From contig NZ_CP150919.1 of the NCBI RefSeq assembly GCF_039909015.1, forward strand, positions 4,316,501 through 4,380,500: DNA of 64,000 nt, given 5' to 3'. The notes under the pieces are model-generated. The model was not told the origin of the DNA and made no database searches. It saw only the letters and a list, made by a program, of their open reading frames with translations. Positions 1 to 64,000 of this stretch are shown here, one piece after another. Source of the DNA: Pseudomonas grandcourensis (GTDB lineage: Bacteria > Pseudomonadota > Gammaproteobacteria > Pseudomonadales > Pseudomonadaceae). Position numbers and translations under genes: made by a program. The number at the start of each line of letters is the position of its first letter. The stretch's first letter is position 1.

Positions 1-275
1 TTGTCCTCAACCTACGAGCATTCTCCGGCCGAATCGATGATGTCTTTTCCTGCGTATACCGCGACTGGCTCTTTACCGCCTTCTTAAGTCGCCGTCTTTA
101 GCGTGGAGTCCTCATAGTTGCCCAAACATCGCCAAGCACGTTCTTCAGCTTGATTTCGGCTTCATCACCGGCAGAGATCGGCCAATAGCAGCCCTTGATG
201 ATTGGCTGCTATTGGCAAAAAGGCAGCACAAGCCGACACCGACCTACGGCGAGTGTCAGCAATGGGCCGCAAGAT

Positions 276-1757
276 TTACTTCGTGACCACCAGTGCCGGT
301 GGCTGCCAGCTGCCGTCGCCAGCGGGAAGAATCGAAGGCGGTGCGGTCTTTGGCCAGTAGAGGCGCATTACCAGAAAGACCGTGTCGTCGGGCGCGGGCA
401 ACCAGTTGGCTTCCTTAGCCTTGCCGGGGGAATCTTTCTGAATGTACAGCGTCAGTGAACCATCCGTGTTTTTCTTCATCGCCGACAGCATCGGCGAGTT
501 GATCAGGTAACGGTTGAGCGGATTCTTGATCAGCAGCTGGCTCTTGCCGTCGTACATGGTCACCGACCAGAAGGCATTAACTGGCGGCAGTTTTCCGGCC
601 GGGAAAGTCAGCGTGTACTTGCGCTTGCTGGTATCCAGCGTCTGGCCGGTGCCGTCGGTGCGCGTGTTGGGATACATCGCCTCGACGGCGTCGTTACCGT
701 AGAGGCCGCCTTTCGCGGCACCGGCACGCTTCAGCCAGTCGGCCTTGTAGAACGTTTGGTCGCCGAAGTACGCGCCTACGTTCCAGCCGTTGATTATCTT
801 CGTCCCGCTCGCGAGGAACTTGTCGACCTTCTCGTCACCGGCCTTCATCCCGAGCAAGACCACGGCCTTGTGCTCGAGCGAGAGGTCCTTAAATTCGAAG
901 GTGCGACCGGGTCCCACCCCAATGCTCGCCAGCTTGGCCCGGATCTCCTGGTCGTCAGCCGATGGCGGCACATACTCCATCGCGGCCGACAGGTACTCGA
1001 AGAAGTTGGCCTTGATGCCTTCCGTCGTAGCCGGCACGAAATCAATCTTCGGCGCAGTGGGCGGCGCGGGTTGATGGAGGAAGGCGGACAGCGGCTGGAC
1101 CTTGTAGCCCGCTTGCACCTTCTCGACATTCGGCATGTCCTTGGCATTGTAGAGCTGAGTCCGAATGGCGCTCACGGCGAAGGGAGTGGTCGAGGTGAAG
1201 ACTTTTTTGATACCGGGAGGGGGCGCGCCTTTCCAATCGGGACCGACCACCATGTATTGGCCTGGCTCGTTGCCGGTGGCACGGCTGCCGATGTAACCGT
1301 AGTTGTAAGTGTTGCCGTCGATCATCTGCACCGAGTAATAACGCCGCTTGTCCACTGCCGGCACCGAGATCACCATCGGTTCCGCGCGCAGGTCCAGCCA
1401 GACAAACGAGTACGGGGTGTCGCTGTTCGGAGTGATGATGGCCGTGTCTTGGTAGGTGTAGACGCGAGGCTCGTTCTTGATCTGGTTGAACGGCGCCTTG
1501 TATTGCGGGCCGCCCTTGTCCACAGCATATTCGTGCATTACGGCGTAGTTCATGACCAGCGGTAAGCCGTAAATAAAGCCTTCCTCGGCGATCGCCTTGG
1601 TCTGCTCGAGACTCGGCGCGGGTACGCCCTTGGTCACATCCGTCTTGTCTGCCTGCGTGATCGGATCGTTCTTGCTCGCACACCCCGCAAAAAGCGTTGA
1701 ACCTACGACGACGAGTGCCGCAGCCATTGTCCAGCCCCGGTTTGACTTCCTGTTCAT
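276..1757 (-). CDS. DUF1254/DUF1214 domain lipoprotein
   Basis: The 493-residue product has the two-part architecture of the DUF1254 (N-terminal half) and DUF1214 (C-terminal half) family, with the usual motif runs TPNSDTPYSF and FWSVTMYD. The enzymatic role of this family is not established. An in-frame upstream ATG exists at 1808, but the start at 1757 is preferred: it has a clear GAGGTGG ribosome-binding site and gives a normal lipoprotein signal (MNRKSNRGW, hydrophobic stretch, lipobox LFAGC). The mature protein is therefore probably anchored in the envelope. It stands alone, with long gene-free flanks on the downstream 3' side and a 0.9-kb gap upstream. Family assignment is firm; function is open. 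Confidence 0.85.
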   Translation of the reverse strand: MNRKSNRGWTMAAALVVVGSTLFAGCASKNDPITQADKTDVTKGVPAPSLEQTKAIAEEGFIYGLPLVMNYAVMHEYAVDKGGPQYKAPFNQIKNEPRVYTYQDTAIITPNSDTPYSFVWLDLRAEPMVISVPAVDKRRYYSVQMIDGNTYNYGYIGSRATGNEPGQYMVVGPDWKGAPPPGIKKVFTSTTPFAVSAIRTQLYNAKDMPNVEKVQAGYKVQPLSAFLHQPAPPTAPKIDFVPATTEGIKANFFEYLSAAMEYVPPSADDQEIRAKLASIGVGPGRTFEFKDLSLEHKAVVLLGMKAGDEKVDKFLASGTKIINGWNVGAYFGDQTFYKADWLKRAGAAKGGLYGNDAVEAMYPNTRTDGTGQTLDTSKRKYTLTFPAGKLPPVNAFWSVTMYDGKSQLLIKNPLNRYLINSPMLSAMKKNTDGSLTLYIQKDSPGKAKEANWLPAPDDTVFLVMRLYWPKTAPPSILPAGDGSWQPPALVVTK

Positions 1758-2717
1758 TTCCACCTCGTTAGTTTTGAGCAAGCTGGCACCGTGGGCGTTC
1801 ATGGCCACGGTGAAATAATTTGAATGCTTGAAACCCTCCCGACTTTTTCAGTAGTGCCAGGTCGTGTGGGCGATCAGGGCTTCAATCCTGGTGTTGTCGA
1901 ACTAGCCTGATACACGATTGCCAGACAAGGTTTTTTGCTGATCGACAGGCATGCCCCCACCCAGACCGCGACTCACTGAAACTCAGGTCTATCTCTTTAC
2001 TTAGCGACTGAGTAAATCTTGTGGCGAAGCGTCTACTCACAGCTCAGGGAGTGTAGATCACAATAGGCCAGCATCCCCTTGCGCAGCTGAGCAGCTCAGA
2101 TTCAGTTCCGTAATATTTACGCGCCGCCGTTACGGACCATTTGGCTTCGAGAACAGCCAATCGTGATCAGCAGCCAAAAAGCGGATAGTCAGAGATTAAC
2201 TCTTGAGGTCCGCCAAAGACCGCTATGGGTCGCCCCCCCCTTCGTGACAGCCATTAGCAGCCCTTCACAAATGGCTGTAAAAACGAAGGTTCAATGTTCA
2301 GCTAATCCGTACTGGCGCCCGCCTCTTATGCCGATTTCTTTCTCAATCCGTAGTCAGCGACTCGGGTCGATTTCAGTCTGACGTGGCAGATAGCATTTGG
2401 CCGGTAGCGAGAGAAGCAACGAAAGGTAAAGTGGAGCGCATAGCTGAACCTCTGCTGCGCGGCAATCAACCGCTTGTAAAACTAAAGAGCTGAGATGTTG
2501 GCTATGACGGCGAACGAGGATCTGACTGATTGGAATGGCCGCTGGCGTATCTCTAACAGCGTGGTGTCTTGCAGAACGCTTCCAACTTGCAAGCCAACGT
2601 AGGGAGAGGAGCCTGAGGGAGTGCCCAGAGGCTAACCTCAAAAGCCCACGCCTTTTAAGCAGGAGCAATGCGCCGCCTGGCTCTGTAAACTGAAAATCAG
2701 CAAGCCTTTGAAACGCA
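1758..2717. other. Gene-free interval, 960 bp
   Basis: No coding sequence is supported here. The longest open frame (minus strand, 2354-2734) has a low-complexity, Leu/Arg/Ser-rich translation, runs into the next gene and lacks a ribosome-binding site. The first part must hold the promoter of the DUF1254 gene. The remainder may be decayed DNA, but I recognise no gene fragment in it. Confidence 0.5.
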
Positions 2718-3464
2718 TCAAGTCGACAAGGCAACCCGTCCTATCCCGGCAAACTCAACTTCCACTTGCACCCCGGCCGACGCCCAGTAGATACCGGTCC
2801 AGCTACCACAAGCCACTAGGTCACCGGCTCGCAAGGGGCTGCCCAGTGCTGCAGCGTGACGCGCCAGCCACGGCAGCGAACTCAGCGGTTCACCGAATGG
2901 ATGGCTGCCAACGCCGACGAATTCAGGCACCCCGGCCACCCGCAACGCCACCTGTTGTCTTGACCAAACCGGCATTTCCCCCAGCGTTTGCGGTGCCCCG
3001 AGTACCAGCGCGCGGTTGAGTTGCTGGTCGGCCAGCCGAAGCAGTGGCGCGGCCTGATCGCCCTGCAGCCAGCGCGTGCCACACAGTTCGATGCCCGGCA
3101 TCCACACATCGACCGCCGCACAGGCCATGGCCAGGTCAGTGTGCTGGTCGAGGTCGCGCGACAGGCGCACGATCAGTTCTCCCTCGATCCCGAAACCGAA
3201 GGCATCGCCCGGCGGAACCTGCCAACCCGATGGGTGTACCGCCATTGCCGGTACCCCGGCGGCGCTGATCAGCCCTCCCGGAGCGCCGCCCAGTTTCCAG
3301 GCCACTGGCGGCCCGGAGGCGAACCAGCCGAGGGCATCCGCTACCTGGTGCTGCACGGCATAGGCTTCGGCTTCGCTAGCCAGTTCCAGGGTTGGCAACG
3401 GTTGTTGGCGCCCCTCACGCCAACCCCGAATCAGGATGGCGGCCACCTGCGCGACCGCACTCAC
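2718..3464 (-). CDS. MhpD-like 2-keto-4-pentenoate hydratase / FAH-superfamily protein
   Basis: The 248-residue protein resembles the hydratase/decarboxylase branch of the fumarylacetoacetate hydrolase superfamily (MhpD, HpaH). It has the acidic metal-site region (GIEGELIVRLSRDL), PGIELCGTRW, and the terminal LRAGDLVACGSWTG segment. Such enzymes hydrate 2-oxo-4-enoates or decarboxylate 2-oxo acids using Mg2+. It starts with GTG and overlaps the stop of the hydantoinase gene by 4 bp, so it is translationally coupled as the last gene of a long minus-strand operon. The neighbours act on amides and amino groups rather than ring-cleavage products, so its natural substrate here may be a keto acid made by the PLP enzymes upstream. 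This last point is inference. Confidence 0.75.
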   Translation of the reverse strand: MSAVAQVAAILIRGWREGRQQPLPTLELASEAEAYAVQHQVADALGWFASGPPVAWKLGGAPGGLISAAGVPAMAVHPSGWQVPPGDAFGFGIEGELIVRLSRDLDQHTDLAMACAAVDVWMPGIELCGTRWLQGDQAAPLLRLADQQLNRALVLGAPQTLGEMPVWSRQQVALRVAGVPEFVGVGSHPFGEPLSSLPWLARHAAALGSPLRAGDLVACGSWTGIYWASAGVQVEVEFAGIGRVALST

Positions 3465-4897
3465 AATGCCAACTCAGTCTTACGTCGGCGCAGTTGCGCG
3501 GGCGCCGGGCGCTCGCACGGCAGAAACCGGCCGCGACCAGCCTCAGCGCGCGGCTCGCCGTCCCAGACCACCTCACCGCGAGACAGGGTCATGGCCGGCC
3601 AGGCGCTCAGCGTCATGCCGGTGTAAGGCGTGTAATCGACGTTGTGGTGCAGCATTTCGTTGCACAGGTGCACCGCCTCACCTTCGTTCCAGATCACCAG
3701 GTCGGCATCAGCACCAATAGCGATGCTGCCCTTGCGCGGATACAACCCATACATCTTGGCGGCATTAGTTGAGGTCAGCGCAACAAAGCTTTGCGCGGTG
3801 ATGCGCCCACTGCGCACGCCTTCGGACCAGAGCAGTGCCATGCGGGTTTCGACACCGGGAATGCCGTTGGCGATCTGGTCGAACGACACCTCTTCACCGT
3901 GGGCCTTCTTGCCATTCGGGCCATCGAAGCGAAAGGGTGCGTGGTCTGACGAGAAAATCTCGAACGAGCCGTTCTCCAGGCCATCCCAGATCACCTGCTG
4001 GTTTGCGGCATCGCGCGGCGGCGGGCTGCAGATGCACTTGGCACCTTCGAAGCTGTCGTCACACCCCAGCGAGTCGGCGGTCAGGAACAGGTACTGCGGG
4101 CAGGTTTCGGCGTACACCTTCAACCCCTGGCTCTGGGCCCAACGAATCTGCTCCACGGCCTCGCGACCCGACACATGCACGATCAGGATCGGCACGTCCA
4201 CCAGCTCGGCAAGGGCGATGGCACGATGGGTCGCTTCGCGCTCCACCAGCATCGGCCGCGACGCGGTGTGGTAGCGCGGCGCAGTCAGCCCGGCCGCCAG
4301 TAGTCGCTCGGTAAGCCAGGCGATGCAATCGCTGTTCTCGGCGTGGAGCATCACCATGGCGCCCTCACGGCGCGCGACCGACAACGTCTCGAGAATCTCC
4401 CGGTCGCCCAGCTTCAGCGCATCGTAGGTCATGTAGATCTTGAACGATGTATAGCCTTCAGCAATCAAGGCCGGCAGTTCTTCACGCAGCACCTGCGGGG
4501 TGGGGTCGGTGACGATCAGGTGGAAGGCATAATCGATCACCGGCTTGTTACCTGCCCGACGATGGTAGTCATCGACGGCAGAGCGCAGGCTTTCGCCCTT
4601 CTGCTGGCAGGCGAACGGGATGACGGTGGTGGTGCCGCCGCAGGCCGCCGAGACCGTGCCGCTGAAGAAGTCATCGGCCATCACCGAGCCGTCGCCAGTC
4701 GGCTGGTCGAGGTGCACGTGGCTGTCGATGCCACCGGGGGTGACATGCCGGCCTGCCGCGTCGATTTCCTGGTGACCTTGCGTCAGGTCCAGGCCAAGGG
4801 AGACGATGCGCCCATCACGAATACCGATATCGCTGGTGAACGTGTCCGCGGCGGTTACCACGCGGGCGTTGCGAATCACCGTATCAAAAGGTTGCAT
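3461..4897 (-). CDS. D-hydantoinase / dihydropyrimidinase family cyclic amidase
   Basis: The 478-residue metal-dependent cyclic amidohydrolase has the complete di-zinc ligand set. H60 and H62 (SHVHLD), the carboxylated-lysine position K153 (SFKIYMTYD), H185 (MLHAENSD), H241 (VHVSG) and D318 (SSDHAPF) are all visible, as is the family run GAKCICSPPPRD. These enzymes open dihydropyrimidine, hydantoin or related cyclic diamide rings in the cytosol. The length is normal for the family. It lies 110 bp after the aminotransferase gene and overlaps the hydratase gene by 4 bp. There is no hydantoin racemase or N-carbamoylase beside it, and no NCS1 permease. Instead it is paired with a PuuE-like protein, so the ring substrate cannot be named. 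Confidence 0.88.
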   Translation of the reverse strand: MQPFDTVIRNARVVTAADTFTSDIGIRDGRIVSLGLDLTQGHQEIDAAGRHVTPGGIDSHVHLDQPTGDGSVMADDFFSGTVSAACGGTTTVIPFACQQKGESLRSAVDDYHRRAGNKPVIDYAFHLIVTDPTPQVLREELPALIAEGYTSFKIYMTYDALKLGDREILETLSVARREGAMVMLHAENSDCIAWLTERLLAAGLTAPRYHTASRPMLVEREATHRAIALAELVDVPILIVHVSGREAVEQIRWAQSQGLKVYAETCPQYLFLTADSLGCDDSFEGAKCICSPPPRDAANQQVIWDGLENGSFEIFSSDHAPFRFDGPNGKKAHGEEVSFDQIANGIPGVETRMALLWSEGVRSGRITAQSFVALTSTNAAKMYGLYPRKGSIAIGADADLVIWNEGEAVHLCNEMLHHNVDYTPYTGMTLSAWPAMTLSRGEVVWDGEPRAEAGRGRFLPCERPAPAQLRRRKTELAL

Positions 4898-5007
4898 ATC
4901 AGGCCTCTTCCAGAAGTAACCGGCCCCAGCCGGTCAGGCGGCGCGTGTCTACGCTCGTGGTTTTCAACATGTCCCAGACCACTGTGGTAACGGTGTCGAA
5001 TACCGGC

Positions 5008-6141
5008 TTAGTTAACCATCACCTCGTCCAGTGCCTGCTCGAGGGTGCTGACCGTGCGCTCGATATTGTGCAGCTTTTCGAGTCCGAACAGACCGATGCG
5101 GAAGGTCTGGAAGTCGGCCGGCTCGTCGCATTGCAACGGCACTCCGGCGGCGATCTGTAGGCCGTGGCTGGCAAATTTCTTACCGCTCTTGATGTCAGCA
5201 TCATCGGTGTAGCTCACCACTACGCCAGGGGCCTGAAAGCCGGCTGCGGCCACGCTTTTGATGCCTTTGCCGGTCAACATTGCGCGCACCCGATCGCCCA
5301 GAGCCTGTTGTTCGCCGCGGACCTTGTCGAAACCGTAGGCTTGCGTCTCTTTCATCACTTCGTTAAACCGCGCGAGGGAATCGCTGGGCATGGTCGCATG
5401 GTAGGCATGTCCGCCCTGTTCGTAGGCCTGCATGATCTGAAGCCACTTTTTCAGGTCGCAGGCGAAGCTGCTGCTATGCGTCTGCTCGATGCGCTCGAGG
5501 GCCAAAGCACTGAACATCACCAGGGCGCAGCACGGGGAGGCGCTCCAGCCTTTCTGCGGTGCGCTGATCAGCAGGTCGACTGCGCATTTGTGCATATCGA
5601 CCCAAATCGTGCCTGAGGCGATGCAGTCCAGCACCAACAGGCCACCGACCGCATGCACGGCGTCGCCGACGGCCCGCAGGTAGTCGTCGGGCAGGATAAT
5701 TCCTGATGAGGTTTCAACGTGGGGGGAGAAGACAATCTGCGGCCTCGAAGCCGCAATGGCTGCCAGCACTTCGTCCAGAGGGGGTGGGGCGTAGGCAGCC
5801 TGGCGACCGGTGTCGACCGGTCGGGCTTTCAGCACCGTGGTGGCCGCCGGGATGTTGCCCATCTCAAGGATCTGGCTCCAGCGATAACTGAACCAGCCGT
5901 TGCGTATCACCAGGCATTGCTGGTCGGTGGCAAACTGTCGCGCCACCGCTTCCATGCCGAATGTGCCACTGCCCGGGACCACCGCAACAGCCTGGGCGTT
6001 GTAGACCTGTTTCAGCGTCCTGGAAATGTTCTTCATCACGCCTTGAAATGACTGCGACATGTGGTTGAGCGAGCGGTCGGTGTAGACCACTGAGTACTCA
6101 ACCAGCCCCTCAGGATCGATACTGGGATATAGCTTTGACAT
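5008..6141 (-). CDS. Class V aminotransferase (alanine-glyoxylate / phosphonate type)
   Basis: The 377-residue PLP enzyme of fold type I resembles alanine/serine-glyoxylate and 2-aminoethylphosphonate aminotransferases. Visible landmarks are the PGSGTFGMEA phosphate-binding loop (about residues 56-65), VETSSGIILP, the cofactor aspartate in LVLDCIASG (about D172), and the Schiff-base lysine K197 in SAPQKGWSAS. It probably moves an amino group from the pathway intermediate to glyoxylate or pyruvate in the cytosol. In purine pathways a homologous fold (ureidoglycine-glyoxylate aminotransferase) is paired with a PuuE-type allantoinase, and a PuuE-like gene is immediately upstream here. That makes a ureide-like substrate possible but unproven. 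Start ATG at 6141. Confidence 0.82.
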   Translation of the reverse strand: MSKLYPSIDPEGLVEYSVVYTDRSLNHMSQSFQGVMKNISRTLKQVYNAQAVAVVPGSGTFGMEAVARQFATDQQCLVIRNGWFSYRWSQILEMGNIPAATTVLKARPVDTGRQAAYAPPPLDEVLAAIAASRPQIVFSPHVETSSGIILPDDYLRAVGDAVHAVGGLLVLDCIASGTIWVDMHKCAVDLLISAPQKGWSASPCCALVMFSALALERIEQTHSSSFACDLKKWLQIMQAYEQGGHAYHATMPSDSLARFNEVMKETQAYGFDKVRGEQQALGDRVRAMLTGKGIKSVAAAGFQAPGVVVSYTDDADIKSGKKFASHGLQIAAGVPLQCDEPADFQTFRIGLFGLEKLHNIERTVSTLEQALDEVMVN

Positions 6142-6214
6142 GGGGTGACTCCTTTGGCAGAGATGTCAGTGGTATCGACTTAACCCTAAGCCTTGGCCAA
6201 TGATTGCCACGCAA

Positions 6215-7111
6215 TCAAGTTCGTTCAAGCCAGGCACGGGCGATTTCTTCGCGCGTAGCAAACCAGACACCGCCTTGTTGCTTGGCATACTCGATGAATT
6301 GCTTGATCGCCCTGACCCGCCCGGGACGGCCCACCATACGTGGGTGCAGTCCAATCGACATCATGCGGGGTCCTTCAGCCGACTCCTCATAAAGGACCTC
6401 AAAGCTTTCTTTCATGTACTCGAAAAAGTCAGATGCCTGGGATAACCCCGGCGAGTTCCAGTAGCGAAAATCGTTCACGTCGGCGGTATAAGGCACCACG
6501 AGGTGACGCTGCCCCTCAACCTCGACAAAGTAGGGAACATCGTCGTTGTAGGCATCGGAATCGTAGAGAAAGCCGCCCTCTTGCGCGACCAGTCGGCGGG
6601 TGTTGACGCTGGCGCCATACCGGCAATACCAGCCAACGGGACGCTTGCCACAGGTACGTTCGAATGATTCGATGGCCAAGCGCATGTGTTCACGCTCCTG
6701 CTCTTCAGTCAGGCGAAACACTTCCTCCCAGCGATACCCGTGACTGCAAATTTCATGACCACCTGCGACTGCAGCGCGTGCAACATCAGGGTTCTGCTCA
6801 AAGGCCACTGCGCAAGCATGAAACGTCGCCCGAACCGATTGCTGATCGAGAATATCCAGAATTCGCCAGATCCCCACGCGCGAGCCGTACTCGTACATCG
6901 ATTCCATCGCGAGATTGCGTGTGCCGTCGGGTATTGAATAGCTGCCCCATTCGGTCATTGATTCCTGGTCCGGGTCGCCCATGGCGAGCGAGCGCTCGGA
7001 GCCTTCTTCGTAGTTGATCACCAGGCTGATGGCCAAACGTGCGCCATTCGGCCAGGTGCCTTGCGGGCGTTGTCTACCGTAACCCACTAAATCGCGTGCA
7101 GGTGAAACCAT
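6215..7111 (-). CDS. PuuE-like polysaccharide-deacetylase-fold amidohydrolase
   Basis: The 298-residue protein belongs to the CE4/NodB-fold group that contains the metal-independent allantoinase PuuE. The N-terminus (GYGRQRPQGTWPNGARLAIS) and the segments VINYEEGSE, GHEICSHGYRWE and SIGLHPRMVGRPGR fit this group. The canonical deacetylase metal motif (T-F-D-D-G) is replaced by NYEEG, as in PuuE-type enzymes. It is a probable cytosolic C-N hydrolase on a cyclic ureide or related amide. It lies 54 bp after the rpiR-type regulator and 73 bp before the aminotransferase, inside the same operon as a D-hydantoinase. It could be an allantoinase, but the absence of other allantoin genes keeps the call at family level. 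Confidence 0.8.
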   Translation of the reverse strand: MVSPARDLVGYGRQRPQGTWPNGARLAISLVINYEEGSERSLAMGDPDQESMTEWGSYSIPDGTRNLAMESMYEYGSRVGIWRILDILDQQSVRATFHACAVAFEQNPDVARAAVAGGHEICSHGYRWEEVFRLTEEQEREHMRLAIESFERTCGKRPVGWYCRYGASVNTRRLVAQEGGFLYDSDAYNDDVPYFVEVEGQRHLVVPYTADVNDFRYWNSPGLSQASDFFEYMKESFEVLYEESAEGPRMMSIGLHPRMVGRPGRVRAIKQFIEYAKQQGGVWFATREEIARAWLERT

Positions 7112-7165
7112 CGGGATATTCTCCTGAAGTGACTGGTTAAATAAGTACGTGGCGAAAGTAGAGAC

Positions 7166-8035
7166 TTAGCAGTCGATATCTTTCAGCCGGTCATGGCTGA
7201 AGGTGCTGTCCGATTGCCACTCGCTGAAGGCCAGCCCCATGGCTAGGGTTTGTGCAATGCAGAACGAAGCCGTGAGCGAACGAAAGCCCAGTAACTCGGC
7301 GTCGTTGACCTCAATGACCGTATCGGCCATCTGCCCGATCGGGCTCAGAACGCTGTCAGTGATCGCAACCAGCGTCACCCCCGCTTCCCTCGCCTGACGG
7401 CAGGCCTCAACAGTGTCATGGGCGTACGGCGGAAAGCTGACGGCGATCAACAGATCATCATCGGCAATGGCACTGACCTGTTCGTGCAACGTGCCGCCTG
7501 CGCCGCTGATGTGCACGGTGCGCTGACCGACGCGGCTCAATGCATAACTGAGGTACGCCGCCACCGGAAAAGCGCGGCGCATGCCGATGACGAAGGTGGT
7601 CCGAGCGACTTGCAAGTGGGCGATAGCCGCTTCGATATTGGCCTGTTCACCGCCCTCCGCCAGATGCTCCAGAGAAACGATATTGGCCTGGCTGAACTCA
7701 CGCAGAATCCCGCCGACGTCACTCGGGTCCTCCAGCAATGTCTCACCGCCATAGTGCCGAATACGTTCGCTGTGGGTGTCGGCAGCCTGTTGCAGCGGTG
7801 CTCGGAAAAGGCGCTGCAAATCCTTGAAACCTGCAAAGCCAAGGGCCTGAGCCAGCCGAATATAGGCTGAAGGCGCAATGCTTGAGCGCTTACCCAGTTC
7901 GGCCACCGTATTGAGTGCAATCTCATGCGGGTTGTCGATCAGGAATCGGGCAGCATCGCGCAGGCGACCTGTCAGTTTTTCGTGCTGGGCCGCGATACAG
8001 TCACGCAGCTCTGCAAGGGTTTCAGGTAAGGCCAT
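7166..8035 (-). CDS. MurR/RpiR family transcriptional regulator
   Basis: The 289-residue protein has an N-terminal RpiR-type helix-turn-helix (NTVAELGKRSSIAPSAYIRLAQALGFAGFKDLQRLF, about residues 40-77 in these segments) followed by a C-terminal SIS sugar/phosphate-binding domain (TFVIGMRRAFPVAAYLSYAL, DDLLIAVSFPPYAHDT, VTLVAITDS). RpiR regulators respond to phosphosugars or other small catabolites. It sits between the two class V PLP enzyme genes and so most likely regulates its own operon, probably by binding ahead of the ABC transporter genes. The ligand is unknown. Start ATG at 8035. Confidence 0.87.
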   Translation of the reverse strand: MALPETLAELRDCIAAQHEKLTGRLRDAARFLIDNPHEIALNTVAELGKRSSIAPSAYIRLAQALGFAGFKDLQRLFRAPLQQAADTHSERIRHYGGETLLEDPSDVGGILREFSQANIVSLEHLAEGGEQANIEAAIAHLQVARTTFVIGMRRAFPVAAYLSYALSRVGQRTVHISGAGGTLHEQVSAIADDDLLIAVSFPPYAHDTVEACRQAREAGVTLVAITDSVLSPIGQMADTVIEVNDAELLGFRSLTASFCIAQTLAMGLAFSEWQSDSTFSHDRLKDIDC

Positions 8036-8071
8036 AATGAAGGCTCGTAAAATTAGAAGTGTGTACGCCGG

Positions 8072-9307
8072 TCAACGCAACGCATTGATGGCTTGATCCA
8101 GCGCAGTGATGAGGCGGTCGACTTCTTCCAGCGTGTTGTAATGCGCCAACGACACCCGCACGACCCCGCCAAACTGATCAAGCCCAAGGGCTTCGATAAG
8201 TCGCCTTGCATAGAAGTCACCAAAACGAATGCCAATCCGGTGCTCATCGACCCTGCGCACAATAGCCTCTGACTGAACGCCATCCACCACGAAACTGATC
8301 GTTGGCACTCGATTTCGCGTATCCGCTTTGCCAATGATCCGAACGCCTTCGCGCTGCCGCAAAAATTCCAGCAGACGCTCGGCGAGCAAATCTTCCTGCA
8401 CCTCGAAGGCATCGAACGCAGCCTGCATGCACTCGCGCTCGCTGCCTTGCGCTCCAAGCCGGGTGCTGATGTCGAGCAAATAGTCGGTAATGCCGATGCA
8501 ACCGAATGACAACTCGTAGTTGACGTTGCCCGGCTGCAATTTGTAAGGCACCACATCCTGACCGATAAAGAAGTGGTTAAGGCTCGGCAATTCCAGCAAC
8601 AGATAGCGACGTCCCCAGAGCACGGCAAAGTGCGGGCCGAACGTTTTATAGAAGCTATAGACGTAGAAGTCGGCGCCGCTCGCCTGCACATCCACCAAAC
8701 GGTGTGGCGCATAAGCGACGGCGTCCACGCACAGTTTCGCACCCACCGCATGGACACGCCGCGCAACTTCGGCGACAGGATTGACCGAGCCGAGAATATT
8801 CGAGGTGTGGGTCATGGCCACATAACGGGTTTTGTCATTGAGCAAGACCTGCAGGTCATCCAGCTCCAGCTCACAACTGTCGAGATTGACCTGCCACACG
8901 CGCAAGGTCGCCCCACGGCTTTCGCAAAGCTTGACCCAGGGTCCGATGTTGGCCTCATGATCGCAATTGGTGACGATGATTTCATCGCCTGGAACGATTG
9001 ACGGGGCGATGGCGCGACACAGTATTTGCAACAAGTGGGTGGTCGAGCCGCCCATGATCACTTCTTCGGGGTGCTCGGCGTTGATCAACTGCATGACCGA
9101 GTGGCGCGCCTGCATCACTCGCTCGCCAGCGACAACGGAAGGTTTGTAGGACGCCCCCAATTGCACACTGTTGTTCAGCAGGTAATCACAGACCCGCTCG
9201 GCCACGGTGTTCAGTACCATCGAACCTCCGGCGTTATCCATGTAGGCATAACCATCGGCCAGAGCTGGAAACTGCTTGCGAACAAAATCGATATCGAGAG
9301 GATTCAC
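8072..9307 (-). CDS. Cysteine-desulfurase-like class V PLP enzyme lacking the catalytic cysteine
   Basis: The 411-residue fold-type-I enzyme resembles the CsdA/SufS-like class V subgroup. It shows MDNAGGS, HEANIGPW, the aspartate in LCVDAVAYAPH, and the Schiff-base lysine in YSFYKTFGPH (about K221). In SufS/CsdA the catalytic cysteine sits in an R-x-G-x-x-C segment near the C-terminus; here the matching segment reads GIRFGDFYARRL with no cysteine. A desulfurase role is therefore unlikely, and an aminotransferase, lyase or epimerase reaction on the operon's substrate fits better. The start is placed at GTG 9307, which has GGAG eight bases upstream; the longer TTG start at 9331 has no ribosome-binding site. 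It follows the ABC ATPase gene closely. Confidence 0.8.
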   Translation of the reverse strand: MNPLDIDFVRKQFPALADGYAYMDNAGGSMVLNTVAERVCDYLLNNSVQLGASYKPSVVAGERVMQARHSVMQLINAEHPEEVIMGGSTTHLLQILCRAIAPSIVPGDEIIVTNCDHEANIGPWVKLCESRGATLRVWQVNLDSCELELDDLQVLLNDKTRYVAMTHTSNILGSVNPVAEVARRVHAVGAKLCVDAVAYAPHRLVDVQASGADFYVYSFYKTFGPHFAVLWGRRYLLLELPSLNHFFIGQDVVPYKLQPGNVNYELSFGCIGITDYLLDISTRLGAQGSERECMQAAFDAFEVQEDLLAERLLEFLRQREGVRIIGKADTRNRVPTISFVVDGVQSEAIVRRVDEHRIGIRFGDFYARRLIEALGLDQFGGVVRVSLAHYNTLEEVDRLITALDQAINALR

Positions 9308-9327
9308 TCTACTTTCTCCAGCCTGAG

Positions 9328-10062
9328 TCAATGGTGCAAGATGGCCTGCAGGAACGCTTGTGTGCGAGGTTCCTTAGGTGCGGTAAAAAAGGGTTCAGGG
9401 ATGTTCTGCTCAACAATGCGTCCGCTTTCCATGAAGATCACCCGGTCGGCGACCCGACGGGCAAAACCCATTTCGTGAGTCACCACGACCATCGTGACGC
9501 CGGAGCGAGCAAGGTTCTGCATGACATCGAGTACTTCGCCAACCATTTCCGGGTCCAGTGCCGAAGTCGGTTCGTCGAACAGAATTGCGCGAGGTTCCAT
9601 GGCCATGGTGCGGGCAATAGCAACACGCTGCTGTTGGCCGCCAGACAATTGGCTCGGGTATTTATGAGCGTGATCGCCCATGCCGACCTTCACCAATAGT
9701 TCCTTGGCCCTGGCGTGAGCATCACGCCGACTCAGCCCGCGAACACGGATCGGCGCCAGCGACACGTTGTCGAGAACAGTGAGGTGTGGATAGAGGTTGA
9801 AGCTCTGAAACACCATACCTACTTCACTACGGATGGCGCTCAGTCGCGGACCGTTTTCAACCCGCTCCCCCCCCACGCGAATATCGCCCTGCTGGTAGTC
9901 TTCAAGCAGATTGATGCAGCGAATCAAGGTCGATTTTCCCGAACCGGACGGGCCAAGAATGACCACCACTTCACCCTCTTCAACCTGCAAATTGATATTG
10001 CTTAACGCCTTGAAGCTGCCGTAGTACTTGTCGAGCTTTTCGATGTCAATCAACGTACTCAT
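9328..10062 (-). CDS. Polar amino acid ABC transporter ATP-binding protein
   Basis: The 244-residue ATPase of the HisP/GlnQ class has Walker [10 protein letters not shown] (about residues 36-44), the Q-loop [12 protein letters not shown], signature LSGGQQQR, Walker [15 protein letters not shown] and the switch histidine in [10 protein letters not shown]. It powers the importer formed with the permease and binding protein encoded just upstream. It overlaps the permease stop by 4 bp (ATGA). HisP-class systems move polar amino acids or similar zwitterions, which fits an operon of PLP enzymes and amidases. Confidence 0.95.
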
Positions 10063-10736
10063 GCGGTTTTTCCTCCAGAGGCGTTACGACGTTCAACCCA
10101 GCTGACCATTTGTACCAGCGGCAGCAATAACAACAGGTACAGCAAGGCTGCGCCCACCAGTGGCGTCGGATTGGCAGCCAGTGCCTGTGCCTGGGTTGCC
10201 TGCTTCAACAAGTCGGGCATGGCGACGACTGAAGCGAGCGCCGTGTCTTTCATGACGTTGATGCAGTTGCTGGTCATAGGGGGCATTACGATGCGGATGG
10301 CCTGGGGTAAAACGACGTCACGCATGGTATTGAAGAAACTCATGCCTTGAGAGGCCGATGCTTCGAACTGGCCACGGGGAATGGCCTCGATGCCCGAACG
10401 AAAAATCTCCGCACTGTAGGCGCAGGAGACAAGCGAGAGCGCACTGGCAGCGGCCGCAAAAGACGACAGTCGAATGCCGACAAAAGGCAGCGCGTAATAG
10501 ATGAGTACCAGTAAAACCAGCAGTGGAATAGAGCGCATGATATCGATGTAGATACGCGCAAGCGCTCGAACAGGTGCGTAGGAGTACAACCGCAGCAATG
10601 CCAGCAACAGCCCGCCCACCAGGCCCAGGGCAATGCTCACCACCCCAAGCAAAATGGTCACGCCCAAACCGCGCATCATCAGCGGAAGCGAATCGACGAG
10701 CACGTTCCAGTTGAAGAATGTCTGCAAAAGATCCAT
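10059..10736 (-). CDS. Polar amino acid ABC transporter permease
   Basis: The 225-residue inner-membrane protein of the HisM/GlnP type has about five hydrophobic segments and the EAA loop ([30 protein letters not shown] across two segments), where the ATPase docks. Only one permease gene is present, so it probably works as a homodimer. It is translationally coupled to the ATPase gene by a 4-bp overlap and separated from the binding-protein gene by 64 bp containing a hairpin. Start ATG at 10736. Confidence 0.93.
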
Positions 10737-10755
10737 GGGATACCTCGGTCAATAC

Positions 10756-10780
10756 AAGTGGCGAACAGGCGTCGCCACTT
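10756..10780. terminator. Intercistronic hairpin between binding protein and permease genes
   Basis: The 8-bp perfect arms AAGTGGCG / CGCCACTT surround a 9-nt loop. No T-run follows, so it is more likely an mRNA-stabilising or attenuating hairpin than a full terminator. Such hairpins are common after binding-protein genes, where the binding protein is needed in excess over the permease. Confidence 0.5.
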
Positions 10781-10800
10781 AAATGCATCAGCAGCAGGGC

Positions 10801-11577
10801 TTACTTGAGGACGGCGGTCACTTTCAGGGTGCTCGAGTCTTTATCGGCTTCGGCGCCGAACCACTGTTTGTGGATTTTTCCGAGGGTGCCGTCTTCTTTC
10901 ATCTTGCTGATGATGTCGTTGACCTGATCGCTCATCGCCCAGCCTTTGGCGTGCATCAGCGAGTAGCGTTCACCGGTGGGAATACGCGCCACGATGGAAT
11001 ATTGCGGCTTGTCCTTGATGTAGTAGAGCACCGCAGGAATGTCGCTGATGTAGCCATCGATTCGTCCGGAAGCCAGATCGAGCATGGCCGGCGATAGCCC
11101 TTCATAACGCGAGACATCGGCGAACTTGTACTCGTCCTTGTGTTGGCCGATCCACATGTCGCCGGTAGAGCCAGTGTCGACACCAACCACCTTGTCGTTC
11201 ATGTCGGCCAGGCTTTTGACCTTGGAAGTGGTCAGTGTGGTGAGCGACTGGTCGCTGTCGAAGTAAGGCTGCGCAAAGGCTACCGACTCCAGACGTTTCG
11301 GAGTGATGGTGATGGATGAAATAGCGATGTCGACGCGTTTGGATTGCACGGCACTGAACAGGCCGTTGAAAGGAATGTTGACGAACTCGACGCTTTTTCC
11401 GGCGCGTTTGGCCACCTCATTTACAACATCGACTTCGAAGCCGACAAACTCACCTTTGGAATCCTGAAATTCCCAAGGCACGTTGCCAACGTTAGCACCT
11501 ACGGTCCAGTCCGCGGCCCAGGCTGGCAGTGAAACTGCGGCCGTCATGAACAATCCCAACATCACTTTTGCTTTCAT
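10801..11577 (-). CDS. Polar amino acid ABC transporter substrate-binding protein
   Basis: The 258-residue periplasmic protein of binding-protein family 3 has a clear Sec signal peptide (MKAKVMLGLFMTAAVSLPAWA, cut after AWA). The family landmarks are GEFVGFEVDVVNEVAKRAGK, FNGLFSAVQSKRVDIAISSI and GVDTGSTGDMW. It delivers the substrate to the HisM/HisP-type importer encoded downstream. It is the first gene of the minus-strand operon that runs to the MhpD-like gene; its promoter must lie in the 368-bp gap shared with tcuR. Confidence 0.93.
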   Translation of the reverse strand: MKAKVMLGLFMTAAVSLPAWAADWTVGANVGNVPWEFQDSKGEFVGFEVDVVNEVAKRAGKSVEFVNIPFNGLFSAVQSKRVDIAISSITITPKRLESVAFAQPYFDSDQSLTTLTTSKVKSLADMNDKVVGVDTGSTGDMWIGQHKDEYKFADVSRYEGLSPAMLDLASGRIDGYISDIPAVLYYIKDKPQYSIVARIPTGERYSLMHAKGWAMSDQVNDIISKMKEDGTLGKIHKQWFGAEADKDSSTLKVTAVLK

Positions 11578-11945
11578 GTTTGCTCCCGATTGTTTGTTTT
11601 TTTAGGTGCTAACAGCGGTTGATCTCACACAACGTGGAATCGAGACTAAATCAACGGAGCATTTATTTCAACACCGCCTGTCTGTGAATTTTTTACTCCG
11701 CATCCATCTTCAGTTTTCCTTAAACGTCACGTCCAAAGGGCAAGTTACGGTCAGAACCGACCAAGGTGGCCGCGCGCAGCAGCCTTCGCGGCAGGCAGAA
11801 AACGGCCAACTGCTACCAGTCCTCTACAAAGCGCACGCGCTCAACGGTCAACCCAAACCTGCGACAATGCTGCCTCTTCGGGCTTCGTAACTTGCGTGGC
11901 AACCGTTCAGGTATTTGAATAACAAATTCACGGGGAGCAGCCACA
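11578..11945. other. Divergent control region between the ABC operon and tcuR
   Basis: This 368-bp interval separates the leftward binding-protein gene from the rightward tcuR gene and must hold both promoters. It is richer in A+T next to the binding-protein gene. I see no gene and no convincing palindrome. A GGGGAG ribosome-binding site for tcuR lies at its right end. Confidence 0.6.
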
Positions 11946-12881
11946 TTGGAATTGAGACAACTACGCTATTTCGTAAAAATCATCGAGCTTGGCAGCCTGG
12001 GGCGTGCGGCACTTGAACTGGACGTTGGTGTGTCAGCCCTCAGTCAGCAAATCTCCAAGCTGGAAAGCGAACTGTGCACCCGCCTCCTGAATCGAACCTC
12101 CACCGGCGTGACGCCCACTAGCGCCGGATTTGCGTTTCTACACCATGCCCAACTGACGCTACGCCAGGCGGAAAATGCCATCATGGCCGCCCATCGCGGG
12201 CGAATGAGCGGTTATGTCAGCGTCGGCTTACCACCGACTACCGCGACGGTACTCGCGTTGCCGTTGATCAACGCAATGCGTGCGCGTTATCCGGACATAC
12301 AACTGCATTTGGTGGAAATGCTTTCCGGCCACTTGGCGGCGCAGCTCAACGCACGGCAAATTGATCTGGCCATCCTGTTCCAGCTCGAAGGGGGTAAACG
12401 CTGGAGCGTGACTCCGCTGCTGGATGAAAAGCTGTTTGTCATCGCCTCGCCCAGCCTGCCTCAAGCGCCTTCTGGTGATAGCGTGCAGTTAGCGGACCTC
12501 GGCGGCCTGCCGCTGGTGATGCCCAGTGCGCAACATGGACTGCGCTCGGCATTGATGAGCGCGTTCGAGCGGGTCGGGCTAACACCCAATGTCATTATGG
12601 AAGTCGACGGTCTCGCTGTTTTGATGAACGCCGTTCGGGCCGGTCATGCGGCAACGATACAACCGGGGGCGGCCGCAGCATTGAAAGACGGGTCCGGGCT
12701 TTCACTGATCAAGATTGCCGATCCCCATGTGGGCCGGCGTAATCTTCTGGCGACGCTGGCAGACGACGAACTCTCTCCGGCGGCGCTGGCAACGCGGTTG
12801 GTCATCGTCGATGTGGCGCGACAGTTGGTCGTCGACAAACAGTGGCCTGGAGCTACGTGGATAGAAGGGGTAGACGCGTAA
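11946..12881 (+). CDS. tcuR: LysR-family regulator of tricarballylate genes, TcuR-like
   Basis: The 311-residue LysR-type regulator has an N-terminal winged helix-turn-helix (LRQLRYFVKIIELGSLGRAA, residues 3-22, and SALSQQISKLE) and a C-terminal effector-binding domain from about residue 90. It resembles TcuR/Nac-type proteins. The start is TTG at 11946 with GGGGAG upstream; no ATG fits the conserved N-terminus. It lies 168 bp ahead of tcuA on the same strand, the arrangement known for TcuR, which activates tcuABC in response to tricarballylate in Salmonella. The specific name rests on this context; the LysR call is certain. Confidence 0.85.
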   Translation: MELRQLRYFVKIIELGSLGRAALELDVGVSALSQQISKLESELCTRLLNRTSTGVTPTSAGFAFLHHAQLTLRQAENAIMAAHRGRMSGYVSVGLPPTTATVLALPLINAMRARYPDIQLHLVEMLSGHLAAQLNARQIDLAILFQLEGGKRWSVTPLLDEKLFVIASPSLPQAPSGDSVQLADLGGLPLVMPSAQHGLRSALMSAFERVGLTPNVIMEVDGLAVLMNAVRAGHAATIQPGAAAALKDGSGLSLIKIADPHVGRRNLLATLADDELSPAALATRLVIVDVARQLVVDKQWPGATWIEGVDA

Positions 12882-13049
12882 TCCTCCTTCAACCCCGGAC
12901 ACATAAGTCTCTCCTGACGACAAGGCCTTTAGAAAAACTAAACACCCCGCGTCAAAAGCAGCCTTTCGGCCACTCCTTCCCCACCTTATCGTTCTCCCCA
13001 CTCGCAAGGAGCACTTCGTTCCCGCTTCCTTGCAAATCGAGGAGCGATA

Positions 13050-14504
13050 ATGATCGATGTCTTAATCATAGGGGGTGGCAATGCTGCCTTGTGCGCCGCT
13101 CTGATGGCGCGAGAAGCGGGCGCCAGCGTGATGCTGCTGGAAGCCTCTCCGAAAATCTGGCGCGGTGGCAACTCCCAACACACCCGTAACCTGCGGTGCA
13201 TGCACGACGAACCGCAGGACGTGCTGATCGATGCCTATCCGGAAGAAGAATACTGGCAAGACCTGTTGAAGGTTACCGGTGGCCTCACGGATGAAAAGCT
13301 TGCACGCATTGCCATTCGGGCATCGTCTTCTTGCCGCGATTGGATGCGTTCACACGGCGTGCATTTCCAGCCACCGCTGTCCGGCGCGCTGCACGTGGCG
13401 CGGACCAATGCATTTTTTATGGGCGGCGGCAAAGCGCTGGTCAATGCGTATTTCCGCAGCGCCGAGCGCCTGGGTGTAAAAGTTCGATACAACACGCAAG
13501 TGACCGACATCGAGTTGGATGAGGGGAAATTCGTTGCCGCCCATGTGGGCGAACATGAGGTCGATGGTCAGCGTTTCGCCGCCGAACGCATTGAAGCCCG
13601 AGCCTGCGTGTTGGCGGCCGGCGGCTTCGAATCCAACCGTGAATGGCTGCGCGAAGCCTGGGGTCAGAACGAACGCGGTGAATGGCCATCGGACAATTTC
13701 CTGATCCGGGGCACCCGATTCAACACCGGCATTTTGCTACGGCGCATGCTCGACCTTGGCGCAGATGTGATCGGCGATCCGACGCAAGCACACATGGTCG
13801 CGATTGATGCCCGTGCGCCACTCTACGACGGCGGCATCTGCACCCGAATCGACTGCGTATCGCTGGGTGTGGTGGTCAATCGTGATGGCGAACGCTTCTA
13901 CGACGAAGGTGAGGATTTCTGGCCAAAACGTTATGCGATCTGGGGGCGTCTGGTGGCCGGACAACCCGGTCAGCAGGCGTATTCGATCATCGATCAACAA
14001 GCCATCGGCCGCTTCATGCCGCCGGTCTTTCCCGGAACCACCGCCAATACTCTGCAAGACCTTGCCCGCCAGTTGAAGCTGCCTCAAGAAAAATTCGTCA
14101 AGACTGTCGAGGACTACAACTGCGCCTGCCGCGTTGGCACGTTCGATCACACGGCGTTGGACGACTGCCACACCCAAGGACTGATGCCCGCCAAAACCCA
14201 TTGGGCGCGGCCATTGGTGAAACCACCTTTCTACGCCTACCCGCTTAAACCGGGTGTCACGTTCACCTACCTCGGCCTCGCCACCGACGAAACCGCTGCC
14301 GTGCATTTCAACGGCAAAGCGAGCCCCAACCTGTTCGTCGCGGGAGAAATGATGGCCGGCAATGTTCTGGGCAAGGGCTACACCGCCGGCATCGGCATGG
14401 CCATCGGTACCGCGTTTGGCCGCATCGCCGGTGTGCAGGCGGCCGCTTCGGTGGGCTTTGGCGTTTCATCTGCAAGCACGGAGCCTCGACATGCAACTGT
14501 TTGA
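13050..14504 (+). CDS. tcuA: FAD-dependent tricarballylate dehydrogenase
   Basis: The 484-residue flavoprotein of the fumarate-reductase/succinate-dehydrogenase flavoprotein family has the dinucleotide-binding N-terminus [30 protein letters not shown], and a C-terminal FAD-contact segment [20 protein letters not shown]. TcuA oxidises tricarballylate to cis-aconitate, which enters the TCA cycle; TcuB reoxidises its flavin. Start ATG at 13050 has GAGGAG six bases upstream. Its stop overlaps the tcuB start by 14 bp. Order, length and motifs all match the known tcuABC operon. Confidence 0.92.
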
Positions 14505-15648
14505 TCCCCAAGCGTCGGGCGGGTTGATCCCGGTTTTGAATCTTGACGAAAGTGAAGTCCAGCGGCAGATGACCATCTGCAATTCCTGCCGTTATTGCGA
14601 AGGCTTTTGCGCGGTATTTCCGGCGATGACCCGGCGCTTGGAATTCACTCAGGCCGACATCCATTACCTGGCGAACTTGTGCCATAACTGCGGCGCGTGC
14701 CTGCACGCCTGTCAGTACGCCGCCCCACACGAATTCGACGTCAACATACCCAAAGCCATGGCCAAAGTGCGCCTGGATACTTACGCCGAATACGCCTGGC
14801 CGCAAGTGATGGGCAGGTTGTATCAGCGCAACGGCCTGACCCTGGCGCTGGCTTCCGGTGGGGGACTGGCCTTGTTTTTATGCCTGACCCTGATGCTCAT
14901 GGGCAACCTGTTCACGGCCATTCCCGGGGGCAACTTCTACAAGATTTTCCCGCATAACACCCTGGCGCTGATGTTCGGCACAGTGTTCGGCTTTGCGGTA
15001 CTTGCCCTGACCATGGGTGTACGGCGCTTCTGGCGCAACGTTTCACCGGTCGCAGCGCCACTGCCGTTGAAAACGTCCGCTGCATTGGAGGCTACGGCCA
15101 ACGTCGCGAAGCTCAAATACCTGGACGGCGGCCATGGCAAGGGCTGCAACAACGCTGACGATCAATTCACCTTGTGGCGACGCCGATTCCACCACCTCAC
15201 CTTCTACGGCTTCATGCTGTGCTTCGCCGCCACCGGCGTCGCCACGCTCTTTCACTATCTGCTGAAGTGGTCGGCGCCTTATCCGATCTTCAGCTTGCCG
15301 GTGATGTTGGGGATTGCCGGTGGCATCGGCCTGCTGATCGGCCCGGCCGGTCTTCTTTGGCTGAACCTGCGTCGCAACCCTGCACACGGCGATGAGAACC
15401 AAAAACCCATGGATCGCGGCTTCATCGCACTGCTGTTCCTGGTCAGCGCAAGCGGCCTGGCGCTTCTGGCTTTGCGTGAAACCAGCGCCCTGGGCTTGAT
15501 GTTGGCTATCCATCTAGGCCTGGTCATGGCGTTTTTCCTGACCATGCCCTACAGCAAATTCGCCCATGGAATATTCCGCAGCGCAGCGCTGCTCAAACAC
15601 GCCATCGAGAAGCGTCAACCCAACCCGATCAACGCCGGCAGCGACTGA
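14491..15648 (+). CDS. tcuB: Tricarballylate utilization iron-sulfur membrane protein
   Basis: The 385-residue protein has two ferredoxin-type clusters near its N-terminus ([12 protein letters not shown]30, C33, C36, C40; and [12 protein letters not shown]64, C67, C70, C74), followed by several membrane segments between about residues 100 and 365. TcuB passes electrons from the reduced FAD of TcuA to the quinone pool. The start at 14491 (ATG, GGAG upstream) is chosen over a frame opening at 14362, because the extra 43 residues are only the tcuA sequence read in another frame. It overlaps tcuA by 14 bp, suggesting translational coupling. Confidence 0.92.
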
Positions 15649-15695
15649 CGGTTAAAGCACTCATTCCAAAAACAATAGTGAGCATAACGGTAGCC

Positions 15696-16997
15696 ATGAT
15701 GAAAACGACAACGGCAACAACCCAAGCCAAGGGGTCCAAATTGGGCGCCATTTTGCGGGTCACCAGTGGTAATTTTCTCGAGCAGTTCGACTTCTTTCTG
15801 TTCGGGTTCTACGCGACCTACATCTCCCAGACCTTCTTTCCAGCCACCAGCGAGTTTGCCTCGCTAATGATGACCTTCGCGGTATTCGGCTCCGGATTCC
15901 TGATGCGTCCGTTAGGCGCTATTGTGCTGGGGGCATACATCGACAAGGTGGGCCGTCGCAAGGGACTGATCGTAACGCTGTCGATCATGGCCGCCGGTAC
16001 CGTATTGATCGCCCTGGTGCCGGGCTATGCCGCCATCGGCCTGGCGGCACCGATTCTGGTGTTGTTGGGCAGGCTGCTACAGGGCTTCTCCGCCGGCGCG
16101 GAAATGGGCGGTGTTTCCGTGTACCTGGCGGAAATTTCCACCCCCGGTCACACCGGTTTCTACACCAGTTGGCAATCGGCCAGCCAACAGGTGGCAATCG
16201 TCGTCGCGGCCGCGTTGGGCTACACGATCAACGCCACGATGCAAGCCGCAGAAATCGCCGATTGGGGATGGCGTATTCCGTTCTTTATTGGCTGCGTGAT
16301 CATCCCGTTCATTTTCATTATTCGCCGCTCACTGGAAGAAACTGCTGCCTTCACTGCTCGCAGCCATCGTCCAACAACTCGCGAAGTTTTTCGCTCGATG
16401 CGTGACAACTGGCGCACCGTACTGGCGGGCGGCTTGATGGCGTCCATGACCACGACCACGTTCTATCTTATTACGGTCTACACACCGACGTTTGGCAGGA
16501 CAGTACTGAACCTGAGCACCACCGACAGCCTGGTGGTCACACTGCTGGTCGGCATCAGCAACTTTATCTGGCTACCTATCGGCGGCGCCCTCTCCGACCG
16601 CATTGGCCGGCGGCCACTCTTGCTGGCGATATCGTTGCTGTGCACCTTCACCGCCTATCCCGCCATGCACTGGCTGGCAGAGGCCGCGAGTTTCGAACGT
16701 CTGCTCGCCGTGCTGCTGTACTTCTCATTCTTCTTTGGCATTTACAACGGCGCCATGGTCGCGGCACTGACCGAAGTCATGCCACAGAACGTGCGGGTGG
16801 TCGGGTTTTCTCTGGCCTTCAGTTTGGCCACCGCGGTGTTTGGCGGTTTTACGCCGGCAATCTCGACGCTGCTTGTCCAGGCCACGGGGGACAAGGCATC
16901 ACCTGCCTATTGGCTGATGTTCGCGGCGGTGTGCGGGTTCACGGCGACGACGATTCTGTATCGTCGGCAAAAAGGTTTGGCAGTCAGAACTGTTTAG
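15696..16997 (+). CDS. tcuC: Tricarballylate/citrate-proton symporter, MFS
   Basis: The protein of about 433 residues belongs to the metabolite-proton symporter branch of the MFS (like CitA and TcuC). It has twelve hydrophobic segments and the MFS loop motifs DKVGRRKG (between TM2 and TM3) and SDRIGRRP (between TM8 and TM9). The N-terminal run [19 protein letters not shown] is typical of citrate-type carriers. It imports tricarballylate for TcuA/TcuB. The start is uncertain: GTG 15678 and ATGs at 15696 and 15699 are in frame and none has a strong ribosome-binding site; ATG 15696 is taken. It is the last gene of the tcu operon, 47 bp after tcuB. Confidence 0.88.
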
Positions 16998-17127
16998 TTT
17001 CTTGATCGCTGACACTTACCACGCGTCGATCCACGGCGGGACCGAATTAGAGTGGCATGAGGTCGATTACTGTCTTTCGTCAAGATAATACTCGGCCTAA
17101 TGACCAATCTCCTCCGAAAGAGGTGGG

Positions 17128-17265
17128 GATTCCACCGAGAGCCAGTCATTTTGTAGGGGTAAAAAACTCTACAAATAAAAAGGGGTCGCGAGATAAAATC
17201 TCGCAACCCCTTGAATTATATGGTCGGGACGGAGTGATTCGAACACTCGACCCCTAGCACCCCAT
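17128..17265. repeat. Direct repeat copy 1: tRNA 3' part plus terminator (att-like)
   Basis: This 138-bp sequence recurs at 27666-27803 in the same orientation. The right half is nearly identical and the left 50 bp are less conserved. Read on the minus strand it holds a tRNA 3' portion: a variable region, a T-arm with 5-bp stem GAGTG/CACTC around loop TTCGAAT, the acceptor strand CGTCCCG, then ACCA. This implies a 5' acceptor strand CGGGACG, and the C1-G72 pair with A73 is typical of bacterial tRNA-Pro; ATGGGGTG fits a GGG anticodon loop. No 5' half follows, so this is not a functional tRNA but the footprint left by an integrase that targets the tRNA 3' end. Confidence 0.75.
17180..17212 (-). 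terminator. tRNA-type intrinsic terminator, copy 1
   Basis: On the minus strand, a 15-bp stem (AAGGGGTTGCGAGAT pairing with ATCTCGCGACCCCTT, one mismatch) closes a 3-nt loop and is followed by a T-rich run. It sits just after the tRNA 3' end within the direct repeat. It would stop minus-strand transcription toward tcuC. Confidence 0.8.
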
Positions 17266-17433
17266 CTCCTTTTTCATACTTCTTGAAAGCCTCCAAAATT
17301 TTACTCTGGATTTTTCCAAGCGAGTATTTACTTGAGCTCCAGCGGTGTTCTCCTCTACGAGAGTCCATCAACGTCCAACAAGAGCCGAGGTTTTTGTGGG
17401 GGTAAAAGTAGGGGGAGTCCGTTTCAGGGCCAA

Positions 17434-17943
17434 AACATCACCATCAAAGAACTCGAGTCGCTGACCGCCAATGATGCCGGACGAATCCTCCGGGAGGATG
17501 GCAATCTCGCCGGTCGAATCTCCATCCGTAAGGACGGTGTGTCGGTCAGCTTTTCTATCGTTATCGGTGGGGCGAGCGGAACAAAGAGTACGCCTGCGGG
17601 TCTTGGCCGCGCAAATCCCTAACGGACATCCGCGAGGCCCGCAACCAGGCCCGAGCTCTCATCGATGAGAAGATTAATCCCAACGAGCACAAGAAAACCG
17701 CCAAGGCACAGGCACACGCCGCTGCTAACGTAGAGGCCAAACACGAAAAGACGCGCAAGGTCCAAACGCTGACCATCCAGGATCTGGCGAAGGCCTGGCT
17801 GTTGGATGGCGGGGCGCGCAATGACGGCAATGCCGAGCTGCTGCGCCGTTTTGACAAGGACCTGTATCCTGCACTCAGCAAGACGTCAATCAGTAGTGTG
17901 GACGCCGCATGACCTACGCCGCACCGGCGCGACCATGACGTAG
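17434..17943 (+). pseudogene. Broken tyrosine integrase (N-terminal part fused to a C-terminal scrap)
   Basis: This is related to the intact integrase at 27993. The N-terminal DUF4102-type domain is readable (ITIKELESLTANDAGRILRE, then YRYRWGERNKEYACGSWPRK after a frameshift near 17555, then SLTDIREARNQARALIDEK). The core-binding start follows (LTIQDLAKAWLLDGGARNDG). After about 150 codons the frame stops, and directly behind it the catalytic box HDLRRTGATM appears in another frame, then a stop. The sequence between, including most of the catalytic domain, is deleted. The last 27 bp overlap, antisense, the final codons of the RND gene. The gene cannot make an active recombinase. Confidence 0.85.
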
Positions 17944-20900
17944 GCTTTTCGCCGCTTCAGTTGACGCTTTTTTGACAGGACGGATCTTGAACCAGATGGA
18001 GTACATCGCTGGCAGGAACACCAGCGTCATGATGGTTCCGACGAACGTGCCTCCGATCAGCGTGTAAGCCAGCGTCCCCCAGAAGACGGAGTGTGTCAGC
18101 GGAATGAACGCCAGGATTGCTGCCAGCGCTGTCAGCAGTACTGGGCGGGCGCGTTGTACCGTGGCTTCGACCACTGCGTGAAATGGGTCCAGTCCTTCTT
18201 GTGCGTTGTGATGGATTTGCCCAATCAGAATCAGCGTATTGCGCATCAGAATGCCCGAAAGAGCGATTAGACCGACCAGAGCGTTGATACCAAACGGCTG
18301 CTGGAAAATAAGCAGTGTCGGCACCACACCAATCAACCCCAGTGGCGAGGTGAGGAACACCATGATCATCGCCGAGATAGAACGAACCTGCAGAATGATG
18401 ACCAGCAGCGTCATGGCAATCATGATCGGGAACAGCGGCAACATCGCTTTGCCGGCCTTGCCCGACTCCTCGATTGCACCCGCCTGCTCAATCCGGTACC
18501 CGCCAGGCAGCTTGTCGATGACGGGCTGCAACTCCTTCATGATCACGCTCGAGACGTCCGGTGGCTGCAGACCTTCGGCAATGTCACCGCGCACGGTGAT
18601 GGTCGGTGTGCGGTCACGACGCCGGAGGATCGGATCTTCCATACGCACATCGACCGCTCCCACCTGGGACAACGGAATCCGCTGACCCGCCGTACCTACC
18701 AACGTAAAGCCTTCTATCTTGGCGGGATCGAGCCGAATATCACCCGCTGCGCGACCCACCACCTGCACCGAACGAATGTCCTCACGAACCGCGGTGATCG
18801 GTACGCCCGCCAGCAGGAACTGCAGTTGTTGCGCGACTGAACTTGATGTCAACCCAACCGCCTCCAAGCGATCCTGATCCAGAGCGAAATGCAGCGTCGG
18901 CGTCAGAGGCCCCCAATCGATGTTGACAGTTCTCATCATCGAGCTCGACTGCAACACGTCCTGTACCTGGCCCGCAATCTCGCGCAACGTTGACGGATCA
19001 GGCCCCATTACCCGGTAGGCAACAGGGAATGGCGAATACGGACCAAACACAAGCTGAGTCACCCTGACACGCGCTTCGGGGGCAAGTCCCTCAGCAGCCG
19101 CCTCGCGGATACGGAACTTGAGGGCCTCGCGCTCCTCTTGGCTGTCCGTCAGCACCACAATCTTCGCGAAAGACGGATCGGGGAGTTCCGGCGCCATCGC
19201 CAGATAGAAGCGCGGCGCGCCTTGCCCGATATAAGCGGTGACGATTTTTGCCTCACCCTGCTTTTGCAGCCAGGCCTCTATCTTGGCGGTGGTGGCGCTG
19301 GTCTGCTCAATGGAGGTGCCATAAGGCATTTGCACTTCAATCAATACCTCTGGACGGTCCGAGGTCGGGAAGAACTGCTTCTTGACCAGGCTCATGCCGA
19401 GGATCGCCACCACAAACGAAGCGATGACAGTACCGGCCACCAGCCATTTGCGAGCGATGACCCGCGTCAAAACCTGGCGGAAGCGGTTGTAGTTAGGGGT
19501 GTTGTAGATGGCCGCGTGACCACCCTCGACCTTCTTGATGTTCGGCAACATCTTCACCCCCAGGTACGGGGTAAAAGCTACCGCGACCACCCAGGAGGCA
19601 ATCAGGGCAATGCCCACGATCCAGAACATGTTGCTGGTGTACTCGCCGGCGGTCGATTGCGCGAAGCCGTTGGGCATAAAGCCGATAGCCGTCACTAGCG
19701 TACCGGAAAGCATCGGCGCGGCCGTATGACTCCAGGCGTACGCGGAAGCTTTGATGCGGTCGTAGCCCTCTTCCATTTTCACCACCATCATTTCGATAGC
19801 AATGATGGCGTCGTCCACCAGCAGTCCAAGCGCCAGAATCAACGAGCCAAGGGTGATGCGGTCAAAGTTCTTTCCAGTGGCCGCCATCACCACAAACACC
19901 ACGGCCAACGTCAACGGCACAGCCGCAGCGACCACAACGCCTACACGCCAGCCCATGCTGAGAAAGCAGACAAGCATCACCACAAGCAGCGCGACGAAAA
20001 ATTTGACCATGAACTCGCCGACGGCCGAACTGATATTTACAGATTGATCGGTGACCTTGGAGAGCGTCATGCCCAAAGGCATGCCTTCATTTATCTTGGT
20101 CGTCTCGGCGTCCAACGCCTTGCCCAGGTCGAGACCGTTCCAGCCCTCACGCATCACGATCCCAAGCAACAAAGCCTCTTCACCGTTATTGCGCACAAGA
20201 AAGGTTGCGGGATCTTCATAACCACGCTCGATCGTCGCCACGTCAGAGAGTTTGAGCGTGCGCCCCTGAATCGCAAGGGGCGTATCACGAATTTTCTCCA
20301 ACTTATCGAAGGCGCCGTCTACCCGGAGGAAGACCTGCGGCCCGTCGGTTTCGATCGAACCGGCGGGCGTGAGCACGTTCTGGCTGTTCAGAGCGGCGAA
20401 GATATCCTGGGGGGATACGCCCAAGGTGGCCAGTCGATCATGGGAAAAGGAAACAAAGATACGCTCGGGCTGTTCCCCAATGATGTTGACCTTCTTCACG
20501 CCCGGCACGTGCAACAGGCGCTGGCGCAAAGATTCAGCATCACGCACCAACAGTCGCTGCGGCTCGCCTTTGGCTTTCAGGGCGAAAAGCGCAAATGTCA
20601 CGTCCGAAAATTCGTCGTTAACCATTGGCCCGATGACTCCCGCTGGCAGCTTCCGGGCCTCATCGTCGAGCTTTTTACGCGCCTGATAGAACTCCTCCTG
20701 CACTTGTGAAGGCGGCGTGCTATCGAGCAGTGACACCATCGTGAAGGCCAGGCCAGGACGGGTGTAGGTTTCCGTGCGGTCGTACCATTTCAGTTCTTGC
20801 AGGCGTTTTTCAAGTGGCTCTGCTACCTGATCCTGCATCTCCTGCGCCGTGGCGCCCGGCCAAGCGGTAATGACCGTTAACTGCTTGACCGTAAACGGAG

Positions 20901-21027
20901 GATCTTCCGCGCGCCCCAGTTGAAAGAACGACAAGATGCCCGCAACGGCAATCAGGAAGATCAGAAACACCGTGATGGAGCGCTCACGAACGGCGATCGC
21001 GGAAAGATTGAAGCGACCCTCGCTCAT
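17914..21027 (-). CDS. RND efflux transporter, inner-membrane permease (HAE1 type)
   Basis: The 1037-residue permease of the AcrB/MexK/TriC class has twelve membrane segments in two halves, two large periplasmic loops, and the acidic pair of TM4 (GLLVDDAIIAIEMMV) that carries protons. The N-terminus LGRAEDPPFTVKQLTVITAW is like the TriC/MexK subgroup. With the adaptor and outer-membrane factor next to it, it forms a drug/solvent exporter. It overlaps the adaptor stop by 4 bp. The last nine codons (LRHGRAGAA) are the reverse strand of the integrase box HDLRRTGATMT, so the natural C-terminus was probably replaced when the integrase scrap was joined here. The lost tail is short and the pump is probably still functional. 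Confidence 0.92.
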   Translation of the reverse strand: MSEGRFNLSAIAVRERSITVFLIFLIAVAGILSFFQLGRAEDPPFTVKQLTVITAWPGATAQEMQDQVAEPLEKRLQELKWYDRTETYTRPGLAFTMVSLLDSTPPSQVQEEFYQARKKLDDEARKLPAGVIGPMVNDEFSDVTFALFALKAKGEPQRLLVRDAESLRQRLLHVPGVKKVNIIGEQPERIFVSFSHDRLATLGVSPQDIFAALNSQNVLTPAGSIETDGPQVFLRVDGAFDKLEKIRDTPLAIQGRTLKLSDVATIERGYEDPATFLVRNNGEEALLLGIVMREGWNGLDLGKALDAETTKINEGMPLGMTLSKVTDQSVNISSAVGEFMVKFFVALLVVMLVCFLSMGWRVGVVVAAAVPLTLAVVFVVMAATGKNFDRITLGSLILALGLLVDDAIIAIEMMVVKMEEGYDRIKASAYAWSHTAAPMLSGTLVTAIGFMPNGFAQSTAGEYTSNMFWIVGIALIASWVVAVAFTPYLGVKMLPNIKKVEGGHAAIYNTPNYNRFRQVLTRVIARKWLVAGTVIASFVVAILGMSLVKKQFFPTSDRPEVLIEVQMPYGTSIEQTSATTAKIEAWLQKQGEAKIVTAYIGQGAPRFYLAMAPELPDPSFAKIVVLTDSQEEREALKFRIREAAAEGLAPEARVRVTQLVFGPYSPFPVAYRVMGPDPSTLREIAGQVQDVLQSSSMMRTVNIDWGPLTPTLHFALDQDRLEAVGLTSSSVAQQLQFLLAGVPITAVREDIRSVQVVGRAAGDIRLDPAKIEGFTLVGTAGQRIPLSQVGAVDVRMEDPILRRRDRTPTITVRGDIAEGLQPPDVSSVIMKELQPVIDKLPGGYRIEQAGAIEESGKAGKAMLPLFPIMIAMTLLVIILQVRSISAMIMVFLTSPLGLIGVVPTLLIFQQPFGINALVGLIALSGILMRNTLILIGQIHHNAQEGLDPFHAVVEATVQRARPVLLTALAAILAFIPLTHSVFWGTLAYTLIGGTFVGTIMTLVFLPAMYSIWFKIRPVKKASTEAAKSLRHGRAGAA

Positions 21028-22133
21028 GGACGACCTCCGGCAACTTTGGCGTCATCCTGTTGAGGCGATCTCACTTCTTCACCCTCTCGCAACAGATGTG
21101 CGCCTAACGCTACGATCTGCTCACCGACCTTGAGATCGCCCGCGACTCGGGCTGAGTCGTCGCTCAGACCCAAGACTTGAACAGGTCGCCAGGCCACCTT
21201 CGCAGGATTACCGACGATGACCCATACGCCAGTGCCTTTGCCTGGGTCATAAACGGCTGCGATCGGCACTTGCATCGCTTGCCCTTGCGCGGTGCCTTCA
21301 GCGATCCGAAGCGTGACGGTCGAACCTATCGGTGCATTGGCCAGCGCGCCCTCAAGCACATACCGCGCCTCAAAGGTGCGCGTCATACGGTCGGCCGAGT
21401 CAGAAAGCAATCTCAGCTTCGCTGTAACAGCACCCGTGGTATTGCCATAAAGCGTCGCCTGCGCGGTGGATCCTGCTGCGGGACGCAACGTCTCGGGCAG
21501 GTGCACGATCGCTTCGCGCTGGCCGGCCCGCGCCAGTCGAACCACGGGCTGTCCCGGGCTGACAACTTGTCCGGGCTCGGCGAGCGTCTCCACCACAACG
21601 CCGTCGGAATCGGCAAACAGCACCGCATAACCAGAAGCATTGCGGGCTACATCAGCCTGCGCTTCAGCGGCGCTAAGCTGCGCCTTTGCGGTATCCGCTG
21701 CGGCTTTGATCTGGTCGTAGGCCGATGCAGAAATAGCGCCTGCGGCGACCAGGTTGCGATATCGAGCCTCGTCATCCGCTGTCTGCTTGGCTCGGGCCCG
21801 AGCGGCTATGACCGACTCTTGCTGTGCACGCGCCTGCAACCCCAGGTCGATGGGATCGAGGCGCATAAGTGGCTGACCACGTTTAACGGTTTGACCGGTG
21901 TCGACCAGACGCTCAAGCACCTTGCCTGATACCCGAAAACCCAGGTCGCCCTGGACGCGGGCAGCCACTACACCTGTGAAGGAACGCGAGACGTCGGACG
22001 AAGCCTGAACCGCAGAGACCCTCACCAGTGGGGCAAGCGTACGCGGATCCTCAACGGTGGATGAGTCGCCACACGCCGTCAGGACGAGAGGCAACAAGCA
22101 AGCGGCAATGGGGAAAGGTCGAAGCCGGCGCAT
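21024..22133 (-). CDS. RND efflux periplasmic adaptor lipoprotein
   Basis: The 369-residue membrane fusion protein has a lipoprotein signal (MRRLRPFPIAACLLPLVLTAC) and the HlyD/AcrA layout: lipoyl half-motif (GDLGFRVSGKVLERLVDTGQ), coiled-coil hairpin (about residues 95-160, Ala/Gln/Lys-rich), second lipoyl half (VLFADSDGVVVETLAEPGQVV) and beta-barrel domain. It bridges the RND permease and the outer-membrane factor. It is the first gene of the leftward operon. Its promoter region contains a 24-bp palindrome at 22180-22203, so it is likely repressed by the TetR protein encoded at 25361. Confidence 0.93.
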   Translation of the reverse strand: MRRLRPFPIAACLLPLVLTACGDSSTVEDPRTLAPLVRVSAVQASSDVSRSFTGVVAARVQGDLGFRVSGKVLERLVDTGQTVKRGQPLMRLDPIDLGLQARAQQESVIAARARAKQTADDEARYRNLVAAGAISASAYDQIKAAADTAKAQLSAAEAQADVARNASGYAVLFADSDGVVVETLAEPGQVVSPGQPVVRLARAGQREAIVHLPETLRPAAGSTAQATLYGNTTGAVTAKLRLLSDSADRMTRTFEARYVLEGALANAPIGSTVTLRIAEGTAQGQAMQVPIAAVYDPGKGTGVWVIVGNPAKVAWRPVQVLGLSDDSARVAGDLKVGEQIVALGAHLLREGEEVRSPQQDDAKVAGGRP

Positions 22134-22179
22134 AGGTTCCCTTACTTAAAAATAGGACGAGCGCCATATTCTCAGCCTA

Positions 22180-22203
22180 GTGACCATATGTGTCAATGGT
22201 CAC
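22180..22203. promoter_or_regulatory. Palindromic operator for the adaptor-permease operon
   Basis: The site reads GTGACCAT-N8-ATGGTCAC with perfect 8-bp arms. It lies 47 bp upstream of the adaptor start. Sites with the same geometry lie at 22301, 25230 and 26020, which points to the TetR-type regulator at 25361-25981. Confidence 0.75.
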
Positions 22204-22290
22204 GACCCATGAAGCGTCCAGCTTCTCCCTGCGACAATAGAAACCGCACATAACATTGAAAATAGGCGAGCAAAGCTCAAATTACGTCAA

Positions 22291-22318
22291 TTGACAGAAT
22301 GTGACCATTACGTAATAT
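22291..22318 (+). promoter_or_regulatory. Sigma-70-type promoter of the outer-membrane factor gene
   Basis: A -35 box TTGACA (22291-22296) and a -10-like box TAATAT (22313-22318) are separated by 16 bp. The operator at 22301-22324 covers the spacer and the -10 box, so a bound repressor would exclude RNA polymerase. Confidence 0.7.
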
Positions 22319-22324
22319 GGTCAC
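22301..22324. promoter_or_regulatory. Palindromic operator for the outer-membrane factor gene
   Basis: GTGACCAT-N8-ATGGTCAC with perfect 8-bp arms and a spacer TACGTAAT that nearly continues the palindrome. It overlaps the predicted promoter and lies 27 bp upstream of the start codon. Confidence 0.78.
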
Positions 22325-22350
22325 AAACACCCTCTATTGAAGGAATCTCA

Positions 22351-23811
22351 ATGCCTCCCCTCCGTCCAATTACTCTTTTGGTCAGCGCCGGCTTAATGGC
22401 AGGCTGCGCGGTCGGTCCGGACTACCATCGTCCAGACGCTCCGCTTTCGGATCGTTACTTGGGTCAGCCTTCTGTCGAACAGCGGCGTGGAGCGACACCG
22501 ACCAGCCTTGTAGCCTGGTGGGAAGGCTTTGGTGATCCAGTGCTGACCGACTTCATCTCCAAGGCGCTTGAGCAGAATCTGGACCTGGCGCAAGCGTCGG
22601 CGCGAGTCACGCAGGCGCGGGCCGGACTAGGTGCTGCAAATGCCGCTCTACTCCCCTCAGGGAACCTCAGCGGACAGGCCGCGCGCTCCTACCAGTCAAT
22701 CGAGACGCCGCTTGGCCAGGTGTTGAACTCAACGCCTGGCTATGATCGGTACGCAAGCTCCTACGAGGCCAACCTCGATGCCAGCTGGGAGGTAGATGTC
22801 TTTGGCGGATTGCGCCGCGGACGCGAGGCTGCTTTGGCCGAGTACCAGGCTTCCCAGGCGGGCGTCGCTGCCACACGATTGGCCATCGCCGCGCAGACCG
22901 CTGACATCTACATCACTATCCGCGGACTGCAAACCCGGCTGGACATTGCGAATAGGCAAGTCAAGACGCAGCAGGATTTGTTAGAGAAAGTCCAATTGCT
23001 CTACAGCAAGGGGCTCGCCGCCAATTATCAGGTTCGCCAGACCGAGGGGGAGCTATCGCAGGTCCAAGCGACAGTGCCGGTCCTGCAGAGCGGTCTGGAT
23101 GCTGCCATGAATGCGCTGGATGTAATGCTCGGCACGCCACCAGGCACTCACCGCACGCAACTGGCAAGTGCGGGGAGCATTCCTGTAGCGCCGCAGATAA
23201 AGGCGATGGGAACGCCGGCCGATTTGCTGCGCCGCCGGCCAGATCTCATTGTGGCTGAGCGCCGTCTTGCGGCTTCAAACGCACGCATCGGGGAAGCGAT
23301 TGCCGAGTACTACCCGAAATTCTCCCTTAGCGCATTGCTGGGCAGTGCCACGGCTGTATCCGCAGGCAACCTTTTTACCGGCGGCGCCAGCCAGTCGGCG
23401 GGCGTATTGGGACTGCGCTGGAGACTCTTCGACTTCGGTCGCATAAACGCCGAAATCGACCAGGCCAAGGGACAGGAAGCCGAAACCCTGGCCGCTTACC
23501 GTCAGTCCGTGCTGCGCGCCACCGAGGATGTCGAGAACGCGTTGTCCTCACTGGTGAATCGGGAAGCTCAAGCAACCATCCTCACCGCCGGAGAGGCGTC
23601 TCTGACACAGGCGCGCCAATCGTCGTTCATTGCCTATGAGAAAGGCACGGCCAGCCTGATCGATGTCCTGCACGCTGACGAGACGATGCTGCAGGCTTCT
23701 GATGCCCGAGCGCAAGCACGAACGGAATCGGCACGAGCGGCGGTTGCGGCATTCAAGTCGCTAGGTGGTGGCTGGCAACCTCCTGAAGCCCAGGCTGTTG
23801 CGACACGATGA
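22351..23811 (+). CDS. RND efflux outer-membrane factor, OprM/NodT family lipoprotein
   Basis: The 486-residue protein has a lipobox signal (SAGLMAGCAVGPDYHRP) and the two TolC/OprM repeats of coiled-coil helices (ASARVTQARAGLGAANAALL; QVKTQQDLLEKVQLLYSKGL; RRRPDLIVAERRLAASNARI). It forms the outer-membrane duct of the pump. The start at 22351 (AAGGAA upstream) places the signal peptide correctly; the open frame reaches back to 22291. It is transcribed divergently from the adaptor-permease genes, sharing the two-operator control region. The gene order adaptor-permease divergent from the outer-membrane factor is less usual than a single operon. Confidence 0.93.
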   Translation: MPPLRPITLLVSAGLMAGCAVGPDYHRPDAPLSDRYLGQPSVEQRRGATPTSLVAWWEGFGDPVLTDFISKALEQNLDLAQASARVTQARAGLGAANAALLPSGNLSGQAARSYQSIETPLGQVLNSTPGYDRYASSYEANLDASWEVDVFGGLRRGREAALAEYQASQAGVAATRLAIAAQTADIYITIRGLQTRLDIANRQVKTQQDLLEKVQLLYSKGLAANYQVRQTEGELSQVQATVPVLQSGLDAAMNALDVMLGTPPGTHRTQLASAGSIPVAPQIKAMGTPADLLRRRPDLIVAERRLAASNARIGEAIAEYYPKFSLSALLGSATAVSAGNLFTGGASQSAGVLGLRWRLFDFGRINAEIDQAKGQEAETLAAYRQSVLRATEDVENALSSLVNREAQATILTAGEASLTQARQSSFIAYEKGTASLIDVLHADETMLQASDARAQARTESARAAVAAFKSLGGGWQPPEAQAVATR

Positions 23812-23836
23812 GCTGATAAGGTGACGTGCTCTTAAA

Positions 23837-23864
23837 GGTCGGGAGGTAACGCGTGCTCCCGACC
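23837..23864. terminator. Hairpin between convergent genes
   Basis: The 9-bp perfect arms GGTCGGGAG / CTCCCGACC enclose a 10-nt loop between the stop of the outer-membrane factor gene and the stop of the FadL gene. No T-run is present on either side, so termination efficiency is uncertain. Confidence 0.5.
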
Positions 23865-23891
23865 GGACACTCATCGTGTAACGGCATTCAA

Positions 23892-25163
23892 CTAGAAGCG
23901 GTAACTGACGGAAGCACCGAGCCCGCTCGCACTGTTCTTGTATTTGGCACCGTATGCACCTCTGGTCGGCGAGGTCTGGTTGACCTGCACGCTCTCCTCC
24001 CACAGGTAGGAATAAGCAACATCGATCGTGACGTTGTCCGCCGGAGTCCAGCCAGCACCGAAGCTGACAACCTTCCGGTCGCCTGTAGGAATGCGTGGCC
24101 CCCGGTTTGTGTTGTTGGTGGGCGACTGATCAACCGAAAAACCTGCGCGAAGTACCCATTGGTTGTTCAGTTGATACGCCGCACCGATAGCGTGAGCCCA
24201 CGTATCGTGCCAATTCTGCTCTTCGGTAATGGTGCCCAGCGCGCCGCTCAACGCAGGGGGTAAACCCGTGTTCTCGATGGTTAACTCTTTGAAGCGACTC
24301 CAGCGAGTCCAGGTGCTCCCCAAGTAGACGGTCCAGTCGTTATTGAGCTGATGAGTCACCGAGAAATCCACTGACTCTGGGGTATCCACATCCAGCGAAG
24401 CGTCATAACTCTGGCCGCTGACCCCCAACACGCTAAAGATGCCGTCAGTGACCTTTGTCTTGGCATCCAATTTATAACTGACCTTGGAATGGTAGGTCAT
24501 GCCCAAACGGGTTCGGTCTGTAGCCTGCACCAGGATACCGGCGTTGAAACCGAGGGCCGTGTCGTCACCCGTGCTTTTGAGTTTTCCGTCATTGCGACCA
24601 GGGCTAAGTGGATTGGGCACCATACCGGACAGCTCACCGCTGATTCGGTTGATGGTCGGACCGAACCCGATCGAAACTCTGTCGTTGAAGGCATAGCTGA
24701 TAGTGGGCTGGAACGTAAGGGTCGTGACCTCGCTTTTGTTAGCGTAATAACGCCCGGCGAAACCGCTGCCATAGTCAGTCATCAGACCAAAAGGTACATA
24801 AAAACCTACACCGAACGCCCAATGCTCATCGATAGGTTTGACGTAGTAACCCATAGGCACGGTGGTGGTTGGCACCATGTCGCCATCTTCCTGGCCGCCG
24901 AATGTACTGCGGGTCTGGCTTATGTCGGACTTGGCAAACAGGGTCGCAGCCCCCACGCTGACCTGCTCTCTTTTCAAGCGAGACATTCCCGCGGGATTAC
25001 CGAATACCGTACTCGCATCTTCAGCAGAAGAGGAACGACCGGCAAACCCCGATCCCATCCCACTGATGCTCTGTTCATTAAGAGCGAAGCCGCTTGCAAA
25101 AACGTTTGAGGATGCGAGCACGACAGCAAGGCCAAATGGGGTCTTGAGCACTATTTTTTTCAT
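23892..25163 (-). CDS. FadL/OmpP1/TodX family outer-membrane channel
   Basis: The 423-residue outer-membrane beta-barrel has a signal peptide (MKKIVLKTPFGLAVVLASSN, cleaved near FASG) and the FadL plug start SGFALNEQSISGMGSGFAGR. The barrel ends in the usual aromatic residue (SVSYRF). FadL-type proteins let hydrophobic molecules such as long-chain fatty acids or aromatic hydrocarbons across the outer membrane. The start at 25163 is preferred to the in-frame ATG at 25229, because only it gives a proper signal peptide. A variant of the 24-bp operator lies 67 bp upstream, so this uptake channel appears to share its regulator with the efflux pump. Confidence 0.9.
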   Translation of the reverse strand: MKKIVLKTPFGLAVVLASSNVFASGFALNEQSISGMGSGFAGRSSSAEDASTVFGNPAGMSRLKREQVSVGAATLFAKSDISQTRSTFGGQEDGDMVPTTTVPMGYYVKPIDEHWAFGVGFYVPFGLMTDYGSGFAGRYYANKSEVTTLTFQPTISYAFNDRVSIGFGPTINRISGELSGMVPNPLSPGRNDGKLKSTGDDTALGFNAGILVQATDRTRLGMTYHSKVSYKLDAKTKVTDGIFSVLGVSGQSYDASLDVDTPESVDFSVTHQLNNDWTVYLGSTWTRWSRFKELTIENTGLPPALSGALGTITEEQNWHDTWAHAIGAAYQLNNQWVLRAGFSVDQSPTNNTNRGPRIPTGDRKVVSFGAGWTPADNVTIDVAYSYLWEESVQVNQTSPTRGAYGAKYKNSASGLGASVSYRF

Positions 25164-25229
25164 TGTTTGAACTCTATGGGTATCACTGAGATGAAACAGT
25201 AGAAGCGACGCATCACCATATTTGTTCAT

Positions 25230-25253
25230 ATGACCAATTCAGTCAATAGTCAC
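25230..25253. promoter_or_regulatory. Operator variant upstream of the FadL-type gene
   Basis: The site reads ATGACCAA-N8-ATAGTCAC, the same 24-bp geometry as the sites at 22180 and 22301 with changes in the outer positions of the arms. Its spacing to the FadL start fits a promoter-proximal repressor site. Confidence 0.6.
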
Positions 25254-25270
25254 TACGCAGATAAATAAAA

Positions 25271-25297
25271 TGCCCTTCGACGGATGGAAGAAGGGCA
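25271..25297 (-). terminator. Terminator after the tetR gene
   Basis: On the minus strand, arms TGCCCTTC / GAAGGGCA with an 11-nt loop are followed by ATTTTATTTAT. It lies about 60 bp beyond the tetR stop and would separate tetR from the FadL gene. Confidence 0.65.
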
Positions 25298-25360
25298 AAG
25301 TGAGAGCCGTTTTGGTGATCTGTCGCTTACCCGGGTATGCCGTAAACCTTTAGCCGAAGG

Positions 25361-25981
25361 TCAAGGCATGAGGCTACGCAAGATGAGGTTGGAAGTGAGC
25401 ATGGGCGCTTCCTCGACGAAATCGAGGTTGTACTGCAGCAGCAAAGGGTTGACGAATGGTCGCAGCGCGAGATGTATCGCTTCTACTGTCTCGTCCAGCG
25501 GAGTCTTGCGTTCAAATTCGCCAATCTCTCGCCCCTCTCGCACGATTTGCAACACGAAGCGTTTGATCTGTGCGTCATAAGCCTGCGTACTGGGCCAGCT
25601 TTCCGACGCCGCGAACGCTGCAATGTCATAGAGTTTTCGGTCGTTAAAGAACAGATTCACACCTGTGGCGATCACTGCTTTGACCAGACGTCGAAAGCGC
25701 TCCGTCGGCGACAGGTCTTCTACATTGATAGCCTGCTCCACAGCCGCGACGATTTCTGCCAGACAATTTGCGCAGATTGCTTCACCGATCGCCTGCTTGG
25801 AATCAAAAAATTTGTAGATGTAGGCCTTTGAAAACCCGATGGCCTTGGCCAGGTCGGAAACCGTGGTTTTGCCATAGCCGTATTGACTGAAGTGTTCGTT
25901 TGCCGCCGCGACAATCTGATCGCGAATGTCGTGATCAACTGGGCCACGTGAGCTGGGCGAAGATATTGATGGCTGATTCAT
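25361..25981 (-). CDS. TetR-family repressor of the RND/FadL genes
   Basis: The 206-residue protein has a TetR helix-turn-helix at about residues 22-66 (TTVSDLAKAIGFSKAYIYKFF) and an AefR/TetR_C-type ligand domain after it. Start ATG at 25981. An operator variant lies 39 bp upstream of its start, and the same motif lies before the adaptor, outer-membrane factor and FadL genes, so it is the natural candidate for their regulator and for its own. The inducer is probably a hydrophobic substrate of the channel or pump; this is inference. Confidence 0.9.
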   Translation of the reverse strand: MNQPSISSPSSRGPVDHDIRDQIVAAANEHFSQYGYGKTTVSDLAKAIGFSKAYIYKFFDSKQAIGEAICANCLAEIVAAVEQAINVEDLSPTERFRRLVKAVIATGVNLFFNDRKLYDIAAFAASESWPSTQAYDAQIKRFVLQIVREGREIGEFERKTPLDETVEAIHLALRPFVNPLLLQYNLDFVEEAPMLTSNLILRSLMP

Positions 25982-26019
25982 GGAAATAGCTTACTCACCC
26001 TTTCGAGGACTTAAAAATT

Positions 26020-26043
26020 GTGACCAGTGATATATATAGTCAC
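26020..26043. promoter_or_regulatory. Operator variant upstream of tetR
   Basis: The site reads GTGACCAG-N8-ATAGTCAC, the same 24-bp geometry as the other three sites. Its position just upstream of the tetR start suggests autoregulation. Confidence 0.6.
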
Positions 26044-26117
26044 AAATCGAACGTTTGGAAACCACAGTTGATCAGATTTGAAACGGGCTGACGTTTTGAG
26101 TAATCGCACATGGCGGA

Positions 26118-26525
26118 TTAGCGTTCCAAAAGTTCATTGTCGCTAACGCTAGACGGTTCCATCCCCTTCTCCTCGTGCTGGTGACGAAGCTCAGCCCAGT
26201 CTATCAGGGCAGTCATAGCCGGGCCCAGTGCATGACCCAGCACCGTCAGCGCGTACTCCACCCGCGGCGGCACCTCTGGGTATACGGTGCGTTGAACGAT
26301 GTCATCCTGCTGAAGCCCTTTCAACTGCTGAATGAGCATCTTCTGCGTGACATCGGGAATGAGCTTTTCCAGTTCGGAGAACCGAAGCGGCCGGCCTTTA
26401 GCGGCCATCAGCTCATTGATGATCACAATTTTCCATTTGCCCTCCAAAACGCGAAGCGTAGCGTTTATAGCGGCTGACCAGGCCTGCCGTCGTAAAGGGT
26501 TCCCACATTCCCACTCGCGCTCCAT
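26118..26525 (-). CDS. HxlR-family transcriptional regulator
   Basis: The 135-residue winged-helix protein has the HxlR signature: LRVLEGKWKIVIINEL at about residues 24-39, then LRFSELEKLIPDVTQKMLIQ (recognition helix region) and the wing VYPEVPPRVEYALTVLG. HxlR proteins often sense redox or electrophile stress through a cysteine near the N-terminus; C7 is the only candidate here. It is divergent from the oxidoreductase gene across a 101-bp gap, the usual pairing of an HxlR regulator with its target. Confidence 0.9.
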   Translation of the reverse strand: MEREWECGNPLRRQAWSAAINATLRVLEGKWKIVIINELMAAKGRPLRFSELEKLIPDVTQKMLIQQLKGLQQDDIVQRTVYPEVPPRVEYALTVLGHALGPAMTALIDWAELRHQHEEKGMEPSSVSDNELLER

Positions 26526-26626
26526 TGATACTTACCTTTTGGTGGGTTACAGACTAAAACGTAGGTTCTTGCGGATATTGCAGTGCTGATACTAACGTAT
26601 CTGGACTTTGAATCCCTGGAGGCACT

Positions 26627-27376
26627 ATGAAAATTGCGATCGTTGGTATTGGATCTATCGGCGGAACCCTTACCCGAAAGCTTGTCACTGCTGGCCACGA
26701 AGTCAGTGTGGCCAACTCTCGGGGAAAAGAGGCGGTGAGCGCCTTTGCCAAGGAAGCAGGTGCCGTTCCTTGTGACTTGAAAGATGTCTTCGACAGCGCC
26801 GATGCTGTAATTATTTCCATTCCCCAACCGGCCATGGCGGCGCTTCCCAAGAACCTTTTGGCCGCATTGCCATCCTCGGTTCCAGTGGTCGACACGAGTA
26901 ATTACTACCCGGGCCTGAGAGACGAGCGCATCGCCGCTTTGGAAAATGGTCAAACCGAGAGCGTCTGGGTCAGCGAGCAGCTTGGCCGACCGGTAATCAA
27001 GGCCTTCAACAATATTCTTGCTTATTCGCTGGAGAATCTTGGTAAGCCAAAAGACGCCGAAGGCCGCCTGGGCGTAGCCGTTGCGGGGGACGATGAAAGT
27101 CATAAGCGTCTCGTGATGCAACTTGTCGATGACGTTGGATTCGAGCCAGTCGACAGTGACAGCCTGGAGGATTCATGGCGTCAACAACCCTGTACGCCAG
27201 CGTACTGCTGCGATTACACCGCTGATGAGATGCGTCCGGCGCTGAATGCCGCAGTCAAGGGAGCCGCAGCACAGAAGCGCGAAGCGTTCAATACGCAACT
27301 CCCTGCCCTGTTCGCCAAAAATCCCTCTCATCATGACGTAGTTGAATTTAATCGGAGCTTCAACACGGCAAGCTGA
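26627..27376 (+). CDS. NAD(P)-binding oxidoreductase, F420-reductase-like
   Basis: The 249-residue protein starts with a Rossmann motif MKIAIVGIGSIGGTLTRKL and SVANSRGKE. It continues with the NADP-oxidoreductase/F420-dependent pattern (ADAVIISIPQPAM, VVDTSNYYPG, PVIKAFNNILAYSLENLG). Such proteins in Pseudomonas probably use NADPH rather than F420 and are often controlled by a divergent HxlR gene, as here. The substrate is unknown. Start ATG at 26627 with GGAGG upstream. Confidence 0.85.
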   Translation: MKIAIVGIGSIGGTLTRKLVTAGHEVSVANSRGKEAVSAFAKEAGAVPCDLKDVFDSADAVIISIPQPAMAALPKNLLAALPSSVPVVDTSNYYPGLRDERIAALENGQTESVWVSEQLGRPVIKAFNNILAYSLENLGKPKDAEGRLGVAVAGDDESHKRLVMQLVDDVGFEPVDSDSLEDSWRQQPCTPAYCCDYTADEMRPALNAAVKGAAAQKREAFNTQLPALFAKNPSHHDVVEFNRSFNTAS

Positions 27377-27665
27377 ATTCGTCGTCACCGATCTAACCAG
27401 AAGCCACGCTTGCCAGAGCTTGGCACGCTACTGACTTATTGGAAGACAGTATCTGATAGTGCTTCTGTGCTGAGTGCCGACTTAGCTCGCCGATATTGCC
27501 GCCTGCCCATAGGTATCCGCTTTGAGGTGATAGCTGCCTTTAATACCGGCGGCTCTCGGCCAGAGGTGGTCTGTTACGTATCCGCGCGGATCGCCCCGAT
27601 ACCGCAGCAGCCGATCATAAAAAAGAACCGAAAACGCGCAAATTGCGTCCTTGATATCCATCGAA

Positions 27666-27803
27666 GATTCCACCCAGAGCCAGTGGTTTTGTGGGGGTAA
27701 AAACGCCAAATAATAAAAAGGGGTCGCGAGATAAAATCTCGCAACCCCTTGAATTATATGGTCGGGACGGAGTGATTCGAACACTCTACCCCTAGCACCC
27801 CAT
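27666..27803. repeat. Direct repeat copy 2: tRNA 3' part plus terminator (att-like)
   Basis: This is the second copy of the sequence at 17128-17265, in the same orientation and of equal length. It keeps the T-arm, acceptor strand, ACCA end and terminator, with one change just before the T-stem (T for G). The intact integrase gene starts 190 bp to the right, as expected beside an attachment site. The two copies bracket about 10.4 kb carrying the efflux/FadL genes. Confidence 0.78.
27718..27750 (-). terminator. tRNA-type intrinsic terminator, copy 2
   Basis: The same 15-bp stem and 3-nt loop as in copy 1, followed by a T-rich run on the minus strand. Confidence 0.8.
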
Positions 27804-27992
27804 GCGCTTACTGCGTGTAATTCCATGGATGCTAGTAGCTCCTAGCGGAAAGCCTAAACCTAGTAAATGCAAGGTATTCAGCCTATATTGACGTCTATCA
27901 CGATCCATATACATCCACCGGTAGCCGGGCGATTCGGTGGGGCAAAAGTGGGGCAAAATTCCAAAGCAGTGGAATCAGGCATGGGGTAGACA

Positions 27993-29390
27993 GTGGCAAA
28001 ACTAACGGCGAAGCAACTGGAGGTGCTCACCTCCGCGGATGACGGTAGGACGTTGCGCGAAGACGGTGGCCTGACAGCCAAAGTACGCGCGGGTGTACGC
28101 GGCGTTACTGTACTGTTTCGCTACGAGTTCAAACTGCACGGAATCAAACGCGATCACCGACTGGGCAGTTGGCCCAAAAAATCGCTGGCGCAGATCCGTG
28201 CCGAGCGTGACGAAATGAGAGTGAGCGTCACTAAAGGCGTAGACCCCAGCATCGCCCGCAAGGCCGCCAGGATCGAGGCCCAAGCAGCCATCATCGCCAC
28301 CATTGCCAACGCCGAACGCGAGTCCGCCGAGAACAAGACAGTCACTGATCTTTTCGAGGAGTGGATGCGCGACGGCGTGTCCCGCCAGGACGGCAACACC
28401 GAACTGCGCCGCAGCTTTACCAAAGATGTGTTACCAATCATTGGCAATAAGCCGCTGCGTAACCTCACCGAGAAAGATCTGCTCACCGTCCTGCGCTCGG
28501 TCAAAGCCCGCGGCCTGAACCGCGCCGTTGTGATTCGTAGTAAGGACATCGGCCAGATGCTACGCTGGGCCGAGAAACGCAAGCCGTGGCGCGCCCTAAT
28601 GGTCGATGGAAATCCGGCCGACTTGATAGACGTCAACAAACTGCTCGATCACGACTACCAAGAACAACGCGACCGCCTCCTTTCCATCGACGAAATCCGC
28701 GAACTGCGCGATATCTTCGCCCGCCTGGAGCGCGACTACGACGCCCTACCCGCCGGCCAGAAATATTCAGGCATCCGACCGGTGAATCCACGCGTGCAAT
28801 GCGCCGTCTGGATCTGCCTCAGTACGCTCTGCCGCATTGGCGAACTGCTCAAGTCCGAGTGGCGCCATGTCGATCTGGAAAAAGGCACATGGCTCATCCC
28901 GGCCAACGCCACCAAAGGACACAAAGGCAAACGGCAGGATCATCATGTTTTCCTGTCATCATTCGCTGTGAAGCAGTTCAAGCGCCTGAAAGAAAAATCC
29001 GGGCACACCCCTTTTTGCTTTCCTAGCAAAGATGAAAGCAACCACGTCGATACGAAGACCGTAAGCAAGCTGATCGGCGACCGGCAGTGCTCTTTCAAGA
29101 ACCGTAAAAACCCGCTATCCGGTCGCCATCATGATGACTCGCTAGTGCTAAGCCAAGGAAACAGCCGGGAATGGACACCGCATGACTTGCGTCGTACGGG
29201 AGCGACCATGATGCAGGAACTGGGTGTACCGCTGGACATCATCGACCGCTGCCAGAACCACTTGCTGGGTGGCTCAAAAGTCCGCCGGCATTATCTGCAC
29301 TATGACTATGCCAAGGAGAAAAATGAGGCATGGAACATACTGGGGCAGCATCTCGAGACGATCTTCGCTTGCCCAAGCCATCGGCGCTGA
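27993..29390 (+). CDS. Tyrosine-type site-specific integrase
   Basis: The 465-residue P4/Bordetella-phage-type integrase has an N-terminal DUF4102 arm-binding domain (LTAKQLEVLTSADDGRTLRE; DHRLGSWPKKSLAQIRAERD), a SAM-like core-binding domain (about residues 115-215) and a complete catalytic domain: R in LCRIGELLKSEW, the box HDLRRTGATM, and the tyrosine in HYLHYDY. The start is GTG at 27993 with GGGG upstream. It lies beside the att-like repeat and probably catalyses excision and integration at a tRNA 3' end. Two damaged relatives lie at 17434 and 34867, the latter very close in sequence. Confidence 0.93.
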   Translation: MAKLTAKQLEVLTSADDGRTLREDGGLTAKVRAGVRGVTVLFRYEFKLHGIKRDHRLGSWPKKSLAQIRAERDEMRVSVTKGVDPSIARKAARIEAQAAIIATIANAERESAENKTVTDLFEEWMRDGVSRQDGNTELRRSFTKDVLPIIGNKPLRNLTEKDLLTVLRSVKARGLNRAVVIRSKDIGQMLRWAEKRKPWRALMVDGNPADLIDVNKLLDHDYQEQRDRLLSIDEIRELRDIFARLERDYDALPAGQKYSGIRPVNPRVQCAVWICLSTLCRIGELLKSEWRHVDLEKGTWLIPANATKGHKGKRQDHHVFLSSFAVKQFKRLKEKSGHTPFCFPSKDESNHVDTKTVSKLIGDRQCSFKNRKNPLSGRHHDDSLVLSQGNSREWTPHDLRRTGATMMQELGVPLDIIDRCQNHLLGGSKVRRHYLHYDYAKEKNEAWNILGQHLETIFACPSHRR

Positions 29391-29423
29391 TTGAAAACTG
29401 ATCCAGCCTTTACTGGGTTAGTT

Positions 29424-29726
29424 TTAGATCAGCGGCAACACCCCCATCAGCAGTCGCTGATTCAGAGCTGCCTTCTCCCACAGGAAACTCCAGGTCGCCT
29501 TCATCCGCGTTATGTCCTTCAGTTCCTATGCCATCAGAAGCTAGAAGGTGCGAGAGAACTCGATTTGCTCGCCAAGCACGCAACGAAATCGTGGATCCGA
29601 GTCGGCCGAAAAAGACGGCAATATCGCAATGCCCGCTTCTGTGGCTGTGGCCTGCTGCTGGGTAAGGATGCTGGTACTGCGTAGTGCAATATGTCGTGAT
29701 TCACGTATGTAATTCAGGCGCATCAA
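29424..29726 (-). pseudogene. LysR-family C-terminal fragment
   Basis: The translation RSTSILTQQQATATEAGIAI, then LPSFSADSDPRFRCVLGEQI, is the end of a LysR effector domain. The frame continues past two in-frame TAG codons into ELKDITRMKATWSFLWEKAAL and stops at 29424. The N-terminal two-thirds of the gene are missing here. Another LysR scrap, an N-terminus, lies at 29986-30255 on the same strand, and the two may be pieces of one gene with an internal deletion. Confidence 0.7.
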
Positions 29727-29752
29727 CTCCTTGCTATCAGGAGATCCTCGAT

Positions 29753-29989
29753 ATGGCTGACGAAACAGTAATGACGAAGGTCGTCGCGATGACGGATCGG
29801 TGGATGCCGCTCGAAGTAGTCAACCGATGTATACAGTTTGAGCACGTATTCGGTGAGCTTGGTGATGATAAAAGGCGGCAGAAAAGCCTGGATATGTTTC
29901 TCCGGCTCGTTATCGAAGATACCCATGAATTGATCAGAGCAAAAGTGATACTTATCACCTTTGTATTCCTCCTCCCGATGGCATATTAA
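29753..29989 (+). CDS. Hypothetical small protein
   Basis: A 78-residue open frame starts at ATG 29753 with GGAG nine bases upstream. The translation (MADETVMTKVVAMTDRWMPL onward) is predicted partly helical and ends in a short hydrophobic stretch (VILITFVFLLPMAY). I do not recognise it. It lies between two LysR fragments, so it may be recently inserted or a chance frame. An overlapping minus-strand frame (29723-30025) is an alternative but lacks a ribosome-binding site. Confidence 0.3.
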   Translation: MADETVMTKVVAMTDRWMPLEVVNRCIQFEHVFGELGDDKRRQKSLDMFLRLVIEDTHELIRAKVILITFVFLLPMAY

Positions 29990-30255
29990 AGCGGGGTCAT
30001 CCGGCTCAGTAAATACCGTTGGCAACTAGCAGCACTGACAGAGTTTGGCCAGGCCGAAGTTCTTGAGGGTTCAACCTCGCACTTACTGCGTTTGAGCAGC
30101 GGCGCACTGAATCGTGTCTCGATGTCGGAACCCCGTTTACTGACGGCCGATGGCGCGATGAATGCCCGCTCTTTGGCGCGTGCAATGGTGCTCTCTTCGA
30201 AAATCCGAATGAACAGGTGCAAAGTCAAATGATCCAGGTGCTGCATCATGTCCAT
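29986..30255 (-). pseudogene. LysR-family N-terminal fragment
   Basis: The first 55 residues read as a LysR helix-turn-helix (HLDHLTLHLFIRIFEESTIA, then RAKERAFIAPSAVSKRGSDIE, FSAPLLKR). The homology then fades and the frame ends after 89 residues without an effector domain. It probably belongs with the C-terminal LysR scrap at 29424-29726. Confidence 0.65.
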
Positions 30256-30319
30256 CCCTCAAGTCGCATCGTGCCACGAACCAAACGTTGCTCTTCGCTT
30301 CCAATTGATCGACGCGCGC

Positions 30320-31138
30320 TCAGGACCAACGCCTCCTCACTACCAGCCCCAGCAATTCTCGATGTCCGCTGACTCCCACCTTTCGATAAAGCCGCTTTAT
30401 GTAGGTAGCGGCGCTTGAGCGCTGGATGCCCATCAGGGGCGCTATCTCTTCCGCCCCCAGGCCATTGAGCAAATGCCTTAGCAGCTCACGGTCCCGACGA
30501 GTCAGTTCAGGATAGAGCTGCTCGACGCGTTGACTTAGCACGGACGGCATCTGGTTGGCTTCGACATAAGCGCGATAGTGCAATCGCGTGACTTGAATCA
30601 GTAGCGGCGCAACCGACTCGATAAATTCAATGTCGCGCTGATTGAAGTTACCGTGCTCACGACCTCGATAGAAGTTGATCGACAGCCAAGCCCCGCCCTC
30701 TTCCTGATGATTGAGCAAGGCCATGCGCTGAGATATTTGCGGTTGCTCGTAGCAGACCCGCCGATAGTCACGATGGGTGATGTCTTCAACTGATTGAAGC
30801 TGAGCCAGGATTCGCGCGTCGCCGTATTTTGCCCGATGGCCGAGCATCGCTTGGCGGTTGCCGTCCAGGCTGTGAAAACGCTCGACGTAGTCCCGGGAGA
30901 TGCGCGATATCTGCACGAGTCTTGCCTGATCGGAGCACGACAACACCTGCGGCTCCTGGCCTTGCGGATAAGCGAAAATTGTACATTGAGCCAGCGGCAT
31001 TTCACCCCGTACCAGGGTCAGTAACTCTGCCGCCAACCAGGTTCGGCAGTCCTCGCCTACCCGAGCCAATAGATGAGCAATTTCCCCCGTCGTCAATGGG
31101 CTCTGATGGTAAACGTTGGTAAGCAGCCAGTGGTTCAT
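30320..31138 (-). CDS. LuxR-family transcriptional regulator
   Basis: The 272-residue protein has a C-terminal LuxR/GerE helix-turn-helix (YPELTRRDRELLRHLLNGLG, then EEIAPLMGIQRSSAATYIKRLYRKVG, about residues 208-265). Its N-terminal domain of about 190 residues has no autoinducer-binding signature that I recognise. The start ATG overlaps the stop of the MFS transporter gene by 4 bp, so it is the last gene of the FAD monooxygenase-DUF2783-MFS operon and probably controls it. Confidence 0.87.
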   Translation of the reverse strand: MNHWLLTNVYHQSPLTTGEIAHLLARVGEDCRTWLAAELLTLVRGEMPLAQCTIFAYPQGQEPQVLSCSDQARLVQISRISRDYVERFHSLDGNRQAMLGHRAKYGDARILAQLQSVEDITHRDYRRVCYEQPQISQRMALLNHQEEGGAWLSINFYRGREHGNFNQRDIEFIESVAPLLIQVTRLHYRAYVEANQMPSVLSQRVEQLYPELTRRDRELLRHLLNGLGAEEIAPLMGIQRSSAATYIKRLYRKVGVSGHRELLGLVVRRRWS

Positions 31139-32460
31139 TCAGGTATGAGTTCACGTGATGAAAATTGGCGTTCATGGGGTAGCGTGCGCACCAGCATTGC
31201 AGCCACCAGTAACAGCAGCGCAGCGTACAGACAACCGGCGGTATAGGTATGGGTAAGGTCTTTCAGCCAGCCGACCACTAAGGGGTTAAGGGCAGACCCC
31301 AGATTACCCACTGCATTGATCACCGCGATGCCCACCGCCCTGGCTTGAAAACTTAATGAGCGATCCGGCAGGGTCCAGAAAATCGACATGGCCGTATAGG
31401 AACCCGTCGCCGCCATGCAGACCCCGGCCAGCTGCACGATCGGCTCACTCGACAGGGCCGTGCAACACCAGCCTGTTGCAGCCAGCAGCATTGGAAGCGC
31501 CAGGTGCCAACGCCGCTCCTGGGTCAGGTCCGAGTGTCGGCCCCAGAGGATCATGCCAATGATGGTGCATATTTGCGGAATTGCCGACAACAATCCGATC
31601 AGCGTATTGCTCTGGCCAGTGCTGAAGCTCTTGACGATCAACGGCGTCCAGACTGCGATCATCGCTAAGGTGTTGACCAGGCAAAAGTACACCAGACAGA
31701 ACAGAATCACCGATGGCGACAGCAACTCACGTCCCCAGTGAGCGTGAGGGGAAGGTGCCTGACGGTCACGCTCGATCAACTCGGCCAACTGCAGCTTCTC
31801 ATCGTCGCTCAACCAGTGTGCCTTGCGCGGCTGATCATCCAGATAACCGTACACCGCCAGACCGAGTACGACGCTGGGTAGTCCTTCAAGAAGAAACAGC
31901 CATTGCCAGCCTGCCAGGCCCCAGTGGCCATCCAGCCCCAAAATGGCGCCGGACAAGACCGAGCCAAAGCCCGCGGTAAACGGCATGGCGATCATGAACA
32001 GCGCATTGGCACGAGCCCGGTACGCAGCTGGAAACCAGAACGTCATGTACAACAGCACCCCGGGCAGAAATCCTGCCTCGGTGATACCTACCAACGCACG
32101 CAACCAATACAGACTGGCTGCGTCATGCGCAAACAGGGTGGCTGTCGACGCGAGTCCCCAAGCAATCATCAGGCTGCCAATCCAGCGACGGGCGCCGAGT
32201 TTCGCCAGGACCATGTTGCTGGGGATGCCGCAGGCGATGTAGGCCAGGTAAAAAATCGTCGTTGCCATACCGAACTGGGTACTGCTCAAACCCAGATCGT
32301 CCATCATAGTCAGCCCGGCGAAGCCGATGTTGATACGGTCCAGAAATGAAAAAACGAAGCAGATGAAAAGAAACCACAGCAGGCGTTTCGAAACCTTGGC
32401 AATGACCGGCGGTTGAGCGCCGGTCTCCACGCCAGGGGTCACAGCAGGACGGGATGGCAT
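31135..32460 (-). CDS. MFS transporter, anion:cation symporter family
   Basis: The 441-residue twelve-helix transporter has the ACS signature near the first helix (FSFLDRINIGFAGLTMMDDL) and the segments YLAYIACGIPSNMVLAKLGA and GITEAGFLPGVLLYMTFWFP. ACS members import organic anions, often aromatic or sugar acids. It is coupled to the LuxR gene (4-bp overlap) and lies 42 bp after the DUF2783 gene, so it probably imports the substrate of the FAD monooxygenase. It resembles HpaX of the homoprotocatechuate cluster in overall pattern but is a separate gene. Confidence 0.9.
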   Translation of the reverse strand: MPSRPAVTPGVETGAQPPVIAKVSKRLLWFLFICFVFSFLDRINIGFAGLTMMDDLGLSSTQFGMATTIFYLAYIACGIPSNMVLAKLGARRWIGSLMIAWGLASTATLFAHDAASLYWLRALVGITEAGFLPGVLLYMTFWFPAAYRARANALFMIAMPFTAGFGSVLSGAILGLDGHWGLAGWQWLFLLEGLPSVVLGLAVYGYLDDQPRKAHWLSDDEKLQLAELIERDRQAPSPHAHWGRELLSPSVILFCLVYFCLVNTLAMIAVWTPLIVKSFSTGQSNTLIGLLSAIPQICTIIGMILWGRHSDLTQERRWHLALPMLLAATGWCCTALSSEPIVQLAGVCMAATGSYTAMSIFWTLPDRSLSFQARAVGIAVINAVGNLGSALNPLVVGWLKDLTHTYTAGCLYAALLLLVAAMLVRTLPHERQFSSRELIPE

Positions 32461-32502
32461 AGGGATGATCCTGTTCTTGTAATTATTGGCTGGCGCGAAG
32501 CT

Positions 32503-32685
32503 TTACAGGTCTTGTCCGGCGCATTCGATCAGTGCGTCGAAGCGCTCGGCATCGTTCAGTGCCTCGGCCGCCAGTAGTGCCAGCTTGACCAGAAACAACT
32601 CGCTGTCGTTACCCGTACGATCAATCGCCTCGGCAAGTCGGTCATAGGCGCGTTCGAGGTCTGTTACGTTCATTGACTGGCTCAT
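32503..32685 (-). CDS. DUF2783 small protein
   Basis: The 60-residue acidic, helical protein (DLERAYDRLAEAIDRTGNDS, then ELFLVKLALLAAEALNDAER) matches the pattern of DUF2783 proteins. These are characteristically encoded directly after MhpA-type FAD monooxygenases. The start overlaps the monooxygenase stop by 4 bp, so the two are translationally coupled. A role as a partner or stabiliser of the monooxygenase is plausible but not known. ATG 32685 is chosen; ATG 32673 is a possible shorter start. Confidence 0.75.
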   Translation of the reverse strand: MSQSMNVTDLERAYDRLAEAIDRTGNDSELFLVKLALLAAEALNDAERFDALIECAGQDL

Positions 32686-34394
32686 GGGTGGTCACTCCCG
32701 TTGTGGCCAAGGGCCTGGTTCAATCCATGGCGCAAACGCTCGCCATCCAAATGCAGCCAGCGGGCGCAGACGTGCTGGTCCGGGCGTGCCAGATAGGCGG
32801 CGCCTGCATGCTGCACGCCATAACGCGTGCTGAACAGATCGTCGCAATCGGCCAGGGTCAGGTCGGCGTGTTGCACCTGAAGGACTCCATTCATGGCGAT
32901 CGCGATCACTTGAATCGGCACTCCCTGACGGCGTAGCGCCTGGACTTGGGCAACGACTTCGACATCGAGTGCCGCCGCGTCAGTGAAGCAAATCAAATGA
33001 TAAGCGGGCGCCAACTCATCGAAGAGATAGTGCTGCTCTGCCAGACGTACATTCAGCAACGGTGCACCGTTGCGCGGCCCGCCGGTAAACAATTGATTAT
33101 CGTCGTTCACCGCGTTGAGTTGCGAATCGGCATAATCGTGAGCCCTTGAAGTCCGCCAGTGATAGAGCGGGCGCACGAACTCGCGGGTCAATGACAGCGA
33201 CAGCACCGCGTCGCGTAATAACCGATAGCCACGACTGGGTGGCGCCATGAACCGCGTGCTCTTACCAGCCTCTTCAATGATTTCCCGAGCGGCCTTCACC
33301 CGTTCGTCACTGTAGGATGCCAGCAGTCCGGCACCGGCCAGGCCTTTGATGTGCAGGGCCAGTTTCCAGCCAAGGTCGTGGCAGTCCTGGAAGCCGGTAT
33401 TGGCCCCGCGCACGCCGAAAATCGGTAACAGGTGCGCCGCGTCTCCGGCGAAAATCACGCGGTGGTTGATGTACTCCGCCAGGGTCAGCGCCCGGGCCGA
33501 GTACACCGAACTCCAATCCAGTTCCCATACCGGGTTCTCGACGCCGAGCATCGCCAGTTGCGCATCGATGCGCTCACGCAAGGAGTCGGGGTGCAGCGCC
33601 TGCTCGGGCGTTTCGTCCACGGGCAACTGGTAATCGATGCGCCAGATATCCCCGGGCTCGCGGTGCATCAACACGGTATTGCCGGGATTCCAGGCGGGAT
33701 CGAAAAATGCCAGGCGTTCGGTCGGCAGATCGAGCTTGATGCGGATGTCGGCAATCACGAACCGCCCTTCATAGGACGCCCCTTCAAGCTTGAGACCCAG
33801 CAACGAGCGAAGTCCGGAGCGGGCGCCATCAGCAGCCACCACCCAATCGGCCTGCAGGGTATAGGTATCGCCCGGGGTATCGACTTGCAACACCGCACCG
33901 TCGACGCCTTGCTCGATATCGATGACTTTGTTGCCCCAACGCAATTCGATCAGCGGTTGTGCTTGGGCGGCCTCTACCAGATGTTGCTCGAGGTACTGCT
34001 GTTGCAGGTTGGTCATCGGCGCAAAACGATCGTGCTCGTCGACCGGGGCTTCCATGCGAAAAACTCGCTGGCCGCGGTAGTACGAATTGCCGAAACGCCA
34101 GGGCAGACCCTGTTCGGACACCACCCCGGACACCCCCACTTGCTGGAAAATCTCCATGGAGCGACGGGTGAAAACAATTGCGCGACTACCTTCACAGACT
34201 TGCTGTTGAGCGGCTAGAACAGTGTTTCTGATACCGAAGCGCGCCAGTTCGAGCGCCAGCGTCAAGCCAATAGGTCCGGCCCCCACAATCGCCACAGACG
34301 ATTGATTGTCGACGCCTGGGTACGGCACGAAAGCAGGATAAACCTGATAAGGGAAATAAAGAGATTGATGGGGTACGACTTGAGGCTGATGCAT
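32682..34394 (-). CDS. FAD-dependent aromatic monooxygenase, MhpA/PheA-TfdB type
   Basis: The 570-residue group A flavoprotein hydroxylase has the FAD-binding motif VAIVGAGPIGLTLALELARF (about residues 34-53), the DG motif VVAADGARSGLR and the GD motif VIFAGDAAHLLPIFGVRGAN. The C-terminal thioredoxin-like extension of the MhpA class follows. Such enzymes hydroxylate phenolic rings with NAD(P)H and O2. It is the first gene of a compact four-gene operon with a DUF2783 protein, an MFS importer and a LuxR regulator. No ring-cleavage gene is adjacent, so its product must be handled elsewhere. Start ATG at 34394. Confidence 0.88.
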   Translation of the reverse strand: MHQPQVVPHQSLYFPYQVYPAFVPYPGVDNQSSVAIVGAGPIGLTLALELARFGIRNTVLAAQQQVCEGSRAIVFTRRSMEIFQQVGVSGVVSEQGLPWRFGNSYYRGQRVFRMEAPVDEHDRFAPMTNLQQQYLEQHLVEAAQAQPLIELRWGNKVIDIEQGVDGAVLQVDTPGDTYTLQADWVVAADGARSGLRSLLGLKLEGASYEGRFVIADIRIKLDLPTERLAFFDPAWNPGNTVLMHREPGDIWRIDYQLPVDETPEQALHPDSLRERIDAQLAMLGVENPVWELDWSSVYSARALTLAEYINHRVIFAGDAAHLLPIFGVRGANTGFQDCHDLGWKLALHIKGLAGAGLLASYSDERVKAAREIIEEAGKSTRFMAPPSRGYRLLRDAVLSLSLTREFVRPLYHWRTSRAHDYADSQLNAVNDDNQLFTGGPRNGAPLLNVRLAEQHYLFDELAPAYHLICFTDAAALDVEVVAQVQALRRQGVPIQVIAIAMNGVLQVQHADLTLADCDDLFSTRYGVQHAGAAYLARPDQHVCARWLHLDGERLRHGLNQALGHNGSDHP

Positions 34395-34590
34395 GGTTCC
34401 GGTAGCTCCCGGTTTATTGTTATCGGGGACAGGTTTTCTGGAGCCACTCTAAATCCAGGCGCTCAAGGGGATGTCCCCTGCAGAGGACATCTTGCTGACG
34501 CTCGCCAATCATATCCCTCTGGTGCGTCGCGTTATCGGCGCTCCACCGCTCTGATGCCCTCGCGACCCCCTCCTCCCGTCTTGCGTATGG

Positions 34591-34812
34591 CATCCCCGGC
34601 CGCGAGCGCTGGGCCTCGTCCTGGTCAGGATCGACGGTAATGCGCACCGGCACACGCTGTGCCAGCTTGACGAAGTTGTCGGTGGCATTGTCCGATTGCG
34701 GCAGGGCAAATTCGGGACCGGTGACGGCGAGATACGCTGCACATGACCGCGCAATTGCTGGTGGTCGAGGGCATCGACGGAAAAAGTCACCGGCTGGCCG
34801 ATACGGACTTAA
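34591..34812 (-). pseudogene. HlyD/EmrA-type membrane-fusion protein fragment
   Basis: The minus strand reads VRIGQPVTFSVDALDHQQLR then GHVQRISP in one frame and, after a 1-2 base frameshift, TGPEFALPQSDNATDNFVKL then AQRVPVRITVD in another, ending at RPGM. This is the C-terminal beta-barrel region of an EmrA/AaeA-like adaptor. Both ends and the partner transporter are missing, so it is debris of an exporter gene lying directly against the integrase remnant. Confidence 0.75.
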
Positions 34813-34866
34813 TCCATTTGGGTACCTTTCATGTTTGCGATCACCCAAAGCGTATTGGGTACCAGT

Positions 34867-35251
34867 AGTTCAAGCGCCTGAAAGAAGAGACCGGCAATAT
34901 CCCTTTTTGCTTTCCCAGTAAGGAGGAAAGCAACCACGTTGATACAAAGAAAGCTGATCGGCGACCGGCAGTGCTCTTTCAAGCACCGCCGAAACCCGCT
35001 ATCCGGTCGCCATCACGATGACTCGCTAGCGCTAAGCCGCGGCAACAGCCGGGAATGGACACCGCATGACTTGCGTCGAACGGGAGCGACCATGATGAAG
35101 CAACTTAGTGTTCCGCTGGATATCATCGATCGCTGCCAGAACTATTGGTGGGTGGCTCAAAGGTCCGCCGGCATTATCTGACTATGCCAAAGAGAAAAAT
35201 GAGGCATGGAACATGCTGGGGCAGTATCTCACGACGGTCTTCGCAAGCTAA
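34867..35251 (+). pseudogene. C-terminal remnant of a second integrase
   Basis: This stretch aligns along its length with the last third of the intact integrase gene (about 28974-29376) at high nucleotide identity. It includes the blocks KLIGDRQCSFKHRRNPLSGR, REWTPHDLRRTGATMM and LDIIDRCQN. Short deletions (for example 8 bp after the VDTK codons and 1 bp in the QNHLLGG region) break the frame. The 5' two-thirds are absent. It has the same orientation as the intact copy and ends 3 bp before the chemoreceptor stop, marking the right edge of the mobile DNA. Confidence 0.88.
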
Positions 35252-35253
35252 AT

Positions 35254-37188
35254 TCATGTGCGAAAGTGCCCAACCGCAGCATTCAACTCTCCATCCACCT
35301 GCTGGAGTTCGAGCGTCAACCGCTGCAATTTCACACTTTCTTGGGCGCTCTCCTCTGCCACTTCGCGCACTCGAACGATGTTCTGGCTAGCCTGTTCCGC
35401 CAAAAACCGCTGTTGCTCCGCGGCCCCGGAGATTTGTTTGTTCATCCGTTCAATGCTTGATACGGCGCGAGTAATTCGTGTCAATGCCTGAGATGCCTGA
35501 CCAGCAAGGATCACTGTTTCACCTGTCAGCGCATGGCTAGCCTGTAGCCGCTCAGTTGCCTGCTGGGCGACGCCACGCAGGCGACTGATCAAGTCCTCGA
35601 TTTCAGCGGTAGAACTCTGCGTGCGGCGTGCCAGACCACGAACTTCGTCAGCTACTACGGCGAATCCACGACCGTTTTCACCTGCTCGAGCTGCTTCTAT
35701 AGCCGCATTTAATGCCAGTAAATTAGTTTGTTCTGCTACAGCTTTAATCACATCAAGAATGCCGCCAATAGCCGTACTTTCTGCCAGTAACGATTGCATT
35801 GCTTCATCGCAGCCTGTCATTTCCAAAGCCAGTTGGTTGATCTTGGAGCCCGCTTGGCGTGCCAAATCGTCACCTTCGCGCGCCTGGTCATCAGCAAGAG
35901 CTACTGCCGCGCTAGCGTCCTTGACGTTACGTGCGACTTCGCCGGCCATCATAGTCATCTGTTGCATTGCGGTAGCGGCGATTTCAGTCTCCTGTCGTTG
36001 TCTCTCAACTCCCTGGCTGCTGCGCTGAATGACTTCTGCCAGGCTTCCTGCCGTTCCATTGAGCAGGCCTACCCCGGTACCAATTCGACCAACCAATCCT
36101 CTCAGGCTACCCAGCATGCTATTGACAGTATCCAATAGTTGCCCAAGCTCATCGTGCCGAACGCTTACACCATCAGGCGCACAACTCAGGTCACCTGCAG
36201 CAACCTGTCGAGCCAAATGAACAGCCCGACGCAACGGCTGCAGTATCAAATGACGTATTAATAGACTCGCACCAATACCCAGCGCTAACGCCAGCAAGCT
36301 AATAAGGCCAAGCTGACTGTACGCGTTGCGACCATCGCGTTGAATCGCCTGGCTCTGAAATTGGTTGGCCTTATCCAACAACTCGCTGACTTGCTGGGTT
36401 TGCGCGTTCATCGCTTCGCTACTAAGAGCGCTTTGCTTGCGGCTGGCAACGAACTGTTCGAAGGCTTTTCGATAATCAGCCAGTGCATGACTTGCAGTCT
36501 GAAGCGAAACCTTTTCCTGATCATCGAGATTGAGCACCTGCATTGAAGACAGTAGGTCGCTCATGCGCATCTCCCAATCGCTACGGAAGCGCTCCTCAGC
36601 ATCCAACGAATAATAAAGCTCGCTATCACGGAGCTTGGCCAGCTTGTCACGTAGAGCAGTGGTCTGCTCCAGTAACAACAGTTGCCCGCTGTCCGGAGAA
36701 GTACCTCGTTCCTGCTGTGCACTCATTGCATCAAGCTGATCGAGAAATACCAAGGTGAAGCTTTCTCCCGCTGTCTGCGCGAGTGTTTGCATGCGCAAGC
36801 GAGCCTCTCGTGCTTGCTGAAGAGACTCCGCATAACTTAGGAACTGCTTTAAATAGTCGCTGGACGCCTCCCGCATCGCGATGTCGGCGTTATTTTTTTG
36901 CGGGAGGCCATCAAAATGCCGAGTGAGCTGCTCAACTGCACCTCGCACTTGATCCTGTGCCTGAGGAGAAAGACTAAGTGCATATTCTTTTTCCGCGATA
37001 CGAGCCTGCAGGACCAACGTTTGAATCCAGTCCTCGGTACGAAGTTGTTCACCACGACGCCCTAACAGACTCAAAGAATGGAAAGCGGTAATTCCCACCC
37101 CGAGAGTGAATAGCAACACCAACCCGAAACCGATCGACAGCTTGGCTCCTACCGAGAGATTACCCAGTAGTCGACTCACCAAAGACAT
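35254..37188 (-). CDS. Methyl-accepting chemotaxis protein with HBM-type sensor domain
   Basis: The 644-residue chemoreceptor has a first membrane segment at about residues 15-37 and a roughly 260-residue all-helical periplasmic domain of helical bimodular (HBM) type. A second membrane segment lies near residue 300, followed by HAMP and a signalling domain with the hairpin tip [20 protein letters not shown]. McpS, the HBM receptor of P. putida, senses TCA-cycle acids, so organic acids are a possible ligand here. The start has GAGG nine bases upstream (ATG 37188). It lies between the integrase remnant and the MMPL gene and is probably its own transcription unit. Confidence 0.9.
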
Positions 37189-37291
37189 ACAAATATCCTC
37201 TTCACGCTAGTGGTGATGCAACCAGGAACAGGAAAACATGCCCACTGTCGGAGTCACTTATGCTTCGCCGACAAAGGCAGGGAGACTGACG

Positions 37292-37322
37292 GGATAATCC
37301 TGAACCAAGTCCAGGATTATCC
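37292..37322. terminator. Inverted repeat between chemoreceptor and MMPL genes
   Basis: The 11-bp perfect arms GGATAATCCTG / CAGGATTATCC surround a 9-nt loop. It lies 50 bp beyond the stop of the MMPL gene, so it probably ends the DUF1302-MMPL operon. No T-run follows, so an operator role cannot be excluded. Confidence 0.5.
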
Positions 37323-37371
37323 GGGCGCTACATGCACCCACCGCAGGTGTGATGAAACCCTAATACGCCAA

Positions 37372-39834
37372 TCAGGCGTTGGCACTGCACAGACGCAGTG
37401 AATGACCTGGAGTGGATTGTTCACTCAATGTCATCGGGTTGGCGACCTTGCTGCCAGAAGCATCACTGCGCAGTGTGGAAGGCAAGAGGAAGTAAGCCAG
37501 TGCCGGCAGTAATAGAAGCGCCCCCACCATGTTCCAGACAAACATGAACGCCAGGAGCACACCCATGTCGGCCTGGAACTTGATTGGGGAAAATATCCAG
37601 GTACCCACACCTATCGCCAAGGTTATCCCTGTGAGCATTACAACCTTGCCCGTGGAGACCAGGGCGCGGTAGTAAGCTTCGGAGAGGCTTTTACCTTCGC
37701 GCAAGAACCCCAGCATGATGGTCATTACATACAGCGCGTAATCAACGCCGATACCTACACCTAGAGCGATTACCGGCAGGGTCGCCACTTTCACACCGAT
37801 ACCTAAACCGACCATCAGTGCCTCACACAGAATCGACGTGAGCATGAGCGGAATCACTGCACACAGAGTGGCTCGCCAGGACCTGAAGGTGACGAGGCAG
37901 AGCAAAATGACTGCGCCATACACCCAGAACAGCATCTCGCGATTGGCCTCTTTGACCACAATGTTGGTCGCTGCCTCAATTCCCGCATTGCCGGCGGCAA
38001 GTTGGAATTTGACCTCATCAGTGTCATTTGCTGCTGCAAAAGCCTCGACGTGATTCACCAACCGCGTAAGGGTGTCGGCCTTATGGTCTTTGAGAAAAAC
38101 GTACAGCGTCAGCAAGCTGCAGGACTCATTGTAAAGTCCCCGCGGTGCGCTGGCGGTAATCATGTTAAGCATGGCCTGGTTGTTTTGCAGCTCGTACCAC
38201 TTGGAGTTGCCCTCAGACAGTCCTACCAACATACGACGATTTAACAACGCCATGGAGTTCGTTGAGTCTACCCCGGGTAAACTGCGCAACTGCCAATCCA
38301 GATCGTCGACCTTACGCAAGATGTCGTAGCTTGAGCAGGCACTCTTAGGTGTCTTCACCATTATGGCGAACAGGTCACTGCTGGCTCCGTAGCTGCGCGT
38401 CATGAAGGCATCATCGAGGTTGTAACGCGAATCCGGACGTAACTCTGGCGCACCAGCATCCAGATCGCCAATTGCCAGATGCAAGCTGACCATAAAGCCC
38501 AGCACAGCAGCCACCAGGCTGACAACTACGCTGATCAAGGCCCATGGTTTTCGAGTAAATAGATCAAGGAATCGCCAAAAAACGTGTCGCGCTTGACCAC
38601 TCTGCTCGGCCCGTTCGCTCTTGAGGCTTAGCTCGGCTGCGCAGCGATTGACGCCGACATAGGAGAGCAGGACGGGTAGCAAAATGAGGTTGGTGAAAAT
38701 CAGCACCGCAACGCCGATGCTAGCGATAATGGCCAAGTCTTGAATGACTTTGATCTGAATGATCATTAACACGGCGAATCCCACCGCATCACAAAGCAGT
38801 GCAGTCAGACCGGCGAGAAACAGGCGACGAAACGTGAAGCGCGCGGCAACCACTCGGTGCATGCCGCGACCAATATCCTGCATGATGCCGTTCATTTTCT
38901 GGGCGCCATGACTCATGCCAATGGCAAACACCAGAAAGGGCACCAGGACCGAATATGGGTCAAGCTCATACCCCAGCAACGGCAGCAAACCAAGCTGCCA
39001 GACAACCGCCACTACCGAGCAAAGCACGACCAGAAATGTGCTCCGCAGGCATCGGGTGTAGCCATAGAGCACTACTGTCGTGATAGCAATGGCGGCGGCA
39101 AAGAACAGCATGATTTGCCCCAGCCCATCTATCAGGTCCCCTACCTTCTTTGCGAACCCCGTGATGTGAATGTCAATGTTGTCGCTTTGAAACTCGGCGC
39201 GAAGCGCTTCCAACTGAACAGAAAGTTTGGCGTAGTCGAGGGGCTGGCCGTCCGGCGTGCGTGACAGCAAAGGAATGGAAATGATGCTGGACCGCTGGTC
39301 GAAGGCTACCAGTTGGCCTATCTCGTTGGACAACTGCACATTGCTTCGTAACTCAGCGAGGGATGCGGGGCTACCGTCGTACTTGTCAGGAATGACCGGC
39401 CCACCATCGAGCCCATCCTCCGTCACCGAAACCCAGCGTGTGGAAGGCGTCCATAGCGACTTCATGTACACGCGGTCCACGCCTGGCAGCAAAAAGATAC
39501 GATCGTTCATGGACTGCAAAGTACGCAGGTAATCAGTGTCGTAGATATCCCCCTTCTTGTTGGCAACCGCGATACGCACCGTATTACCTAGTCCGGAGAG
39601 CTCCTTTTGATTGGCTAGATAATTGGCAATATAGGGATGACCAGTCGGGATCATCTTCTCGAAACTAGCGTTCAATCCCAGTCGAGTGGATTGCCAGCCG
39701 AGCAGGACCGTCGTCAGCAGACATAGCAGAAGCACCCAGTGGCGATGGTTGAATAGAGCACGCTCAACCAAGGTCCCTGACCTTGGATCAAATATGCCTG
39801 ACTCAGGCAGGGAAGGATGACGAGCGGAATTCAT
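37372..39834 (-). CDS. RND-superfamily MMPL-type transporter
   Basis: The 820-residue inner-membrane protein has two sets of six membrane helices (clusters near residues 45-65, 230-410, then 440-460 and 640-790) with sterol-sensing-domain-like character (GVGIGVDYALYVMTIM, LALNASFEKMIP-like entry). It belongs to the MMPL/hydrophobe exporter branch, not the drug-pump branch. ATG 39834 with GGAG upstream is chosen over a frame opening at 39888. It is the last gene of the DUF1302-DUF1329-BNR-MMPL module and starts only 4 bp after the preceding stop. It probably moves a lipophilic substrate between envelope layers; direction is unknown. Confidence 0.88.
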   Translation of the reverse strand: MNSARHPSLPESGIFDPRSGTLVERALFNHRHWVLLLCLLTTVLLGWQSTRLGLNASFEKMIPTGHPYIANYLANQKELSGLGNTVRIAVANKKGDIYDTDYLRTLQSMNDRIFLLPGVDRVYMKSLWTPSTRWVSVTEDGLDGGPVIPDKYDGSPASLAELRSNVQLSNEIGQLVAFDQRSSIISIPLLSRTPDGQPLDYAKLSVQLEALRAEFQSDNIDIHITGFAKKVGDLIDGLGQIMLFFAAAIAITTVVLYGYTRCLRSTFLVVLCSVVAVVWQLGLLPLLGYELDPYSVLVPFLVFAIGMSHGAQKMNGIMQDIGRGMHRVVAARFTFRRLFLAGLTALLCDAVGFAVLMIIQIKVIQDLAIIASIGVAVLIFTNLILLPVLLSYVGVNRCAAELSLKSERAEQSGQARHVFWRFLDLFTRKPWALISVVVSLVAAVLGFMVSLHLAIGDLDAGAPELRPDSRYNLDDAFMTRSYGASSDLFAIMVKTPKSACSSYDILRKVDDLDWQLRSLPGVDSTNSMALLNRRMLVGLSEGNSKWYELQNNQAMLNMITASAPRGLYNESCSLLTLYVFLKDHKADTLTRLVNHVEAFAAANDTDEVKFQLAAGNAGIEAATNIVVKEANREMLFWVYGAVILLCLVTFRSWRATLCAVIPLMLTSILCEALMVGLGIGVKVATLPVIALGVGIGVDYALYVMTIMLGFLREGKSLSEAYYRALVSTGKVVMLTGITLAIGVGTWIFSPIKFQADMGVLLAFMFVWNMVGALLLLPALAYFLLPSTLRSDASGSKVANPMTLSEQSTPGHSLRLCSANA

Positions 39835-39838
39835 ATGC

Positions 39839-40942
39839 TCACTCCGAAACTTCAGTGGCGGGATGTGAAAAACGTGACAAACCAGCAAAACCGGAGGTAA
39901 TCAGACTACCGTCGACCGCCTCAACAATGCTGCTCACGGGAATTCCCAGCGGATTGCCCACCGGGTTAAGTGCTAAACCATTTGAGGCGGAGCTACTGAA
40001 CAAATCACCAGTTTGATTGGCTAGCAATACACTTCCATCTGGCAATCGAGCGGAACTACTGATTGAACTCGGCCTAGACACCTTCAATTGATTAAAGCTG
40101 GCACCATCATCAGATGACAAATAGGCATGGCCTTTAAGTCCCGCGATCAGCAGAGCTCCGTCACCACGTATATTCGCAGTGAAAAAGCTACCGTTATATG
40201 GGCTTGGCAAATGTGTGAAAGACTTTCCGTCATCTGTTGAGCGAGCTACATAACCTTGTTCACCGGCAAGGAACCAAAGGTGGTCTTTCCGAGCGATCGC
40301 GTAGATGTGCACAAGCGACGGATTTTCGATGCTGCCTATCAGCGATTGCCATGTTGCCCCACCATCCTGAGTAGAAAAAACCATTCCGTAGGAGCCGGCT
40401 ACGAGGCCGTGGTTGGCATCAAGAAAATGCAGGGCCAGGAATGGTTTATCCGGCCCATCTGCTACCAGGCGTTCGGCATTGGAAATGCGCATATCAGCCG
40501 CGTCGGCATCGACTGCATTAGCTTTTATATCTTGAGCTGCCTTCAACTCAATCTCTGCAGCCTGTATACCCGTAAGCTGGAGGCTCCAGCGCTCACCACC
40601 GTCCGCAGTGGCCAACACTGTGCCACCGTGTCCGACTGCCCAGCCATGTTCGTCATCGATGAACTGAACCGCAACCAGACTGACTGAGACCGGTACCTGC
40701 ACCTGTCTCCAGGACTGGCCATTGTCATCGGAAAGTACAATGACGCCTCTTTCACCAACCGCAATCAGTCGATCACCAGCACGTGCCAAATCAATCAGAA
40801 CAGCATGAGCGGGTGTGGCGATTTGCATCGCCGATGAGCTCAGGACAGAGCCTACGGCTCCACCCTCAGCACAAGCAAGCGAAGCTAAAGCAGACAAAGC
40901 CAAAGCTAACGCCAAGGCACTTAAACGACTGTTTATTATCAT
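39839..40942 (-). CDS. Exported YCF48/BNR-repeat beta-propeller protein
   Basis: The 367-residue protein has a Sec signal (INSRLSALALALALSALASL, cleaved near ACA) followed by repeats with BNR/YCF48 character (GVIVLSDDNGQSWRQV, GTVLATADGGERWSLQ, GMVFSTQDGGATWQSL, GYVARSTDDGKSFTHL, GHAYLSSDDGASFNQL). That gives a probable beta-propeller in the periplasm. ATG 40942 with AAGAGA upstream is preferred to the frame opening at 40984. Proteins of this type accompany MMPL transporters and DUF1302/DUF1329 proteins in several proteobacteria, perhaps as assembly or adaptor factors. Confidence 0.85.
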   Translation of the reverse strand: MIINSRLSALALALALSALASLACAEGGAVGSVLSSSAMQIATPAHAVLIDLARAGDRLIAVGERGVIVLSDDNGQSWRQVQVPVSVSLVAVQFIDDEHGWAVGHGGTVLATADGGERWSLQLTGIQAAEIELKAAQDIKANAVDADAADMRISNAERLVADGPDKPFLALHFLDANHGLVAGSYGMVFSTQDGGATWQSLIGSIENPSLVHIYAIARKDHLWFLAGEQGYVARSTDDGKSFTHLPSPYNGSFFTANIRGDGALLIAGLKGHAYLSSDDGASFNQLKVSRPSSISSSARLPDGSVLLANQTGDLFSSSASNGLALNPVGNPLGIPVSSIVEAVDGSLITSGFAGLSRFSHPATEVSE

Positions 40943-41019
40943 TTTTATTATCTCTTGAACCGCGTGTCGCAAAAGCACCGACAACTGAGATTGTCGGTGC
41001 TTTTCAGAGAGTCTTAGCG

Positions 41020-42381
41020 TTAACGCACACCCTGCCCCGCCATTACTGTTGGCGAGAAGTCAGACTTCTTGAAACGCTCGACAATCCCCCATTGCGAGGA
41101 CTGTCCAGTGAGCAGGTCAAGTACAAACCAAGTACCGGACATAAAGTCATAGAACCCCGACGAGACAGAAGCCTGGGCAGGAATATCTGGCATGACTGCC
41201 GGTAGCGCCCACAGCGTTTTGGCCAATTGACCACTTGCATCCCAACGATCGCCCAACAGCGCTTGCCAGGTATCTTCATCCAGGTAGTAACGGCTCTTAA
41301 CCATTTGATGGCGCTCGCCAGGCTTCAGATTTGCCTCGACAACCCACACACGATGCAGTTCCCAGCGCAAGACGTCTGGATTAAGATGCCGCTTACCAAG
41401 TACGTCTTCCGGTTTGCCTGCGGTAAAGAATTTATTGGTGTTATAGGGAATATAAAGTTCCTTTTTACCTACCAACTTCCAATTGAACCGGTTGAGCCGC
41501 CCTTTATAAACGGACAGTTCGTCGTAGGCCATCACGCCTGCTGTTGAAGGCGCTGGCGTGTCGCAGCAGGAGTTAGGTACCTTGCGCACTCGCCGTTGGC
41601 CGGCAAGGTAGATATGCGTCTGTGATTTATCGGCATTGAGATTGGCCCGATCCATCGCCTGCTCACCAGCACGAATCGGTGGGCCAATATTAAGCAGGCG
41701 AATCATCCAGTAATCGCCATCGAAAGTCTGCGCCGAGCCATCCTGAAAGTAATACGGCATCTCTTGGATAGCCTTACCATCGGTAGTCATTACCTGTTGA
41801 CCATCGGCAGTCATCAAATAAAAGCGAGCGTCCCGCGTAATGGAGGTACCGCTCCAACTCAGCAGATGGTTCCACATCGCCTCGTCACCATTTTTCGGAA
41901 TCGGAAACGGGATACCGCCATAAGCCCCTTCGGGCATTGGACCCGCGCTACCCTCTACCAGCGTGGCATTAACCGCATTCTTGGCTGTATTGTCATATAC
42001 CCACTGCGGAGCCGCTGCTGTTCGACGTGTTGGGTAGATATCCATTCGATAGGTGTCTGGATACCGTTTGAACATTTCTTTAACACCATCGCTCAACTTA
42101 TCTGCGTATTGAGCCATGTTCTTCGAAGTAATGCTGAACAGTGGTTTATCCGCGGCGAAAGGATCGCCACGCTTACCACCCTTCTGATAAGACGGATCAA
42201 CGGTGGTATATCCACCCTCCCATGCCGGGATAGTTTTATCCGCGTTACCAGCCCGCTCAGCGCCAAAGGGGGTCAGGCTTTTGCCTAAATCATCTACTCC
42301 GGTAGCCAACGCGGACGCGCTAAAAGCAATAGCACTCATTATAAAAAAATAAGCAGCACTGAATTTAATTCGAGAAATCAT
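41020..42381 (-). CDS. DUF1329 exported protein (LolA/LppX-like family)
   Basis: The 453-residue protein has a signal peptide (MISRIKFSAAYFFIMSAIAF, cleaved after ALA) and the DUF1329 pattern: LGKSLTPFGAERAGNADKTI near the N-terminus, then RRVRKVPNSCCDTPAPST and LNRFNWKLVGKKELYIPYNT. The fold is thought to resemble lipoprotein carriers, which would suit shuttling a hydrophobic molecule across the periplasm. ATG 42381 with AGAGGA upstream is used; a TTG two codons earlier has poor spacing. It lies 12 bp after the DUF1302 gene. Confidence 0.87.
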   Translation of the reverse strand: MISRIKFSAAYFFIMSAIAFSASALATGVDDLGKSLTPFGAERAGNADKTIPAWEGGYTTVDPSYQKGGKRGDPFAADKPLFSITSKNMAQYADKLSDGVKEMFKRYPDTYRMDIYPTRRTAAAPQWVYDNTAKNAVNATLVEGSAGPMPEGAYGGIPFPIPKNGDEAMWNHLLSWSGTSITRDARFYLMTADGQQVMTTDGKAIQEMPYYFQDGSAQTFDGDYWMIRLLNIGPPIRAGEQAMDRANLNADKSQTHIYLAGQRRVRKVPNSCCDTPAPSTAGVMAYDELSVYKGRLNRFNWKLVGKKELYIPYNTNKFFTAGKPEDVLGKRHLNPDVLRWELHRVWVVEANLKPGERHQMVKSRYYLDEDTWQALLGDRWDASGQLAKTLWALPAVMPDIPAQASVSSGFYDFMSGTWFVLDLLTGQSSQWGIVERFKKSDFSPTVMAGQGVR

Positions 42382-42393
42382 GTTCAAGTCCTC

Positions 42394-44097
42394 TTAGAAA
42401 GTGCTCTTGATAGAGAAGGCCAGGTAATCCCGATCTTTAAATGATTGCTTATAATTAAACTGGCTGGCCTCATTGAGCGTAGTGTCAGATGGACCGTAAT
42501 AATGTGTGTACGTCAAACCACAAGTGACACGATCAAGGTAGGTGGCGGTTACACCGATATTGAAATCACCACCTTTATCAGGACCGAAAGCGCCAACTAC
42601 AGCGGACTTACCCATAGGGAAGTAGCTGACACCTAGCGGAACACCAAGATCGATACCCGGGAATACCTGACGATAAGTTGGTGTATACACCAACTTGAGC
42701 CCTACCCCGTCATCTGTAGCATTCGGATCCAGTGCTGATCGGTTTTCAGTAACCTTCAACAAACGGTTCCAGGCAATCTCACCGATAAAGCTGGCCTCAT
42801 TGGATATGAAAGTTGGCTCGAGAGATGCGAGCACGTTCAAATTCACGTGGGCAGTCCGCCCGACCGCGTAAAGTGGATGATTGTCATTGTCAGCGTCTAC
42901 ATCTGGCAGTACGACCTGACCATTCGATACCAGGGGCATATTCCAGCGCATAGACGCTTCCCCGGCAAAGTTATACTCACCCACTGACGTGGTAAAACTT
43001 GCGCCCAGTGCGCGTATATCCTCCGGATACACCCAGAAGAACTCACCTACTTGTCCGGTTGCAAAATTAGGGGCGCCTACGCCAGGACGGAGGTACAACT
43101 GCGGGGTTTTATCATGGTATTGGATAGCATAAAGCCCGTAATCGACAGTTTCAGCTGCATAGCGTAACTGCAGGCCACCCTGTCCAGAACTCCGGGCTTT
43201 TTTGTCCTTACCATGAAAAAAGGCCGCAGGGCTGATTGGATTACCACCGAGAAAATCGGGGAATGGCTCCCCGACAATCAGGCGCTCAGCCCCCTCTCCC
43301 ATCATGTCGAGCGTGGAAAAATAGCTACCCGCCGCAGGTAATCGTGTTTCTTCCCACTCAAACTGATAGAACGCACCCAACGAAAGCGCATCAGTAAGTT
43401 GGTAGGAAGTAGACAACTGACTAACTGGTCTGGTGATTTCCTTGAACTGGGTGTTGGGTACTGAAATAGCCTTTACCACGTCCACCGGAGCCATTCCGCC
43501 AGCAATCCCATTGGCCCCGAAAAACAGACTTTCCCCCCAAATTAGGCCATGCCGACCCAAACGAAAGGACAAAGCTCGATCCGCAACTTCACCATTCCAA
43601 TAGACGAATGCATCTAATAACTCACCATCACCGCCGTGCAGATGTCGAGTGTCATCAGTGAATTCGTCATAGGCAACCGACACCTGATTCGCGCGCGCGG
43701 GGTTGTTGTTATCGTTGTCCTTCTGGTATTCGGTGTCGAACCAGGCTGCTCCGCTTAGACGACCACCAAAATTACGGTAACCGATATCCATTTCCGAGAG
43801 CAGGTCAAAACGGTTAGAGATAAGGCCCTTATCAAAAGCACGGTCACCGTCATCCTGGTTCAGGCTGACTTCGCTTTTCGAAAGCTTGCTGCTTGGGTCC
43901 TTCAGACGCCATGCAGAACTGTACTTGAGGGTGTTATCCCAGCGTGCACTAAGATCATTGTCGCCCGTATCAATTTGAAATGCACTGGCACTCATCGATA
44001 TCACACTCAGCGCACCTCCTGCTAGAACGCATGATAGGAACTTTGGCCGCCCTGAAGGCGACGGACATGAGTACGTAGTAGACTTTATTACACGCAT
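42394..44097 (-). CDS. DUF1302 outer-membrane protein
   Basis: The 567-residue protein has a signal peptide (cleaved near SASAFQ) and a beta-barrel-like body of alternating aromatic/polar strands ending in phenylalanine (LAFSIKSTF), as expected for an outer-membrane protein. Family landmarks include LSARWDNTLKYSSAWRL, LGRHGLIWGESLFFGANGIA and SQLSTSYQLTDALSLGAFYQ. It is the first gene of the four-gene envelope module. GAGG lies eight bases before ATG 44097. Two 18-bp palindromes at 44238 and 44507 in the upstream gap suggest control by the TetR encoded at 48424. Confidence 0.88.
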   Translation of the reverse strand: MRVIKSTTYSCPSPSGRPKFLSCVLAGGALSVISMSASAFQIDTGDNDLSARWDNTLKYSSAWRLKDPSSKLSKSEVSLNQDDGDRAFDKGLISNRFDLLSEMDIGYRNFGGRLSGAAWFDTEYQKDNDNNNPARANQVSVAYDEFTDDTRHLHGGDGELLDAFVYWNGEVADRALSFRLGRHGLIWGESLFFGANGIAGGMAPVDVVKAISVPNTQFKEITRPVSQLSTSYQLTDALSLGAFYQFEWEETRLPAAGSYFSTLDMMGEGAERLIVGEPFPDFLGGNPISPAAFFHGKDKKARSSGQGGLQLRYAAETVDYGLYAIQYHDKTPQLYLRPGVGAPNFATGQVGEFFWVYPEDIRALGASFTTSVGEYNFAGEASMRWNMPLVSNGQVVLPDVDADNDNHPLYAVGRTAHVNLNVLASLEPTFISNEASFIGEIAWNRLLKVTENRSALDPNATDDGVGLKLVYTPTYRQVFPGIDLGVPLGVSYFPMGKSAVVGAFGPDKGGDFNIGVTATYLDRVTCGLTYTHYYGPSDTTLNEASQFNYKQSFKDRDYLAFSIKSTF

Positions 44098-44237
44098 ATA
44101 CGAACCTCTTTTGTTTTTGTATTAGGCTTCGCTAAACTTGAAATTTGACGCTACTTAACCGCTCCTTCCGAAAACGCATATACCTATCCGGGTCTCACCG
44201 AGCACCAGCGATATGACCATTCCCATTAAATTTAACA

Positions 44238-44255
44238 ATACGGGACGTTTCGTAT
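44238..44255. promoter_or_regulatory. TetR-type operator, DUF1302 proximal site
   Basis: ATACGGGACGTTTCGTAT. It shares the A-x-A-C-G...ACG...CGT-x-T frame of the 18-bp palindromes at 44507, 48192, 50599 and 53003, and lies 141 bp upstream of the DUF1302 start. Confidence 0.55.
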
Positions 44256-44506
44256 ACTTACAGCTATCAACCAGGCCTGTCAAGCCCGGGGTGATGTGTT
44301 TTGCCTACGGATCCCTGTTGGGGGGCTGGCATACCGTGACCCTGGCAGCGTCTAAATCCGAGGATCCACCAACAGAAAGCCCTGTAAGACAGATAGTTGT
44401 GATTTTTTGACGTTTGAAAGTTGCAGCCGCTTTTCCTGCCGGGTGAACAGACAACGCGCAAGCGCAATCTCACCTTTCATCTGCTAAGCGGCAACAATCA
44501 TAAGCA

Positions 44507-44524
44507 AAACGGAACGTACCGTTT
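44507..44524. promoter_or_regulatory. TetR-type operator, best palindrome
   Basis: AAACGGAACGTACCGTTT, palindromic at 16 of 18 positions. It is the reference for the cluster's operator motif and lies about 410 bp upstream of the DUF1302 start. Confidence 0.65.
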
Positions 44525-44750
44525 ATTACATTTCCATTTGTTATGTTCTGCAAGCTAAATGCGAGAAAAGTTAAGGTTTAGAGTTCAACCTGAAAGGCAT
44601 AAAATAGCGCCATGTATCGCTTCTCTATGCCTAAGAATCGATACGCGCTGAATGGCAGATGGCGTCAAGGGCAGTAAAGCCAAATCGCCACAATGATTTT
44701 ATTAAAAAAACGCTTGCACTAGAAGCCAAGCGTAAAATTGCAGCACCTAA

Positions 44751-45653
44751 TTAAAATTTAAACATTCCATTGAGCATCACTGTGTCGCCTTCCGAAGTAT
44801 TTCGAGCATAAACATCTTTTTGATAGCCGAGTACTACTCCAAAATCCCGACTTGCGTAGCCCACTTGCGGGCCGACCTTTATGGATCTTGTTCGATTACC
44901 TACATCATCCCCGTGGGACTGGTCATCATTCAACTGAGTCGACAAATATCCACCAATACCTGCCAGCCAGTTCTGGGTCAGCCGATAGTTAAATCCATAG
45001 TCTGCAACGACCTGCACTCCAGATTTATAGTCAGTCTTTGGATTTTCGTAACTATAGTTGACACTGATCTTCGAGCTGACCTCAACTTGCGGCATTGGAA
45101 ACCACGTAAAGGCGTAAGCAGCATAAATTGCCTTACTATTGTTTCCTGGATTAATCAAGGCGTGTTCATCATATTTCCCCCAAGGCGCTACAAAATCCAA
45201 CTCCAGGTTATGAAGATAGGTTGGAGACTGCCAGCTGACCAAGGCACCGAATAATGGGTCGCCCATTCCATTCGAGGAGTCTCTACCAAATGCTCCCAAT
45301 GCAGGAATATCCAGGTGACCAGCAACGTAAGGAACTGCGAGCTGCAATGAAACGTTCCCGCCAAGTAGTGATGGCCCATCAAGCGTGTGTACTAATCTCA
45401 AAGCATGCGAGTGAACTCTTCCTTTAGCCTTTTGAAATACCTTATTTCCTTGCCCATCTCGAATTGAATCTATGGCAACGGTTTTATTGTATGTATAGGC
45501 ATGGGTTTCACCTGGAGCACCTACTGCCCCACTCATGACAGTTACAATACCCAATGGATAACTGGAAGCACCTCCTTCAAGCGCCATCGATTTGGCGGCA
45601 AACAGCAATACACCAAAAAAAATCACCAGGCGAAAATCAGCTGGAGTCTTCAT
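44751..45653 (-). CDS. Phenol_MetA_deg-type outer-membrane protein
   Basis: The 300-residue protein has a signal peptide (about 24 residues, cleaved near SMALEGG) and the pattern of the 'transporter, meta-pathway of phenol degradation' family (start EGGASSYPLGIVTVMSGAVG; core LDFVAPWGKY; end MLNGMFKF). These are predicted outer-membrane barrels found in aromatic-degradation clusters. ATG 45653 with AAGGAA upstream is preferred to the longer frame from 45686. The gene is visibly richer in A+T than its neighbours. It is probably the last gene of the 47-48 kb operon. Confidence 0.8.
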   Translation of the reverse strand: MKTPADFRLVIFFGVLLFAAKSMALEGGASSYPLGIVTVMSGAVGAPGETHAYTYNKTVAIDSIRDGQGNKVFQKAKGRVHSHALRLVHTLDGPSLLGGNVSLQLAVPYVAGHLDIPALGAFGRDSSNGMGDPLFGALVSWQSPTYLHNLELDFVAPWGKYDEHALINPGNNSKAIYAAYAFTWFPMPQVEVSSKISVNYSYENPKTDYKSGVQVVADYGFNYRLTQNWLAGIGGYLSTQLNDDQSHGDDVGNRTRSIKVGPQVGYASRDFGVVLGYQKDVYARNTSEGDTVMLNGMFKF

Positions 45654-45739
45654 CACACGTTCCTTTCTTGTTTTTGTTTTTGGCAATGGAAATTGACGCA
45701 GTCAAATAACATAAGGATCTGCCAAAAATCCTCTGGATG

Positions 45740-46090
45740 CTACTCTTCCATTAAAAATATTTCTTTCATCTCAGTAATTTCCAAACTCACAGGTGTCAAA
45801 CGCAAGCCAATACAGGGTCCTTTTATGCACAAACCCGAACTAATTTCAAACAACGCACCATGACCACTACAAACGATATGACTGGACTCGCTGTCGAGAT
45901 AACGATTCTTGCGAACTGGCATAGTTGAACCGGGCCAATGGGGACAAGAATTTTTATAGCCATAGATATTTCCGCAGTCATTGACTAAAAAAATGTCGTC
46001 GGGACCTGTGCTTTCCTTCCTGAACCCCAAAGATTGGCCTGGCGCAATTTGCTCGAGATGGCAAAGCCTGCGGCGATCAGATTTTGCCAT
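45740..46090 (-). CDS. Rieske [2Fe-2S] ferredoxin-like protein
   Basis: The 116-residue protein has both Rieske ligand pairs: C49-x-H51 (NSCPHWPG) and C74-x-x-H77 (VCSGHGALFE). The length suits a soluble Rieske ferredoxin or a small regulatory Rieske protein. ATG 46090 with AGG-rich upstream sequence is used. It lies 19 bp after the extradiol dioxygenase gene. It may donate electrons to an oxygenase or keep the extradiol enzyme's iron reduced, as XylT-type ferredoxins do (XylT itself is plant-type). The ring-hydroxylating oxygenase encoded at 54105 already has a reductase with its own ferredoxin domain. Confidence 0.85.
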   Translation of the reverse strand: MAKSDRRRLCHLEQIAPGQSLGFRKESTGPDDIFLVNDCGNIYGYKNSCPHWPGSTMPVRKNRYLDSESSHIVCSGHGALFEISSGLCIKGPCIGLRLTPVSLEITEMKEIFLMEE

Positions 46091-46109
46091 CTTCAACCTA
46101 CCCCCCTTA

Positions 46110-47036
46110 TTAATCAGGCTTGCCGCCAGGAGCCCATTTTTCACGCCATTGGAACAGGAACACCTGGGAGTTATCCATGATTGCAGGGGCTACGCGCGGC
46201 GACCAGTCATCGTCGTGCTGATCCATATCGGCGTCGTACTCGATGTGGCAGCCCAATGGGGTGTTGAAGTACCAGAACCAGTTAGACCCAAACTTATGTC
46301 GCCCCGGCCCCCAATATGACTCATAACCTTTAGCTGCAAACGCATAGCCGGCTTGCAGTACTTCCTGAGGCCCCCCCATATGGAAGGTAAAGTGCTCGCA
46401 TCCCTGCAAATGCGGCGGGGTTTGAATGAAGAAAAGGGTGTGGTGGTCGAAAGTACCCGCAGGACGCAGAAATGGACCCATCCCGACAAATTTGTCGGTG
46501 AGTTTGAAACCCAAACGATCCGCATAGAAGCGCTCGGCCTTTTCGATATCTGGAACGAAATAAACAACGTGGGAGAGCGTTCGTGGCTTGGGAGCGAGCT
46601 CGGAACTTTCATCCACACCGGTTTTGTTCGCAGGACGGTGAATATCTCCCGGCGCGTTTACGCGCTCGGCGGGCAGTTTGTGCGGCTTTCTGATCGAAAC
46701 TTGAAAGCCCAGAGCGAATCCGAGATCGTCCACTAACTCCAGTGAACCATCGGCCAGAACCTTGACTTCACGCTCGCCCTCGAACTCCTTCCGGATGCTC
46801 GCGAGAGTCGCGATGTCTTTTACGCCATACATTGTCTTGCGCAACATGTTTGCGGTCGGCAAATTCCAGGCAGGGAGCGACGGATCGTCACGATGCTTGA
46901 TAACTACACCAGTTCCATCCAATGCTTCAAAGCGTCCACCCCCTACCGGCTCAAGGCCGTAATCTTCCAAGAAGCGCTCACTGAGCGCGACATCGTCAAC
47001 ACCAAAATACAAAGTGTCCGGTCCAAGGATGTTCAT
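46110..47036 (-). CDS. VOC-family extradiol ring-cleavage dioxygenase
   Basis: The 308-residue two-module vicinal-oxygen-chelate protein has the size and ligand spacing of BphC-type type I extradiol dioxygenases. The iron ligands appear as H156 (LSHVVYF), H215 (GCEHFTFH) and E266 (CHIEYDAD). Such enzymes cleave a catechol ring next to the diol. ATG 47036 with AGGTG upstream is used. It lies 95 bp after the FAH-family gene and before a Rieske ferredoxin. The substrate is probably a substituted catechol, possibly a large one; the sequence alone does not say which. Confidence 0.85.
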   Translation of the reverse strand: MNILGPDTLYFGVDDVALSERFLEDYGLEPVGGGRFEALDGTGVVIKHRDDPSLPAWNLPTANMLRKTMYGVKDIATLASIRKEFEGEREVKVLADGSLELVDDLGFALGFQVSIRKPHKLPAERVNAPGDIHRPANKTGVDESSELAPKPRTLSHVVYFVPDIEKAERFYADRLGFKLTDKFVGMGPFLRPAGTFDHHTLFFIQTPPHLQGCEHFTFHMGGPQEVLQAGYAFAAKGYESYWGPGRHKFGSNWFWYFNTPLGCHIEYDADMDQHDDDWSPRVAPAIMDNSQVFLFQWREKWAPGGKPD

Positions 47037-47070
47037 TTCAACACCTATCAAAGAATGCGTTTTTCTTATG

Positions 47071-47097
47071 TCAGGCCAGAACCATTGCCGGGCCTGA
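47071..47097. other. Intercistronic inverted repeat
   Basis: Arms TCAGGCC / GGCCTGA with a 13-nt loop lie between the FAH gene and the extradiol dioxygenase gene. It is possibly an RNA-processing or stabilising hairpin; it has no T-run. Confidence 0.35.
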
Positions 47098-47131
47098 GAT
47101 CTCTGATGCGCGCGTGAGTTTCAAATACACG

Positions 47132-48130
47132 TCACATGAATGGCTTGCGCTCTTCAGGCCACCATAGACCGGAAATAGGTTGTCCCATCTTGTTGCGCAG
47201 AGTTCCGACGCCATCAACGATAATTTCGACGACATCACCGGGCTGGAGCCTACGATCGAGCTCCAAAGCTGAACCACCGCCCATCGTACCCGAGCCGATT
47301 ACATCGCCCGGCACGATGGCTTCACCAAGGCTAGCCCAGGCAATCAGCTCGCCAATTGTCCAAAGTTTATTGGAGCTGTCACCCTTACCCCAAGTCTCGC
47401 CATTGACGCGGACTTCCATGCCGATCCGGTCCAAATCTTTGAATTCATCGACGGTGGTAATCCAAGGCCCGATACCGTAGGCGAAGTCTTTACACTTGGT
47501 GGGACCCATCCCAATTGGCATTTCGACCGCCTGACAATCGCGGGCGCTAAAGTCATTGAAGATGGTGATACCGAACAGGTGATCAAGCGCGTTTTCAGGG
47601 CGCAGACTTTCTCCACGCTTTCCGATGACGTAACCAAGCTCCAGTTCGTAGTCCATGTGCTGGATGTATCCTGGCCACGGAACTTCCGCTTCATGCCCAA
47701 TCACCGTATGCGGCGTACCTTTGAAATAGCCGGGCACCTTCAGAAGATTTGGAGTGGGCGGCTGGCCAATTTTTTCATGGAAGCCTTTGATGTGGCCCAC
47801 GAATGTCAGTCCATCTCGCACCACAGAAGGATCCGAGGCTGGCAACCACTGCACGCTATCGAATGAGATTGAATGTGCATCTGGCCGCTTAGCATTGATC
47901 TTTTCTGCTGCCTCGATAAACGGCGTGCCCAATGCAATTGCCGCCGACATGCTGCCAGGGAAAACAGCATTTGCGTATTGCAGAGCGCTTTCCCGGGAAG
48001 AACCGCCCTTGACCAACTGCTCATGGAGCGCGCGCTTCAGGTCGATGACCCGATGCTCCTCTGGAACTACCAGCACCAAGCGGGCTTCCGCACCGTCGGG
48101 CCCGTTAACAGAAATTCGGCCTAGCTTCAT
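47132..48130 (-). CDS. Fumarylacetoacetate hydrolase family protein
   Basis: The 332-residue protein has the FAH catalytic region: YELELGYVIGKRGE (metal-binding glutamates), GITIFNDFSARDCQAVEMPI and IGSGTMGGGSALELDRRLQP near the C-terminus. FAH-type enzymes hydrolyse the C-C bond of acylpyruvates or isomerise/hydrate ring-cleavage products, so this one probably acts after the extradiol dioxygenase encoded next. ATG 48130. An 18-bp operator lies 62 bp upstream (48192-48209), and the gene is divergent from tetR. It is the first gene of the FAH-dioxygenase-ferredoxin-outer-membrane-protein unit. Confidence 0.87.
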   Translation of the reverse strand: MKLGRISVNGPDGAEARLVLVVPEEHRVIDLKRALHEQLVKGGSSRESALQYANAVFPGSMSAAIALGTPFIEAAEKINAKRPDAHSISFDSVQWLPASDPSVVRDGLTFVGHIKGFHEKIGQPPTPNLLKVPGYFKGTPHTVIGHEAEVPWPGYIQHMDYELELGYVIGKRGESLRPENALDHLFGITIFNDFSARDCQAVEMPIGMGPTKCKDFAYGIGPWITTVDEFKDLDRIGMEVRVNGETWGKGDSSNKLWTIGELIAWASLGEAIVPGDVIGSGTMGGGSALELDRRLQPGDVVEIIVDGVGTLRNKMGQPISGLWWPEERKPFM

Positions 48131-48191
48131 GTGATTTCCCTCTTTTTATTGACTTGAACGAGCCTGAATCAGCTTTGCAAGACTCAAAGCT

Positions 48192-48209
48192 AAACGACAC
48201 GCACCGTTT
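48192..48209. promoter_or_regulatory. TetR-type operator upstream of the FAH gene
   Basis: AAACGACACGCACCGTTT. It matches the motif at 44507 at 15 of 18 positions and lies in the divergent region between the FAH gene and tetR. Confidence 0.65.
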
Positions 48210-48342
48210 TGTAAAGGGCAAAAATCGGTACAATTTAGAAGATTTCGCTGATACGCCAAGCCGTGGCGTAGACAGATCAGCAGGAGCCGGGAACTGAAGC
48301 CGTCGGATTGATAATTTTGGCAGACAACAAATATACTAATCG

Positions 48343-48360
48343 TATCGTTTTGTTTCGTTT
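48343..48360. promoter_or_regulatory. Weak TetR-type operator upstream of tetR
   Basis: TATCGTTTTGTTTCGTTT. It keeps the two CG steps and the terminal CGTTT of the motif but matches the 44507 site at only about 10 of 18 positions. It lies 64 bp upstream of the tetR start and may be an autoregulatory site. Confidence 0.4.
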
Positions 48361-48423
48361 ATAAGTTCGTGCAATGAATCATTGTCAGACCATCTCAAGA
48401 CCGCAGCGCCAAGGAACACATCA

Positions 48424-49020
48424 ATGCAGGTTAAGAAAACCTCAATGCCTACTGGACGCCCCCGTAGTGAAGCGACACGCCGACTGATCCTGGATGCTGC
48501 TATCAGCCTCCTCCAGGACAAATCGATTCAAGCAATCTCTATCGAAGCGATAGCACGAGAGGCAGGAGTGAGTAAGGCGACCATTTATCGATGGTGGGAA
48601 TCCAAGGCTTCCGTCGTGATCGATGCGTTTATCGAGCAACACTTGGTTAAAACAACGCTTCCTCGAGGCATGCGCCCACGCGAGGCCATAACGCACCATT
48701 TCCGTTCTTTCGTAACGCAGTATTCAGGATGGCCCGGCCGGCTCGTCGCTCAAATTGTTGCTGAAGGTCAATCTGATCCAACCATCCATCGCGTCTTCCG
48801 TGAGCGATTTCATTACGGTCGAAGAGCAGTCGTCAGAGAGATGCTTGAAGAGTGGAAAAACAGCGGCGACATTTCAAAAGGTGCAGATGTCGAAGTACTC
48901 ATGGATTTGATCTATGGGCCGGTTTATATGCGCCTGATGATAGGTCATGCCCCTCTGGACGAGTCCTTTGCTGAATCACATATCAATTACATATGCGAAT
49001 TGCTGGGCTCTAGATCCTGA
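48424..49020 (+). CDS. TetR-family regulator of the aromatic cluster
   Basis: The 198-residue protein has a TetR helix-turn-helix at about residues 15-60 (LILDAAISLLQDKSIQAISI, then AREAGVSKATIYRWWESKA) and a TetR_C ligand domain. ATG 48424 with AAGGA upstream is used rather than a TTG frame opening at 48382. It is the only plus-strand gene in the cluster and is divergent from the FAH gene. The recurring 18-bp palindrome in the surrounding promoter regions makes it the natural candidate for a cluster-wide repressor whose ligand is a pathway compound. Confidence 0.9.
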   Translation: MQVKKTSMPTGRPRSEATRRLILDAAISLLQDKSIQAISIEAIAREAGVSKATIYRWWESKASVVIDAFIEQHLVKTTLPRGMRPREAITHHFRSFVTQYSGWPGRLVAQIVAEGQSDPTIHRVFRERFHYGRRAVVREMLEEWKNSGDISKGADVEVLMDLIYGPVYMRLMIGHAPLDESFAESHINYICELLGSRS

Positions 49021-49045
49021 AAATCGCGATGATTACCATACTAAA

Positions 49046-49067
49046 AAGCCGGCCTTATGGCCGGCTT
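49046..49067. terminator. Bidirectional terminator between convergent genes
   Basis: Arms AAGCCGGCC / GGCCGGCTT with loop TTAT are flanked by a run of A on the left and GTGTATTT on the right. It separates the end of tetR from the end of the BKACE gene. Confidence 0.85.
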
Positions 49068-49122
49068 GTGTATTTCACAATACAGGGTGGGCCGTCTCTG
49101 GATGACCCTTATGAATACCGAA

Positions 49123-50049
49123 TTAGAAAGCAGTATTTGTCTTTCCTTTCAACGCGAGTATTTCCCTTGCCTCTTGAGGTGTAGCAATTTCAAACCCCAA
49201 CTGTTCCACGATACTTCGGATTTTCCGCACTTGTGCGGCATTAGAAACCGCCAACTCACCGCGCCCGATGTACAAGCTATCTTCAAGACCCACTCTGACG
49301 TTGCCGCCCATAATGGCCGCGAGAGTCGCTAGCGACATCTGGTCTTTACCTGCGCCCAATACTGACCAGTGATACTGATCACCAAATAGACGATCTGCGG
49401 TTCGCTTCTGATGCATCACATCTTCGATATGAGCCCCCATGGCACCACGCAATCCAAAAATTGTCTGGATGAACAATGGCGGCTTAACCAGTCCTTTATC
49501 CAGGAAATACTTCAGCGTGTACAAGTGGCTGACGTCGTAACACTCGAACTCAAAGCGGGTACCGGTATCACCAATGGTTCGCAGGATCCATTCGATATCG
49601 GAAAAAGTATTGCGGAAGACCAGATCCTTTGTGGCATTAAGATGCTCCACTTCCCAGCTGTAACGCCACTCTCGATCCTTGCTGGCCATTTCGGAAAGGT
49701 TGAGGTTTATAGACCCCATGTTCAGGGAGCACATTTCCGGCTGTAGCGCTACACCCGCCGCCGCACGCTCGCTAATTGCCATTCCCGGGCCACCACCGCC
49801 CGTAGAAATGTTCACGATGGCATCCGTTTCGGCCTTAATTCTCGAGACGAATTGACGAAAGATTTCAGGGTCGCCAGTGGGACGACCATCCTCAGGGTTT
49901 CGGGCGTGAAGATGAACGATCGCCGCTCCCGCTTTTACCGCTTCGATCGCCTGATCGCCAATCTCCTGAGGAGTAACCGGGAGATGAGGAGACATCGACG
50001 GCGTATGTGCCCCGCCCGTGATAGCGGCGGTTATTATAATTTTTCTCAC
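49123..50049 (-). CDS. BKACE (DUF849) beta-keto acid cleavage enzyme
   Basis: The 308-residue zinc-dependent TIM-barrel protein of the DUF849/BKACE family has the N-terminus IIITAAITGGAHTPSMSPHL, zinc ligands in AIVHLHARNPEDG, VNISTGGGGPGMAI, and the RVGLEDSLYIGRG segment with the third ligand. Family members condense a beta-keto acid with acetyl-CoA to give acetoacetate and a new acyl-CoA. It starts with GTG (GGAG seven bases upstream) and overlaps the cupin stop by 4 bp. In this cluster it may process a beta-keto acid released after ring cleavage and hydrolysis. Confidence 0.9.
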   Translation of the reverse strand: MRKIIITAAITGGAHTPSMSPHLPVTPQEIGDQAIEAVKAGAAIVHLHARNPEDGRPTGDPEIFRQFVSRIKAETDAIVNISTGGGGPGMAISERAAAGVALQPEMCSLNMGSINLNLSEMASKDREWRYSWEVEHLNATKDLVFRNTFSDIEWILRTIGDTGTRFEFECYDVSHLYTLKYFLDKGLVKPPLFIQTIFGLRGAMGAHIEDVMHQKRTADRLFGDQYHWSVLGAGKDQMSLATLAAIMGGNVRVGLEDSLYIGRGELAVSNAAQVRKIRSIVEQLGFEIATPQEAREILALKGKTNTAF

Positions 50050-50588
50050 AGTTCTTCTCCTTCTTTCAGCGCTAACAGGACGAACAGCATTCGACAGTTA
50101 CGCCCGGAACGATTCGACCAACTGTGGTTGGTTGCGCGCTGTACCAGTACGTCTCCTGGCCGCATAACGGTCTCACCGTGATCCATCATCGCGACAATCT
50201 CGCCCTCGAGTACCACGGCGTAATCAAGGGATTGCGTTTTGTGGAACCAGAAATGTCGAGGCTTTTTCTTGTCGCGCACACCTTCACTATCAAGAAATTC
50301 GACCAACTTTTCCTGGTCATAAACTTCATCTGGCGGGAAGTCGACTATTCGAAGAAGCGAACCCTCATCAGAATGAAAACCAAATTTGTGTCCGGCTGGC
50401 GCTGGATCCAAACCGCCCGCACGCCCAACACCCGTTGCCCAGACGACCTGTGCAACCGGCTTACCAGCTTGTGCCAGAACATTTGGTGTATTGGCGTCAC
50501 TGGTGATAATCGACTCACCAGCTTCGTTGTGACCAGTGACAATCCTCCGTACTGGCTTATAAGCCACTTCGGTAATGTTATTCATCAT
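50046..50588 (-). CDS. Cupin-domain protein
   Basis: The 180-residue protein has a single C-terminal cupin barrel (about residues 105-175): HFWFHKTQSLDYAVVLEGEI, then MMDHGETVMRPGDVLVQRAT and NHSWSNRSGRNCRMLF. The first cupin motif is degenerate and the second retains NHSW. Proteins of this type occur beside aromatic and quinate-type catabolic genes with no proven role; a small-molecule isomerase or stabiliser is possible. It is translationally coupled to the BKACE gene. A strong 18-bp operator lies 11 bp upstream of its start, so it begins its own transcription unit. Confidence 0.8.
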   Translation of the reverse strand: MMNNITEVAYKPVRRIVTGHNEAGESIITSDANTPNVLAQAGKPVAQVVWATGVGRAGGLDPAPAGHKFGFHSDEGSLLRIVDFPPDEVYDQEKLVEFLDSEGVRDKKKPRHFWFHKTQSLDYAVVLEGEIVAMMDHGETVMRPGDVLVQRATNHSWSNRSGRNCRMLFVLLALKEGEEL

Positions 50589-50598
50589 GCAACCTCAA

Positions 50599-50616
50599 AA
50601 ACGGTTCGTTTAGTTT
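50599..50616. promoter_or_regulatory. TetR-type operator upstream of cupin-BKACE
   Basis: AAACGGTTCGTTTAGTTT (reverse complement AAACTAAACGAACCGTTT). It matches the 18-bp cluster motif and lies just ahead of the cupin ribosome-binding site. Confidence 0.62.
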
Positions 50617-50639
50617 CGTTATTAATCAAATTTTTTGAG

Positions 50640-51110
50640 TCATACCGCCTTTAGGCGACTCACTGGCATAACCACAAATGTTGCTGACGAACTGGCGATC
50701 AGCACTTCTCGCTGAGGGTCATGAAGTTCGGCCCTGGCGAACGCAATTTGACGACCCACACGTTCAACTGTTGCCTTTGCTTTCAACAACGATGGCTTCG
50801 CAGCCGCCTGCATATTCACCGTAATGCTGGTAGTGGCACAGGTTTGCCCACAGGGCAGCGTGCTGAGTACTGCAAAAGCCATGGCATAGTCGAGCATGGT
50901 CATCAATGTGCCACCGGATACAACGCCATTTCCCTGAAGGGATGTTAATGGCGCTTCGAAACTAAGTTCGACAATGCCAAGGCCGCCATTAATCAACCTC
51001 GCGCCAAGTGCACTTAATCCAGCAGTCAATTCAAACGGGATGTCAAATTGGGCCTCTGAAATAGCACGCTCCAAAAAAGCTCGGTCTGGGTTGTCAATGA
51101 TTTTTTGCAC
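50640..51110 (-). CDS. PaaI-type hotdog thioesterase
   Basis: The 156-residue protein has the hotdog-fold PaaI pattern: LINGGLGIVELSFEAPLTSL, then GVVSGGTLMTMLDYAMAFAV and TTSITVNMQAAAKPSLLKAK. It probably hydrolyses an acyl-CoA, either as a pathway step or to free CoA from dead-end thioesters. A thioesterase plus a BKACE enzyme suggests CoA-linked chemistry in the lower pathway. It starts with GTG (GAGG nine bases upstream) and lies 11 bp after the second FAH gene. Confidence 0.83.
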   Translation of the reverse strand: MQKIIDNPDRAFLERAISEAQFDIPFELTAGLSALGARLINGGLGIVELSFEAPLTSLQGNGVVSGGTLMTMLDYAMAFAVLSTLPCGQTCATTSITVNMQAAAKPSLLKAKATVERVGRQIAFARAELHDPQREVLIASSSATFVVMPVSRLKAV

Positions 51111-51121
51111 AAGACGTTACC

Positions 51122-52111
51122 TCAACCTGAATGACTGATGCAGTTCTGCCGTTGCGCACCCAGTCCGGCAATTGTGCCAACCATAATGTCGCCGTCGCGC
51201 AAGAAACGATTGTAATGAGTTCCATTACCTGCAGGGGAGCCTGTACAAATCACATCGCCGGGCAATAGCTTTGCGTACTTCGAGATGTATGCGATTTGTT
51301 GTTCAATCCCAAAAAGCATATCTGCCGTCGTCTCATCCTGCATTGTTTTGCCGGACACTGTCAGTTGCATCGAGAGGTTGTGGGGATCTTCAACGAACTG
51401 CTTGGGAACCAGATACGGACCAAGCGGAAGAAAGCCTGGCTGCCCTTTCGATCTGAGCCAGTCAGTACCGAGCATCTTGTAATCAGTGCGTGGAATGAGG
51501 TCGCGAGCCGAAATGTCATTGACGATTGTGTAACCGGCTACATAATCCATGGCATCTTCCACACGGATATTGTACCCCTCCTTGCCTATCACTACGGCCA
51601 ACTCAAGCTCCCAGTCAGGCTTGCTGGTAGTGGGAGGAAGAACCAAGTCGTCATAGGCTCCCGAAATGGCAGAGACGGGCTTGGTGAATACATAGGGTTC
51701 TCCATTAGCGACCCTGTCATCCATCATGTCTTCAGCCCAAGTCCTCAATTCTTCCTTGCTTAGCCCTTCTGGACCGACATTTGAATCGACGGTCAAATCC
51801 ACTACATGCTTTCGATAGTTTGCGCCTGTGCAGAACACTTGACGCGGCAGATCAACTGCAGGGCGAAACGTGAGTTGATTTTCATCATACCAGGACGACG
51901 TAATGACTTTATTGACAATCGATTCGAGCGCGGCGTAACTGGCATCCCAGTTTTCAAGTAGCGACAGCACACTTTTTTCTCGGAGAATATCAACTCCGAA
52001 CTCCTCAGCCACGCGACTGACTGGGATAACCTTTGCGTCAATAACCAGGCCAGCAAAGCGTTGCTGTGGATTGGCTTTTAAAGAAAATGTACCGAGCGAG
52101 AACTTCTTCAA
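51122..52111 (-). CDS. Second fumarylacetoacetate hydrolase family protein
   Basis: The 329-residue FAH-fold enzyme has FCTGANYRKHVVDLT, the metal-site region WELELAVVIGKEGYNIRVED, VAGYTIVNDISARDLIPRTD and PGDVICTGSPAGNGTHYN. It is distinct from the FAH protein at 47132 and closer to the acylpyruvase/hydratase branch. The start is placed at TTG 52111, which has GGAGG five bases upstream; a frame from ATG 52159 would overlap the preceding gene by 35 bp without a ribosome-binding site. It sits between the binding-protein-like gene and the thioesterase. Confidence 0.82.
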   Translation of the reverse strand: MKKFSLGTFSLKANPQQRFAGLVIDAKVIPVSRVAEEFGVDILREKSVLSLLENWDASYAALESIVNKVITSSWYDENQLTFRPAVDLPRQVFCTGANYRKHVVDLTVDSNVGPEGLSKEELRTWAEDMMDDRVANGEPYVFTKPVSAISGAYDDLVLPPTTSKPDWELELAVVIGKEGYNIRVEDAMDYVAGYTIVNDISARDLIPRTDYKMLGTDWLRSKGQPGFLPLGPYLVPKQFVEDPHNLSMQLTVSGKTMQDETTADMLFGIEQQIAYISKYAKLLPGDVICTGSPAGNGTHYNRFLRDGDIMVGTIAGLGAQRQNCISHSG

Positions 52112-52124
52112 GTGTACCTCCGAA

Positions 52125-52970
52125 TTATTGTAAGAATGAGCCGTCGACAATTTGCTCATAGGTAAAATCCGCGCCGGGCAACCCTAGCAAAGCCCTCTGC
52201 CCAATAAGAAGCTCAAGACCCTCGCGAGAAGGCATCAGCGTTTCAGGAAATGTATTCACCATTGCTTTTACTGCTTCGACAGGCATGCCAAGCAGCTCCA
52301 AAGCCTCTGTCAGCTTTACCGTGTCGCCAGGCATGGTCGTAAGTGTTGCGCTGAGGATGCGTACCCACGCTTTCAGTGCGTCATTCGCCTGACTCGCCGA
52401 CTTCCTCACGACCAGTCCTTGACCAGGAAAATTGGTAAATACACCCTGAATCGTTGCAATAGTCTTGAGTCCCCGCTGAACCGCCATGGTGTCGAACGGA
52501 GGCCCGAGCAAGGTCGCATCACCCTCCCCCGCAACAAGAGCCGCAAACCGCTCACGCACCCCGCCAACGGGTGTCAGGCGATAATCGTCGGCGCGGAGCC
52601 CTGCTTCCTTGAGTAGCGCTCGAAGGGCAATGACAAAACCGTTCTCGGGGGCGTCCACCAGAATGTTGGCACCGCGCAAATCTGCAGGAGCGGATAGGGC
52701 CGAGGAACCGACCAGTTGTAACGGCGTGGTGGTTTCAATCTGAGCAATCACCACGAAGTCTTGTGGACCTTGCCGGCGGTTCCAGTGCAAAACGTTGTCG
52801 ATTGACGTTACGACCGCGTCGACCTCTCCTGCACAGAGTGACGAGTACTGCTCATCAGACGATTGAGTCATCGAAGACTCGATACGCAAATCCGCCGGCG
52901 TTTGCCACGAGGCTGATACCGCAATAGCAGGAGGGACAAACCACATCACTCGAAGAGAGTCGTTGGACAT
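52125..52970 (-). CDS. NMT1/SsuA-like periplasmic-binding-protein fold, apparently cytosolic
   Basis: The 281-residue protein has the two-lobe type-2 periplasmic-binding fold of the NMT1/THI5/SsuA group (CAGEVDAVVTSIDNVLHWNR, ADLRGANILVDAPENGFVIA, VRERFAALVAGEGDATLLGP). It starts directly with MSNDSLRVMWFVPP: no signal peptide, no lipobox, and no ABC permease or ATPase nearby. It is probably cytosolic, so it may be an enzyme or a binding/sensing protein rather than a transporter component. An 18-bp operator lies 33 bp upstream. It is the first gene of the unit with the second FAH gene and the thioesterase. Confidence 0.7.
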   Translation of the reverse strand: MSNDSLRVMWFVPPAIAVSASWQTPADLRIESSMTQSSDEQYSSLCAGEVDAVVTSIDNVLHWNRRQGPQDFVVIAQIETTTPLQLVGSSALSAPADLRGANILVDAPENGFVIALRALLKEAGLRADDYRLTPVGGVRERFAALVAGEGDATLLGPPFDTMAVQRGLKTIATIQGVFTNFPGQGLVVRKSASQANDALKAWVRILSATLTTMPGDTVKLTEALELLGMPVEAVKAMVNTFPETLMPSREGLELLIGQRALLGLPGADFTYEQIVDGSFLQ

Positions 52971-53002
52971 TTTTTATTCTCGTTGAAATTACCCCATATA
53001 TA

Positions 53003-53020
53003 AAACTATACGTACCGTAT
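53003..53020. promoter_or_regulatory. TetR-type operator upstream of the binding-protein-fold gene
   Basis: AAACTATACGTACCGTAT. It matches the 18-bp cluster motif (14 of 18 with the 44507 site) and lies 33 bp upstream of the start codon. Confidence 0.6.
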
Positions 53021-53067
53021 TGTCAACGAGGCGACCATCGCTTGATTAAGCCGTCAGAAGGGGGGTA

Positions 53068-54027
53068 TTACAGGTCTAACACCATACGAGGTGTCTTGCT
53101 TCCCGAGCAGCAGACAAAGAGCGTCTTGCCTGCCTGCTTTTCCGCCTCGCTCAGAATTGAATCGCGATGGTCTGGCGTGCCCTCCAGCACCCGCACTTCA
53201 CAAGCACCACAGATGCCTTCGCGACAGGAATGCATCATCTCAACACCGTTTTCAATCAGCGCATCGAGTATGCTTTTGCCCTGCTCCATCCTGAGAGTCT
53301 TCCCGGTCCTCGCCAGTACGATCTCATACCCACCCGACGTCGCGGCTTCCTGCAGCGGTATAAAGCTCTCGAAGTGAACCCTGCCATCAGAGATGGACAG
53401 CGCCTTTGCTTGCTCGGAATAGACCTGAATCATCCCAGCCGGCCCACAACAATAGTAATGTCGGGTTCCATCATCACCACGGAAAACCTCCTGAATGTGA
53501 GCGACGGTAGCCTCCACGTCGTACCCCAACAGCAACTGGACCTTGTCCTGGGTGATGTGGCCTTGCATCGCGTCGATCAACGCGGCGTGGTTAACACTAC
53601 GAGCGAAGTAATGCAGCTCCCAGTCCATTTTTTTGCTATTCAAGTACTGCGCCATACACCAAAGCGGCGTAACCCCTATCCCACCCGCGATCAGCACAGA
53701 ACGGTGCTCGCCTTCAGCAAGGGGGAACAGGTTTCTTGGCTCACTGACCTGCAACCTGTCCCCAGGACGCAAGCGTTCGTGAATCATGATCGATCCACCA
53801 CGACTTTTAGGGTCTTTGGCTACCGCTATGACGTAACGATTTCTCTCGGAAGGATCGTTCAGCAAGGAGTAACTACGCAGAGGAATACCCTCTGCAATGA
53901 CGTCAATGTGCGCCCCTGGAGTAAATGCAGGAAGCGTCACACCCTCCAGCCCTTTTAACTCATACGCCAGTACCCCATCTGCCTCATGGGTGACTGATTT
54001 GATGTACACCTGGAATGTGTTTGGCAT
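53068..54027 (-). CDS. Phthalate-dioxygenase-reductase-type oxidoreductase
   Basis: The 319-residue reductase has an N-terminal flavin domain (RSYSLLNDPSERNRYVIAV), an NAD-binding domain (LIAGGIGVTPLWCMA; YYCCGPAGMI) and a C-terminal plant-type [2Fe-2S] domain with C268, C273, C276 and C306 (SCREGICGACEVRV...CCS). This order is typical of PDR/VanB enzymes, which use FMN. It passes electrons from NADH to the Rieske oxygenase encoded next. It lies 77 bp after the oxygenase gene. Confidence 0.93.
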   Translation of the reverse strand: MPNTFQVYIKSVTHEADGVLAYELKGLEGVTLPAFTPGAHIDVIAEGIPLRSYSLLNDPSERNRYVIAVAKDPKSRGGSIMIHERLRPGDRLQVSEPRNLFPLAEGEHRSVLIAGGIGVTPLWCMAQYLNSKKMDWELHYFARSVNHAALIDAMQGHITQDKVQLLLGYDVEATVAHIQEVFRGDDGTRHYYCCGPAGMIQVYSEQAKALSISDGRVHFESFIPLQEAATSGGYEIVLARTGKTLRMEQGKSILDALIENGVEMMHSCREGICGACEVRVLEGTPDHRDSILSEAEKQAGKTLFVCCSGSKTPRMVLDL

Positions 54028-54104
54028 TTCGCAACCTAGCCCGAACCATGGATTGTTAGTGGAGCGTTCGGCCGCCAGCTCATCGAGCTGACGGCCTGAC
54101 GGGC

Positions 54105-55352
54105 TCAGAGATAAGTCATTCTGCGTTCTTGACGCTTCTGCTCCGTGTAGTCCTGAATGACGGTCCCAACAGGAATCATGTCAGCCAACGCTCTCAATGA
54201 ACGGTAGTCGCTCGCCTGCGCCTGGACGCTGTCTTCATTGGCTTCCGATTGACGAATCCGCTCCATCAATTCACGCCGTAAACGGACAATTGCGAGATCC
54301 CCGCTACCCAGGAACTCTCGCGTCCGATCGACAATGGGAATGCTCTCGGCAACGGCGTAATCCTCAAAAATAACGCCCGGAACGCCTGTCCAGCTCCGAC
54401 CGGCACGCATTGCTTCGCGATCTTGCCCATAGTTGAGAAGACCTTGGCGGGACGCTGCGAAGTTGTCGTCGGATTCATCAGTACCATCCAGCGCGAAATC
54501 CGGGAGGTTTTCATCGATAGGTTGGCGCGAATCCCAATAGACATACCACTGAAGACTGCGCGTATTGTTAACCGGCACTACGATGATCAGAAATCCCGCT
54601 TCTTGTTCGGTGGTACCAATGAACGCGCTCGCCGGTGCTACAAACTCGGTCACCCGAAGGTAGTCCTGCTCCTGACCCGTGGTGCGCAACGAATACGACC
54701 GTAAGCCATACGGCTTGCTCTCGAGCGTGTACTTGGGGGTGTCGTTGCCAGTGACGAGCTGGAGCCCGGCCTGGGGAAGCTCCGGGTTCGCCGTGGTGTC
54801 ATGGTGCAGCAGTCCGATATGGGCCGAGTCCATTAACGTTTCGACGTTTTGCAACCAGTTCGCTTCGTTATAGGAAGCCCGCGGTCTGGCGTGCTTACGA
54901 TCAAAATAGGTGAATGCATAATCAGTGAAGGCCGGCGCTTCGCCCTCACCCAAGTACACCCAGACAATACCGCCACCCTCTCGCACCTCGAACCCTTGCC
55001 CCTTTACCTTTTTGCAAAAAGCCTGGTCCTTCTCGGTTGGCATTTTGGTGCAGTTGCCCTGCGTGTCAAAACTCCAGCCGTGGAAGATGCAAGTCAGGCG
55101 GTTTCCTTCATTTCTACCGAGCGCGAGCGAAACGCCGCGATGGGGGCATGCCTCATGGAGGAATCCGACATGACCATCATCCGCGCGAAAGGCGACATAT
55201 TTTTCGCATAGCAATTCGACACGTTGTGGCGTTCCTCCCGGCTCAAGCGCCTCACTGCGCAGCGCAGGAATCCATTGTCTTTTCCAATACCTGTGCAGAG
55301 GTGTGCCAGGGGAAACGTCCGTCAGCAGGCGGTTCTGTTCAGCGGTCAGCAT
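54105..55352 (-). CDS. Rieske ring-hydroxylating oxygenase, alpha subunit
   Basis: The 415-residue oxygenase of the phthalate-4,5-dioxygenase/VanA type has Rieske ligands C69, H71, C88 and H91 (CPHRGVSLALGRN; CIFHGWSFD). The catalytic-iron motif NVETLMDSAHIGLLHHD has bridging D175 and ligands H178 and H183. No beta subunit is encoded, as in this homo-oligomeric class. With the adjacent PDR-type reductase it forms a complete two-component system that oxygenates or O-demethylates an aromatic acid or ether. ATG 55352. It is divergent from a MarR gene, which may regulate it separately from the TetR regulon. Confidence 0.92.
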   Translation of the reverse strand: MLTAEQNRLLTDVSPGTPLHRYWKRQWIPALRSEALEPGGTPQRVELLCEKYVAFRADDGHVGFLHEACPHRGVSLALGRNEGNRLTCIFHGWSFDTQGNCTKMPTEKDQAFCKKVKGQGFEVREGGGIVWVYLGEGEAPAFTDYAFTYFDRKHARPRASYNEANWLQNVETLMDSAHIGLLHHDTTANPELPQAGLQLVTGNDTPKYTLESKPYGLRSYSLRTTGQEQDYLRVTEFVAPASAFIGTTEQEAGFLIIVVPVNNTRSLQWYVYWDSRQPIDENLPDFALDGTDESDDNFAASRQGLLNYGQDREAMRAGRSWTGVPGVIFEDYAVAESIPIVDRTREFLGSGDLAIVRLRRELMERIRQSEANEDSVQAQASDYRSLRALADMIPVGTVIQDYTEQKRQERRMTYL

Positions 55353-55400
55353 AGCGAGCCCCGTTCTTGTTTTTTAGAAGAGCCGCAGCTAGGCGGCCAA

Positions 55401-55441
55401 AACTATCTTAATAACAAAGTATCTCAGTCTTTAAGATAGTT
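55401..55441. promoter_or_regulatory. Long inverted repeat in the oxygenase/marR divergent region
   Basis: The perfect 11-bp arms AACTATCTTAA / TTAAGATAGTT are separated by 19 bp. It lies 49 bp upstream of the oxygenase start. A MarR dimer pair or another regulator could bind here; the 30-bp centre-to-centre spacing is about three helical turns. Confidence 0.5.
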
Positions 55442-55479
55442 TTAGGCTATTCTCGCTTTTAGAGCTCGTCAAGAAAATT

Positions 55480-55495
55480 CGTTAGCATGTTAACG
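55480..55495. promoter_or_regulatory. Near-palindrome upstream of marR
   Basis: CGTTAGCATGTTAACG, a near-perfect 16-bp palindrome. Its core resembles ATAACATGTTAAC in the hpaA/hpaG1 region (57824-57836), so one MarR-type protein may see both sites. Confidence 0.4.
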
Positions 55496-55633
55496 CTTTG
55501 CCGTGAGCGCTCCGTCGACTCCCGTGCACTGAGGTTCATCGCCTCAATGACAGCCCTGGCAGCGCCATAGCTGCAGGGCACACCCGGTTCACACTGAGGT
55601 ATGATCACCTCAAAGCCACCTGATGGATTTTGC

Positions 55634-56197
55634 ATGAGCGATTTATTGTTTCCTGCCGCCAGCCCTGAGGCCGTTGCGCAAGCATGGCGTAACGAACGTC
55701 CGGATCTGGATCACCATGGATTGGCGATTACACTCCGAATCCGAAGCCTCGCCATGTTGATCGATCACCACATAGAGGTAATCGCGGACGACCTTGAACT
55801 GGGGATGAAGGATCTCATGCTGCTGTTCGCTTTACGGCGAAGCGGCCCGCCTTACTGCATGCGCCCTACCGATGTCTTTCGTCTGCTGAAGGTGACGTCG
55901 GGCGCCGCCACCTATCGAGCGGACAAATTGGTAGAACGCGGCGTCGCCAACCGTATTCCCGATCCACGTGATCGCCGAGGCCAATTGATTCAATTGAGTG
56001 AGGAAGGAATGCGTTTGGTAGATGTCGCTATCACCCGTCTGGCGGAATCGAGTTCAAAATGCCTCGATTCGCTCGATAGCAAAGAAGGTGAGCTTGATCA
56101 GATTGGCCATCTGTTGCATTCGTTGGAGGCCGGGTGGATGGAGATTACCCCCCTTAGTGAAAACCCGCTCGCACGCTCTGACGATTCTGGTCTGTGA
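55634..56197 (+). CDS. MarR-family regulator
   Basis: The 187-residue winged-helix protein has a DNA-binding region at about residues 50-120 (MRPTDVFRLLKVTSGAATYR, then LVERGVANRIPDPRDRRGQL with the wing arginines). It is longer than typical MarR proteins, with an N-terminal extension of about 35 residues. The start is unsure: ATG 55601 has GAGG only one base away, while ATG 55634 has GATGGA six bases upstream and is used here. It is divergent from the Rieske oxygenase gene and probably represses it. Confidence 0.82.
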   Translation: MSDLLFPAASPEAVAQAWRNERPDLDHHGLAITLRIRSLAMLIDHHIEVIADDLELGMKDLMLLFALRRSGPPYCMRPTDVFRLLKVTSGAATYRADKLVERGVANRIPDPRDRRGQLIQLSEEGMRLVDVAITRLAESSSKCLDSLDSKEGELDQIGHLLHSLEAGWMEITPLSENPLARSDDSGL

Positions 56198-56256
56198 TGA
56201 GCAGTCCAAAACGGTGGATGAGTGGATGTCGCCGATTGGAAAAGCAGACACCCCTT

Positions 56257-56679
56257 TCAGGGCTTGATCTTTTTAAGATCTTCGAGTAATTCGAGCAGTT
56301 TCTGCAATTTTTTCTCACCAAACTGCCGCTGGATCTCGAGGTAATTGCGCTCCATCCCTTCGCTCATCGACAAAAAGCATTCATACCCTTGCTCGGTCAG
56401 ATTGAGGAAAATGCGGCGCTGATCTTCAGCCGATTTCCTGCGAATGACCAGTCCATCGCGCTCCAGGCGCTTGAGCACACCACTCATGCTGGGCTTTAGA
56501 ATACAAGCCTGATGTGCCAACTGATGACTTTCCAGTTCGCCCTGTTGGCGAAGAATTCGAATGACTCGCCACTGCTGCTCGGTCAAGTCATGATCGTTCA
56601 GGCCAGGACGGAAAAACGTCATAACCGCTTCGCGAGCCTGGAGCAAAGTGAGTGTCAGGGAAGGTCTGGGATTGGGCAT
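56257..56679 (-). CDS. hpaR: MarR-family repressor of homoprotocatechuate genes
   Basis: The 140-residue protein matches the HpaR/HpcR pattern: N-terminus MPNPRPSLTLTLLQAREAVM, then DLTEQQWRVIRILRQQGELE, a recognition helix in KPSMSGVLKRLERDGLV and a wing in RRKSAEDQRRIFLNLT. HpaR represses the meta-cleavage operon and is released by homoprotocatechuate or related acids. ATG 56679 matches the conserved N-terminus; a TTG at 56706 would add nine residues. It lies next to hpaA and the divergent hpaG1 operon. Confidence 0.88.
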   Translation of the reverse strand: MPNPRPSLTLTLLQAREAVMTFFRPGLNDHDLTEQQWRVIRILRQQGELESHQLAHQACILKPSMSGVLKRLERDGLVIRRKSAEDQRRIFLNLTEQGYECFLSMSEGMERNYLEIQRQFGEKKLQKLLELLEDLKKIKP

Positions 56680-56804
56680 ATTGAGTGGACTATGTGAACC
56701 AGCCAACAGCTTACGGTTGGTGCTTCAGTAGCGCAACCGGCTGGAGGTCGCCGCGCACCTGTCCCCAGAAACAACCCCGCTGCAGTCACCCGAAATACAG
56801 GTCA

Positions 56805-57707
56805 TTAGCGAAACCCCGAATGTCGCAGGCGATACTCTCCTGGCGTTATTTGTGCGTTGCGTTGGAAAAAACGATTGAAATACGCCGGATCCCTGAAACC
56901 CAGCAGGTAGCAGATTTCATTTGCCGAGCTGCCCGTGAACAACAGCAAACGCTTGGCTTCCTGCATGACCCTTTCGAACACCAGGCGTTTGGACGGCAAA
57001 TCGGCAATACGCCTACAGACATCGTTAAGCCGAGCTTCGGTAACGCCAATGGCCTGCGCATAACGGCCAAGCGCCCAGTGCTCCAGATAATGCTCTTCAA
57101 TCAGTGCATTGAATCGATGAAAGATCTGCAAGTCTTCACGTCGCGTAGGCGTCGCTTCGAGAGGGTTTGCGCACAGCCTTAATACGCTGACCATGATCAG
57201 TCGAGTCAGGCTTAGCACCGCTGCGCTGTGACCGGCGGCCCCACTGTTCATCTCCCCTCGCAGCTCTTCGAATAAAAATGCCAGACGCCGCGATTCGCTT
57301 TGCTGCTCAGGCTTGAGGTGATCAAGCGCCACACAGGCTGCGGGAAGTTGCGGCCCCAATGCCAGCCCAGGATCGCTTTCGATCAATTGCCAGATCAACT
57401 GCTGGCGAACGGTGAGCACGTGGCCATCGCTGTCCGCCTCCGTCACGAAGGAATGGGGAATCGTCGGTGGGGTGAGAAAAAACATGGGGCCAGACTCGAC
57501 GTACTGCTGATCATCGAGATAAACCCTCACCGTTCCGCTCTTGACGTAATGCACCTGAAAAAATCGATCGTGGCGGTGCACTGGCATGTTGCGACCAAAG
57601 AAACCCGCCAGGTTGCCGAGCTTGTCGTAATGCACTTCGCTATCGCTGTAACGCTGATCGTAGACCTGGCCGATGTTGATGTTAGGAATTGGATACCGAT
57701 CGTTCAT
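56805..57707 (-). CDS. hpaA: AraC-family activator of 4-hydroxyphenylacetate genes
   Basis: The 300-residue protein has an N-terminal cupin-like sensor (MPVHRHDRFFQVHYVKSGTV; LTPPTIPHSF) and a C-terminal AraC double helix-turn-helix (LGRYAQAIGVTEARLNDVCR; ANEICYLLGFRDPAYFNRFF). The N-terminus MNDRYPIPNINIGQVYDQRY is typical of HpaA, which activates the hydroxylase genes hpaBC with 4-hydroxyphenylacetate. ATG 57707 fits this N-terminus better than the frame opening at 57779. The hpaBC genes themselves are not in the window. Confidence 0.88.
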   Translation of the reverse strand: MNDRYPIPNINIGQVYDQRYSDSEVHYDKLGNLAGFFGRNMPVHRHDRFFQVHYVKSGTVRVYLDDQQYVESGPMFFLTPPTIPHSFVTEADSDGHVLTVRQQLIWQLIESDPGLALGPQLPAACVALDHLKPEQQSESRRLAFLFEELRGEMNSGAAGHSAAVLSLTRLIMVSVLRLCANPLEATPTRREDLQIFHRFNALIEEHYLEHWALGRYAQAIGVTEARLNDVCRRIADLPSKRLVFERVMQEAKRLLLFTGSSANEICYLLGFRDPAYFNRFFQRNAQITPGEYRLRHSGFR

Positions 57708-57803
57708 CACACATTTCTCATTTTTCTTGTCCCGACATCCCCCGCCCCCATGGTGCACTCGTTGCGAGTAAATCGCCATGAACGATAAGGCGCTTGACGA
57801 TCA

Positions 57804-57835
57804 TTAACATATTAATTATAACGATAACATGTTAA
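57804..57835. promoter_or_regulatory. Inverted repeat in the hpaA/hpaG1 divergent region
   Basis: Arms TTAACAT / ATGTTAA are 18 bp apart, and the right arm sits in a perfect 10-bp palindrome TAACATGTTA. The interval is very A+T-rich and lies 50-80 bp ahead of hpaG1, a likely site for HpaR. Confidence 0.5.
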
Positions 57836-57884
57836 CAATAATTAGGCCGGACACCTCCCGTCCCGCCACTGCCAGGAGAGAAGC

Positions 57885-58559
57885 ATGAGCCATGCCTTGC
57901 ATGACATCGCGACCGGCACCTTGCTCGGTGTAGCGCTGAACTACCAGGGATTGCTGCTGAAGCGCCTTTCTGAATTCGAGCAATCGCCGTACCAAAAGCT
58001 GCCCGTCAAACCGGTTCTGTTCATCAAGACGCCCAATACGCGCAACGTACATGGCGGCGCCGTGGTGCATCCTGGTGCAGGAATTTCATTGCAGCCTGGG
58101 CCGGCTCTGGGGGTGGTGATTGGCAAAGATGCGAGTCGAGTCAGCGCTGACGAGGCTCTGGATCATGTTGCTGGCTATACCATCGTCAACGAATTCAGCC
58201 TTCCGGAACAGAGTTACTACCGCCCTGCCGTGAAAGCAAAATGTCGCGATGGTTTCTGTGCCATCGGCCCGGAGTTCGTACCGCGTGAACAGCTTGCCAA
58301 TCCGCACGACTTGTCCCTGCAACTACGAGTCAATGGCGAGCTTCGACAAGAAGACTCCACCGCAAACTTCGTACGCAAGATTCCTCAGTTAATCGCCGAA
58401 ATCAGCGAGTTCATGACCTTGTATGCCGGAGATGTGTTGATCACCGGCACACCTTTGGGTCGTGTCGATGTCCTGCCTGGTGACCGCGTAGACGTAGAAA
58501 TCCAAGGTCTGGGATGCCTGACCAATGTCATCGTTGCCGAGCAGGAGGGCACCGTATGA
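57885..58559 (+). CDS. hpaG1: Homoprotocatechuate pathway isomerase/decarboxylase subunit 1
   Basis: The 224-residue FAH-fold protein corresponds to the N-terminal half of HpaG/HpcE (LLGVALNYQGLLLKRLSEFE; KPVLFIKTPNTR; DVLITGTPLGRVDVLPGDRV). Together with HpaG2 it decarboxylates 5-oxo-pent-3-ene-1,2,5-tricarboxylate (OPET) and isomerises the product to 2-oxo-hept-3-ene-dioate (OHED). In enterobacteria the two halves are fused; here they are separate genes with a 4-bp ATGA overlap, as in other pseudomonads. It is the first gene of the hpa meta-pathway operon. ATG 57885. Confidence 0.92.
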   Translation: MSHALHDIATGTLLGVALNYQGLLLKRLSEFEQSPYQKLPVKPVLFIKTPNTRNVHGGAVVHPGAGISLQPGPALGVVIGKDASRVSADEALDHVAGYTIVNEFSLPEQSYYRPAVKAKCRDGFCAIGPEFVPREQLANPHDLSLQLRVNGELRQEDSTANFVRKIPQLIAEISEFMTLYAGDVLITGTPLGRVDVLPGDRVDVEIQGLGCLTNVIVAEQEGTV

Positions 58560-59326
58560 AACACGCTCGTATCCGATTCGAAAGTCAAATACATTCCGTC
58601 ACGGTCGATGCAGACAACATCGTGCATCTGAGCGACGGCCGCTCCCTCGGCGAAGACCAGGTCGAGTGGCTGCCACCGGCCAATGGCACCATGTTTGCCC
58701 TCGGCCTGAACTATGCCGATCACGCTGCCGAACTCGCCTTCGCGCCGCCAACCGAACCGTTGGTGTTCGTTAAATCTACGGGCACCTATACCGGCCACAA
58801 TCAGATCACCTGGAGACCTGACAACGTTGCCTACATGCACTACGAGTGCGAACTGGTTGCGGTCATCGGCAAGCCTGCGCGCAACGTCAAGCGTGAAGAT
58901 GCGCTGAGCTATCTGGCGGGTTACACCGTATGCAACGACTACGCGATCCGCGATTTCCTGGAAAACTACTACCGCCCTAATTTGCGGGTAAAAAACCGTG
59001 ACGCCACGACCCCGGTCGGTCCATGGATTGTCGATGTTGCAGATGTCCCCGAACCAGGCAATCTGAAACTGCGCACTTGGATCAATGGTGAGCTTCGCCA
59101 GGAAGGCTCGACCAAAGACATGATCTTCGATATCCCTTACCTGATCGAATACCTGTCCAGTTTCATGACCCTGCAGCCAGGCGACATGATCGCCACCGGT
59201 ACGCCCGAAGGCCTTGCAGATGTAGTTCCGGGTGATGAGGTGATCGTGGAAGTCGAAGGCGTTGGACGCCTCGTCAATCGAATTGTCAGCGAAGCGGATT
59301 TTTTCTCCGCGCGTAAAGAGGCTTGA
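58556..59326 (+). CDS. hpaG2: Homoprotocatechuate pathway isomerase/decarboxylase subunit 2
   Basis: The 256-residue FAH-fold protein corresponds to the C-terminal half of HpaG (MFALGLNYADHAAELAFAPP; YECELVAVIGKPARNVKRED; LAGYTVCNDYAIRDFLENYY; DMIATGTPEGLADVVPGDEV). It is the partner of HpaG1. The start is ATG 58556, inside the end of hpaG1 (4-bp overlap); a frame opening at 58514 is merely hpaG1 sequence read in another frame. The hpaE gene follows after 5 bp. Confidence 0.92.
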   Translation: MKHARIRFESQIHSVTVDADNIVHLSDGRSLGEDQVEWLPPANGTMFALGLNYADHAAELAFAPPTEPLVFVKSTGTYTGHNQITWRPDNVAYMHYECELVAVIGKPARNVKREDALSYLAGYTVCNDYAIRDFLENYYRPNLRVKNRDATTPVGPWIVDVADVPEPGNLKLRTWINGELRQEGSTKDMIFDIPYLIEYLSSFMTLQPGDMIATGTPEGLADVVPGDEVIVEVEGVGRLVNRIVSEADFFSARKEA

Positions 59327-59331
59327 ACATT

Positions 59332-60792
59332 ATGATCAAACATTGGATCAATGGCCGTGAGGTCGAAAGCAAAGACACCTTCACCAACTACAATCCGGCC
59401 ACCGGCGAAGCGATTGGTGAAGTGGCCAGTGGCGGTGCCGAAGAAGTCGCACAAGCGGTGGCGGCGGCCAAGGAAGCCTTTCCTAAATGGGCCAATACCC
59501 CAGCCAAAGAGCGTGCACGACTCATGCGCAAACTTGGCGAGCTGATTGAGCAAAACGTTCCTCATCTGGCCGAGCTGGAGACCTTGGACACGGGCCTGCC
59601 GATCCATCAGACCAAAAACGTGTTGATCCCCCGAGCTTCGCACAACTTCGATTTTTTCGCCGAAGTCTGCACCCGCATGGACGGCCACAGCTACCCGGTC
59701 GACGACCAGATGCTCAACTATACCTTGTACCAGCCGGTGGGCGTTTGCGGCCTGGTGTCCCCCTGGAACGTGCCGTTCATGACGGCGACCTGGAAGACCG
59801 CGCCGTGCCTGGCACTGGGCAACACTGCCGTGCTTAAAATGTCCGAGCTGTCGCCGCTGACGGCCAACGAGCTGGGTCGTCTGGCTGTCGAAGCCGGTAT
59901 TCCGAACGGTGTGCTCAACGTCATACAGGGCTATGGTGCGACTGCCGGTGACGCGCTGGTTAGGCACCCGGACGTACGAGCGATCTCCTTCACCGGCGGC
60001 ACCGCCACCGGCAAGAAAATCATGCAATCCGCCGGCCTGAAAAAGTATTCCATGGAGCTGGGCGGCAAGTCCCCGGTGCTGATCTTCGAAGATGCCGATC
60101 TAGAGCGTGCCCTCGACGCGGCGCTGTTCACCATCTTCTCGCTCAATGGCGAGCGCTGCACCGCCGGTAGCCGTATCTTCATTCAGGAAAGTGTTTACCC
60201 GCAGTTCGTGGCTGAGTTCGCGGCACGTGCCAAACGCTTGATCGTCGGGGATCCGCAAGACCCGAAAACCCAGGTCGGCTCGATGATCACCCAGGCCCAC
60301 TACGACAAGGTCACCGGCTACATCAAGATCGGCATCGAAGAAGGCGCCACCCTCCTCGCCGGCGGCCTGGAGCGTCCAGCCAACCTGCCAGCCCACTTGA
60401 GCAAAGGTCAGTTTATCCAGCCGACTGTGTTCGCCGACGTGAACAATAAAATGCGAATTGCCCAGGAAGAAATCTTCGGTCCGGTGGTGTGCCTGATTCC
60501 GTTCAAGGATGAAGCCGAGGCCCTGCAATTGGCTAACGACACTGAATACGGACTAGCGTCCTACATCTGGACCCAGGACATCGGTAAGGCGCACCGAATA
60601 GCCTACGGCATCGAAGCCGGCATGGTATTCATCAACAGCCAGAATGTGCGCGATCTACGTCAGCCGTTCGGTGGAGTGAAAGGTTCCGGTACTGGGCGCG
60701 AAGGTGGCCAATACAGCTTCGAAGTGTTCGCCGAAATCAAGAACGTCTGCATTTCCATGGGCAATCATCACATCCCTCGCTGGGGACTCTGA
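59332..60792 (+). CDS. hpaE: 5-carboxymethyl-2-hydroxymuconate semialdehyde dehydrogenase
   Basis: The 486-residue NAD-dependent aldehyde dehydrogenase has N146 (SPWNVPF), general base E242 (MELGGKSP) and nucleophile C276 (NGERCTAGS). HpaE oxidises the semialdehyde made by HpaD to 5-carboxymethyl-2-hydroxymuconate. ATG 59332 is used; a TTG at 59323 overlapping the hpaG2 stop is less likely. It is followed by a 107-bp gap with a weak hairpin before hpaD. Confidence 0.94.
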   Translation: MIKHWINGREVESKDTFTNYNPATGEAIGEVASGGAEEVAQAVAAAKEAFPKWANTPAKERARLMRKLGELIEQNVPHLAELETLDTGLPIHQTKNVLIPRASHNFDFFAEVCTRMDGHSYPVDDQMLNYTLYQPVGVCGLVSPWNVPFMTATWKTAPCLALGNTAVLKMSELSPLTANELGRLAVEAGIPNGVLNVIQGYGATAGDALVRHPDVRAISFTGGTATGKKIMQSAGLKKYSMELGGKSPVLIFEDADLERALDAALFTIFSLNGERCTAGSRIFIQESVYPQFVAEFAARAKRLIVGDPQDPKTQVGSMITQAHYDKVTGYIKIGIEEGATLLAGGLERPANLPAHLSKGQFIQPTVFADVNNKMRIAQEEIFGPVVCLIPFKDEAEALQLANDTEYGLASYIWTQDIGKAHRIAYGIEAGMVFINSQNVRDLRQPFGGVKGSGTGREGGQYSFEVFAEIKNVCISMGNHHIPRWGL

Positions 60793-60818
60793 GCAGCCGA
60801 TAGCCGCTGCTGAAGACC

Positions 60819-60845
60819 GCGATGAGGCGCGCATCGGCTCATCGC
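60819..60845. terminator. Hairpin between hpaE and hpaD
   Basis: The 8-bp arms GCGATGAG / CTCATCGC have an 11-nt loop and are followed by AGTTTT. It could reduce read-through or protect the upstream mRNA; downstream genes clearly belong to the same pathway. Confidence 0.4.
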
Positions 60846-60899
60846 AGTTTTCACTGGCCGCGTAATTGAACCGACAAAAATACTTTCAGGAGAATCATC

Positions 60900-61757
60900 A
60901 TGGGCGAAGTCGTCCTGGCAGCAAAAGTCTGCCATGTGCCGTCGATGTACTTGTCCGAACTACCGGGCAAACACCACGGTTGTCGTGCTGCAGCTATCGA
61001 AGGCCATAAGGAAATAGGTCGGCGCGCGCGTGAGTTAGGTGCTGATACCGCCGTCGTCTTCGACGTGCACTGGCTGGTGAACAGCGGCTACCACGTGAAC
61101 AACGGTGAGCATTTCAGCGGCGTTTACACAAGCAATGAACTTCCGCACTTCATCAAGGACATGGTTTACCACTACCCAGGCTGCCCGGAGCTCGGACAAC
61201 TGATCGCCGAAGAAGCCAACGCGGCCGGTGTGCGCACGCTGTCGCATAACATCCCGAGTCTGGAACTGGAATACGGCACCCTGGTGCCCATGCGCTATAT
61301 GCACATGGATGTACCTGCAGCCGAAAAACTCAAGGTGATTTCCATCGCGGCCTGGTGTGCCTGGCATCGTCTCGAAGACAGCTTCGCTTTCGGCGCCGCC
61401 GTACGCCGCGCAATCGAGAAGAGTGACCGCAAAGTCCTGGTGCTGGCCTCCGGCTCTCTTTCACACCGTTTCTCTGACGATCGCGAAGCGGAAGCCAATA
61501 TCCACAACTGGACGCGCGAATTCGACAAGCAGGTCGACATGCACGTGGTCAAGCTGTGGCGCGAAGGTCGATTCAGAGAGTTCTGCGCGATGCTTCCTGA
61601 CTACGCCGAGCACTGCTTCGGCGAGGGCAAAATGCACGACACTGCAATGCTCTTGGGCCTGCTGGGTGGGCCGGATTACAACAAGCCGGTCGAAGTTCTC
61701 ACGGAGCCCTTTGGCAGCTCCGGGACCGGCCAGATCAACGCCATTTTCCCGCTCTGA
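60900..61757 (+). CDS. hpaD: 3,4-dihydroxyphenylacetate 2,3-dioxygenase
   Basis: The 285-residue extradiol dioxygenase of the LigB/class III type has histidine-rich metal-site segments LPGKHHGCRAAAIEGHKEIG, VVFDVHWLVNSGYHVN and LVLASGSLSHRFSDDREAE. It cleaves homoprotocatechuate at the 2,3-bond to give 5-carboxymethyl-2-hydroxymuconate semialdehyde. ATG 60900 has AGGAGA upstream. Evolutionarily unrelated to the VOC-type extradiol enzyme at 46110. Confidence 0.93.
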   Translation: MGEVVLAAKVCHVPSMYLSELPGKHHGCRAAAIEGHKEIGRRARELGADTAVVFDVHWLVNSGYHVNNGEHFSGVYTSNELPHFIKDMVYHYPGCPELGQLIAEEANAAGVRTLSHNIPSLELEYGTLVPMRYMHMDVPAAEKLKVISIAAWCAWHRLEDSFAFGAAVRRAIEKSDRKVLVLASGSLSHRFSDDREAEANIHNWTREFDKQVDMHVVKLWREGRFREFCAMLPDYAEHCFGEGKMHDTAMLLGLLGGPDYNKPVEVLTEPFGSSGTGQINAIFPL

Positions 61758-61819
61758 ATTTCGCTCAAGCGGCAGGGGCTCGCCCGCCGCTCGGCACAAC
61801 GACCTACCAGGAGGGCACG

Positions 61820-62212
61820 ATGCCGCATTTTATTGCCGAGTACACCGACAACATCGAGCAACAGGCCGACCTGCCGGGCCTTTTTGAAAAAGTCCACACG
61901 ACACTGGGGGCCAGCGGTGTGTTTCCGCTGGGAGGTATCCGTAGCCGCGGCGTTCGACTGGATACGTGGCGTATGGCCGACGGCAAACACAATTACGCCT
62001 TTGTCCACATGACGCTGAAGGTTGGCCACGGCCGCGACCTGGCGACACGTCGACGGGTCGCTGAAAAACTGTTCGAAGTCATCACCGCCCACTTTGCACC
62101 GCTGCAGGCAGAACGTTTGCTGGCTCTGTCGTTTGAGATGATCGAGCTCCACCCCGAGCTTAATTTCAAGCTCAACAACGTGCATGCCTTCCTCAATCAG
62201 CAGGCGAACTAG
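61820..62212 (+). CDS. hpaF: 5-carboxymethyl-2-hydroxymuconate delta-isomerase
   Basis: The 130-residue protein of the CHMI family, tautomerase fold, has proline after the start (MPHFIAEYTDNIEQQADLPG), whose amino group is the expected catalytic base, and the segment FVHMTLKVGHGRDLATRRRV. It converts 5-carboxymethyl-2-hydroxymuconate to the oxo form OPET, the HpaG substrate. AGGAGG lies upstream of ATG 61820. Confidence 0.93.
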   Translation: MPHFIAEYTDNIEQQADLPGLFEKVHTTLGASGVFPLGGIRSRGVRLDTWRMADGKHNYAFVHMTLKVGHGRDLATRRRVAEKLFEVITAHFAPLQAERLLALSFEMIELHPELNFKLNNVHAFLNQQAN

Positions 62213-62256
62213 AACCTTCCTCTTCCCTCGGCCACTCTCACAAAAAGTACAAAATC

Positions 62257-63561
62257 ATGAGCATAGCCACTTCCGCTGCACAGCCTTTGAGCGATGCCGC
62301 AACATCGACCCACCGTACAGTGACCTTGCGGCTGATGCCACTGCTGCTGGTGTGCTACCTGTTTGCCCATCTTGATCGGATAAACATCGGTTTCGCGAAG
62401 ATGCAGATGGGCGCCGACCTGCAATTCAGCGATACCGTCTACGGTTTCGGTGCAGGCTTGTTCTTTGTTGCCTACGCGATGTTCGGAGTACCCAGCAACA
62501 TCGCCCTGGATCGCATTGGGCCACGACGCTGGATCGCTTTGTTGATGGTTGTCTGGGGGACTCTGTCGACCAGCATGCTATTGATCGAAAACGCTGAAGG
62601 TTTCTACGCGTTGCGCTTCTTGCTCGGCGTCGCCGAGGCCGGATTTTTCCCGGGCATTCTGGTCTATCTGAACCGCTGGTATCCGGCCAGCAGGCGCGCC
62701 CAGGTTACCGCGTTGTTTGCCATTGCCGTGCCGCTGGCCGGGGTTGTCGGTGGCCCTCTATCGGGCGGTATCCTGCAAGGCTTTCATGATGTTGGGGGCC
62801 TGCGTGGGTGGCAGTGGATGTTCCTGATTGAAGGCGCGCCAGTCGTACTACTCGGTTTGCTGGTACTCAAGGTGTTGCCTGACAACTTCGAGTCAGTCAG
62901 TTGGCTGAGCAGTGAGCAGAAAGAGCAACTGCGCAAGCAACTGGCTAGCGAAGAACAACGCAAACCCATCATTTCGTTTGGCGGAATACTGCGAGATCCT
63001 CAGGTCTGGCTGCTGGTGGGCATCTATTGCGCAGTCATGCTGGCGGTCAATACGCTTGCTTTCTGGATGCCTACCCTGATTCACAGCTCCGGGATTGGCA
63101 GCGATGGCAAGGTCGGCCTGCTCAGTGCCCTGCCCTACCTGGCCGGCTGCGGCTTCATGATCGCCTGCGGACGGTCATCGGATCGTCGCCGTGAACGTCG
63201 GTGGCACTTGAGTGTGCCATTGCTCATGTCGGCCCTCGGTATCGCCGTAGCCGGCCTTTTGCCTGACGACCCCTTCATGGTAATCGGCGGATTGGTGATT
63301 GCGGGTATGGGCGCGAGCGCCGCACTGCCGATGTTTTGGCAGCTACCACCCGCATTCCTGTCAAACAGCACCCAGGCGGCGGGCATCGCCCTGATCAGTT
63401 CTCTGGGAAGCATTGCCTCGTTTCTGACACCCAATCTGATTGGCTGGATGCGTGACACGACCCACAGCGCCAGTCTTGCCCTCTACGTCCTCGCGGCATT
63501 GATCGTCGCAGGCGCCTTCCTGGTGCTGCGCACGCCCGCCGCCATCGTCAATCCTCATTAA
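62257..63561 (+). CDS. hpaX: 4-hydroxyphenylacetate permease, MFS ACS family
   Basis: The 434-residue twelve-helix transporter has the ACS motif (FAHLDRINIGFAKMQMGADL) and AEAGFFPGILVYLNRWYPAS. Located in the hpa operon it is the probable importer of 4-hydroxyphenylacetate or homoprotocatechuate. ATG 62257 lies 44 bp after hpaF. Its overall pattern resembles the MFS protein at 31135, but regulators and partners differ. Confidence 0.9.
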   Translation: MSIATSAAQPLSDAATSTHRTVTLRLMPLLLVCYLFAHLDRINIGFAKMQMGADLQFSDTVYGFGAGLFFVAYAMFGVPSNIALDRIGPRRWIALLMVVWGTLSTSMLLIENAEGFYALRFLLGVAEAGFFPGILVYLNRWYPASRRAQVTALFAIAVPLAGVVGGPLSGGILQGFHDVGGLRGWQWMFLIEGAPVVLLGLLVLKVLPDNFESVSWLSSEQKEQLRKQLASEEQRKPIISFGGILRDPQVWLLVGIYCAVMLAVNTLAFWMPTLIHSSGIGSDGKVGLLSALPYLAGCGFMIACGRSSDRRRERRWHLSVPLLMSALGIAVAGLLPDDPFMVIGGLVIAGMGASAALPMFWQLPPAFLSNSTQAAGIALISSLGSIASFLTPNLIGWMRDTTHSASLALYVLAALIVAGAFLVLRTPAAIVNPH

Positions 63562-63573
63562 GAGATCCAAGTC

Positions 63574-64000
63574 ATGCTCGATCAAGAATTCATCCAGCAA
63601 GCCGCTGCACAACTGGACAACGCCGAACGCTCCCGTAAGCAAGTCGGGCAGTTCTCCCTCGCGCATCCACAGATCACCATCGAAGATGCCTATGCCATTC
63701 AGCGAGCCTGGGTGGCACAGAAAATAAAGAACGGTCGTAAGCTGGTGGGGCACAAGATTGGCCTGACCTCTCGGGCCATGCAGGTCTCATCTAACATTAC
63801 AGAACCGGATTACGGGGCGTTGCTTGACGACATGCTGTTCGACGAAGGCACCGACATCCCCTTCAACCGTTTTATCGTGCCGCGCGTCGAAGTGGAGTTG
63901 GCATTCATCCTCGGCAAGCCGCTCAAAGGCCCGAATGTCACTATTTTCGATGTGCTGGAGGCTACCGAATGGGTGATCCCGGCCCTGGAAATCATTGACG
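63574..64000 (+). CDS. hpaH: 2-oxo-hept-3-ene-1,7-dioate hydratase, partial
   Basis: The open frame starts at ATG 63574, 12 bp after hpaX, and runs off the window with 142 codons visible. The translation ([60 protein letters not shown]) matches HpaH/HpcG, an MhpD-type Mg-dependent hydratase that adds water to OHED. The metal-site glutamates E-x-E (RVEVELAF) are present. The C-terminal half lies beyond the window. Confidence 0.92.

Follow-up and report, generated by a model that had tools for sequence, protein, structure and literature searches.

Genes and palindromic sites of the cluster

The window analysed here is a stretch of 64,000 nucleotides that carries genes for a putative catabolic pathway, a DUF1302-DUF1329-YCF48-MMPL envelope module and the gene of a predicted PhlF-like repressor, TetR1 (Table 1). 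The putative regulon runs on past the window end with a flavin monooxygenase gene and an OCD-aldolase-ALDH operon. The pathway had at first been described simply as aromatic; the gene set resembles flavonoid or isoflavone degradation (ifc cluster) rather than generic aromatic degradation, and the cluster looks like one for the breakdown of plant flavonoids or isoflavones. Its FAD monooxygenase, a candidate IfcA-like enzyme of group A, matches a FAD monooxygenase of Acidovorax sp. A79 at 67%. The extradiol dioxygenase and the cupin, possible counterparts of IfcB and IfcD, were compared with the Variovorax loci L060, L061 and L065 and match there at 62-69% and 65-68%. A megablast search with positions 44100-53100 gave no match in the plasmid collection.

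Table 1. Positions of genes and predicted operators in the window
Feature	Position	Strand	Remarks
MMPL-family transporter	37372..39837	-	
YCF48-like protein	39839..40984	-	
DUF1329 protein	41020..42387	-	
DUF1302 protein	42394..44097	-	first gene of envelope module
Operator (predicted) ATACGGGACGTTTCGTAT	44238..44255	.	140 bp upstream of DUF1302 gene; letters match exactly
Operator (predicted) AAACGGAACGTACCGTTT	44507..44524	.	second site ahead of DUF1302 gene; verbatim
Phenol_MetA_deg outer-membrane protein	44751..45653	-	
Rieske ferredoxin	45740..46090	-	
Glyoxalase-fold extradiol dioxygenase	46110..47036	-	
FAH1, FAA-hydrolase family	47132..48130	-	
Operator (predicted) AAACGACACGCACCGTTT	48192..48209	.	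ahead of FAH1; verbatim
Operator (predicted) ATACTAATCGTATCGTTT	48333..48350	.	ahead of tetR1
TetR1, PhlF-like repressor (predicted)	48424..49020	+	TetR_N + TetR_C_11
BKACE	49123..50049	-	score exceeds the cut-off set for 3,5-dioxohexanoate:acetyl-CoA acetone transferase
Cupin	50046..50588	-	
Operator (predicted) AAACTAAACGAACCGTTT	50599..50616	-	10 bp ahead of cupin start; verbatim
4HBT thioesterase	50640..51110	-	
FAH2, FAA-hydrolase family	51122..52111	-	
NMT1_2-fold protein	52125..52970	-	first gene of its unit
Operator (predicted) AAACTATACGTACCGTAT	53003..53020	.	within NMT1 promoter; verbatim

Five 18-mers listed in the original prediction were each found verbatim and once only, with position and strand as given there. 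A sixth copy ahead of tetR, which had been called weaker and placed at 48343, is real but fits best at 48333-48350 and is nearly as strong as the rest. With a five-site matrix it scores 21.2 bits compared with 22.3-26.9 for the other five, and the next 18-mer in the 64 kb reaches 11.7; the gap between the six sites and all remaining 18-mers of the window is at least 9.5 bits. Leave-one-out scoring placed the five sites at ranks 1, 6, 5, 2 and 6 among approximately 64,000 window positions. The consensus is AWACGRTACGTAYCGTWT. No copy is a perfect palindrome, between 5 and 8 of the 9 half-site positions agreeing; the best palindrome, that at 44507, has 8 of 9 and scores 27 bits with the six-site matrix. 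All six sites are wholly intergenic, as had been claimed of five, a placement shared by 1320 of 12941 possible start positions (10%). The site at 44238 is retained in a near-identical P. jessenii cluster. The proposed connection between the pathway and the envelope module draws on two sites, seen in clusters that are nearly identical, and on YCF48-MMPL in three diverged loci.

Rarity and conservation of the palindrome

The exact pattern AWACNNNACGNWYCGTWT is rare rather than frequent genome-wide: it occurs at six places in the 6.76 Mb genome, five in the window and one at 11.5 kb past the window end. The reversed pattern, used as a control, had no exact match in this genome. When one mismatch was allowed, 22 real and 18 control matches were obtained genome-wide, and 14 of the 22 lie within the cluster. 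The other eight lie elsewhere in the genome and were treated as background; six of them were taken up as loci, the best scorer of which (L007, 18.7 bits) sits inside a coding gene. With the six-site matrix, six positions of the window reach 19 bits or more, whereas 500 column permutations that kept the palindrome averaged 0.018 such matches and never gave more than 2.

The same matrix finds the palindrome ahead of orthologous operons in other Pseudomonas and in Cupriavidus, Burkholderia and Variovorax, so that the site is kept in syntenic clusters. At 19 bits or more, eight Pseudomonas loci gave 32 matches where the permuted matrices averaged 0.26; the corresponding figures are 31 and 0.13 for 25 loci of other genera, and 34 and 0.27 for 39 distant loci. 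Four loci near-identical to the own-genome region (L031, L032, L039 and L040) were omitted from this control, the near copies L037 and L038 were both kept, and L025-L030 share contigs with L033, L037 and L042. Exact matches are present in all four genomes of the genus with a TetR1 relative (E <= 1e-40) compared with 36 of 298 overall. In one of the four (G072) the sole exact match lies approximately 29 kb or more from its tetR genes, which are adjoined by matrix matches.

Conservation was also followed promoter by promoter in loci chosen out of 76. Of the 20 FAH1 loci examined, 19 carry a site scoring 16 bits or more no further than 300 bp upstream of FAH1, and the cupin has its site 10-12 bp ahead of the aligned start in all seven Pseudomonas loci examined. 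No site was seen at the Variovorax cupins examined, within 300 bp of tetR in most betaproteobacterial loci examined, or, at 18 bits, in the NMT1 promoter of seven of 16 loci examined. Fourteen of the 76 loci have no match of 17 bits.

Placement of the sites and nature of the regulator

In the window and in other loci the palindrome often fills the spacer between -35 and -10 elements. The NMT1 site is flanked on the minus strand by TTGACA (53021-53026) and TATATA (52997-53002), and TTGAC[AG] abuts it in 9/9 loci having that site; TTTACA stands immediately upstream of the FAH1 site on the minus strand. Among 14 sequences (the window and 13 loci, L038 being left out), promoters of at least 9/12 matches were phased to the site with an offset of 0 or +1 in 16 + 6 of 54 cases.

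The exact pattern also marks, as paired sites, the gap beside phlF in 10/10 PhlF-bearing genomes of the genus sample. As phlF is a TetR gene, this strengthens the assignment to a TetR protein, which had been put forward as an inference. The palindrome is thus, judged by its letters, a PhlF-type TetR operator, as it stands ahead of orthologous operons across genera and its exact pattern adjoins phlF; very probably it is the docking site of the nearby TetR-type repressors. The operator class itself is already known. We found no paper that assigns a PhlF-type operator to such catabolic clusters, and a literature search with the core letters of phO, the PhlF operator, found none.

We consider it likely that PhlF-like TetR repressors keep these promoters closed and that a ligand of the flavonoid type lifts this block. 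Dimers of TetR1, and probably also of its two paralogues, would occupy the palindrome and hinder RNA polymerase, because the palindrome fills the spacer at several promoters and lies just ahead of the cupin start codon. The ligand, a parent compound or a ring-cleavage product, would release the repressor and turn on the FAH1-extradiol, cupin-BKACE and NMT1-FAH2-4HBT genes as well as the monooxygenase and OCD-aldolase-ALDH genes outside the window. By the same release the envelope module and tetR1 itself would be turned on.

Which TetR protein acts here is a separate matter. Two further paralogues, TetR2 and TetR3, are encoded past the window end, approximately 20 and 27 kb downstream of TetR1; the three match at 69-100% and have nearly identical HTH regions, all within 28 kb, so that sequence alone does not name one of them as the regulator. 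There is a plausible, though not favoured, alternative in which a TetR protein does bind a genuine operator, yet the main regulators in this genome are TetR2, TetR3 or all three, TetR1 controlling little beyond its own divergent promoter. The closeness of the paralogues speaks for it, as do the P. inefficax, Burkholderia, Paraburkholderia and Cupriavidus loci, in which two such TetRs also occur together. Against it, TetR1 lies amid most of the sites with one in front of it, and P. batumici (L033) has the same operon set and sites with one TetR in the 20.6 kb examined. A point against the main reading is that TetR2 itself lacks a good site, the score there being 12.8 bits. It is possible, if rather unlikely, that PhlF-like paralogues, two or three in number, whose DNA-reading helices are nearly identical but whose ligand domains have diverged, compete or heterodimerise on one shared operator set; the catabolic island would thereby integrate several flavonoid signals, coupled to envelope transport.

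Some TetR proteins activate transcription, and TetR might accordingly serve as an activator or dual regulator. We regard this as improbable, since the sites lie in the -35/-10 spacer or 10 bp ahead of a start codon and PhlF is a repressor according to the available part of PMC8003664. Use of the palindrome by another DNA-binding protein of the region, a MarR (55601 or 56257) or AraC-type (56805) regulator, has nearness in its favour but was rejected as very improbable: the motif goes with TetR_C_11 TetRs at loci in which tblastn detects no such regulator, it also adjoins phlF, and a near-palindrome of 18 bp with such strong conservation is in keeping with a TetR dimer. Imperfect palindromes chosen by reading can reflect a selection effect, but the permutation, genome-wide, cross-genus and promoter-phase tests reject chance look-alikes chosen by eye, whose probability we consider negligible.

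Repression by PhlF-like TetR proteins would allow one signal to switch on pathway and cell-envelope module together. It would give the poorly understood envelope module a regulatory context, suggesting a role with hydrophobic plant phenolics, and it proposes a candidate repressor family and a candidate operator for ifc-type clusters. PhlF is widely used in synthetic circuits. One such use, in yeast, appears in the accessible text of PMC11659477. Since the PhlF operator would be tied to a flavonoid-type catabolic island that occurs patchily among soil- and root-associated bacteria, cross-talk becomes predictable.

Comparison with known systems

The closest likeness is to PhlF and phO of the 2,4-diacetylphloroglucinol cluster of Pseudomonas, which shares the 18-bp core; in L107 one strand reads ATACGAAACGTACCGTAT and scores 25.8 bits by the matrix of the window. 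TetR1 and PhlF have TetR_N and TetR_C_11 in common and a similar HTH core (SIEA.AR.AG.SK.TIYRWW). However, overall identity is just 28%, which does not bear out close orthology; TetR1 is therefore best described as PhlF-like, not as PhlF, and a search of this genome at E <= 1e-50 found no PhlF. The accessible text of PMC8003664 puts the PhlF operator of phlA downstream of the transcription start, not in the spacer. PhlF governs antibiotic synthesis, whereas the cluster here, by its gene content, would serve catabolism.

A fold search with the TetR returned mainly general TetR neighbours. By both sequence and fold, the flavonoid-responsive FrrA belongs with the nearer TetR structures that have been solved, but the match is weak (E about 1e-6, TM about 0.53) and ranks behind 2fq4 and 2zb9.

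FdeR is a LysR-type regulator. In the partial description available it controls fde, the naringenin degradation genes of Herbaspirillum seropedicae, and in this fde differs from the cluster here. The monooxygenase and dioxygenase logic of fde is alike by description, as the accessible part of PMC11069340 sets out for ifc. That part names no regulator for the ifc cluster of Variovorax sp. V35 and Acidovorax sp. A79, and reports that daidzein induces it. By gene type, the ifc cluster has a FAD monooxygenase, a glyoxalase-type dioxygenase and a cupin in common with the cluster here, which differs in gene order and in its additional DUF1302 envelope module.

Candidate operator sites in the window and the genome

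The original prediction had placed five copies of an 18-bp palindrome in non-coding gaps upstream of genes and a weaker one before tetR. All five 18-mers were found at its coordinates, and a symmetrised matrix built from them was scored over the 64 kb. The six top positions, at 21.2–26.9 bits with the next best at 11.7, were the five sites and the tetR copy, which is present but lies ten bases ahead of the figure noted. All six lie between genes, where 10% of the possible start positions fall. With a six-site matrix, six window matches of at least 19 bits compare with a mean of 0.018 and a maximum of 2 for 500 palindrome-preserving column permutations. The expected rarity was borne out: the exact degenerate pattern has six places genome-wide, all in the 6.76-Mb chromosome and five of them in the window, and its reversed control none.

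Coordinates of sites, genes and loci (L016, own-genome stretch past the window end; other L numbers, fetched loci; G000:C1, source chromosome)
Feature	Location	Remark
Palindrome before tetR	48333-48350	
BKACE	49123-50049	
NMT1-fold protein	52125-52970	
TetR2	L016:4807-5436 (G000:C1 4385134)	73% to TetR1; own-genome TetR1 search
TetR3	L016:11965-12558 (G000:C1 4392280)	69% to TetR1; own-genome TetR1 search
Exact site	G000:C1:4391998	in L016
One-mismatch site	4394360	
Small protein	L016:10931-11392	153 aa
phlF copy	G205:C1:2452837-2453460	in-frame TAA
Palindrome upstream of distant tetR	L075, L076, L078-L081, L089, L093, L094, L103, L105 (and others)	

Conservation in other genomes

The window genes recur at 99–100% in Pseudomonas sp. 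Root71 (L031), a match that assigns the source organism to Pseudomonas. The sample genome marked as the same species (G277) lacks a TetR1 relative at E ≤ 1e-40 and an exact site, so not every member of the species carries the island. In a TetR-alignment scan with one genome per species, at least one matrix match of 17 bits was present in 62 and absent from 14 of the best 76 loci among 384 candidate stretches encoding a relative. Matches of at least 19 bits numbered 32 in eight Pseudomonas loci (mean 0.26, maximum 13 for 100 permuted matrices), 31 in 25 loci of other genera with 54–64% TetR identity (0.13 and 5) and 34 in 39 distant loci (0.27 and 6), the loci being partly related and hence not independent. 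The rare high permuted counts may stem from permutations that resemble the motif.

The predicted conservation was seen for FAH1, of the FAA-hydrolase family, with a site of at least 16 bits no more than 300 bp upstream in 19/20 loci examined. Cupin, NMT1, OCD, MFS and extradiol genes have an upstream site in part of the loci; the NMT1 promoter lacks an 18-bit site in 7 of the 16 examined, and tetR has no site within 300 bp in most betaproteobacterial loci examined. In genome G072 a distance of about 29 kb or more separates the sole exact match from the tetRs, beside which weaker matrix matches are found. The palindrome is a putative class-wide operator.

It was also seen upstream of distant TetR relatives (35–45% identity) in Bradyrhizobium, Streptomyces, Nocardia and others.

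Position of the sites relative to promoters

TTGAC[AG] abuts the NMT1 site in all nine site-bearing loci, 32–36 bp before the start. The cupin site lies 10–12 bp ahead of the aligned start, in some cases not ATG, in 7/7 Pseudomonas loci examined and in this genus only. Among 54 sites, −35/−10 pairs with at least 9/12 consensus matches were phased at offset 0 in 16, at +1 in six and at each other offset from −12 to +12 in 0–2, in a test not fully neutral because the hexamer borrows letters of the AT-rich site end when the spacer is 16 or 17. Occupancy of the −35/−10 spacer is a classical repressor position, from which we infer repression as the sign of control.

Extent of the proposed regulon and TetR paralogues

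The candidate regulon extends beyond the window end. The exact site there is flanked by genes for a Tat-signal-like small protein and a VAO-type FAD_binding_4 flavoprotein on one side and by the third tetR on the other; the one-mismatch site separates an FAD monooxygenase gene from those for OCD, a DHDPS-like aldolase and ALDH.

By eye, the N-terminus of the small protein, encoded directly 5′ of the flavoprotein gene, is twin-arginine-like; the protein matches no Pfam family.

The helix-turn-helix of both paralogues is nearly identical to that of TetR1. The neighbour of the TetR2 gene encodes a monooxygenase of the acyl-CoA-dehydrogenase type; the TetR2 gene itself lacks a good operator (best site 12.8 bits). 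Two such TetRs occur together in nine further fetched loci. Of these nine, two show one and the same arrangement because their genomes are near-identical, and one comes from a distant Paenibacillus. The least ordinary feature is that a single operator set is accompanied by two or three paralogous putative repressors whose reading helices barely differ.

The envelope module had been included in the predicted regulon. Its YCF48-MMPL pair has an upstream site in all three diverged loci holding it (P. inefficax, Cupriavidus lacunae and Variovorax YR216, the last sharing the site with a divergent FAH1). DUF1302 has sites only in two near-identical clusters, making the envelope link the weaker part.

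Candidate pathway

One report describes an isoflavone catabolism (ifc) cluster in Variovorax V35 with the FAD monooxygenase IfcA, the glyoxalase-type dioxygenase IfcB and cupins IfcD, hotspot genes that go up with daidzein, IfcA homologues in Pseudomonas too, and a daidzein-degrading isolate labelled A79 (PMC11069340). A monooxygenase of Acidovorax sp. A79, a putative ifcA product, shares 67% identity with the FAD monooxygenase encoded in the window's genome, and the enzymes of Variovorax L064 and L065 are 82–83% identical to the A79 enzyme. Both Variovorax loci hold an extradiol gene and operator-like sites, and L065 a cupin gene. BKACE scores 501 bits against the NCBIfam cut-off of 430 for 3,5-dioxohexanoate:acetyl-CoA acetone transferase, which hints at how the pathway ends. 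The substrate is likely, though not proven, to be a flavonoid or isoflavone. The NMT1/periplasmic-binding-fold protein, whose gene accompanies that of FAH2 in many loci, shows no obvious N-terminal signal peptide by eye and so may work as an enzyme in the cytosol, not in transport.

Comparison with PhlF

Exact sites occur in 36 of the 298 genus genomes and the reversed control in roughly 80, so single matches are background. The 36 include 4/4 genomes with a TetR1 relative at E ≤ 1e-40 and 10/10 with PhlF at E ≤ 1e-50. Each PhlF genome has two exact sites, 131–176 bp apart, beside phlF; the remaining 22 have one place each, except G108 with two. Of the two PhlF loci (out of ten) whose neighbourhoods were inspected, one has a PhlG model match above cut-off. 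The minus strand of the gap in L107 holds what we take to be the 30-bp phO operator.

One phlF copy, in G205, carries a single in-frame TAA in the search output and keeps the paired operator sites.

The PhlF site is 30 bp with a 24-bp inverted repeat (PMC11659477); PhlF represses at phO, downstream of the transcription start at phlA, and is released by DAPG or MAPG, and apigenin and phloretin influence PhlF/PhlH (PMC8003664), phloretin being bound by PhlH (PMC11878095).

In the mostly open-access literature searched on isoflavone clusters, flavonoid TetR/fde, the PhlF operator/phO and ifcA with TetR, no paper was seen to assign the operator to such clusters. TetR1 has the two Pfam domains and the helix-turn-helix core of PhlF, but overall identity is only 28%. 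The best reading would be a regulon in which repression of the PhlF type governs flavonoid-type catabolism and the envelope module; its operator class and regulator class are already known.
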